Source: a virus. Taken from it: 34,826 bases of DNA. The notes beneath the pieces are model-generated. The model saw nothing but the letters and a program-made list of their open reading frames with translations, ran no database searches and had not been told where the DNA came from. Location: positions 1-34,826 of the IMG/VR virus record IMGVR_UViG_3300024509_000033, one strand, 5' to 3'. Shown piece after piece: positions 1 to 34,826 of the stretch (position 1 is the first letter of the stretch; each line of letters starts with the position of its first letter). The position numbers and the translations under genes were made by a program.

Positions 1-142
1 ATCGTACATTTGATTTTCTAGCGTCTTTTGCCCCACCATAAACACTTGCTTCTTGCGGAGGAATTTTAAGAGCTTGATCAATTACACGCTGACATGTTTC
101 AGAATTGAAATAAGGATTCCAGAATTGCCAAAAGACTCGCAT
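1..142 (-). CDS. 2OG-Fe(II) oxygenase-like protein, 5' part only (runs off the window)
   Basis: This is the N-terminal 47 codons of a minus-strand gene that continues beyond base 1. The ATG is at 142-140 and is preceded by an AGG/AGGG-rich ribosome site that overlaps the stop codon of the gene before it. The visible protein begins MRVFWQFWNPYFNSETCQRV and continues with a motif containing DARKSNVR. That pattern (F, E.C..VI..A, then D.R.S.V.) is typical of the first part of phage prolyl-4-hydroxylase-like dioxygenases. The iron-binding residues would lie outside the window, so activity cannot be judged. It follows another 2OG oxygenase by 8 bases and is probably co-transcribed with it. The family assignment rests on the short N-terminal pattern and is moderately sure. 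Confidence 0.55.
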   Translation of the reverse strand, partial: MRVFWQFWNPYFNSETCQRVIDQALKIPPQEASVYGGAKDARKSNVR

Positions 143-150
143 AGCTCGCC

Positions 151-741
151 CTACCTTTTTGTGCTAAAGAAAAAAAGTTGTACTAAACGATCCATTGAAC
201 CATACTCACTAGCTGAGTGAATCAGCTTTGCATCCCAAATGGCTAGTCTATTATATACGGCCCCTACTTTATCAACTAACTGCCAATTGTCTTTATGCAA
301 GAGATTGTACTCGGTATACACTTCAGCGTCAGCTATTGCTTTGCCCTCCAAGGGATGGCTTGGGGGTCTACGACAGCCAAACTTTGTATCTCTCCAAAAA
401 GATGTTCCCATAGATACGGGCGCATCTTTAGTTAAATAAATAGCAGCAGCATAATCTTGACTATCACTATGCCATACAAGAGGGTCATCTTTACTGGTCT
501 TCTGAAAAATTCCATTCATAGGTTGATTTAACCAGTCTGTAATTTCCAAACGAAGCAGTCTTTGGAATTCCTCTCTTACATATGGAAATAAAAACCTCTC
601 CTCAGTCCTAACGCCCTTATAATACTTTAACTGAGGCTTATACTCCTGTTGTTCTGCTAAATGTACTATTGAGTCTGGATCTTTGTAGAAGTTGTCTACT
701 ATTAAGAGGTGGGGGGATCTTTGGTTGAAGACCGTTTCCAT
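151..741 (-). CDS. 2-oxoglutarate/Fe(II)-dependent oxygenase (DUF6445-like)
   Basis: A 196-aa protein with the layout of a small double-stranded beta-helix dioxygenase, which would use Fe(II), 2-oxoglutarate and O2 to hydroxylate a protein or small-molecule substrate. The visible iron ligands are H91 and D93 in WHSDSQDYAAAIYL and H175 in LIHSAS. R185, in DRLVQLFFF, is placed to bind the 2-oxoglutarate carboxylate. The full H-x-D...H...R set is present, so the enzyme looks intact. The N-terminus (HLLIVDNFYKDPDSI) matches the usual start of this family. The start codon lies 40 bases inside the upstream HTH-like gene and is preceded by AAGGG. A second oxygenase starts 8 bases downstream, forming a small oxygenase pair transcribed away from the head genes. 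The substrate is unknown. Confidence 0.75.
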   Translation of the reverse strand: METVFNQRSPHLLIVDNFYKDPDSIVHLAEQQEYKPQLKYYKGVRTEERFLFPYVREEFQRLLRLEITDWLNQPMNGIFQKTSKDDPLVWHSDSQDYAAAIYLTKDAPVSMGTSFWRDTKFGCRRPPSHPLEGKAIADAEVYTEYNLLHKDNWQLVDKVGAVYNRLAIWDAKLIHSASEYGSMDRLVQLFFFSTKR

Positions 742-902
742 TTTGTATAACCCTTTTCTTCTCTTAGGTTTCTGACACTATGACTTGACACACGAACACC
801 AATGATAGATGATAATGCAAGAGCAAGTTGATTGTCTGTCATGTAGTGGCAGTTCTCACGAACAAACTTCAACATTGATTCAGTCCACTTAACTCTAGCC
901 AT
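702..902 (-). CDS. Small HTH-like DNA-binding protein
   Basis: A 66-aa basic protein that starts MARVKWTESMLKFVRENC. It has the pattern W-T-x3-x-F-x3-N-x4-T-x2-x-L-A, followed by a likely recognition helix (SSHSVRNLREEKGYTKW). This resembles small phage helix-turn-helix proteins in which a conserved Trp and the x-VR-x-LR-x2-x-G motif mark the DNA-binding fold. Its 3' end overlaps the oxygenase gene by 40 bases. The start codon has only a weak GAG five bases upstream. It reads away from the plus-strand gene at 924 with only 21 bases between the two starts, so it could regulate the divergent region, but this is an inference. A chance ORF is unlikely given the HTH-like pattern. Confidence 0.6.
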   Translation of the reverse strand: MARVKWTESMLKFVRENCHYMTDNQLALALSSIIGVRVSSHSVRNLREEKGYTKWKRSSTKDPPTS

Positions 903-923
903 TTTTTCTCAGGAGAAAGTTTA

Positions 924-1064
924 ATGACGGATGAAAATATTGTAACAATCATAAGTGCTAAAGCACAAGAAGAACTTACAGAAAAAACGAAAGCAGAAAT
1001 CTGCGAAAACGATCCTACCAATGCCGAAGAAGTCATCCAAAAAAACATTCAACTTGAAAAGTAA
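924..1064 (+). CDS. Small acidic protein, 46 aa, unknown function
   Basis: This short ORF encodes MTDENIVTIISAKAQEELTE and 26 further residues, ending ...VIQKNIQLEK. It is rich in Glu, Lys and Ile and could form a helix. I recognise no family. The case for it being real is the good ribosome site AGGAGA eight bases before the ATG and its position as the first plus-strand gene next to the divergent start. Its 3' end overlaps the likely start of the sigma-like gene (1021) by 44 bases in another frame, so the two may be translationally coupled. It could instead be a leader ORF that helps ribosomes reach the sigma-like gene, which has no ribosome site of its own. Confidence 0.5.
   Translation: MTDENIVTIISAKAQEELTEKTKAEICENDPTNAEEVIQKNIQLEK
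939..968 (-). promoter_or_regulatory. Candidate promoter for the leftward oxygenase genes
   Basis: On the minus strand TTGTGC (968-963) lies 18 bases before TACAAT (944-939). The latter has the extended -10 form TGTTACAAT. Transcription would start about 30 bases before the 902 start codon. The -35 match is poor, and the site sits inside the plus-strand ORF at 924. A 5-bp inverted repeat GTGCT-AA-AGCAC (955-966) overlaps the spacer. This is motif matching by eye only. Confidence 0.25.
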
Positions 1065-1632
1065 AAAATATACCGTAGAAGAAATAATAGAAATCATAGA
1101 TAAAATAGTTATTGTTTTAGGAAAAGGATTTTCCTTTGGTTATTTTGATATTGATGACATAAAGCAGGAAGCAAGAATATTTGGCCTTGAAGCAATGGCT
1201 AGATACGATGAAAGTCGCCCATTAGAAAATTTTTTATATTCACATATTAAAAATCGTTTGATAAATTTTAAAAGAGATAAATTTCATAGATCAGATCCGC
1301 CGTGTAAAATATGTCATGAACAGGGGCATCATGGTGACGGGGAATATTGTAATAAATATAAAGCTTGGAAAAAGAGAAACTCATCAAAGCAAAACTTAAT
1401 GCGCCCCTATGATATTTCTAATGTAAGTGATAGTAGTATAGAAAAAGAGTCGAGCATATTTAATGATGCAGCAACTAGGGAAATGTTAGAAATAATTGAT
1501 GAAAGATTACCAGTTGAGCTTAGACAGGCTTATTTACAGTTAAGATCGGGCGTTTCTATTAGTAAAACAAAGAAAAAACAGTTGGAAATTCATATAAAAG
1601 ATATTCTCGCACAATGGCGCAAAAATGGCTAG
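1021..1632 (+). CDS. Phage RNA polymerase sigma-like factor with Cys/His insert
   Basis: A 203-aa protein if started at ATG 1021. An upstream in-frame GTG at 955 would add a Lys-rich extension but has no ribosome site. Residues about 38-90 match sigma-70 region 2: a D-I-x-Q-E-A segment (DIDDIKQEAR), then YDESRPL, FLYSHIKNRL and a basic INFKRDKFHR. Residues 95-110 contain C-x2-C, two His and a final Cys (CKICHEQGHHGDGEYC), a likely zinc-binding insert between the sigma regions. The C-terminal part (DERLPVELRQAYLQL onward) is where a region-4-like helix would lie. The length is close to that of T4 late sigma factor gp55. It directly precedes the terminase genes, so control of late structural genes is a reasonable inference. 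It overlaps the small terminase gene by 8 bases. Confidence 0.65.
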   Translation: MPKKSSKKTFNLKSKKYTVEEIIEIIDKIVIVLGKGFSFGYFDIDDIKQEARIFGLEAMARYDESRPLENFLYSHIKNRLINFKRDKFHRSDPPCKICHEQGHHGDGEYCNKYKAWKKRNSSKQNLMRPYDISNVSDSSIEKESSIFNDAATREMLEIIDERLPVELRQAYLQLRSGVSISKTKKKQLEIHIKDILAQWRKNG

Positions 1633-2467
1633 AAAAACAACAGTAACTGCTCATGACCGTGACAAAATTATTGAACTGTCTAAAACTATGGGCATACCCG
1701 AAATTTGTACTCTAATGAATAAGAGCGAGGCTCAAGTACGAAGAGTTATTAATCAGAACGATGTAATGCTTCGTGCTAATAGAAAAATAGCCTCACTCAA
1801 TGAGCAAGAGCAGCAAATCGCCCAAGACATTAAGAAAACCAAGGCTTGGCAGCAACTAACAGAAGAGCTTTCGCCCAATGAGTTGCTTTATTATGAAGAA
1901 AAGTACGCTCAGTATATGGCGCAGTTCAAAGATGATGTGCTAGTGACTGAGCAGACACAAATTTCTTTGCTAATCAAGTTTGAAATCATGATGCATAGGA
2001 ACGCAAAGGCAAAATATAGCGCTGCTCAAGAGATCGCCCGACTAGTTTCTATGCAAAATGACTTTTTGGCGACCTTTCCAGACAGATCTGCCATGTCTGA
2101 AGACGATAGAGAGCATGTTTTATCACTTGAAGCTCAAATTCAATCGGCAAAACAGGCCGAACAGGCAAGGTCTGGCGAGTTTATCAAGCTTGAAGAGAAG
2201 CATCAGGCACTACTTAAAGATCTAAAAGCTACTAGAGAGCAGCGAGTAACAAGAATTGAGTCGTCAAAACAGAGCTTTTTAGCTATTATCAGACAATTAC
2301 AAGAGGAAGAGAACAAGGAATTGATGGGGCGACACATGGAAATCATGAGACAGGTATCAGAAAAAGAGATGGATAGGCTAGGAGCGCCCCATGTGTATGA
2401 AGATGGCTCGGCAGATTTGCCTATTTTGAATGCGGACACTATAGAAAATCAAAAGGAAGAAGCATGA
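1625..2467 (+). CDS. Terminase small subunit (probable)
   Basis: A 280-aa protein with an N-terminal helix-turn-helix (residues about 8-45, HDRDKIIELSKTMGIPEI and a later SEAQVRRVI). It is followed by a mostly helical body and a strongly charged coiled-coil-like stretch at about 165-250. Small terminases bind the packaging site through such an N-terminal HTH and oligomerise through helices. The assignment relies on this architecture and on the position upstream of the large terminase. No motif is diagnostic by itself. The subunits are separated by a dehydratase and a nuclease gene, which is unusual. The start overlaps the sigma-like gene by 8 bases, and the stop overlaps the next ATG in an ATGA junction. 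Confidence 0.6.
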   Translation: MARKTTVTAHDRDKIIELSKTMGIPEICTLMNKSEAQVRRVINQNDVMLRANRKIASLNEQEQQIAQDIKKTKAWQQLTEELSPNELLYYEEKYAQYMAQFKDDVLVTEQTQISLLIKFEIMMHRNAKAKYSAAQEIARLVSMQNDFLATFPDRSAMSEDDREHVLSLEAQIQSAKQAEQARSGEFIKLEEKHQALLKDLKATREQRVTRIESSKQSFLAIIRQLQEEENKELMGRHMEIMRQVSEKEMDRLGAPHVYEDGSADLPILNADTIENQKEEA

Positions 2468-3459
2468 AAGCAGTAATTTTTGGCGTTACAGGTCAAGACG
2501 GGTCATATTTAGCTGAATATTTGATACAAAATAACATCAAAGTTGTTGGTGTTACTCGAAGAACATCGTCTGACAACCTATCCAGACTGAAAAATGTCTT
2601 AAACTCATCATTTTTTAGTATTGTTTATGGAGATGTGACTGATTATCACTCGGTTTTGAATATTATTTCTGCCGAACAACCCGATTATATCTTTAATTTA
2701 GCTGCACAATCACATGTTAGGGTGTCTTTTGACCAGCCAATGCTGACTTTTGACTCAGTTGCTGTTGGTTGCTTCAATGTTTTGCAAGCTTTTCGTGATA
2801 GCGCACCATTTTCTAGGTTTTATCAAGCAAGTTCGTCCGAACAATTTGGAAATGCTGTCGAAGATGATGGCACTCAAGACGAAAATACGCCTTTCATACC
2901 AGAAAGTCCTTATGCAGTAGCAAAAGTAGCTGCTCACAACTTCGTAAACTGCTATCGCAACTCATATAATCTACATGCAAGCTGCGGAATTTTGTTTAAT
3001 CATGAAAGTCCACGCAGAGGACACAATTTTGTCACTAGAAAAATCAGTTTGTGGGCAGCAAAGTTCATGTATTGCTATGAAAGAGGTCTTTCATTACCAA
3101 GAATCACTCTTGGAAATCTAAAAGCACGAAGAGATTGGGGTCATGCAGCTGATTATGTTAAGGCAATGAAACTAATTGTCGATCAAGAGAAGCCAGATGA
3201 CTATGTTGTTGCTACAGGATCTACTCATTCAGTAGAAGAATTCCTTGAAGAAGCATGTATTGTTGCAGGAATTGATAATTATCAACAACATGTTGATATA
3301 GATCAGTCTTTGTTTAGACCTTCTGAAGTAAAACACCTTAGAGGAAATCCAACAAAGATTATGGAAGTTACTGGTTGGACTCCCACCGTCACTTTTAGTG
3401 AGTTAGTCAAAGACATGGTTCTTTCTGACTATAAACTTTATGAACAACAAAAAATATAA
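2464..3459 (+). CDS. gmd: GDP-mannose 4,6-dehydratase
   Basis: A 331-aa short-chain dehydrogenase of the extended type, which converts GDP-mannose to GDP-4-keto-6-deoxymannose. That product is the precursor of GDP-fucose, GDP-rhamnose or GDP-perosamine. Residues 7-13 (GVTGQDG) form the nucleotide-binding glycine loop. Other family marks are DVTD (57-60), NLAAQSHV (78-85), the active-site block SSSEQFG (123-129), the catalytic Y150 and K154 in SPYAVAK, and NHESPRRG (179-186). The C-terminal RPSEVKHLRGNP is the GDP-sugar-side signature. All catalytic residues are present and the length is near the family norm. It lies between the terminase genes, joined to the first by an ATGA overlap, so it is expressed with the packaging genes. 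No later-step enzyme such as a GDP-fucose synthase is seen in this window. Confidence 0.92.
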   Translation: MKAVIFGVTGQDGSYLAEYLIQNNIKVVGVTRRTSSDNLSRLKNVLNSSFFSIVYGDVTDYHSVLNIISAEQPDYIFNLAAQSHVRVSFDQPMLTFDSVAVGCFNVLQAFRDSAPFSRFYQASSSEQFGNAVEDDGTQDENTPFIPESPYAVAKVAAHNFVNCYRNSYNLHASCGILFNHESPRRGHNFVTRKISLWAAKFMYCYERGLSLPRITLGNLKARRDWGHAADYVKAMKLIVDQEKPDDYVVATGSTHSVEEFLEEACIVAGIDNYQQHVDIDQSLFRPSEVKHLRGNPTKIMEVTGWTPTVTFSELVKDMVLSDYKLYEQQKI

Positions 3460-3910
3460 GGTAATAAAAGACACTAGAGAACAACTTGGGTGGGAATTCA
3501 ATCCAAGTCCTTCATGTGAAGGAATGACTATCGCCACATTAAAAACTGGCGATTACTCATTAGAAGGTTTTGAAGATAAATTTGTGATAGAGAGGAAGGG
3601 AGATCTTAGTGAATTCTCTATGAACATCACACAAAAAAGATTTCATAGCGAATTAGAAAGACTTGAGAGCTTTGAGCTTCCATTTGTTATTTTAGAATTT
3701 ACGATGGAAGACATTTACAAGTTTCCTCAATCTACTCAAATCCCCCCAAGCAAATACAAGTTTATAAAAATAACTCCGCAGTTTATTGTAAAAGCACTTT
3801 TAGATATAGAAGTACAATTTAAGACAAAGATTATTCTTGCAGGAAAATTTGGGCGAGAAGTAGCTTCGAGTTTATTTAAGAGAGTATGTGAACATTATGG
3901 ACAAACTTAA
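3440..3910 (+). CDS. ERCC4-type (XPF/Mus81-like) nuclease
   Basis: A 156-aa stand-alone nuclease domain. The ERCC4 signature is clear: D11-x-R13-E14 (KDTREQ), TLKTGDYSLEG at 33-43, and the catalytic V/I-E-R-K at 50-53 (VIERKGDLSEF). Enzymes with this domain cut branched or flap DNA using metal ions. The protein lacks the (HhH)2 or helicase domains of cellular XPF and is about the size of other viral single-domain versions. It overlaps the dehydratase gene by 20 bases and the large terminase reading frame at its 3' end, so it is tightly coupled to packaging genes. A role in resolving branched replication products before or during packaging is an inference. Confidence 0.82.
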   Translation: MNNKKYKVIKDTREQLGWEFNPSPSCEGMTIATLKTGDYSLEGFEDKFVIERKGDLSEFSMNITQKRFHSELERLESFELPFVILEFTMEDIYKFPQSTQIPPSKYKFIKITPQFIVKALLDIEVQFKTKIILAGKFGREVASSLFKRVCEHYGQT

Positions 3911-6020
3911 AAAAGTTTTAGATAAAGCTTGGATGCTCTCTGAAAAAGAAATAGTTGGCATCAGACCTGGTGCTGACATTTCTCAGATTGAATCTCTTTT
4001 AGACTTGCCCATAGATGCAATTCATCCATTTAAAGTAATGACTCATGCAGACAAAGAAAATCCGCATGTACATTTATTAAAAATAATGAGAAATCCAGAT
4101 TACTTTCCATTTACATGCAAATTGTTATTCGACATAGAAATAATGCCTTTTCAGCATTTAATTTTAAAAGAACTTTGGAATCGCCCATTCCCCATGCTTA
4201 TTGCTGGTCGTGGTAGCGGTAAGTCTTTTATTCTTGGCTTGTACGCTATGTTAAGGCTTTTATTTACACAGGGTTGTAAAATAGCAATAGTTGGTGCTGC
4301 ATTTAGACAGGCAAAAGTTATTTTTGAATATATGGAAAATCTTTGGGTTAGCGGTAATATTTATAGAGATTTGTGCGGATCTGGTCGTGGCAAAAATAAT
4401 CGTGAACAAGGGCCAAGCAGATCTGTAGATAGATTTGACATGATTGTTGGCGATAGTGTTGGATTTGCGCTTCCTCTCGGTAATGGCGACAAGATTCGTG
4501 GTCAAAGAGCAAACTATACAATTGCTGACGAATTTGCTTCTATCAAAGAAGAAATTTACCAAAATGTTGTGAGAGGCTTCTCTTCGGTGGCAGCTTCTCC
4601 TGCTCAATCAGTTAAAGATCAAGCAAGAATCAGGTTAATGAAACAATTAGGATTGTGGTCAGAAGATAATGAAAAAGAAGAAAGTCGCACACTTAGAGCA
4701 AACCAAAACATAATCTCAGGAACAGCTTACTATTCCTTTAACCATTTCTATAAGAATTGGAACTCTTATCGAACTATCATCAATAGTCGTGGCGATACAA
4801 AAAAGCTCGAAGAGTTTTTCCAAGGACCAATACCAGCTGGCTTTAACTGGCGTGATTACTCAATAGTAAGAATACCAGTAGAGTTACTACCAATAGGATT
4901 CATGGATCAGAAGCAGATATCTTCAGCGAAAGCGACAAGCACCAAGGCGAATTATATGATTGAATATGGTGCAACATTTGCAACCGATTCCGAAGGATTT
5001 TTCAAGCGTAGCTTAATAGAGTCTTGCGTTGTTGGAAAAGCTGGAACTTCCTTAGCAGATATTAATTTTTCAGCCTCTTTAGTGGGCGAGATAGGCATTG
5101 AGCATGTGATGGCTGTTGATCCGGCATCTGAAAGAGATAACTTTTCTGTTATTATTTTGGCTTTACATCAAAATATGAGAAGGATTGTCTATTGCTGGAC
5201 AACTAATAGGGCAGCGCATAGGGAAAGATTAAAGCGAGGAATCACAAAAGAACAGAACTTTTACTCTTATTGCGCCAGAAAAATAAGGGATTTAGCTAAG
5301 TTATTTCCATGTAGAGAGATTGCCATTGATAGTCAAGGTGGTGGTATTTCGGTAGAAGAAGCCCTACATGACGAGTCAAAGCTCTTGCCAAATGAGGTTC
5401 CGTTCTGGAGAACTATAGATCCAGATATCAAAAAAAGAAAAGATTCTGATGATAAAGCTGGCCAACATATATTAAATATGGTTAATTTTGCAGATGGAAA
5501 GTGGGTCGTAGAAGCAAATCACGGTCTTAGAAAAGATATGGAAGATAAAGTATTGCTATTCCCATTTTTTGATAGCGTATCTATAGGATTAGCTTTTGAA
5601 GATGATAGAGATAAAGGGCGTATTGTTTACGATACATCTAGTGGCAAAGATATACAGTTATATGACACTTTAGAAGATTGTGTTATGGAAATAGAAGAGT
5701 TAAAAGATGAATTAGCCAGCATAGTTCATACATTAACATCTGGTGGTAGAGATAGATGGGATACTCCAGACTTTAAAGATCAGATAAGAGGAAGCAGAAC
5801 AAGAAAAGATAGATATTCATCTTTGCTTATGGCTAATATGACAGCTAGACAAATACAAAGAACTATAGTCCAAGACAATTATGTTTCTGTTGGTGGATTT
5901 TCTAATTCTTTATCTGGCAAAAATACAGGCAAACCTTTATATATAGCCCCAGAATGGTTTAACCAAGGATTGAAAAAGAGCGGAAATTATGGCGAAGCTA
6001 TAAGAAGAGATTCGGTGTAA
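3897..6020 (+). CDS. Terminase large subunit (ATPase-nuclease)
   Basis: A 707-aa packaging motor using ATG 3897. A GTG nine bases upstream (3888) is also possible. Residues 100-110 hold Walker A (IAGRGSGKS, K109). Walker B is TIADEF at 208-213 (D211, E212). The C-terminal RNase H-like nuclease has its acidic residues at D408 (MAVDPASERD), D478 (IAIDSQGGG) and D638 (KDRYSSLLMA). It would couple ATP hydrolysis to DNA translocation through the portal and cut concatemers. The protein is longer than many terminases, mainly through a region rich in charged residues around 490-620. The start overlaps the nuclease gene by 14 bases and the portal follows after 41 bases. Confidence 0.93.
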   Translation: MDKLKKVLDKAWMLSEKEIVGIRPGADISQIESLLDLPIDAIHPFKVMTHADKENPHVHLLKIMRNPDYFPFTCKLLFDIEIMPFQHLILKELWNRPFPMLIAGRGSGKSFILGLYAMLRLLFTQGCKIAIVGAAFRQAKVIFEYMENLWVSGNIYRDLCGSGRGKNNREQGPSRSVDRFDMIVGDSVGFALPLGNGDKIRGQRANYTIADEFASIKEEIYQNVVRGFSSVAASPAQSVKDQARIRLMKQLGLWSEDNEKEESRTLRANQNIISGTAYYSFNHFYKNWNSYRTIINSRGDTKKLEEFFQGPIPAGFNWRDYSIVRIPVELLPIGFMDQKQISSAKATSTKANYMIEYGATFATDSEGFFKRSLIESCVVGKAGTSLADINFSASLVGEIGIEHVMAVDPASERDNFSVIILALHQNMRRIVYCWTTNRAAHRERLKRGITKEQNFYSYCARKIRDLAKLFPCREIAIDSQGGGISVEEALHDESKLLPNEVPFWRTIDPDIKKRKDSDDKAGQHILNMVNFADGKWVVEANHGLRKDMEDKVLLFPFFDSVSIGLAFEDDRDKGRIVYDTSSGKDIQLYDTLEDCVMEIEELKDELASIVHTLTSGGRDRWDTPDFKDQIRGSRTRKDRYSSLLMANMTARQIQRTIVQDNYVSVGGFSNSLSGKNTGKPLYIAPEWFNQGLKKSGNYGEAIRRDSV

Positions 6021-6061
6021 TTCAATTATGATCTAATTACAATTTAATAAGCAGGATAAAC

Positions 6062-8203
6062 ATGAGCGATAAAAAAGACTTATTCGTTACTTGGGAAGAA
6101 AATAACTTAGAATCTAAAGAAAAAGCCATTGCTAAGAGCAATAATAATGGCCAAGCAGTTAAGAAGACTGTTGGTACAAGTAGTTATAAAAACATTGAAT
6201 CTCCAAACATTTCTGTTCGTGAAGGCTTTGATCGTAGGGATTACGACTTTTTTAGGCCAAATGAACAAATACCAGTCCGTGATAAAGAAATAATGACGGC
6301 CTGTATGCAAGCTTATGAAAGAATAGGCATTGTTCGCAATACTGTAGATATGATGAGCGAATTTGCTTGCCAAGGAATTGACTTGGTTCACCCAAACCAA
6401 AAAATAGAAAAGTTTTATAAAGAGTGGTTCAAGAAAATTAGAGGTAAAGAAAGAACTGAAAGAATACTAAATCTTTTATATCGTGCAGGAAATGTAATTA
6501 TTAAAAGAGCAAACGCCATATTAAAACCAGAAGAAATAGACATTATCCAAAAGGGTATGGCAGCTGAAACAAAAAAGAATTTTATTAAAAAACCAAAACA
6601 GTCACAAGTTCCTTGGGAATATACTATATATAATCCAACAACAATAGAGGTTTATGGCGAAGAAGTAGCTCCATTTATTGGCCCAAAAGCTTTTAGATTT
6701 GGCGTTAGATTAACAGAAAGTTTTTCTAGAAAAATAAAAAATCCAAAATCCGATATAGAAAAAGAAATTGTAAAATCATTACCTAGTGAAATGGATGATT
6801 ATGCAGTTCGTGGCGGATTTTTAATTCCGTTAGATGTAAATAAAACTGTAGCTTTATACTACAAGCGTGATGATTGGCAAGTATGGGCAAAGCCGATGTT
6901 ATATGCTTTGCTAAAAGATTTGCAAATGTTGGAAAAAATGAAATTAGCTGATTTAGCAGCTTTAGATGGAGCTATTAGCCATATCAGACTTTGGAAGCTT
7001 GGATCGCTTGAACATCGTATTTTGCCAACCGAAGAAGCAATTAATCGTCTTGCTGACATGCTATTAAATAATGTCGGTGGCGGAAGCATGGATCTTATTT
7101 GGGGTCCAGAAATTGATGTTGTTGAAACTAAAACTGATTTAGTTAATTTTTTAGGCGAAGAAAAATATAAGCCTATTTTAAATTCTATTTATGCCGGACT
7201 TGGTATTCCGCCATCACTTACTGGTTTGCCAGGAGGATCTGGCTTTTCAAATAATTATATAAGTTTGAGAACTCTTATAGAAAGACTTCAATATGGCCGT
7301 GATGTAGTTGCTGAATTTTGGGAAAAAGAAGTAAAGCTTGTTCAAATGGCTATGGGATTTAAAGCACCAGCCCAAATAGTATTTGACCATCAAACTTTAT
7401 CAGATGAAGCAGCAGAAAAGAGATTGTTGATTGAACTTGCCGATAGAGATCTTATTAGTGAGGAAGCGGTTCAAGAAAGATTTAATCTTATACCAGAAAT
7501 TGAAAGTGTTCGACTTAGAAGAGAAAGAGATTATAGAAAACAAGATATGCTACCTCCAAAGGCATCTCCTTTCCATAGTCCGCAGCATAAAGAAGCTGTT
7601 GAAAAAATATTTACACAACTTGGAATTTTGCCACCAGAATATTTTGGCATAAAAGCTCCGGCATCTTCTATAGCTCCGGCGCAAAATCCAACTAATCAAA
7701 ATGATGAGCAACCAAAAGGTGAATCTGGACAGGGAAGACCTCTCGGAAAAACTGATAGCTTGCCAAGAAAAAGAAAAGTGATTAAGCCAGCTATGGCATC
7801 TGATTTTATAGATAGGCTTAATTGGGCAGAGCAAACACAAAAGACTATAGCAGAAATAGTCCAGCCAGCTTATTTAAAGAGTATAAACAAGAAAACACTA
7901 AGAGATCTTTCTGTTGCACAAATAAATGAGTTTGAACATATTAAGTTTGCTCTATTATGCAAAACAGAACCAGATCAAAAAATTAGTAAGACTTTTATTT
8001 TTAATTCATTAAAAGAGAAACTTGAAATACCTACTGATGTAGAAGACTTCTTTAAAACTTGTATGGCTAAGTATTTAGAAAAAACTGGCAATTTACCAAC
8101 ATCAGAAATAACTAGAAAAATACAGGCTTCTGTATATGCGATGCACACAATCGGATTACAAAAAACCGATAATATTGATAACTCTTCATCGCAGATATCA
8201 TGA
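6062..8203 (+). CDS. Portal protein
   Basis: A 713-aa protein in the usual place after the large terminase. It would form the dodecameric channel at one capsid vertex for DNA entry and tail attachment. The most telling segment is LGIPPSLTGLPGGSGFSNNY (about 378-397), followed by RTLIERL and VVAEFWEKEV. This is the conserved wing/stem pattern of portals, where a helix precedes the Pro-Pro and Gly-rich loop. The N-terminal 60 residues are polar, and residues about 520-590 (Pro/Gln/Lys-rich, QNDEQPKGESGQGRPLGKTD) look disordered. A ribosome site AGGA lies eight bases before the ATG. The C-terminal coding end overlaps the next reading frame by 68 bases. No homologue search was possible, but position and motif agree. 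Confidence 0.85.
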   Translation: MSDKKDLFVTWEENNLESKEKAIAKSNNNGQAVKKTVGTSSYKNIESPNISVREGFDRRDYDFFRPNEQIPVRDKEIMTACMQAYERIGIVRNTVDMMSEFACQGIDLVHPNQKIEKFYKEWFKKIRGKERTERILNLLYRAGNVIIKRANAILKPEEIDIIQKGMAAETKKNFIKKPKQSQVPWEYTIYNPTTIEVYGEEVAPFIGPKAFRFGVRLTESFSRKIKNPKSDIEKEIVKSLPSEMDDYAVRGGFLIPLDVNKTVALYYKRDDWQVWAKPMLYALLKDLQMLEKMKLADLAALDGAISHIRLWKLGSLEHRILPTEEAINRLADMLLNNVGGGSMDLIWGPEIDVVETKTDLVNFLGEEKYKPILNSIYAGLGIPPSLTGLPGGSGFSNNYISLRTLIERLQYGRDVVAEFWEKEVKLVQMAMGFKAPAQIVFDHQTLSDEAAEKRLLIELADRDLISEEAVQERFNLIPEIESVRLRRERDYRKQDMLPPKASPFHSPQHKEAVEKIFTQLGILPPEYFGIKAPASSIAPAQNPTNQNDEQPKGESGQGRPLGKTDSLPRKRKVIKPAMASDFIDRLNWAEQTQKTIAEIVQPAYLKSINKKTLRDLSVAQINEFEHIKFALLCKTEPDQKISKTFIFNSLKEKLEIPTDVEDFFKTCMAKYLEKTGNLPTSEITRKIQASVYAMHTIGLQKTDNIDNSSSQIS

Positions 8204-8885
8204 ACTAATAGATAATGTTCAGCATATTTATAGATGTAGAGTTTTCTTTAAACACCATCCTATTATTTATGTTTTATGGGCAGACCCAGAGATTTCCAAA
8301 AAATGGATTTTAGATGAATTACAAAAAAATAATTTAATACATAAAGTTATTTATAGAAATACAGTAGACAAAACAGGAAGTACAAGTTTTTATGAAAGTA
8401 TTAATTTTAGAAAAGCGTTACCAATTATTTTTGATGAAAACGGAAATGACTGTTTTGTAATTGTTCATGCCACAGACACTAAAGTAAGTCCTATGGCTTA
8501 TAATATTTTTGAAAAACAAATTAACCAAGGTTTTGATGCTTCTGTTTTTAAGTGGAATTCAGAAATGTTAAACGCATGGAAAACTGCTGTTTTTGCAGTT
8601 ACATCTAATCAAGATGTTTGGCCACCATTAATAAATAATAATAACCCAGATGTTTTAGAAGCTGCTTGGCCAAAAAGTTTGAATTATAATAATTTAAAAA
8701 AAGTGAAAGTTAATGGATTTTTTGATAATTTTTATTTTGATTCAAAAAATACATCTGAGTTTTTAGCTCAGTTTGCAGACAAACCTCAAATTCAAATAGA
8801 TACAATTTCTTTGTGCATAAGCGGTTATGTTCCATTGTATAAAAGAATACTCAATTGGTTTGGTGTATTTCTTAAAAAGAGGTGA
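8136..8885 (+). CDS. Unknown protein, possibly GT-A glycosyltransferase-like
   Basis: A 249-aa protein inserted between portal and protease. The reading frame opens at ATG 8136, 68 bases inside the portal gene. The conserved-looking part begins at KKPIILITLHRRYHELIDNV, so the true start may be nearer 8175 (a TTG), but neither site has a good ribosome site. It shows alternating strands and helices (IILITLHRR, IIYVLWADPE, CFVIVHATDTK). The middle carries FVIVHATDTKVSPMAY, whose D-x-x/D-like spacing recalls the nucleotide-sugar loop of GT-A enzymes. The C-terminus is hydrophobic and ends in Lys/Arg. I do not recognise a family with confidence. The sugar-related genes elsewhere in the window make a glycosyltransferase-like role possible. 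Confidence 0.6.
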   Translation: MRCTQSDYKKPIILITLHRRYHELIDNVQHIYRCRVFFKHHPIIYVLWADPEISKKWILDELQKNNLIHKVIYRNTVDKTGSTSFYESINFRKALPIIFDENGNDCFVIVHATDTKVSPMAYNIFEKQINQGFDASVFKWNSEMLNAWKTAVFAVTSNQDVWPPLINNNNPDVLEAAWPKSLNYNNLKKVKVNGFFDNFYFDSKNTSEFLAQFADKPQIQIDTISLCISGYVPLYKRILNWFGVFLKKR

Positions 8886-8889
8886 CACT

Positions 8890-10326
8890 ATGATTGAACC
8901 ATTCAAGACAGAAATTGAAGACGGTGTTTCCGAATTTGTAAAAGCTAGTAATTCCATAGCTTTTGATATGGTAGCTTCGGAATCATCTGTTGATGAACAG
9001 CTATTTATTAATAACAAGTTTAATAAAACAATAGCTGAAATAGCAAAAGCAGAAAATAAAAACCAAGAAGACTTATTTTATTTAAAGTCTATTTTGGTAA
9101 GTACAGGCTGGAATAAGAACGATGATGTTTTTGATGCAGAGGAAATGTGGAAAGCTAGAAGTACGCCAGAAGATAAACCATTTAATCTTGAACACAATCA
9201 AGACATTATCATTGGTCACATTACTGGTTGTTATCCAGTTGATGAAAATGGTTCGCCTATAACTTCTGATACTCCTCCAGAAAATTACAATATTGTTACA
9301 TCTGCTGTAATTTATAAAGAATGGGAAAATCAAGAAAAGAAATTGCAGATTAATGATATAATTACGCAAATCCCTAATGGCACTTGGTTTGTGTCGATGG
9401 AAGCTTTGTTTAGCAACTTTGATTATGCTATGACTGATGGTAAAAAAACCAGAATTATAGCAAGAAATGAGGCTACCTCATTTTTAACAAAGTATTTAAG
9501 ATCATATGGCGGAACTGGTGTTTACGGAAATCAAAAGATAGGCCGTGTTTTAAGAAATATAATATTTTCTGGAAAGGGCTTAGTTCGTAAACCAGCCAAC
9601 CCAGATAGCGTTATACTACAAACCGAAGCAAAAATAGTTGATTTGGGGTATGAAAGTCTTGAGACTCCAGAAGTTAAGGAGAATTTTTCAATGTCTGAAC
9701 AGATTGTCGAAAAGACCGAGGCAGCTGAAATGGAAAAGAAGGTTGAAGTCGCTGTTGAAAATACAGCCAAACTAGAGACTGAACTTTCTGAAGCTGTTGC
9801 CAAGGCAAATCTTATGCAGCAGGAGCTTACCAAAGCTACTGAAGAATTGCAGAAGATGAAAGAAGAGAAGAAAAAGAGTGATCGCATTGCTCTTGTTTCT
9901 GAAAAGCTTGGCATGTCCAAGGCAGAAGCAGAAGGCATTGTGTCATTCATGAACAACCTTGAAGATGAGTCATTTGCTGGCGTTATTGCCAAACAGAGTG
10001 ATTATCTTTCTATGAAAATGGCTGAATATGAAGCTGCTGCTAAAAAGCTGAATGAAGAACTCATGATGCTTAAGAAAACAGCTGAAATGATGCCAAATCC
10101 AGAAATGGAAAAAGAAGAGACTTGCTCTTGTCCTAGAACTGTAATGGCAGAAGAGGACAATGCAGAAGTAGTCGCAACTGAAGAAGTTTTAGATAACGCA
10201 GAAGTTAAGGAAGAAGCTGCTTTGAATGTTCCTGCAAATGATGCAGATCCAATTCAGACAGTCGCTTCTCAAATCGCTGCCTATCTTGGTGTTGAAACTG
10301 AAAACCTTGGCAAGAACGAAGAATAA
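8890..10326 (+). CDS. Prohead protease fused to scaffold/core protein
   Basis: A 478-aa protein starting at ATG 8890 after the ribosome site AGAGGTGA. An open frame extends upstream to 8827 but has no ribosome site. Residues about 60-250 form a capsid maturation protease of the T4 gp21/herpes assemblin type. FNLEHNQDIIIGHITG (98-113) supplies the catalytic His (H102 or H110), and FVSMEALF (167-174) supplies the nucleophile S169. The C-terminal half (about 275-420) is a long charged coiled coil of Glu/Lys/Ala-rich helices, as expected of an internal scaffold. It ends in an acidic, Ala-rich tail. The protein would guide shell assembly and then digest the core. It lies directly before the decoration and capsid genes. 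Confidence 0.82.
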   Translation: MIEPFKTEIEDGVSEFVKASNSIAFDMVASESSVDEQLFINNKFNKTIAEIAKAENKNQEDLFYLKSILVSTGWNKNDDVFDAEEMWKARSTPEDKPFNLEHNQDIIIGHITGCYPVDENGSPITSDTPPENYNIVTSAVIYKEWENQEKKLQINDIITQIPNGTWFVSMEALFSNFDYAMTDGKKTRIIARNEATSFLTKYLRSYGGTGVYGNQKIGRVLRNIIFSGKGLVRKPANPDSVILQTEAKIVDLGYESLETPEVKENFSMSEQIVEKTEAAEMEKKVEVAVENTAKLETELSEAVAKANLMQQELTKATEELQKMKEEKKKSDRIALVSEKLGMSKAEAEGIVSFMNNLEDESFAGVIAKQSDYLSMKMAEYEAAAKKLNEELMMLKKTAEMMPNPEMEKEETCSCPRTVMAEEDNAEVVATEEVLDNAEVKEEAALNVPANDADPIQTVASQIAAYLGVETENLGKNEE

Positions 10327-10340
10327 GGAGAAACATTCTC

Positions 10341-10802
10341 ATGGCTCTTAAACCAGATCGCAACATTGTTGTTACCGATATTAGCAATCTTTGCAATATC
10401 GAAATTGAAAAGGGCGAAGTATTGGTATTCGGCGTTTCCGGTTCCGGTGCTTTGGCTGATGATGTAGCTACCGTAACTAGGGCATCTAATCCTTCCGGCC
10501 TTGTTCCAGCTGGTCTTTGCTTGGCAGATGTAGTGTCCATCGACATTACTCGTCAGCATCGCAACTGGCACAAAGATGAACAGTTGGTTGGCGAAAAAGT
10601 TCCTCTTCTTACGAAGGGATGGGTTGTTACTGATAAGATCGCTTCTGGGGTTTCTCCAGCAGCTGGCGAATCCGCTTATTTGGCAGCTAATGGTTTGCTA
10701 ACCGATACTCAGACCTCTGGAACTCCAAAGGTCGGTCAATTCCTTGGTGGAGTTGATTCTGATGGGTATGCAAAAGTATTCATTGACCTTCCAATCGTAT
10801 AA
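10341..10802 (+). CDS. Probable capsid decoration protein
   Basis: A 153-aa beta-rich protein between the protease and the major capsid gene. It has short strands separated by Gly/Ser/Pro turns (EKGEVLVFGVSGSGALADD, KVPLLTKGWVV) and ends KVGQFLGGVDSDGYAKVFID. This ending and the spacing of short strands resemble head-decoration or stabilisation proteins that sit in this gene position in many phages. No signal peptide or membrane segment is visible. The ribosome site AGGAG lies ten bases before the ATG and its 3' part could pair with TTCTC just before the start. Codons are richer in C-ending forms than in the downstream fibre genes, as in the capsid gene, which fits high expression. The function is inferred from position and composition. 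Confidence 0.55.
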   Translation: MALKPDRNIVVTDISNLCNIEIEKGEVLVFGVSGSGALADDVATVTRASNPSGLVPAGLCLADVVSIDITRQHRNWHKDEQLVGEKVPLLTKGWVVTDKIASGVSPAAGESAYLAANGLLTDTQTSGTPKVGQFLGGVDSDGYAKVFIDLPIV

Positions 10803-10823
10803 TAAAGAGGAGAAACTAATACC

Positions 10824-11813
10824 ATGAAGACCCCAACTCCAGAAATGGTTAAACTTGCTGAACAGGCTGGTAGCAACAATTATGAAGTTGCTGTAGCTGC
10901 TCAGAAGGAACTTGCCAAGGCTCTTACCCTTCCTTTGCGCCAAGGCGTTTTGAAGGGCGATATTCTTGGAAACATCTTTGAACAGGTTGTTTTCCAGCCA
11001 GGTACTGCTGTTGAATTCCCTCTCGATTTCCTGTCTCCAGGTTCTGAGAAGGACTTCATCGCTTACACCATTCCTTCCCAAGGTCGTATTCCAGAACGCC
11101 ATGTTGAAGGCGATTATCTGACTGTACAGACCTATGAAGTTGGTGCTTCCATCGACTTCTCCCTTAAGTATCTTCGTGATGCTCGTTGGGATATTGTTGG
11201 TCGTGCAATGCAGACCCTTGAAGCTTCTTTTACCCGCAAGAACAATAATGATGGTTGGCATGTAATCATCGCTGCTGGTAAAGGTAGGAACCTTCTTGTG
11301 ACTGACAGCGTTGCTACCGCTGGTTACTTCAGCAAGAGGCTTATTGCCTTGATGAAGACCGTGATGCGTAGGAATGCTGGTGGTAACAGCACTTCCATTA
11401 ATCGTGGAAAGCTTACCGATCTGTATGTATCTCCAGAAGCTATGGAAGATATTCGCACTTGGGATATTAACGAAGTTGATGACTTCACCCGCCGAGAAAT
11501 TTTTGTTTCTCAGGAAGGTGGTTTATCTCAGGTTTTCGGCGTAAATCTTCATGAGATTGATGAACTTGGTGTTGGTCAGGAATACCAGCTTTACTACACC
11601 TCTACCTTGTCTGGCTCTCTGTCTGGCAAGAGCGAGTTGGTCGTTGGTCTTGACCTTGAGAAGCGTGACAGCTTCGTTATGCCTGTTCGTCAGGAAATCG
11701 AGATCTTTGAAGATCCTACTTTCCATCGTCAGCGTAGGATGGGTATGTACGGTTTTGGTGAACACGGTTTCGCTGTTCTCGATAACCGCCGTGTACTCTT
11801 GGGCGGTTTCTAA
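10824..11813 (+). CDS. Major capsid protein (HK97 fold)
   Basis: A 329-aa protein in the canonical position after protease and decoration genes. The N-terminal helix (about 3-35) is followed by GVLKGDILGNIFEQ. The middle carries RIPERHVEGDYLTVQTYEV and IDFSLKYLRDARWDIVGRAM, which fit the E-loop/spine-helix region of HK97-type coat proteins. The C-terminal part LTDLYVSPEAMEDIR resembles the A-domain, and the end (RMGMYGFGEHGFAVLDNRRV) the final P-domain strand. The ribosome site GAGGAGA lies 11 bases before ATG 10824. Codon choice favours C-ending and G-ending codons more than later genes, suggesting very high expression. A strong terminator follows 18 bases after the stop. Confidence 0.85.
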   Translation: MKTPTPEMVKLAEQAGSNNYEVAVAAQKELAKALTLPLRQGVLKGDILGNIFEQVVFQPGTAVEFPLDFLSPGSEKDFIAYTIPSQGRIPERHVEGDYLTVQTYEVGASIDFSLKYLRDARWDIVGRAMQTLEASFTRKNNNDGWHVIIAAGKGRNLLVTDSVATAGYFSKRLIALMKTVMRRNAGGNSTSINRGKLTDLYVSPEAMEDIRTWDINEVDDFTRREIFVSQEGGLSQVFGVNLHEIDELGVGQEYQLYYTSTLSGSLSGKSELVVGLDLEKRDSFVMPVRQEIEIFEDPTFHRQRRMGMYGFGEHGFAVLDNRRVLLGGF

Positions 11814-11831
11814 TAAGACCTATATAAAAAT

Positions 11832-11864
11832 AAAAAGGGCAGGGCGAAAGCTCTGCCTTTTTTT
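11832..11864 (+). terminator. Rho-independent terminator after the capsid gene
   Basis: The stem GGCAGGGC (11838-11845), loop GAAA and arm GCTCTGCC (11850-11857) form an 8-bp stem with one G-U pair. It is capped by a GNRA-type tetraloop and followed by seven T (11858-11864). The A-run before the stem would extend pairing with those T. It would end transcripts of the head operon just after the capsid gene. Confidence 0.9.
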
Positions 11865-11885
11865 ATTGCATTCCCGATTTCTTCC

Positions 11886-11891
11886 TATAAT
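11886..11891 (+). promoter_or_regulatory. Candidate -10 element for the glycan/fibre operon
   Basis: A perfect TATAAT lies directly after the terminator and 19 bases before the ATG of the next gene. No good -35 element is found: TTGCAT at 11866-11871 would leave only 14 bases of spacing, and TTTTAT at 11861 would leave 19. The AGGAGG ribosome site begins at 11900, so the transcript leader would be only about 12 bases. It may be read by the phage sigma-like factor, which could need only a -10-type element, as T4 gp55 does. Confidence 0.4.
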
Positions 11892-11910
11892 ATATTTTTA
11901 GGAGGAAAAC

Positions 11911-12912
11911 ATGGCAGTATGTAATGCTAGATCAACAGAATTTAGAGTTGGAACAAAACCCTTAACAAATTTAGTTTGCTTTCAAAATAAATTATTTCCA
12001 AGCAATGTAAATTATACAGATTTTGTCGGAAAAGTTGTATCTCTTGAAAAAGAAAATAGAAATTCATATTTTTATAGTTTTTTAGAGCAAGCATCTTTGC
12101 TAGATTCTTACGAATACTTTATTTTTGTAGAAAATTCTCAAAAGCTATCTCCGCATGTTTATAACAATTTATCAACTTGGAAACCGTTGCTTAGATATCA
12201 AGTTGATTTGGCTGTTTTAAAAATATGTAATGGTCCAATGCCAGAAAGTAAATCATCAGAATACTCAACTACTTCATATATAGAAGAAACTACGACCGGC
12301 CCATTTTTAATCTCTTCAAGGCATTTAAAAAAGTTTATTAAAAAAGTACATGATAGAAATTCAATAATTCAAACATTAAATCAATTTTTAAAATTTTGTA
12401 ATACTGTTTGTTTTTGGCCGAAAGTTAATTTAGCAACAGATAATATAAAACTTGAACATCAATTTTTAGAATTTCCAATAGTGTTTCCTGACGGTGTTCC
12501 AAATAGAAGTTTTAATAATGACTATATAGATTTAGCCAGTTTGATAGTTAATAATAATATTATATACATTGGTTCTTCCGCAGCAGATTTGTTAATATTA
12601 GCACAAGCTGGATGTAAAGTTATTTCTTATAAACCAAAAAATAAAATTGATTTTATAGATAATAAAATTTGGTTACAAAGATTTGGTCTTGAGGATAGAG
12701 TTACTTTTGTTGATGATAACTTTATTCCAGACAATGAAAATTATGCGGTTGTATACTCAACTCATCAAGACATAGAAAATTCAATTAAAACAAGATACTT
12801 AGCTTATTTCCCTTTTAGCGTGTTTCTTAACAGAAGTATTTCTTTGCAAGAAGCTCAAGTTATGAATATATCATTACAAAACTACACTTCAAATATAAAG
12901 GTTAAAGTATGA
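11911..12912 (+). CDS. GT25-like/Rossmann-fold protein of the glycan cassette
   Basis: A 333-aa AT-rich gene with a strong AGGAGG site just upstream. The N-terminal half (about 36-145) resembles family-25 glycosyltransferases: VVSLEKENR near the start, YEYFIFVENS at 67-76, where active relatives have an acidic EDD-type motif, and GPFLISSRHLKKFI at 130-143. The C-terminal half (about 214-270) reads like a Rossmann strand-loop-helix: NNIIYIGSSAADLLILAQAG, then CKVISYKP and WLQRFGLEDRVTFV, resembling FkbM-type methyltransferase motifs. Key acidic residues of the N-terminal domain seem lost, so that half may only bind substrate. It shares a 4-base ATGA overlap with the DxD glycosyltransferase gene. 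Function in glycan assembly is inferred from context and from weak motifs. Confidence 0.5.
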   Translation: MAVCNARSTEFRVGTKPLTNLVCFQNKLFPSNVNYTDFVGKVVSLEKENRNSYFYSFLEQASLLDSYEYFIFVENSQKLSPHVYNNLSTWKPLLRYQVDLAVLKICNGPMPESKSSEYSTTSYIEETTTGPFLISSRHLKKFIKKVHDRNSIIQTLNQFLKFCNTVCFWPKVNLATDNIKLEHQFLEFPIVFPDGVPNRSFNNDYIDLASLIVNNNIIYIGSSAADLLILAQAGCKVISYKPKNKIDFIDNKIWLQRFGLEDRVTFVDDNFIPDNENYAVVYSTHQDIENSIKTRYLAYFPFSVFLNRSISLQEAQVMNISLQNYTSNIKVKV

Positions 12913-13835
12913 TAAATAATGATGTTGCAATAATAATGTATTATTGGAATCATTATAAAAGAAAATCCTTATTAAATAATTTTTATATATGTCATAATAA
13001 TCTATCAAAATATAATGCTATAATTATACCGATAGAAATTTCTACAAATGGTAGTTTTGATTTGCCATTTCCAGGAACTATAAAATTTCAAACAGATCAG
13101 TTATTATGGCAGAAGGAAAGGGTTATTAATTATGTTTGTCAAAAATTAACGGATGATATAAAATATGTTTCTTTTATTGATGGAGATATTCTTTTTTCAG
13201 AAGAAGACTGGATAGAACAAGCAAAACAAAAAATTGATAATAAAGAAAACTTATTTATTCAACCGTTCTCTTCTGTTCATTATTTACCTAGAAATCATAC
13301 TAAATACAATGGATTTTATACATTTAAACACGATTCTATTTCAAAACAAGTCGTTGTTTCTGGCGGAAAAGATGGTTATAAAAAAACGCTATTTTCAGAA
13401 GACTTTGTTTATGGAAATCCAGGTATAGCTTGGATAACCAAAAAAGAAACATTATTAAATAACCCTCTATATGATAAATGCATAGTTGGCGGAGGAGACA
13501 CAATAAATATAATCAAGTGGTTAGATTTAGAAGAAACAAAAAGTATACCATTTATAAAGTATAAAAAATTTAAAAACAACTTTATTGACGATTTATTAAC
13601 TTTGCCCAAAAACAATATTGATATTGATTATATAGATCAGCCGGTTTTTCATCTTAATCATGGAAATAAAATAGATAGACAATATGCATCTAGATTTGAT
13701 TTATTAGATAATAATGATTTTTCATTGCAAAAAGATCTTGCTATAGAACAGGGTATATATAGATATGTCGGAAATAGTAATTTACTAAAAGATATTAATA
13801 AATTTTTTAATGATAGAAATGAGGATTTAGAATGA
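12909..13835 (+). CDS. GT-A fold glycosyltransferase
   Basis: A 308-aa protein with a clear D-x-D metal and nucleotide-sugar site, FIDGDILF (D91, D93), ending a beta strand as expected in GT-A enzymes. Later marks are GNPGIAWITKKETL (169-182), CIVGGGDT (191-198) and the C-terminal FHLNHGNKIDRQYASR, a pattern seen in galactosyl- or glycosyltransferase domains in which a His closes the metal site. It would transfer a sugar from a nucleotide donor to an acceptor not visible here. It overlaps the neighbouring genes by 4 bases on both sides (ATGA), so the three genes of the cassette are translationally coupled. No membrane anchor is seen, so it probably acts in the cytoplasm. Confidence 0.75.
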   Translation: MINNDVAIIMYYWNHYKRKSLLNNFYICHNNLSKYNAIIIPIEISTNGSFDLPFPGTIKFQTDQLLWQKERVINYVCQKLTDDIKYVSFIDGDILFSEEDWIEQAKQKIDNKENLFIQPFSSVHYLPRNHTKYNGFYTFKHDSISKQVVVSGGKDGYKKTLFSEDFVYGNPGIAWITKKETLLNNPLYDKCIVGGGDTINIIKWLDLEETKSIPFIKYKKFKNNFIDDLLTLPKNNIDIDYIDQPVFHLNHGNKIDRQYASRFDLLDNNDFSLQKDLAIEQGIYRYVGNSNLLKDINKFFNDRNEDLE

Positions 13836-14395
13836 ACGATTGTTATATAGTTTTAGGAACATATAGATCTGGAACTAGCGTTATATCAAAAATAATTAGT
13901 TCTTTGGGCATAAGTATGTCTGAAAAAAGTCCACAATCTGATAATGCATTGTGGTATCCAACTGGTAGTTTTAATGATAAATTTTCAAATTATATTTCAT
14001 TAAATACATCTACATATTGGAAATTAAAAAAAGAAAGCTGCGTTTTTAATAAAATGGGAATAAGATCTTTTGATCTTTTAAGAAAAGGTGTTTTTGCAAA
14101 ATTAATTAATGATTGTGATTTAAACATTGGTTTAATATGGTCTATGAGAAATATAGAAAAATCTTATCAAGAATATGTTTCTTTACTTGGTAGACAAGCT
14201 AATCCAGATACCATAGAAAAACAGCATGAAATTTGTCAAAATATATTCAATTCTTTTAATGGTAAAAAAATAACTATAAATTATTCAGATTTGATGCAAA
14301 ATACTAATCAGATTGCAAATCAATTAGCAGATTTTTGTGGTGTATCATATATAGATGGATGCACTACAGGAATAACTCCAAAATACTTGGAATAA
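13832..14395 (+). CDS. Short sulfotransferase-family protein
   Basis: A 187-aa P-loop protein. YIVLGTYRSGTSVISK (5-20) is the 5'-phosphosulfate-binding loop of PAPS-dependent sulfotransferases, and LIWSMRNIEKSYQEY (101-115) matches the 3'-phosphate-binding segment (R106, S111). GSFNDKF and ITINYSDLM are further family-like segments. The usual acceptor-site region is short, so the protein is smaller than most cellular sulfotransferases, which are about 250-350 aa. If active, it would transfer sulfate from PAPS to a sugar or protein hydroxyl. A related P-loop kinase role cannot be excluded. It overlaps the glycosyltransferase gene by 4 bases and ends 3 bases before the ATG of the giant fibre gene. 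Confidence 0.7.
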   Translation: MNDCYIVLGTYRSGTSVISKIISSLGISMSEKSPQSDNALWYPTGSFNDKFSNYISLNTSTYWKLKKESCVFNKMGIRSFDLLRKGVFAKLINDCDLNIGLIWSMRNIEKSYQEYVSLLGRQANPDTIEKQHEICQNIFNSFNGKKITINYSDLMQNTNQIANQLADFCGVSYIDGCTTGITPKYLE

Positions 14396-14398
14396 ACA

Positions 14399-17300
14399 AT
14401 GCATTTCAGCAAAAAACCATCGAGAATACAAGATCAAGATGATTTTGTAGGAGTTCCCGCTTCTGGACAAGTAATTAAGTTCGATGGAACTAATTTTGTT
14501 CCAGGCGTAATTACTGGTTCACAAGGTTTTCAAGGAAATCAAGGAACGCAGGGTTCACAGGGTTCGCAAGGAAATCAAGGAAATCAAGGGTTTCAAGGCG
14601 AACAAGGAATTATAGGTGTTCAAGGTTCTCAGGGTTTTTCATTTGGTTTTTCTGAATCTTTATCAACATTAACAAAAACAATCGGATTAAAAACATTAGT
14701 AATTTCTAATATATTATCATTTAGGGCTGGCGTAAGAGTAAGAATAGTTGACATTACTAATAATGATGATTTTTTAGAAGGAAAAGTAACTTCTACAAAT
14801 CCAGTAACAAATGAAATAACTGTAGATGTTGATTATGTAACAGGAACTGGAAGCGCAAGTATATGGGATGTTAATATAACAGGCGAGCTTGGCTATCAAG
14901 GCTATCAAGGTATAAATGCCCCATCAATTAAATATATATATAGCACTTCTATCTCCGGTGTTCCAACACCATCTCAGTTAAGATTCAACAACCTCACTAT
15001 ATCTTCTGCAACAACATTAAGTTTAAGTGCTTATGATATTAATGGAAATGAAGTTCATGAGATATATAGTCTTTTTGACAATTCTACAAATTCTACAAAA
15101 TCAATATTGTTTATTCAATCAATAACAAATCCTTCAAAGTTTACAGTATTTAAAATAACATCTTCTACTACAGTTAATGGAACATATGGTTCTTTTAATG
15201 TTTCTCATGTTCAATCTAGTGCTGGGTTTTCTTTAATCGCAAATGAATTAATTTCTGTATCTTTTGTTTTAGTTGGCGATCAAGGTTTTCAAGGTTCGCA
15301 AGGTTTTCAAGGGTTGCAAGGAAATCAAGGGTTTCAAGGTAATCAAGGATTTCAAGGTAGACAGGGTTTTCAAGGAAACCAAGGTAGCCAAGGTTTTCAA
15401 GGGAATCAAGGTTCTCAAGGTAGTCAAGGATCTCAAGGATCTCAAGGAAACCAAGGATCTCAAGGAGAACAAGGCAATCAAGGATTTCAAGGTTTTCAAG
15501 GTAACCAAGGAATACAAGGCTCACAAGGAATACAAGGTTCACAAGGTTATCAAGGAAATCAAGGATTTCAAGGAAACCAAGGTATTCAAGGTAGTCAAGG
15601 ACAGACTGGAGCAGGAGTTACCATACAGGGATCTGATACTTGGGAAAATATATTTAATAATGAAACTTCTGGTGCTGTACTTGGTGATATGTGGCTACTT
15701 ACATCAACAGCACAAGGAACTGCTTCTCAAGCATGTCCAAATCCATCTAATGGTTCCGCTGCAATAGGTGACGGTGTTGTTTATACAGGATCAAGTCCTG
15801 TTTATTGGCAAAATGTTGGTCCTATTAAAGGATCTCAAGGACAACAAGGATTTCAAGGTAACCAAGGTTTTCAAGGGTCGCAGGGTAACCAAGGTAATCA
15901 GGGTCTTCAAGGCAACCAAGGGTTTCAAGGTAACCAAGGAAATCAAGGTAATCAAGGATTTCAAGGGAATCAAGGTTTATTAGGAAATCAAGGATTACAA
16001 GGCGAGCAGGGTTTTCAAGGAGAACAAGGATCACAGGGTAATCAAGGTTTTCAAGGGGAACAAGGATCACAAGGTGATCAGGGTTTTCAAGGAGAACAAG
16101 GATCACAAGGTGATCAGGGTTTCCAAGGGGAACAAGGTTCACAGGGTGATCAAGGCAATCAAGGTTTCCAAGGGGAACAAGGATCACAAGGTGACCAAGG
16201 TTTCCAAGGAGAACAAGGGTCACAGGGTGATCAGGGTTTCCAAGGGGAACAGGGATCACAAGGTGATCAAGGTAATCAGGGTTTCCAAGGTGAACAAGGG
16301 TCACAGGGTGATCAAGGTAACCAAGGTTTCCAAGGGGAACAGGGATCACAAGGTGACCAAGGTAACCAAGGTTTTCAAGGCGAACAAGGGTCACAAGGTG
16401 ACCAAGGTAACCAAGGTTTCCAAGGAGAACAAGGGTCACAGGGTGATCAAGGTAACCAAGGTTTTCAAGGGGAACAGGGATCACAAGGTGATCAAGGTAG
16501 TCAGGGTTTCCAAGGGGAACAAGGTTCACAAGGTGAACAAGGTTTTCAAGGAAATCAAGGTGGCCAAGGATATCAGGGATCAACTGGTAGCTTTGGTGGC
16601 GTAACAGTTGAATATAAAATAGACACAAATAATTACTCAATCAACGACCCAGGTGACAATTATATAAGATTTAATAACGCTTCTCTTGCATCAGCTACGC
16701 ATGTTATAATTGATGATAATCCAAATAATGCAAACATAGATCTTTCGCTATTCTTAAATACAATCTCTGCTTCAACAAGCACTATAAAAGGTCATTTTAA
16801 ATTATCTAAGAAAAATGACTCTACAGTATTTGCACTTTATACTATAAGCAATTCCTCAGAAGAAGAACCTAGTTTTTTTGATGTTACAATTTCTTATTTA
16901 TCTGGAAGCGGAACATTTTCTAATGATGATGAAGTATTACTTACTTTTGCAAGAACTGGAGATAAGGGCGATTCTGGATATCAAGGATTCCAAGGTAACC
17001 AAGGTTTTCAAGGTACTCAAGGATCACAGGGCAATCAAGGCAACCAAGGTTTACAAGGAAGTCAAGGATTACAGGGTAATCAAGGTTTTCAAGGAAACGC
17101 CGGTGTTAGTGGCGGTTTAGTTTTATTTTTTGATACTACCGGTGGATCATATCCGCAAACTGGAGAATTATTAACGAGTGTAAATGCCGGAACACAAACC
17201 ACAATTACAACTGGTAGTTTAAATATAGCAAATAATTATTTGGTTGGAACATTTACGACTCAAGTTGGCGCTTTAACTTCAACAGTTATAACTTCTGGTG

Positions 17301-20300
17301 TTTGGGAATTAAATTTATATGCACTTTCAAGCACTACTGGCCAAGTGCCGACTATGCATTATGGTATTTATTATGTAGATTCAGATGGCACAAGCAATGA
17401 AACACTAATTATACAAGGTTCATCTTCATCAGCTTCTGCTATTTTAACAACTCAATCATTAGTAGTTTCAGATCTCGTTGTTCCTGCTACAATTTTGCCA
17501 GATTTAACTAAAAGATTGAGAATAAAAATATATGTAAATATAAGACAAAATAATAGTTCTGCCACTTTTGAGTTTCGTGATAATACTCAAACGCATATTC
17601 ATACAACTTTAGTTTCTAATCCAGCAACAGGTCCGCAAGGTTATCAAGGATTGCAAGGACAACAAGGATCACAGGGGCATCAAGGTAATCAAGGTTTTCA
17701 AGGTATACAAGGTTCACAAGGTTCACAAGGTAACCAAGGTTTCCAAGGGCAACAAGGATCACAGGGTAACCAAGGTAATCAAGGTTTTCAAGGGGAACAA
17801 GGGTCACAGGGTGATCAAGGCAATCAAGGTTTCCAAGGTGAACAAGGGTCACAGGGTGACCAAGGTAACCAAGGTTTCCAAGGTGAACAAGGGTCACAGG
17901 GTGACCAAGGTAACCAAGGTTTCCAAGGTGAACAAGGGTCACAGGGTGACCAAGGTAACCAAGGTTTTCAAGGTGAACAAGGTTCACAGGGTGATCAAGG
18001 TAGCCAAGGTTTTCAAGGTGAACAAGGTTCACAAGGTGATCAAGGCAATCAAGGTTTCCAAGGATCACAAGGCCCAGAAATATTTGATTATTTAGGATCT
18101 TATAATAATGGAGTTACCTATTCAGTAGGTCAAGCAGTTACATATGATGGTTCTTTATATGTAATGACAGTTTATATTGGTGCAGCTGGATATATTCCAC
18201 CATCATATCCATCTAATTGGCAGTTAGTTTTAAGCAAAGGTGACCAAGGTTCACAGGGTTTTCAAGGAAATCAAGGTTCTGGCTATCAAGGCAGTCAAGG
18301 AAGTCAAGGTAGTGTAGGTCTTCAAGGTTATCAAGGAGCTTCTATAACAGGACCACAGGGAAGTCAGGGAAGTCAAGGTACAACTGGCGCTACTGGTGCT
18401 GGTGGAGCATTAGGTTATTGGGGATCTTTTTGGTCTACACAAGATCAATTTATAACTACAGCAAATACAGAATATCTTATAACCTACAACAATTCAGACG
18501 CTGATAATAATGGAGTTAGTGTAGTATCTAATTCAAGAATAACATTTGCTTATTCTGGTGTTTATAGCATTATATTTTCTGTACAGTTAGTTAATGCTAA
18601 TGTTCAAATACAAGACGCTAGTATATGGCTTAAAAAGAATGGTTCAAATGTATCTGATACTGATAGCAAGTGGAGTGTTGTAGAAAGCCATGGTGGAACT
18701 GATGGTCATGCTATTGGAACAGTTAATTTTGTTTTAAAACTTAATGCTGGTGATTATCTAGAACTAGCTTGGCAAGCAACTAATACTGATGTTTCTTTAC
18801 AATATGTAGCTGCTGCTTCTCCTGCCCCAGCAATTCCAAGTATTATATTAACAGCTACTCAAGTTTTATATACTCAAGTTGGCCCACAAGGTTATCAAGG
18901 CAACCAAGGAAACAATGGGTCACAAGGTTATCAGGGGTTAACTGGACCTCAAGGAAATCAAGGGTATCAGGGCAATACTGGCTCGCAAGGCAACCAAGGA
19001 AATAATGGGGTACAAGGTAGCCAAGGCTATCAAGGAAATACAGGCTCTACTGGTTCACAAGGCAATCAAGGATATCAAGGTAATACTGGATCACAAGGGT
19101 ATCAAGGATATCAAGGTGCTACTGGATCACAAGGAAATCAAGGTGCAACTGGACCACAAGGTAGTCAAGGATCTATTGGATCACAGGGTAATCAAGGCGC
19201 AACTGGATCACAGGGTAGTCAAGGTTCTACTGGGTCACAAGGAAATCAAGGTGCGACTGGATCACAAGGTAGTCAGGGGTTTCAAGGAAATCAAGGTATT
19301 CAAGGACTAAGAGGTTTTCAAGGATATCAAGGTTTTCAAGGCGTTCAAGGTTCCCAAGGATTTCAAGGCAGTCAGGGGGATCAAGGATCTCAGGGCGATC
19401 AAGGTTATCAAGGAGATCAGGGTAGTCAAGGTGATCAAGGTAGCAATTCATCTCCTGGAGGTTCTCAATATTATTTCCAATATAATGATGGCGCTGGATC
19501 TTTTGCTGGTGCTGTTGGATTAGAATATCAGGCAACTTCTGGAATTGATACCGGAGCTTATGCAACATCAGCAAGTCAAACACCATTAGGAATATTTGGG
19601 GCAAACTCACAAACTGCCAACTTATTAGATTTTAGAAATTCTACTGGAGCTACCACTTATTCTTACTTTGATTATACTGGAAGATTTGTATCAAATCTTG
19701 CAAATAATGCATCTGATGGCGGAGGACAAATTTATCTAGATGGTTCTGGTGGAAATAGAATAGATTTTGGCGCTAATGGATATGCTGCGCCGTCATTCAA
19801 TACAAGAAGTTCTGGAACAAAAATAGTCCTATGGCCAGAAGTTTCCTCTACAACAGTAGATTATGCACTTGGTATAGAAATGAATACCTTGTGGTTTTCT
19901 ATTCCAACTACAACTAATTATTTTAAATGGTATGCCGGAACAACTAATATAGCTACCTTAGAAGCAAATGGATCTTTTAGTATTAATGGATTTATTTCTG
20001 CTGGAGCAAATGCAACTACAAGATCTTTAACAGGAAGTGCGTTTGCTTTATCAAGTGGAGCATTTTCATCTGCCGGAGATGCACAATCAAGAACCGTGAC
20101 TTTAAGATGTTCAACTACCAATGGAACCCAGACAGTAATGACTTCTGATGGATCGGCGCAAGACACATATAATCATTTGTCATTACCTAATGATACAACT
20201 TATGCATTTTCTGCATTAATAGTTGCTAGAAGAACAGATGCAAATGATGAATCTGCTGGTTGGAAGATTGAAGGAGTTATTGATAGAAATGCTACTGCTG

Positions 20301-20476
20301 GAACCACAGCTTTAGTTGGCAGTATAATTATAACTACAATAGGTGGAGATAGTTCTTGGTCTGTTGATGCTGTAGCAGATACTGCATACGGAAGTTTAAA
20401 AATACTTGTTACTGGAGAAGCGTCAAAAACAATAAGATGGGTAGCAAAAGTTGATACAGTTGAGGTAACAGGCTAA
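14399..20476 (+). CDS. Giant mosaic collagen-like fibre protein (Gly-X-Gln)
   Basis: A 2025-aa virion fibre. The N-terminus has GQVIKFDGTNFVPG, a common fibre attachment module. Collagen-like blocks of Gly-X-Gln triplets lie at about 38-83, 293-405, 478-727, 858-902, 1078-1224, 1280-1340 and 1495-1682. Between them sit globular modules: two related beta domains (174-292 and 730-857, the second ending ARTGDKG), a GDMW...W domain (404-477), a beta domain ending THIHTTL (903-1077), a chitin-binding-like CBM5/12 module (1225-1279), and a C1q/TNF-like jelly roll (1340-1494, YSGVYSIIFSVQL). The C-terminal 340 residues form a tail-fibre domain (AFSALIVARRTDANDESAGW). Almost no Pro is found in the triplets. 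It probably forms a long trimeric fibre for cell binding. The start has only a weak GGA upstream, 3 bases after the sulfotransferase stop. Confidence 0.85.
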   Translation: MHFSKKPSRIQDQDDFVGVPASGQVIKFDGTNFVPGVITGSQGFQGNQGTQGSQGSQGNQGNQGFQGEQGIIGVQGSQGFSFGFSESLSTLTKTIGLKTLVISNILSFRAGVRVRIVDITNNDDFLEGKVTSTNPVTNEITVDVDYVTGTGSASIWDVNITGELGYQGYQGINAPSIKYIYSTSISGVPTPSQLRFNNLTISSATTLSLSAYDINGNEVHEIYSLFDNSTNSTKSILFIQSITNPSKFTVFKITSSTTVNGTYGSFNVSHVQSSAGFSLIANELISVSFVLVGDQGFQGSQGFQGLQGNQGFQGNQGFQGRQGFQGNQGSQGFQGNQGSQGSQGSQGSQGNQGSQGEQGNQGFQGFQGNQGIQGSQGIQGSQGYQGNQGFQGNQGIQGSQGQTGAGVTIQGSDTWENIFNNETSGAVLGDMWLLTSTAQGTASQACPNPSNGSAAIGDGVVYTGSSPVYWQNVGPIKGSQGQQGFQGNQGFQGSQGNQGNQGLQGNQGFQGNQGNQGNQGFQGNQGLLGNQGLQGEQGFQGEQGSQGNQGFQGEQGSQGDQGFQGEQGSQGDQGFQGEQGSQGDQGNQGFQGEQGSQGDQGFQGEQGSQGDQGFQGEQGSQGDQGNQGFQGEQGSQGDQGNQGFQGEQGSQGDQGNQGFQGEQGSQGDQGNQGFQGEQGSQGDQGNQGFQGEQGSQGDQGSQGFQGEQGSQGEQGFQGNQGGQGYQGSTGSFGGVTVEYKIDTNNYSINDPGDNYIRFNNASLASATHVIIDDNPNNANIDLSLFLNTISASTSTIKGHFKLSKKNDSTVFALYTISNSSEEEPSFFDVTISYLSGSGTFSNDDEVLLTFARTGDKGDSGYQGFQGNQGFQGTQGSQGNQGNQGLQGSQGLQGNQGFQGNAGVSGGLVLFFDTTGGSYPQTGELLTSVNAGTQTTITTGSLNIANNYLVGTFTTQVGALTSTVITSGVWELNLYALSSTTGQVPTMHYGIYYVDSDGTSNETLIIQGSSSSASAILTTQSLVVSDLVVPATILPDLTKRLRIKIYVNIRQNNSSATFEFRDNTQTHIHTTLVSNPATGPQGYQGLQGQQGSQGHQGNQGFQGIQGSQGSQGNQGFQGQQGSQGNQGNQGFQGEQGSQGDQGNQGFQGEQGSQGDQGNQGFQGEQGSQGDQGNQGFQGEQGSQGDQGNQGFQGEQGSQGDQGSQGFQGEQGSQGDQGNQGFQGSQGPEIFDYLGSYNNGVTYSVGQAVTYDGSLYVMTVYIGAAGYIPPSYPSNWQLVLSKGDQGSQGFQGNQGSGYQGSQGSQGSVGLQGYQGASITGPQGSQGSQGTTGATGAGGALGYWGSFWSTQDQFITTANTEYLITYNNSDADNNGVSVVSNSRITFAYSGVYSIIFSVQLVNANVQIQDASIWLKKNGSNVSDTDSKWSVVESHGGTDGHAIGTVNFVLKLNAGDYLELAWQATNTDVSLQYVAAASPAPAIPSIILTATQVLYTQVGPQGYQGNQGNNGSQGYQGLTGPQGNQGYQGNTGSQGNQGNNGVQGSQGYQGNTGSTGSQGNQGYQGNTGSQGYQGYQGATGSQGNQGATGPQGSQGSIGSQGNQGATGSQGSQGSTGSQGNQGATGSQGSQGFQGNQGIQGLRGFQGYQGFQGVQGSQGFQGSQGDQGSQGDQGYQGDQGSQGDQGSNSSPGGSQYYFQYNDGAGSFAGAVGLEYQATSGIDTGAYATSASQTPLGIFGANSQTANLLDFRNSTGATTYSYFDYTGRFVSNLANNASDGGGQIYLDGSGGNRIDFGANGYAAPSFNTRSSGTKIVLWPEVSSTTVDYALGIEMNTLWFSIPTTTNYFKWYAGTTNIATLEANGSFSINGFISAGANATTRSLTGSAFALSSGAFSSAGDAQSRTVTLRCSTTNGTQTVMTSDGSAQDTYNHLSLPNDTTYAFSALIVARRTDANDESAGWKIEGVIDRNATAGTTALVGSIIITTIGGDSSWSVDAVADTAYGSLKILVTGEASKTIRWVAKVDTVEVTG
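15275..15617 (+). repeat. Collagen-like coding block, Gly-X-Gln triplets
   Basis: A long run of 9-bp GGN-NNN-CAA/CAG codon triplets coding Gly-X-Gln, with X mostly Phe, Asn, Ser, Glu or Ile. It is irregular at the DNA level with no long perfect unit. It forms the second rod segment of the 2025-aa fibre and ends in GQTGAG before a globular module. Confidence 0.85.
16010..16540 (+). repeat. Tandem array A: thirteen 36/45-bp units in the fibre gene
   Basis: Thirteen in-frame units each begin GGTTTYCAAGG and code GFQGEQGSQGDQ (36 bp) or the same with an extra GNQ/GSQ triplet (45 bp). The order of lengths is 36,36,36,45,36,36,45,45,45,45,45,45,36. Units differ mainly by silent changes. Alternate units share variants such as GGGGAACAGGGATCACA versus GAACAAGGGTCACAGG, suggesting a higher-order unit of about 90 bp in the second half. 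It is coding sequence, not a CRISPR array. Confidence 0.92.
17783..18052 (+). repeat. Tandem array B: six 45-bp units, three identical
   Basis: Six in-frame 45-bp units code GFQGEQGSQGDQG(N/S)Q. The three central copies (17828-17872, 17873-17917, 17918-17962) are identical over all 45 bases including silent sites. Flanking copies differ at a few wobble positions. The unit matches those of array A closely. Perfect silent-site identity points to recent duplication or gene conversion. Confidence 0.92.
18881..19446 (+). repeat. Collagen-like coding block with mixed triplets
   Basis: About 62 Gly-X-Y triplets after the C1q-like module. Unlike earlier blocks, many Y positions are Thr, Ser or Asn (GAT, GNT, GST, GNN), mixed with Gly-X-Gln. 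Short units around GSQGNQGATGSQG recur in 19120-19270. It is the last rod segment before the C-terminal domain of the 2025-aa fibre. Confidence 0.85.
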
Positions 20477-21387
20477 TGGCTATAGCAATTAACAATAAAA
20501 CAGCAGTTATATCTGGCGTAAATTCTTTAACCGATTCGACTGGTGGCTCTTGGGTTACTAATACTGCTTCTGGCAGACTTACACTAGAAAGCGGAGTGCC
20601 AGTATCCACTTCTGATCAGACAAGCAAAACAACAATCTATTACACACCATATAATGGTGATCGTATCAGTCTTTATGATGGAACTAATTGGTCTACTTAT
20701 ACATTTACGCAACGGTCTTTGGCTTTAGGAACTCTTATATCAGCTAGAAACTACGATGTTTTTTTGTACAACAACGCCGGAACGCTAACTCTAGAATTAA
20801 CAGCGTGGACTAATGATACAACGAGGGCCACATCATTAACCATGACCAACGGTGTGTATTTAAAAACAGGTGCATTAACTAGAAGATACTTGGGAACAAT
20901 TCGCACGACTTCTACCACTACTACGGAAGATTCTGCAACCAAAAGATTGGTTTGGAATTTTAATAATAGAGTTTCCAAGAATATTTATGTTTACGAGACT
21001 ACTGGTGCTTGGACTTATACTACAGCAGCTTGGAGATACGCCAATAATAATTCAAATAACAAAATAGAATTTGTAGCCGGAATTGCTTTAGATTCAGTAT
21101 CTTGCAACTTAACTGTAAATACTTATGCAACAACGGCCATTTCTGCTTATTATCCAAGTGCTGCTTTAAATACAACTTCAGGAATACCAACTTATACTTC
21201 AAGTGGCCAAGGCTATGCCACCGGAACTTTGACTTGGTTTCATCAAAGGCATAGCAATATGAGTTCTATGCCACAAACTGGCTATAATTATATCGCATGG
21301 CTTGAATACTCTGGTAGTGCAACAGGAACTATAAATGTTGCTGGTGCAAACGAGGCAAGTAAAATGTTGGGAGTGTGGATATGTTAA
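20476..21387 (+). CDS. Tail fibre/receptor-binding-type structural protein
   Basis: A 303-aa beta-rich protein, starting in a TAATG overlap with the stop of the giant fibre gene. The core carries RLTLESGVPVSTSDQTSKTT, YYTPYNGDRISLYDGTNW and RNYDVFLYNNAGTLTLEL, followed by RRYLGTIRTTSTTTTEDS and KRLVWNFNNRV. This series is a module I recognise from many phage tail-fibre or tail-spike proteins of environmental phages. Trp/Tyr-rich strands run to the C-terminus. No signal peptide or catalytic motif is seen. It likely attaches to or caps the fibre encoded just upstream, and the overlap suggests coupled translation. Its exact place in the virion is unknown. Confidence 0.72.
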   Translation: MAIAINNKTAVISGVNSLTDSTGGSWVTNTASGRLTLESGVPVSTSDQTSKTTIYYTPYNGDRISLYDGTNWSTYTFTQRSLALGTLISARNYDVFLYNNAGTLTLELTAWTNDTTRATSLTMTNGVYLKTGALTRRYLGTIRTTSTTTTEDSATKRLVWNFNNRVSKNIYVYETTGAWTYTTAAWRYANNNSNNKIEFVAGIALDSVSCNLTVNTYATTAISAYYPSAALNTTSGIPTYTSSGQGYATGTLTWFHQRHSNMSSMPQTGYNYIAWLEYSGSATGTINVAGANEASKMLGVWIC

Positions 21388-21905
21388 TATATTTATCTAC
21401 CTTATCTGAATCCATTTCAAAAGTATGCCCGATAGATGGAATTGGGGATTTAGGAAATGGGAATTTCAGAATTGATTATAAAGAAGAAGCCACAGATGAG
21501 CAGAAACAAGCTGCTCAGGAAGTTGTTTCTCAATGGCCATTTGAAAAAGCAAAGCTGGAAAAACTGGCTCAAATTGATGACGAATGGGGCCAAACCATCG
21601 CTCAAGGTTGGAATTCTGGACAGGGCGTTTTGGGCATATCCGCAGAAGATGTAGCCCTTTTATCGGCAAATTTTGCCATGGCAAAAGAGGCATCGAATTT
21701 AGGCTATCCAATACCACCAATTATTACTCTAGATAATCAAGAAATTGTATTTCCTGATATTCAGTCAATGACTATTTTTATGTTGCAGTATGGGGCATTT
21801 AGAAGCAATGTTTCTAAAATTTTTGCTGCAAAAAGAAGAGCTGTACAAAATGCTTCTACTATTGAAGAAATTTTATCAATTACAACCATAGAACCAGAGG
21901 TTTAA
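21381..21905 (+). CDS. DUF4376-like fibre-associated protein
   Basis: A 174-aa protein using ATG 21381 after GGGAG. A GTG two codons upstream is an alternative. The start overlaps the preceding fibre gene by 7 bases. After a short N-terminal beta segment (NGNFRIDYKEEATDEQK), it has a helical middle with EWGQTIAQGWNSGQGVLGIS and DVALLSANFAMAKEASNLGY. Then comes a C-terminal QSMTIFMLQYGAFRSNVSKI region. This helical layout with a central Asp/Trp-rich part resembles proteins placed after tail fibres, some of which aid fibre assembly. It could be a chaperone or a minor virion protein. The family assignment is tentative. Confidence 0.5.
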   Translation: MLIYLSTLSESISKVCPIDGIGDLGNGNFRIDYKEEATDEQKQAAQEVVSQWPFEKAKLEKLAQIDDEWGQTIAQGWNSGQGVLGISAEDVALLSANFAMAKEASNLGYPIPPIITLDNQEIVFPDIQSMTIFMLQYGAFRSNVSKIFAAKRRAVQNASTIEEILSITTIEPEV

Positions 21906-21906
21906 A

Positions 21907-22218
21907 ATGTTAATTAATGCAAGCACTCCAGTACAAATTCCAGCATCCGAAGCAATCGTTTATAATAACTGGGTCATTAAACAAATGACTTTTGTTGGTG
22001 AGGGTATAACTCGCCCCGCTCAGGCTAGAATTATATTTCAGCGTGGAAAGAAAAATGAGGATGGTACTTGGATTCTTTCTGACAAGCCGGAACATACCAT
22101 AACCATGAATATAGATGATATTTATGCAGAAGCTGCTGCTGATACAGAGGTGGCTCAAGCTGTAGGTATGTTTTTATACGCAATTGATAAAATTGGTAAA
22201 ACTAAGGGCGTTCTCTAA
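21907..22218 (+). CDS. Small protein of unknown function, fibre region
   Basis: A 103-aa protein one base after the previous stop codon. It begins with a short beta-rich part (VQIPASEAIVYNNWVIKQMT), has a charged loop around RGKKNEDGTWILSD, and ends with a helix (YAEAAADTEVAQAVGMFLYA). It has no signal peptide or transmembrane segment. The AGAGG in the end of the upstream gene serves as ribosome site. The ATG start and the operon context make it a real gene, but I recognise no family. A minor structural or fibre-assembly role is possible from position only. Confidence 0.6.
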   Translation: MLINASTPVQIPASEAIVYNNWVIKQMTFVGEGITRPAQARIIFQRGKKNEDGTWILSDKPEHTITMNIDDIYAEAAADTEVAQAVGMFLYAIDKIGKTKGVL

Positions 22219-22260
22219 TGGTGTATTAATTAGCGTAACAAATCACTCGGAGAATAGAAA

Positions 22261-22551
22261 ATGAGCGAAACATTTATAACTTTAGTAGAAAGATTTGGTG
22301 TTTCTTTTTCATTTTTAGTATTTTTTGTATGGTGTGCTTATAAATCTGGGATGTGGCTAGGCGAAAAAGTCATATTGCCAATGCAAGAAAGACACATAGA
22401 GTTTTTAAATAAGTTAGAAGAAGGAATAGATACTGTAGTTAATACTCAGAATAAAAGCCTTGAAATACTTAATCAAGTATTATTAAATACAAGAGAAATA
22501 CAAGCTCTTAAAAGACAGGTAAGGGAAGAACATGAACCAGCAAGAAGTTAA
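22261..22551 (+). CDS. Small membrane protein with coiled coil, holin-like size
   Basis: A 96-aa protein with one hydrophobic segment at about 11-29 (FGVSFSFLVFFVWCAYKSG). It is followed by a long amphipathic helix (about 45-88, EFLNKLEEGIDTVVNTQNKS) ending in charged residues. This layout, one membrane helix and a cytoplasmic coiled coil, resembles XhlA-type or other small phage membrane proteins linked to lysis. No endolysin gene is found in the window, so a lysis role is not shown. The ribosome site CGGAGA is upstream within the 42-base gap after the previous gene. The next small ORF starts 20 bases inside its 3' end. Confidence 0.6.
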   Translation: MSETFITLVERFGVSFSFLVFFVWCAYKSGMWLGEKVILPMQERHIEFLNKLEEGIDTVVNTQNKSLEILNQVLLNTREIQALKRQVREEHEPARS

Positions 22552-22693
22552 TTTTGAAATATTAATTAATCAAGGTATTGTACAGGTTTCAGAAACTCCG
22601 ATGCTTACGGAGTATATAGTTTTTGGAAAAACAAATTCTTATTCAACTTGCTCAACTAGTTTTGAAAATAAAGAAATAAAGTTAATCCAATAA
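22532..22693 (+). CDS. Small 53-aa protein of unknown function
   Basis: A short ORF starting MNQQEVNFEILINQGIVQVS and ending ...KEIKLIQ. It has an alternating beta-type pattern and no membrane segment. The ATG follows AGGGAAGA by two bases and overlaps the upstream gene by 20 bases in another frame. Its stop is 10 bases before the next gene, so it fills what would otherwise be a gap. This spacing and the ribosome site support it as a real gene. No family is recognised. Confidence 0.5.
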   Translation: MNQQEVNFEILINQGIVQVSETPMLTEYIVFGKTNSYSTCSTSFENKEIKLIQ

Positions 22694-22703
22694 GGAACAA
22701 AAA

Positions 22704-24311
22704 ATGGCCGACATTAAAATGTATGATGGGTTAACTTTTAGAAACGGCAAAATATTTATTACTGTTTCTGGTAAGTTAAGGATGATTATAGAAAACGATA
22801 TTATAGACCCGCTTAATAATGCTAACGGCCCATCTGATTTTAGTAATACATGCTATTGGATTTACTCAAAGAAAAATTTAGGAAGATTTGGTAGAACATT
22901 TTTTAGATCTTATCAATTGCCACATAGAACTCATTCTCCCAACTCTAAAGATACACACTCGGAAACACTAAGTAAACCATTTCAATCTTGTGGTAATTTT
23001 CCTGCACAAATAAATTCTGAATATAATGCTAATATAGACGGTTTTAGTTCTACTTTATGGGATACCATAGAAGATTCTAGAAACTTTTATTCTATTGGCG
23101 GTATTTTTTATAACTCTAAGGTTTATCCAGCACCACATTCAAACAATATTAATTGTACATTACCACCATATGAAGTTTCTCCAAGAGTATCCGAATTATA
23201 TGTTCAACATTTTAAAAATGGCGGATGTTCTAAATCTAAAGATAAACTGTCAAATAATGTAGAACTATCTAAACAAACAAATTTAGTTGCAATATTTCCT
23301 AATTTTACAAGAACTGGTAATGTTGACGATGGTTATCATCATTACTATATGCTTGCAAAAGATATCATTTCTAGCACAAAAGAGTCTTTTTATATAAATG
23401 AAAATTATGAAAAAATACCTAGCATTACTTTTAATTATGGTCTTGTGCCAGGTCTTTTAGCAGGAACAATTTGTAATCCAAGATGTTCTTTGCCAGCAGC
23501 TACAGATAATGGTGTTCAAACAGCTAGTTATCACGGCGGAACAACCGCTGCAATCATTAATCATAATACTTTAAGCATAGATTTGCTTTTAAATGGAACT
23601 TTAAGTTCTGTAAATTTTGGATTTGGCCCTTGTTTACTAAAAGGTCTTTATTTAGATAGATCTAATCTGTCTAGTTTTGGCAAAAAGGCTAGTGAATATG
23701 TTGGAGATGCATGTTCAACATATTTTAGGGGCAAAGAAACAAATCCAGAAAAGTATTTTTCCATAGATGATCCAAGCCAAATGTATAATCAGGGCGATTA
23801 TATTCCATTGGTTGGTATATACGATCCAAATAATTTAACTACCGAAGACAAAGAAAAAATTATGTTTTTGAATGGGCCTTGTGGTGAAAACTCAATAGGT
23901 TTTAATGATCAGGTTGGCGATGTCGTAAAAGAAGGTAGTAATTTAGTTATTAGTAATGAACAATGGCTTGACCTTTTCTTTGCATTAAAAAATCTTCCTC
24001 CTATTACTCAAGAAGTTATTCAAGCTGAGTGGAATTCAGATCCAACATCTATAGATCCATTGATGTTTTCTACTGGTCAATGCACTACTTTGTCTGGATT
24101 AAATGGTGATCACGGAGAAGTATTAATAGATCCAGCAACTGGTCAATATTATACTGATGAGAACGATAATTTTACTGGAGAAAGAGCAGAAGAAATTAAA
24201 TTAAATAATTATCGTGGTTCAGAAGATCCATATGATCCTTATGAGTCTCCTTTGTCTATTACTCCCTCGCAAATTGTATCTGGGCATAGACAAAAGATTG
24301 AAAGGATTTAA
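22704..24311 (+). CDS. Large orphan, probable virion structural protein
   Basis: A 535-aa protein beginning MADIKMYDGLTFRNGKIFIT. It has many Asn, Ser, Gly and aromatic residues, several Cys (in SCGNFP, NCTLPPY, NGGCSKS, CNPRCSLP, GPCGEN), and no membrane segment. Short beta-type stretches alternate with loops. A segment FNYGLVPGLLAGTICNPRCS sits in the centre, and DPATGQYYTDENDNFTGE near the C-terminus looks like an exposed, calcium-loop-like acidic region. It lies between fibre genes, so a tail or fibre role is plausible. The AAGGA site precedes the ATG by 7 bases. I recognise no domain, and its unusual Cys content stands out from the neighbours. Confidence 0.6.
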   Translation: MADIKMYDGLTFRNGKIFITVSGKLRMIIENDIIDPLNNANGPSDFSNTCYWIYSKKNLGRFGRTFFRSYQLPHRTHSPNSKDTHSETLSKPFQSCGNFPAQINSEYNANIDGFSSTLWDTIEDSRNFYSIGGIFYNSKVYPAPHSNNINCTLPPYEVSPRVSELYVQHFKNGGCSKSKDKLSNNVELSKQTNLVAIFPNFTRTGNVDDGYHHYYMLAKDIISSTKESFYINENYEKIPSITFNYGLVPGLLAGTICNPRCSLPAATDNGVQTASYHGGTTAAIINHNTLSIDLLLNGTLSSVNFGFGPCLLKGLYLDRSNLSSFGKKASEYVGDACSTYFRGKETNPEKYFSIDDPSQMYNQGDYIPLVGIYDPNNLTTEDKEKIMFLNGPCGENSIGFNDQVGDVVKEGSNLVISNEQWLDLFFALKNLPPITQEVIQAEWNSDPTSIDPLMFSTGQCTTLSGLNGDHGEVLIDPATGQYYTDENDNFTGERAEEIKLNNYRGSEDPYDPYESPLSITPSQIVSGHRQKIERI

Positions 24312-24956
24312 ATGTCATATCAAATGAGCATTTCCCTAGACTTAGGGAAAAGATATATAGGACTAACTAATTTAAGCGCTACGCTAGTTGATATTAATGG
24401 CACAGACTTAACCGTTCCAATTAATTTAGGTTTTGTTGAAATAGGTAACGGCAATTATCTTTGGACATATTCCGCTTACCCACAGAACTTTCGTGGCGGA
24501 ATAAAATTTAAATCTGGTACAGAATTAATTGGTTTTATAGCTGTTAATCCAGAAGAGTTAGAATATATAGATGTTAGAGTTAGTAGTAGGGCTGGAGCAG
24601 GAGGAGTGTCTATTATAACACAGCAAAGTCCTGTTCCTACTGACATAACAGAGCCTATAGAATTAAGGCTTATTGATGATTATTTTGCTGCTGAAGGAAG
24701 ATCTATTGATTTAACATCTGATCAATGGCCAGACTTGGCTGGTGCTACAGTTCAATTTATTATTGCTGGAAAAGAAACTTTTACCAAAAATTTTACTATT
24801 ATAGATGATGTACTTAGATTGGAACTCTCGTCTGCCGAATTAGCAATCATTGGTGCTGGTAGATGGTCTTATGAAGTAAAAGCTACATTATATAATGGAC
24901 ATGTTTTAACGCTATTGGTGGCTAATATGATTATTGTTCCACCTTTTGGCGACTAA
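24312..24956 (+). CDS. Two-domain structural protein, BppU-like C-terminal module
   Basis: A 214-aa protein that starts directly after the previous stop. The N-terminal domain (about 1-95, SLDLGKRYIGLTNLSATLVD then FVEIGNGNYLWTYSAYPQNF) is a beta module found in phage structural proteins near tail genes. It ends at YIDVRVSSRAGAG, followed by a short linker. The C-terminal domain (about 115-214) has GATVQFIIAGKETFTKNF and SSAELAIIGAGRWSYEVKAT, which resembles the immunoglobulin-like fold of BppU-type baseplate proteins. The next gene encodes a diverged copy of this C-terminal domain. The role is likely in the baseplate or a fibre connection. Confidence 0.6.
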   Translation: MSYQMSISLDLGKRYIGLTNLSATLVDINGTDLTVPINLGFVEIGNGNYLWTYSAYPQNFRGGIKFKSGTELIGFIAVNPEELEYIDVRVSSRAGAGGVSIITQQSPVPTDITEPIELRLIDDYFAAEGRSIDLTSDQWPDLAGATVQFIIAGKETFTKNFTIIDDVLRLELSSAELAIIGAGRWSYEVKATLYNGHVLTLLVANMIIVPPFGD

Positions 24957-24957
24957 A

Positions 24958-25278
24958 ATGGCAAATCAATTAAATAAAACAACAATAAAACAGGCATTTT
25001 TGCAAAAAGTGTTGGATTCTAATTATAATCCAATTACAGATTTTTTTACATTAAATGAAGGTACATATCTAACTAATGCTGGTGTAGTATTTATAGTAAG
25101 AGATTTGTCTTATGGTTTAACGATAGTTTCTCCAGCGGAACTTTCATTAACTTTGAGTGCAAATAACTTGCTAGAAATAGGTTATGGAAGATGGTTTTTT
25201 GAAATAAGAGCCATTTTTCCAAATAATCATATTTCTACGCTGTATACAGGAACTATTAAAATAACTCCTTTTGCTTGA
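24958..25278 (+). CDS. Single-domain paralogue of the BppU-like module
   Basis: A 106-aa protein using ATG 24958, one base after the previous stop. An in-frame upstream extension to 24934 overlaps that gene and lacks support. The sequence parallels the C-terminal domain of the gene before it: SANNLLEIGYGRWFFEIRAI and NNHISTLYTGTIKITPF line up with SSAELAIIGAGRWSYEVKAT and its following NGHVLTLLVANMIIVPPF. It is therefore a tandem duplicate lacking the N-terminal domain. The two proteins may form a hetero-oligomer at the same virion site. No other motif is seen. Confidence 0.65.
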   Translation: MANQLNKTTIKQAFLQKVLDSNYNPITDFFTLNEGTYLTNAGVVFIVRDLSYGLTIVSPAELSLTLSANNLLEIGYGRWFFEIRAIFPNNHISTLYTGTIKITPFA

Positions 25279-25286
25279 GGTTATCT

Positions 25287-25817
25287 ATGTTGTGGCAGTC
25301 AGAAATGACAACTTTGCTGCGAGTTCTAATAGATGATCTTTCTGCAAACCCAAATTATACAGATGGTCGTTTAGTACAAACACTAGCTGTTGCTGCACAA
25401 ATAGTGGTTACAGATATAAATTTTAAAACTAATTACGCTGTTGATATACAAGCTCTAACTATTACTCCAGATCCTACAGTTAGAAATGTTTCTAGAGATG
25501 AGGATTTTGTAAATTTAGTTTGTTTTAAAGCAGCTTGTATTATTGAAAGATCTGAGGCAAGGACAAGCGTAAGACAGGGTATAGCTATTAGAGATGGAAG
25601 CTCATCTATAGACTTGCGTGGATCTATGGACGGAAGACTAAAGTTAATAGAAAAAGGCTGGTGTGCGGTTTATGATGAGGCTAAACTAGATTATCAAGTT
25701 GGAAGAACTGGAGTTGCTGCTGGCGCAGCTATTATAGCTCCATTTAGAATATTTGCTGGGTATAGCGATCATGCTTATTACCCAAATAATCAAGGTGGTC
25801 AAAATTTATTTAGATGA
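25287..25817 (+). CDS. Connector/neck-type structural protein (probable)
   Basis: A 176-aa protein using ATG 25287 preceded by GAGG. A TTG four codons upstream (25275) would overlap the prior gene. It begins MLWQSEMTTLLRVLIDDLSA and has NYTDGRLVQTLAVAAQIVVT, ITPDPTVRNVSRDEDFVNLV and KAACIIERSEART. This matches a helical pattern seen in phage proteins often placed with neck or head-tail connector genes. A basic region around RQGIAIRDGSSSIDLRGSMD follows, and the C-terminus is Gly/Ala-rich. The assignment is by pattern and is uncertain. Its placement inside the fibre region is atypical for a connector. Confidence 0.5.
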   Translation: MLWQSEMTTLLRVLIDDLSANPNYTDGRLVQTLAVAAQIVVTDINFKTNYAVDIQALTITPDPTVRNVSRDEDFVNLVCFKAACIIERSEARTSVRQGIAIRDGSSSIDLRGSMDGRLKLIEKGWCAVYDEAKLDYQVGRTGVAAGAAIIAPFRIFAGYSDHAYYPNNQGGQNLFR

Positions 25818-25825
25818 GGTGATAA

Positions 25826-26281
25826 ATGGCTGATATCAATGCAATAGCTTCTGGCGATTATGTTTATGGATCTGCGTTTACTCAAATGCCTCCAGGAATT
25901 ACAGATATTGCAAGCGGAACATTAACAAGCAGATCAAAATCATATTCTTCTTTGCCACAACCAGCTATAGAAGAAACTTTTGGCATTAACTATGTTGATG
26001 CATCTTCTTTTGGTCCATTAACAGATGGTTCTGGAACCATAGTTTCCGCAAATACTTCACAGAAAATTTTTGATGCTAAACCACAGAGAAATTATTTACT
26101 CTTTATTAACAACTCTGACACTTTAATGTATGTAAATATAGACGCTGTTGCTTCTACTACTAATTCTTATCCTGTTTATCCGCAGGGCCAGTTAAGCTTT
26201 GAAGATGGTTTTATACCTAGTGGTCAAGTTAATGTTAGGTGTGCATCTTCAGGAAAATCTTTCATAGCAAAAGAGGGTTAA
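25826..26281 (+). CDS. Small structural protein preceding the second fibre
   Basis: A 151-aa protein after the ribosome site GAGGTGA. The N-terminal half is Ser/Thr/Gly-rich and probably extended. The C-terminal half (about 75-151) is beta-rich: QKIFDAKPQRNYLLFINNSD, then LMYVNIDAVAST, SYPVYPQGQLSFEDGFI and CASSGKSFIAKEG. I have seen this C-terminal pattern, roughly R-x-x-L-x-x-x-N-x-S-D then P-x-G-x-x-x-F, in small phage virion proteins annotated only as structural. It lies 3 bases before the second collagen-like fibre gene and may be its capsid- or tail-side adapter, which is an inference. Confidence 0.55.
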   Translation: MADINAIASGDYVYGSAFTQMPPGITDIASGTLTSRSKSYSSLPQPAIEETFGINYVDASSFGPLTDGSGTIVSANTSQKIFDAKPQRNYLLFINNSDTLMYVNIDAVASTTNSYPVYPQGQLSFEDGFIPSGQVNVRCASSGKSFIAKEG

Positions 26282-26284
26282 GAT

Positions 26285-28498
26285 ATGCCATTAATTAATA
26301 CCGGTGGAACAAGTATAGGAACACTTTATAAAGGTACTTGGTCTTCCGAAGGCGTATATGCAGTTAATGATATAGTTACTTATAGTTCAAAAACATATAT
26401 AGCTATTCTTGGTTCTACTAATGAAAATCCTTCGACTGCCACTACTTATTGGGCAGCTTTTGGTGATGGCTCAATAGGTTCGCAGGGATCGCAAGGTTCT
26501 CAAGGTTCTCAAGGAACTACTGGAACAAATGGTTCTCAAGGAAGTCAAGGTTCTCAAGGCAATCAAGGCTTACAAGGTTCTCAGGGTTCCCAAGGTTCTC
26601 AAGGTTCTCAGGGCAGACAAGGTTCACAGGGTAACCAAGGTTCACAAGGAGAAAGAGGATCTCAAGGTTCTCAAGGTTCTCAAGGTACGCAGGGTTCTCA
26701 GGGGTCTCAAGGTGTTATTGGATCTCAAGGGTCTACTGGAAACCAAGGTTTACAAGGTTCTCAGGGTTCTCAAGGTTCTCAGGGATCGCAAGGTTTCCAA
26801 GGTTCTACTGGATCTTCTGGATCTCAAGGATATCAAGGTTTTCAAGGTTCACAAGGGTCTAAAGGTGGAACCACTTTTACTGTAACTCTACCAAGCACTC
26901 AATTTGTTGTATCTGGCATAACAAGTAACTCAGATCCTATTGAAGTTGTTCGTGGTCAAAGATTTATTTTTGATTTTAGCGCAGTTACTCATTATGTAGC
27001 TATTAGAAATGGTTCTGGTTTAACAACCGATGTTACTGGAACAAGTGCTAATAACAATGAAACAAGCGGTACTGTTGGATCAATCATTACATATGATGTT
27101 CCTTTAGATGCTCCATCTACAGGAATAATTATTCAATCAATTACAAATGGAACTATTACAAGAGCTATCAACGCAGTTGATTATATAGGTGAAAAGGGTG
27201 ATCAAGGAGATCAAGGCGCTCAAGGTAGGCAGGGTTATCAAGGTTTGCAAGGTTTGCAAGGAACAAATGGAACTAGTGGATCTAATGGCGCACAAGGAAA
27301 TCAAGGTTATCAGGGTAATCAAGGTAGCCAAGGTGTTCAAGGTAGTCAAGGTAATCAAGGTAGTCAAGGTAGCCAAGGAAATCAGGGATTACAAGGATCT
27401 CAAGGATCGCAAGGCAATCAAGGTTTTATTGGTAGTACCGGATCTCAAGGTCATCAAGGTAGCCAAGGATCTCAAGGCACACAAGGCTCGCAGGGATCAG
27501 CAGGAACAAATGGTTCTCAAGGAAGTCAAGGATCTCAAGGATCTATAGGAATAACATGGAGAGGCGATTGGTCAATATCTGCTAACTATTCTGTAAACGA
27601 TTCAGTTTATTATGGTGGCACTAGTTATATAGCAATATTAGGAAGTACAAGTTCTAGTCCTAAACAGCCAGATACAAATCCTTTATATTGGGCCACAATG
27701 GCTCAGGCTGGCGCTACTGGTGGATCTAATGGGCCTCAAGGTTATCAAGGAAGACAGGGTTTGACAGGTCTTTTAGGACCACAAGGATCTCAGGGCAGAC
27801 AAGGTGTTACTGGTTCTCAAGGTTTTCAAGGAAGACAGGGTTTTCAAGGTGATATCGGGGAGCGTGGCGGAACTTTATACACAGTAACTAGCAATTCTTC
27901 TGCAATAGAAATTAATGGCGTTGCTAATAATTCTGCGATTACTCTAATTAGAGGTCAAAGATACTACTTTGATTTTAGATCATCTCCAGAAACTTTGGCT
28001 ATTCGTTTAAGTTCTGGTGATAATACAGCGGTTCCTAATACGACAAATAATAATGCTCTTACTGGAACTAAAAACTTAGTAACTTGGGATATAGCTTACA
28101 ATGAATCTTCATCAACATTAATACTTGAATCTACTCAATCTTCTAAAAGTAGAACATTTTCTGTTAGAGATATTTATGGCTCTGATGGTGTCGCAGGATC
28201 TGATGGCGCACCAGGATCTGACGGAGCAACTGGCCCTACTGGTCCTACTGGATTACCAGGCTCTAGTGGCCCAACTGGACCAACCGGATCTTCTGGACCA
28301 CAGGGATACCAAGGATTTCAAGGAGCTTCTGGATCTACCACAGTTAATTTTTATCAACAATCGACAAGACCAGCAATTAATCCTGCTGCAAATTCTTTCG
28401 CTGTTTGGTATGATACTGAAAATGCGATTTTGTATTTTTGGGTAACTGATAGTAACGGCTCTAATTGGGTATCTTTCTCAGGAAACGCATATGCCTAA
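26285..28498 (+). CDS. Second collagen-like fibre protein with carbohydrate-binding modules
   Basis: A 737-aa mosaic. Residues 15-61 (YKGTWSSEGVYAVNDIVTYS...YWAAF) and 422-476 (WRGDWSISANYSVNDSVYYG...YWATM) are two CBM5/12-like, chitin-binding-type modules with conserved Trp/Tyr. Collagen-like blocks lie at 62-195, 302-421, 477-527 and 632-683. Residues 196-301 and 528-631 are a repeated cupredoxin-like beta domain marked by VRGQRFIFDF or IRGQRYYFDF. The last collagen block differs in kind, with Pro-bearing triplets (GPTGPTGLPG). The C-terminus FAVWYDTENAILYFWVTDSN is a small fibre module. It should form a trimeric fibre able to bind polysaccharide. The gene overlaps the next by 8 bases. Confidence 0.82.
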   Translation: MPLINTGGTSIGTLYKGTWSSEGVYAVNDIVTYSSKTYIAILGSTNENPSTATTYWAAFGDGSIGSQGSQGSQGSQGTTGTNGSQGSQGSQGNQGLQGSQGSQGSQGSQGRQGSQGNQGSQGERGSQGSQGSQGTQGSQGSQGVIGSQGSTGNQGLQGSQGSQGSQGSQGFQGSTGSSGSQGYQGFQGSQGSKGGTTFTVTLPSTQFVVSGITSNSDPIEVVRGQRFIFDFSAVTHYVAIRNGSGLTTDVTGTSANNNETSGTVGSIITYDVPLDAPSTGIIIQSITNGTITRAINAVDYIGEKGDQGDQGAQGRQGYQGLQGLQGTNGTSGSNGAQGNQGYQGNQGSQGVQGSQGNQGSQGSQGNQGLQGSQGSQGNQGFIGSTGSQGHQGSQGSQGTQGSQGSAGTNGSQGSQGSQGSIGITWRGDWSISANYSVNDSVYYGGTSYIAILGSTSSSPKQPDTNPLYWATMAQAGATGGSNGPQGYQGRQGLTGLLGPQGSQGRQGVTGSQGFQGRQGFQGDIGERGGTLYTVTSNSSAIEINGVANNSAITLIRGQRYYFDFRSSPETLAIRLSSGDNTAVPNTTNNNALTGTKNLVTWDIAYNESSSTLILESTQSSKSRTFSVRDIYGSDGVAGSDGAPGSDGATGPTGPTGLPGSSGPTGPTGSSGPQGYQGFQGASGSTTVNFYQQSTRPAINPAANSFAVWYDTENAILYFWVTDSNGSNWVSFSGNAYA
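26468..26866 (+). repeat. Collagen-like block rich in GGTTCTCAA units
   Basis: A run of about 44 Gly-X-Y triplets, mostly Gly-Ser-Gln, in which the 9-bp unit GGTTCTCAA recurs many times in short perfect runs. Small interruptions are GTT, GTN and GER. Its short identical units differ from the 36/45-bp units of the giant fibre gene, so the two genes have separate repeat histories. Confidence 0.85.
27188..27547 (+). repeat. Second collagen-like block of the 737-aa fibre
   Basis: About 40 Gly-X-Y triplets, starting GEKGDQGDQG and mixing Gly-X-Gln with GTN, GTS and GSN triplets. The units GGTAGTCAA and GGTAGCCAA repeat in 27320-27380. It joins the first cupredoxin-like domain to the second carbohydrate-binding-like module. 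Confidence 0.85.
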
Positions 28499-31400
28499 CC
28501 CAAATAATTTGTCTGGAATTTCTAATGCTTCAAAAGATATATTAACTTTTATTCAAGCAGAAAGGCCGGATGTACTAGAAAGAAGTAGACCGGCTTTTTG
28601 GTACAATACTGATAATAACAGTACATATTTTTGGGATATAACAGTTAATGATTGGTTGCCAGTAAAACCAATTACAACCTCAATAGGAACCACAGCGCCA
28701 CCTTCTGTTTGTAATTTTACTTTTGAAAAAACTGCTGACATATCTGCTAATATAGGAATATTTGATTTAGTTAATGACGAAGATTTTGATCCAAGTCCTG
28801 ATTTTAAAATAAAAGAAGTTTTTATTCATAGTGGTTTAGTAAGAATTTACGGATATGATATTGATAATAATTTAATAGAAAAACAAAAAAACATTGATCA
28901 AGTTGGTAGTAATTGGCAAACTTTCAACTTTTCAAGTTTTTATTCAGTATCAAGAGTAAAAATATCGCATACAAAAAATTTACTTTCTGACTCATCTGAT
29001 AAACCATCGGTTATATTAAATTGTCCTGCCTTATATGAAGATGGTACTGCTGCATTAGATTTAGACGGACTACCTTTTATAGTAAAGAATCATATAGCAG
29101 ATGATTATATAACATTAGGAACTTCTCCATTTCCATCTATTTATAGCCCATTTAGTAATCCGCCAGTTTTTGAACAAATTCCAATAGATCAATCATCCTT
29201 AGATTTTTATAATATAGTACAACAAGATGTAAAATTATTAAGCGTAGTTTATCAAGGAAGAGTTAGTCATGCAGCTTTAGCTAATGATGGTTTTTATTTA
29301 TTTGAAAAAGATATATATTCAAATAAATTAATTTTAATAAAATCAGATCGTAATATTGGAGGAACTAATTTATTTCCAGGAATTAATTTTAATTATAATA
29401 ATGCGATTAATCCAAATAATGAATTAATTATTTTCAATGGAATAGAAGTAAAAGTAAGTACAGATTTTACTAATTGGACACGATTTCAATTACCACAAGT
29501 TACTAATTATTGGACAGGTTTATTAGTATTAAATGATTCTTATTTAATATATGGTTATGGAAAAATAGCATTATCAAAAGATTTAAAAAATTGGGATATT
29601 ATAGATCTTCCATTACAAAATGGAAAGATTGTAAATATAATTTCTGGTTCGTTTGACAGAGTTAGTGGAGTAGTAGCTTTAACATCTTGCGATTCTGATG
29701 GAACTTATTTATTTTTAGGCACTTGCTCTGCCCAACCAGTTACTCCAACTCCTACGCCTACGCCTACGCCTACGCCTACTCCAACTATTTGTAACTCTAT
29801 AACTTATTCCAGTCCTATAGAACCTACATTTAATGTTGCTTTTAGAGGTAATTTTACAAAATCACAACTTCCAATTGGATCATATTTATTTGAATGGATT
29901 TTAGATCCAAATCCACCAGCTTCATATTATGCAGCAGGGAATACAAATCAGAGTCCTGCCAGCAAAGTAAAATATGTTGATGATGGGATTGTAATTACTG
30001 AAGTTCCTTTTTACGCAAATACAGGAATAAATCCTGTAATTGTTAAATTCCCGCAAGGTAATAACACTTATATTTATTGTACAGTAAATGTAGAAATTAC
30101 TTCTGGAACATGTATAGCAGAAATAACTAGAATAGAACCATCAGAACTTAAATATAGTACAACGCTTAAGATTTACATTAATAGTCCTTGCGGATTTAAT
30201 ATAGGTGATCAAGTTAGTTATTCTGGTGGACAAGGATCTGGAATTGATGCTATTAAATATGATAGTGTTACTGGTGAATATTATTTAGAAACAAAAGTTC
30301 CGTCTGGCGGAATGATTGATGGTACAATTGTTGTTTCAAGATATTACGGTAAGAATTTTGATCCAGCATTAGGAGCTATAGATTATATAGGAACTTTTGT
30401 AGGAACAACTAATTCTTTATCATATTCTCTTTCGTATAGTCCTCCTCCATATGTAAATCCATCTCCTCCATTTCCGCCATCACAACCTTCTTATAATGCC
30501 CCTAACTTAATGGAAGTTTATTATGGCCTTCCTTTTTTAGCAAAATTAGATAAAAATGCACAAGTGCTTTTAGAAAATATTGCTTTAAGGTTTACTTACA
30601 ATGGAAATACCGCAAATATTCAAACAAATGGTTATTTAACCGTAACTACAGATGATCCTAATTTTACAATAGTTAATGAATATAATTTTTCTTTTGATAA
30701 TGTTAGAATTGTTAGAGGAAATTATTTATCTTTTAAAGATTTTAATTCTAGATATTATTTAGTTTGGAATGGCGTAGATCCATCTATTTTTGAAAATAAT
30801 GCCACTCATGATTTAACTATTAACTTTGAATTAGAACTTGATGGCGGTGCAACACTTACGGCATCTGGAATATTGACTGTAAAAAGAGATTATACAGTAG
30901 CTCATCAATTCATAACTGGTTTAACTGAACCTGTAACATTTCAAAACAATCTTACAGTATTTGATCAATCTGACTATCCAGATTTAACTATATTACCAAA
31001 TGAAACATCTGTTCAAACAGAAGAAATGTTTGTTGTCACAGTAGATGGAAAGGGTATTGTTTCCAACAATTATCAAATTCCTTTAAATTCAAATTTATGG
31101 CCACAACCAGCCGGTTTCACTTTAGTATTTACTACAGGTAATTATTTGGAAGTAGAAGGCGCTACTCCAAATTGGAAGGGCGCTAGTTGGATGTCTTCTA
31201 TTTCATATGAAATAGTAGATGGTAAAGTAACAATACCTCCATTAACTATAAAAATAAAAGAAGGCATTAATAAAAAAGATATACCAGCAGATATAGCAAA
31301 AAGAATTGATGTTTTTGTTGGTTATGATATGTCTTGTGGTTATGGTGGATCGTCAAATTGTCAACAGATTGAATATCTAGGCTTTAATACTTTTAAAATA

Positions 31401-34400
31401 CCAGTAACAGTTCAAGATGTAGTAACTACCACTACGACAACTACCACTACCACTACTACCACTACAACTACGACTACTCCTTGCCCAAAATATAAACCTA
31501 TATATGATGCTCCAAATAATTGCTATACATGTACATGTGATAGTACGGGAACTTATTTTAGTTATAATGAATGTTTAGCTTCTTTAAAAGCTTTGGGCCA
31601 AACTAATTGTGGTACTGGCTCTACAGAACCAATTCCTCCGGTTCAACCAACGAGTGAATTTTTAGTAATTCTCGGATCTGATCATCAGGGTGGTTTAAGT
31701 CCATACGCAGATCTTAGAATAAATTTAAATAAAGATTCTTCTTCTGGATTAACATCCAAGTACGCAGTTTCTAATTACTACTTGCCTAATTTTACCCAAG
31801 ATAAAAAAATAATTAACTATTCTATTAAGATTTCTTCTGCTAAATCTGGTAATGGTTTAGCCCTTATTATCCAAGACTTTTCTTTTAAAAATATTTTATC
31901 TAGACCTTATGTTTTAGTTGTAACTTACGATAAAAATGATATTTATACACCTAAACTTAATGGTAGTTATTTATTGAAAAAACCATTTTTAGGTAATTAC
32001 TATACGAGTTCAGCAGAACCAAATACATTTGATTCTTATAAACTTTTGTGCAACTCTTTTGACTTAGATAATAAATATGATCCAGCATATTTAAAAAATT
32101 CTAATGGAAGATTTTTTATAACAATAAATGAACATGGCACATTTTTTCAAAATACAGCAAATGAAAATTTAGTTAAAAAAATAACATCAAATCATTTTGT
32201 TGAAAACTTCTTCGCTAATCAATCGGTTGATTTATGGTCTGGAACATTTGCTCACGAACAAAAATTTGGAAAAATACCAGGAACTTATTTTGATATTACT
32301 TCAAGAAAGTTATTAAAGGGTTATTTAAATTTACCTGTTTATAACAATCCAGAAAATTTAGAAACTGTAAGCGATTGCTCATTTGAATATTTTGATACAG
32401 CTATTCCATTTTTAGAAGTTGACACTAAATGCCCAACCATCACAGAAAATGGTTTAGGTTTTATAACTGATAGATTTGTTAAGGTTGGCAATGTTTATTA
32501 TAGTTTAAGTAAATCAATAGCTATATTTTCAAAAGATAGATCTGGCTATGCCGACTATATAGTATTTACTAAAGATTCTGTTTATGGTTTTTATCATCAA
32601 GGATCAAATTCAAGTTTTAATGTATCTAAATTTAAAATAAGTTCTACAGGAAAAGCTTCTGCTTGGGAAAATACACTAGTTGAACAGCATTCATGCCCAG
32701 ACACTTATATAACTAGTGATTATGATAGCGCAAATATGTTTATGGTATTTAAGAAAAATTGTCATGAATTTCTAGAACCGGCCCCATTAAAAGCAGACGG
32801 AACACAAAATTCATTTGACTATCAATCAAAACAATTAAATGGAGATATGGCTCCAGTAAATTGTGTTTCTATATTGCAACTACCATTAGATAAGTTTTTT
32901 GCTGCAAATAGCGGAACATTTGAAAAAATGTCAGTTAAAGAAGAAGATCCACTTAGATGGTATGATATTGAAGTTGAATTAGAAAGTGCTAGTTTTTCAT
33001 TAGTTAATATTAGTTCTCAAATAACTAAGAAAACTATATCTTCAATAAATAGAGATGTTGTTCCTTCCGATTATATTTCTTATTCATCAAAATATCCTTG
33101 GGGTAAATTTGTAAAAGGCCCAGAATCTCCATCAATTACAGATCCTATTAATCTAGGAAGACTAGATAAAGTTTCTCTTTTGCAAAAAGCGCAATATGGT
33201 AATTCTATCAAGATATTTGATTCATATCCAAGAGCATGTAATTGTGATTTGCATGTAACATCTATTAAATATAGTGGCACAACAGCAGTTTTTGGTACTG
33301 CAATTATTAATAGTCAGGGGCAAGTTGTAGGAATACCTGTTATATATGGGGGTCTTGGTTATACAACACCGCCAGCAATTACTATTTCTGGAGGAAATGG
33401 TTCTGGAGCTACAGCAACTCCAATAGTTTCAAACGGAATAATAACTGGTGTTTCGATTAATAACGGAGGCTCTGGTTATACATCTAATCCTACTGTAACA
33501 TTATCGTCTTCGGGAAATTCTGGAACAGCGACTGTTAGCGCTACAACTATTAATAGTTTGGGCCAGATAACATCTATTAGTATTGGTAATTCCGGTTCTA
33601 ATTATACAAGTAATCCAACAGTAACTATTTCTGGTGATGGAACAGGGGCTACCGCAGTAGCTACAGTCTCTAATGGCATTGTTACTGGAATTACAATTAC
33701 TAATCCAGGAACTGGATACACAAGTAATCCAACAGTTGCTATTTCTCCCCCAATATTAGGTAATGATCCACTTCCAATAATAGATGGTTCTAATTGGAAA
33801 TTTGAAATAACAGTTGATAGTTCTGAACAATCTATACCTATAGAATTTGGCGGTTCAAATTTAATAATTAATTTAGAATTAATAGATCAAAAAACTAGTC
33901 AAACCGTTCCTTTAAATGGCTTTTTTAATTTATTAATATCACCTGTTGAAAATGACTCTTTTTCTTTTAATATTAAAGATTCTATCTATACTCCAGATAC
34001 ATCATTATTTGAAGTAAAGGATGGTAAGGCTATAATATCAATTAGCCCATTAATGTTTTACACAAAACAAAAAACCATAACGGATGCAAAAATAACTATC
34101 TTGCCAGCGCTTAAAAATACAGCATATTCAATTAATAATGTATATGGAAATAGCTTTAATTATGTAAAGACATCCGATGTTAATTTACCAACAACATCAA
34201 CATTTAATGTTGTTTCATTAGATAATCAAGGAACAAGCATTTTTAAATTTAGAGAATCAATAGCAACTTCTAAAAATTCATCTGCTATTTTTGAAATGTT
34301 ATATCAATCACAAAGTCATTATTTATCATCTAATGATGAAAAATACAAACCGTATATAATTTTTACAAATTCTTCAAATAATTCTACCCTTTCAATATCT

Positions 34401-34673
34401 GAATTTTCTATAACCAAGGAATCAGTTAATGGAAAAACTTTATACTTAGTATCTGTTGATAATAGTACGCTAGGAATAGTTAATAAAATAGAAGGTGATT
34501 TAAATGTTTTCAATGGTACTAATAACTTTTTAATAAGTATTAAGAATGGATCTTTTTATATGCCAAAAGATAATATCAGTAGTGTAATCACTATAGATAA
34601 TAAATATGGCATTTACGCATTGAGTGACAAATATTCATCAACATTTAATCTTAAAGAGAGTGTTTTTCCATGA
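28491..34673 (+). CDS. Giant 2060-aa multidomain virion protein
   Basis: This is one of the two largest genes in the window. The N-terminus (about 30-60, RPAFWYNTDNNSTYFWDITV) is the small module also found at the end of the preceding fibre. Residues 75-165 look like a galactose-binding-type beta sandwich. Around 320-415 there are propeller-like strands (DLKNWDIIDLPLQNG). A Thr-Pro linker (418-432) and a run of 18 Thr (979-996) separate major parts, the second followed by a Cys-rich patch (PCPKY, CYTCTC). Between the linkers lie several beta domains. Residues about 1620-1755 hold four imperfect repeats with GYTSNPTV. The C-terminal 300 residues are beta-rich. No enzymatic motif is seen. It is probably a tail or fibre surface protein, overlapping the previous gene by 8 bases. 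Confidence 0.75.
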   Translation: MPNPNNLSGISNASKDILTFIQAERPDVLERSRPAFWYNTDNNSTYFWDITVNDWLPVKPITTSIGTTAPPSVCNFTFEKTADISANIGIFDLVNDEDFDPSPDFKIKEVFIHSGLVRIYGYDIDNNLIEKQKNIDQVGSNWQTFNFSSFYSVSRVKISHTKNLLSDSSDKPSVILNCPALYEDGTAALDLDGLPFIVKNHIADDYITLGTSPFPSIYSPFSNPPVFEQIPIDQSSLDFYNIVQQDVKLLSVVYQGRVSHAALANDGFYLFEKDIYSNKLILIKSDRNIGGTNLFPGINFNYNNAINPNNELIIFNGIEVKVSTDFTNWTRFQLPQVTNYWTGLLVLNDSYLIYGYGKIALSKDLKNWDIIDLPLQNGKIVNIISGSFDRVSGVVALTSCDSDGTYLFLGTCSAQPVTPTPTPTPTPTPTPTICNSITYSSPIEPTFNVAFRGNFTKSQLPIGSYLFEWILDPNPPASYYAAGNTNQSPASKVKYVDDGIVITEVPFYANTGINPVIVKFPQGNNTYIYCTVNVEITSGTCIAEITRIEPSELKYSTTLKIYINSPCGFNIGDQVSYSGGQGSGIDAIKYDSVTGEYYLETKVPSGGMIDGTIVVSRYYGKNFDPALGAIDYIGTFVGTTNSLSYSLSYSPPPYVNPSPPFPPSQPSYNAPNLMEVYYGLPFLAKLDKNAQVLLENIALRFTYNGNTANIQTNGYLTVTTDDPNFTIVNEYNFSFDNVRIVRGNYLSFKDFNSRYYLVWNGVDPSIFENNATHDLTINFELELDGGATLTASGILTVKRDYTVAHQFITGLTEPVTFQNNLTVFDQSDYPDLTILPNETSVQTEEMFVVTVDGKGIVSNNYQIPLNSNLWPQPAGFTLVFTTGNYLEVEGATPNWKGASWMSSISYEIVDGKVTIPPLTIKIKEGINKKDIPADIAKRIDVFVGYDMSCGYGGSSNCQQIEYLGFNTFKIPVTVQDVVTTTTTTTTTTTTTTTTTTPCPKYKPIYDAPNNCYTCTCDSTGTYFSYNECLASLKALGQTNCGTGSTEPIPPVQPTSEFLVILGSDHQGGLSPYADLRINLNKDSSSGLTSKYAVSNYYLPNFTQDKKIINYSIKISSAKSGNGLALIIQDFSFKNILSRPYVLVVTYDKNDIYTPKLNGSYLLKKPFLGNYYTSSAEPNTFDSYKLLCNSFDLDNKYDPAYLKNSNGRFFITINEHGTFFQNTANENLVKKITSNHFVENFFANQSVDLWSGTFAHEQKFGKIPGTYFDITSRKLLKGYLNLPVYNNPENLETVSDCSFEYFDTAIPFLEVDTKCPTITENGLGFITDRFVKVGNVYYSLSKSIAIFSKDRSGYADYIVFTKDSVYGFYHQGSNSSFNVSKFKISSTGKASAWENTLVEQHSCPDTYITSDYDSANMFMVFKKNCHEFLEPAPLKADGTQNSFDYQSKQLNGDMAPVNCVSILQLPLDKFFAANSGTFEKMSVKEEDPLRWYDIEVELESASFSLVNISSQITKKTISSINRDVVPSDYISYSSKYPWGKFVKGPESPSITDPINLGRLDKVSLLQKAQYGNSIKIFDSYPRACNCDLHVTSIKYSGTTAVFGTAIINSQGQVVGIPVIYGGLGYTTPPAITISGGNGSGATATPIVSNGIITGVSINNGGSGYTSNPTVTLSSSGNSGTATVSATTINSLGQITSISIGNSGSNYTSNPTVTISGDGTGATAVATVSNGIVTGITITNPGTGYTSNPTVAISPPILGNDPLPIIDGSNWKFEITVDSSEQSIPIEFGGSNLIINLELIDQKTSQTVPLNGFFNLLISPVENDSFSFNIKDSIYTPDTSLFEVKDGKAIISISPLMFYTKQKTITDAKITILPALKNTAYSINNVYGNSFNYVKTSDVNLPTTSTFNVVSLDNQGTSIFKFRESIATSKNSSAIFEMLYQSQSHYLSSNDEKYKPYIIFTNSSNNSTLSISEFSITKESVNGKTLYLVSVDNSTLGIVNKIEGDLNVFNGTNNFLISIKNGSFYMPKDNISSVITIDNKYGIYALSDKYSSTFNLKESVFP
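29742..29786 (+). repeat. Thr-Pro linker, short tandem repeat
   Basis: Fifteen codons encode alternating Thr and Pro (seven TP pairs and a final Thr). At DNA level four copies of ACGCCT lie in tandem, flanked by ACTCCA variants. Such linkers are stiff and extended and can be O-glycosylation targets. The short perfect tandem could change copy number by slippage without breaking the frame, since the unit is 6 bp. Confidence 0.9.
31425..31478 (+). repeat. Poly-threonine linker, eighteen ACN codons
   Basis: Eighteen consecutive threonine codons, using ACT, ACC, ACA and ACG. The wobble base varies, so selection appears to keep the amino acid and not the DNA repeat. It is followed by a Cys-rich patch, suggesting a linker to a disulfide-stabilised or metal-binding domain. 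Confidence 0.92.
33348..33750 (+). repeat. Four imperfect GYTSNPTV coding repeats
   Basis: The protein segment contains G-x-x-Y-T-(S/T)-x-P-(T/A)-(V/I)-x-(I/L)-S four times (GLGYTTPPAITIS, GSGYTSNPTVTLS, GSNYTSNPTVTIS and GTGYTSNPTVAIS). Each of the first three is followed by a Gly/Ala/Thr-rich strand and a (I/V)(T/S)(G/S)(I/V) strand. The spacing is about 35-42 residues. It is a known type of repeat in phage tail proteins, probably forming stacked beta strands. Confidence 0.85.
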
Positions 34674-34826
34674 GCAGTTTCTCTCTAAATCTTCTTAATG
34701 TAAATACTGGTAGTGGTACTGGAGATAAATCCACTTTTAAAATTACTTATAAATCAACTCCAAATTTTCCAGCAAATTATCCATTACAATCTTATTTGTC
34801 ATCTAGTTATGGCGCTGGAGGAAATT
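34670..34826 (+). CDS. Start of a further structural gene (cut by window end)
   Basis: The ATG overlaps the stop of the 2060-aa gene in an ATGA junction and the frame stays open to the last base. The 52 visible residues begin MSSFSLNLLNVNTGSGTGDK and continue with KSTPNFPANYPLQSYLSSSY. They are Ser/Asn/Gly-rich, like other fibre-region proteins, and show no recognisable motif. The junction and the composition support a real gene. Its function cannot be told from this fragment. Confidence 0.65.
   Translation, partial: MSSFSLNLLNVNTGSGTGDKSTFKITYKSTPNFPANYPLQSYLSSSYGAGGN

What the first reader, a model, noticed from the sequence alone, without database searches (positions are those of the whole stretch)
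11911..14398. Glycosyltransferase-sulfotransferase cassette coupled to a giant fibre gene
Three genes with ATGA overlaps (a GT25-like/Rossmann protein, a DxD glycosyltransferase and a short PAPS-type sulfotransferase) end 3 bases before the 2025-aa fibre gene. They share one promoter-like site and one strong ribosome site, so they would be made with the fibre. Seen directly: motifs, overlaps and spacing. Known: sulfotransferases use PAPS and DxD enzymes use nucleotide sugars. Inferred: the phage builds sulfated glycans on its own fibres. Sulfated phage virion glycans would be unusual.
Basis: partly seen in the sequence, partly recalled or inferred. Interest (0 to 1): 0.72.

Follow-up and report, generated by a model that had tools for sequence, protein, structure and literature searches.

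The report
Sugar-and-sulfate enzyme genes beside phage fibre
An uncultured tailed phage carries three overlapping genes, including a probable sugar-transferring and a probable sulfate-transferring enzyme, immediately before its giant collagen-like fibre gene; they look like a swappable glycan-modification cassette, but whether they decorate the phage itself or the host surface cannot be told from sequence.

Summary
In detail: three ATGA-overlapping genes (A 11911-12912, B 12909-13835, C 13832-14395) follow the capsid-gene terminator and end 3 bases before a 2025-aa collagen-like fibre gene. C is a short PAPS-type sulfotransferase (RSGTS loop; an orthologue passes the PF13469 cut-off; best solved fold tyrosylprotein sulfotransferase). 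B is a probable GT-A glycosyltransferase (invariant DxD; only sub-threshold Pfam hits). A is unidentified; 'GT25-like' is not supported.

The trio sits in the same slot in three phage genotypes (capsid protein 100, 97, 91% identical to the window's), though its proteins are only 43-61% identical between them. It is absent from all 32 next-nearest loci (75-80% capsid identity), where a DUF6171-like protein precedes an equally giant fibre. More distant cousins carry another cassette there, with a GT25-like enzyme and an FkbM methyltransferase. The capsid-fibre interval is thus a recurrent, exchangeable slot.

Decoration of the phage's own fibre is my favoured target (about 0.42), host-surface modification close behind. 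No fibre sequence signature separates trio-bearing from trio-less phages. Sulfated virion glycans remain untested. New variant of a known kind; moderate interest.

The parts
10824..11813 (+). Major capsid protein, upstream neighbour and anchor for finding relatives
   Evidence: PHROG major head protein E 6.8e-7; 104 relatives in viral contigs, 80 kept
11841..11859 (+). Terminator-like hairpin with T run between the capsid gene and the trio
   Evidence: 1 found, 0.9 expected in shuffles, so weak alone; similar hairpin plus T run at the same place in all relatives aligned
11866..11891 (+). Promoter-like TTGCAT-N14-TATAAT; the TATAAT box is shared by the three trio genotypes
   Evidence: not found by the consensus scan, whose hits equal chance
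11900..11905 (+). Shine-Dalgarno AGGAGG of gene A
   Evidence: sequence; kept in L027 and L033
11911..12912 (+). Gene A, 333 aa, unidentified; 43-51% identical between genotypes
   Evidence: no family hit; model pLDDT 43 not usable
12909..13835 (+). Gene B, 308 aa, probable GT-A glycosyltransferase with invariant DGD (residues 91-93)
   Evidence: Glycos_transf_2 E 0.003 in orthologue L027, below cut-off
13832..14395 (+). Gene C, 187 aa, PAPS-type sulfotransferase (Sulfotransfer_3) with YRSGTS loop
   Evidence: PF13469 24.5 bits here, 31.5 in orthologue L027, cut-off 27; model pLDDT 77.9; Foldseek best match 3ap1 E 2.5e-6
14387..14398 (+). TTGGAATAAACA: weak ribosome-site-like end of gene C that overlaps the run-in to the fibre gene
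   Evidence: trio-less relatives have TTTGGAGAAAATAAA before the fibre ATG
14399..20476 (+). 2025-aa collagen-like fibre protein
   Evidence: Pfam Collagen E 1.9e-130; 846 residues in uninterrupted G-X-Y runs
2464..3459 (+). GDP-mannose 4,6-dehydratase, possible nucleotide-sugar supply
   Evidence: PF16363 E 7e-107; kept in trio-less relatives

Best explanation
The trio is an exchangeable glycan-modification operon expressed late together with the collagen-like fibre gene. B (GT-A type) adds a sugar from a nucleotide-sugar donor, C transfers sulfate from host-made PAPS to that sugar, and A is an unidentified partner. The most likely acceptor is the phage's own fibre or a neighbouring tail protein, made at the same time. 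Shown: gene order, overlaps, co-conservation, family and fold of C, motifs of B. Inferred: one transcript, enzyme activity, order of steps, substrate.
For: C: PF13469 above cut-off in an orthologue, invariant PAPS loop, fold match to PAPS enzymes. B: invariant DxD kept as DxD in a relative 26% identical, weak GT2 score. Trio kept as a unit, ending at the fibre, in three genotypes. Position after a terminator in the structural operon. In cousins the same capsid-fibre slot holds a different cassette with a GT25-like enzyme and an FkbM methyltransferase, again before a collagen-like fibre. Alleles of A and B are saturated at synonymous sites while the backbone is not, as for one gene just beyond the fibre. 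The family makes or handles nucleotide sugars. Precedent: glycans on capsid and tail-tube subunits of mycobacteriophages (Freeman 2023, as cited in PMC12619734).
Against: 32 loci of close relatives lack the trio; those that extend far enough have giant collagen-like fibres. No fibre composition signature. Co-variation with the fibre is expected also if the target is the host receptor. B and A lack confident family assignment. No transcript or protein data.
Confidence: 0.42

Rival explanations
1. The cassette modifies the host surface glycan (O-antigen or capsule) late in infection, adding a sugar and a sulfate, so that progeny do not stick to debris or rival phages are excluded. It is exchanged with the fibre because both concern the receptor.
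For: Glycosyltransferases in the fibre-containing hypervariable region of pelagimyophages are read this way by their discoverers (PMC7029224). GT-A plus sulfotransferase pairs suit polysaccharide modification (general knowledge). Trio is fast-diverging and exchanged like receptor-linked genes. Trio absent from relatives with intact fibres.
Against: Expression with late virion genes is late for protecting the cell. No membrane helix in A, B or C, although cytoplasmic action on precursors needs none. No flippase or polymerase partner seen in the window.
Confidence: 0.33
2. C sulfates protein side chains directly (tyrosine in the fibre or another tail protein), independently of B.
For: Best solved folds for C are tyrosylprotein sulfotransferases. 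The fibre has tyrosines at X positions of the collagen repeats.
Against: Fold matches at 12-14% identity do not fix a substrate; other sulfotransferases match too (CurM, Stf0, SULT). Tyrosine is not enriched in trio-bearing fibres.
Confidence: 0.13
3. The enzymes act elsewhere: on phage DNA, a small host metabolite, or not at all (captured metabolic genes).
For: Phage glycosyltransferases also glycosylate DNA (stated in PMC12619734); the role of phage sulfotransferases is called unclear in PMC10580990.
Against: Operon position at the fibre, exchange for other cassettes at the same slot, and retention of all three reading frames under coding constraint.
Confidence: 0.12

Closest known systems
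Phage-encoded Sulfotransfer_3 (PF13469) proteins, e.g. Synechococcus phages S-SRM01 and S-SCSM1, OM43 phage genomes, uncultured Caudovirales phages
   Same: Same Pfam family or fold; short forms of 183 aa exist.
   Different: No sequence relative of C found in 50,697 phage records. I did not examine the gene neighbourhoods of those phage sulfotransferases, so whether any sits beside a fibre is not known here.
Glycosyltransferases in the host-recognition hypervariable region of pelagimyophages
   Same: Glycosyltransferases beside tail-fibre genes in a fast-changing region (PMC7029224).
   Different: No sulfotransferase is mentioned there, and the authors infer host O-chain modification.
Virion glycosylation of mycobacteriophages (Freeman 2023, known here through PMC12619734)
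   Same: Phage-coded glycosyltransferases decorate structural proteins.
   Different: Capsid and tail-tube subunits, not a collagen-like fibre; sulfate is not mentioned in the passage read; original paper not held.
Tyrosylprotein sulfotransferases (TPST1/2)
   Same: Best solved fold matches of C, E 2.5e-6.
   Different: 12-14% identity; C is about 100 residues shorter; substrate unknown.
GT25 / collagen galactosyltransferases (COLGALT, Mimivirus L230; from general knowledge)
   Same: Sugar-transferring enzyme linked to collagen-like proteins; a GT25-like gene does occupy the same slot in cousins L075, L079, L081.
   Different: No GT25 domain in the window trio; one lysine in 846 collagen-run residues, so no hydroxylysine-type acceptor.
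Hypothetical protein XaC1_205 of Xanthomonas phage XaC1 (WNA15848.1)
   Same: Only phage-record relative of B: 28% identity over 86%, same DxD and HG motifs.
   Different: Not beside a fibre or a sulfotransferase in its annotation.

Membership tests
PAPS-dependent sulfotransferase, Sulfotransfer_3 PF13469 (gene C) | Profile score above the curated cut-off (27 bits) | tested here: met
   Met by orthologue L027 (31.5 bits); window copy 24.5 and L033 26.2 fall just below
PAPS-dependent sulfotransferase, Sulfotransfer_3 PF13469 (gene C) | 5'-phosphosulfate-binding loop (RSGTS-type) | tested here: met
   YRSGTS at residues 11-16 invariant in the three orthologues
PAPS-dependent sulfotransferase, Sulfotransfer_3 PF13469 (gene C) | 3'-phosphate-binding Arg and Ser | tested here: inconclusive
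   Arg 106 invariant (RN/RD), but no Ser at the canonical distance
PAPS-dependent sulfotransferase, Sulfotransfer_3 PF13469 (gene C) | Sulfotransferase fold | tested here: met
   Model pLDDT 77.9; best 13 PDB matches are sulfotransferases, followed by P-loop kinases
PAPS-dependent sulfotransferase, Sulfotransfer_3 PF13469 (gene C) | Transfer of sulfate from PAPS | not testable with these tools
   needs an enzyme assay
GT-A glycosyltransferase (gene B) | DxD metal- and nucleotide-sugar-binding motif after a hydrophobic strand | tested here: met
   FIDGD/FVDGD in three orthologues, DAD in the XaC1 relative
GT-A glycosyltransferase (gene B) | Curated family score above cut-off | tested here: not met
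   Glycos_transf_2 18.0 bits against 23.3 in L027; window copy only MGS_GT 12.5 against 27
GT-A glycosyltransferase (gene B) | GT-A fold | not tested
   No hit for A in three orthologues; PF01755 does match a gene of the cousins' cassette in L079, 24.2 bits against 24
Collagen galactosyltransferase-type fibre modification | Lysine (hydroxylysine) acceptors in the collagen repeats | tested here: not met
   1 Lys in 846 residues of G-X-Y runs
Phage virion glycosylation system | Glycosyltransferase gene linked to a structural gene | tested here: met
Phage virion glycosylation system | Glycan present on a virion protein | not testable with these tools
   needs mass spectrometry of virions or co-expressed fibre

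The most novel reading that the evidence does not exclude
A phage lineage keeps a dedicated, exchangeable slot between its capsid and collagen-like fibre genes for enzymes that decorate its own fibre, and one branch makes a sulfated fibre glycan (or sulfated fibre residues), which would be a sulfated phage virion protein of a kind I found no report of.
Probability: 0.22. Interest if true: 0.8.

Novelty: new variant of a known kind. Interest (0 to 1): 0.48.

Why it matters
Sulfotransferase genes turn up in aquatic phages and their role is called unclear in the literature read (PMC10580990). A sulfotransferase locked in an operon with a probable glycosyltransferase and a fibre gene narrows the question to two testable targets: the phage's own fibre or the host glycan. 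If the fibre is the target, virions would carry a host-supplied negative charge on their adhesin, which could change adsorption and sensitivity to salt.

Tried and rejected
GT25 or collagen-galactosyltransferase reading of the window trio: no domain, almost no lysine acceptors. Methyltransferase reading of gene A: a pLDDT-43 model best matches class I methyltransferases over about 100 residues, E 0.0026 at best, too weak to use; a profile comparison with the FkbM domain of the cousins' cassette gives nothing (probability 0.3%). Fibre acceptor signature by composition: none. Phage-made PAPS: no APS kinase in nine records, with the control positive in 12 of 14 genomes. Second sulfotransferase in trio-less relatives: none in the records searched. 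Cellular source of C: none found by the pattern scan of 84,980 species genomes. Of B: two remote relatives only, in an unclassified bacterial bin and a Nitrosotalea-labelled bin, both on contigs under 5 kb, with no usable family name. Promoter by consensus scan: no better than chance.

Full report
WHAT IS THERE. The window is a virus contig of 34,826 bases. It runs terminase (3888-6020), a 713-aa protein (6062-8203, portal by position only), capsid (10824-11813), the trio, then collagen-like fibre and tail genes. The three genes are at the stated coordinates, overlap by ATGA twice, and the last stops 3 bases before the fibre ATG. They are poor in G+C (25-27%), against 34-46% in the upstream structural genes and 39% in the fibre.

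TRANSCRIPTION AND TRANSLATION. A terminator-like hairpin follows the capsid gene. The consensus promoter scan is uninformative (20 sites, 21.1 expected). All three genotypes that carry the trio keep a TATAATAYATT-type box just after the hairpin and a Shine-Dalgarno before gene A. In the window alone that box is not rarer than chance (10 matches with up to one mismatch, 6.0 expected). In the trio phages the fibre has only a weak ribosome site inside the last codons of C (TTGGAATAAACAATG), where trio-less relatives have TTTGGAGAAAATAAAATATG, so fibre translation may depend on that of C. That trio and fibre share a transcript is inferred.

WHAT THE PROTEINS ARE. Gene C scores 24.5, 31.5 and 26.2 bits for PF13469 in the three orthologues, against a cut-off of 27. 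It has an invariant YRSGTS loop and a usable model (pLDDT 77.9) whose best solved matches are tyrosylprotein sulfotransferases, E 2.5e-6, 12-14% identity; P-loop kinases match less well. Viral matches include sulfotransferases of Synechococcus phage S-SCSM1 and uncultured Caudovirales phages. The serine of the 3'-phosphate motif is not in its usual place. Gene B has DGD at 91-93, GGGD at 194-197 and HLNHG at 248-252, with the core residues kept in a relative 26% identical, and sub-threshold Glycos_transf_2 and Galactosyl_T scores: a probable GT-A enzyme outside named Pfam families. Gene A has no hit in Pfam, NCBIfam or PHROGs and no meaningful PDB sequence match, and its model is not usable. 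No stretch in A, B or C is hydrophobic enough for a clear membrane helix.

RELATIVES. The capsid protein was the anchor (slot read). (a) 21 contigs at 91-100% capsid identity, in three genotypes, have the trio so far as they reach; L026 and L031 show only the start of A and L018 ends within B. Many may come from one sampling series, so they are not independent. (b) 32 loci at 75-80% have no trio. An 83-95-aa DUF6171-like protein (E 4e-4, below cut-off) stands there instead, followed by a collagen-like fibre with a similar N-terminus (MHFQRNITRIQDQDDF against MHFSKKPSRIQDQDDF). Seven of these records have no PF13469 match. (c) At 63-64%, three loci (L075, L079, L081) carry another cassette: a 325-aa-type protein, a TPR protein with an FkbM methyltransferase domain (PF05050 E 8e-11 and 3e-15 in the two tested) and a GT25-like enzyme (PF01755 24.2 bits against a cut-off of 24 in L079, below it in the other two), then a collagen-like fibre; a fragment, L070, shows its start. 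The capsid-fibre interval is therefore a recurrent site for glycan-type enzymes, the strongest new evidence for a link with the fibre.

EVOLUTION. Between the window and the L027 genotype, capsid, terminase and portal are 97, 92 and 90% identical, but A, B and C 49, 58 and 55%. Synonymous differences at identical residues are at the saturation level in A (0.43 observed, 0.41 expected) and B (0.35, 0.37), slightly below it in C (0.26, 0.36), and clearly below it in capsid, terminase and GDP-mannose dehydratase. The simplest reading is that the cassette alleles are older than the backbone and are swapped by recombination, as gene 21375-21905 beyond the fibre also seems to be. Coding constraint remains, since third positions vary most.

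PATHWAY CONTEXT. The window has GDP-mannose 4,6-dehydratase (E 7e-107), kept in trio-less relatives. The related 221-kb contig G001 also has an NTP-transferase, several glycosyltransferases, a CmcI-type methyltransferase and a DegT-type protein; the trio-less G007 has counterparts of the NTP-transferase and several glycosyltransferases. No APS kinase was found, so PAPS would be the host's.

MECHANISM AND RIVALS. I favour a late operon in which B adds a sugar and C sulfates it, on the fibre or a neighbour (0.42). Host-envelope modification (0.33) fits almost as well and is the published reading for glycosyltransferases near pelagimyophage fibres. Direct protein sulfation (0.13) is suggested by the TPST-like fold, but that match does not fix the substrate. 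Nothing in the fibre composition separates trio-bearing from trio-less phages; this comparison was of collagen-run composition only, with three trio genotypes.

NOVELTY. Phage sulfotransferases, phage glycosyltransferases near fibres and phage virion glycosylation are each known. No paper in the library searched was found to report sulfated phage virions (most subscription journals are absent). The combination and the recurrent slot appear new, hence 'new variant of a known kind'.

CAVEATS. The contigs are metagenomic and no host is known. G001 appears to hold one genome plus part of a related one, since about 70 kb of gene order recurs at mostly 55-97% protein identity, so its gene list is a union. 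Models and profiles built from three sequences are rough.

Noticed in passing
L079:10441-16070, L075:11054-15441, L081:11116-15808: A different cassette (325-aa-type protein, TPR plus FkbM methyltransferase, GT25-like enzyme) occupies the same capsid-fibre slot in cousins with 63-64% capsid identity, ahead of a collagen-like fibre.
   Followed up: partly
L041:11088-11339 and L138:6506-6871: A DUF6171-like CxxC protein stands between capsid and fibre in all trio-less close relatives; the trio-bearing contig G001 has a DUF6171 homologue at a distant place instead, as if it had been displaced.
   Followed up: partly
L136-L139 against L143-L146 (IMGVR_UViG_3300024509_000007): The 221-kb contig repeats about 70 kb of gene order with diverged proteins: it looks like one phage genome of roughly 150 kb joined to part of a related one, rather than a true 221-kb genome.
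   Followed up: no
window 8136-8885: 249-aa ORF between the portal-position gene and the next structural gene, overlapping both; faster diverging (71%) than its neighbours (85-90%) and without a family.
   Followed up: no
window 955-1632: 225-aa protein with a sub-threshold Sigma70 region 2 match (E 1.7e-4): a possible phage late sigma factor that could read the TATAAT-type box before the trio.
   Followed up: no
window 26285-28498: A second collagen-like protein with a carbohydrate-binding CBM_5_12 match, possibly a further receptor-binding fibre.
   Followed up: no
window 151-741: 196-aa DUF6445 protein (E 9e-12) on the opposite strand at the left edge of the window.
   Followed up: no
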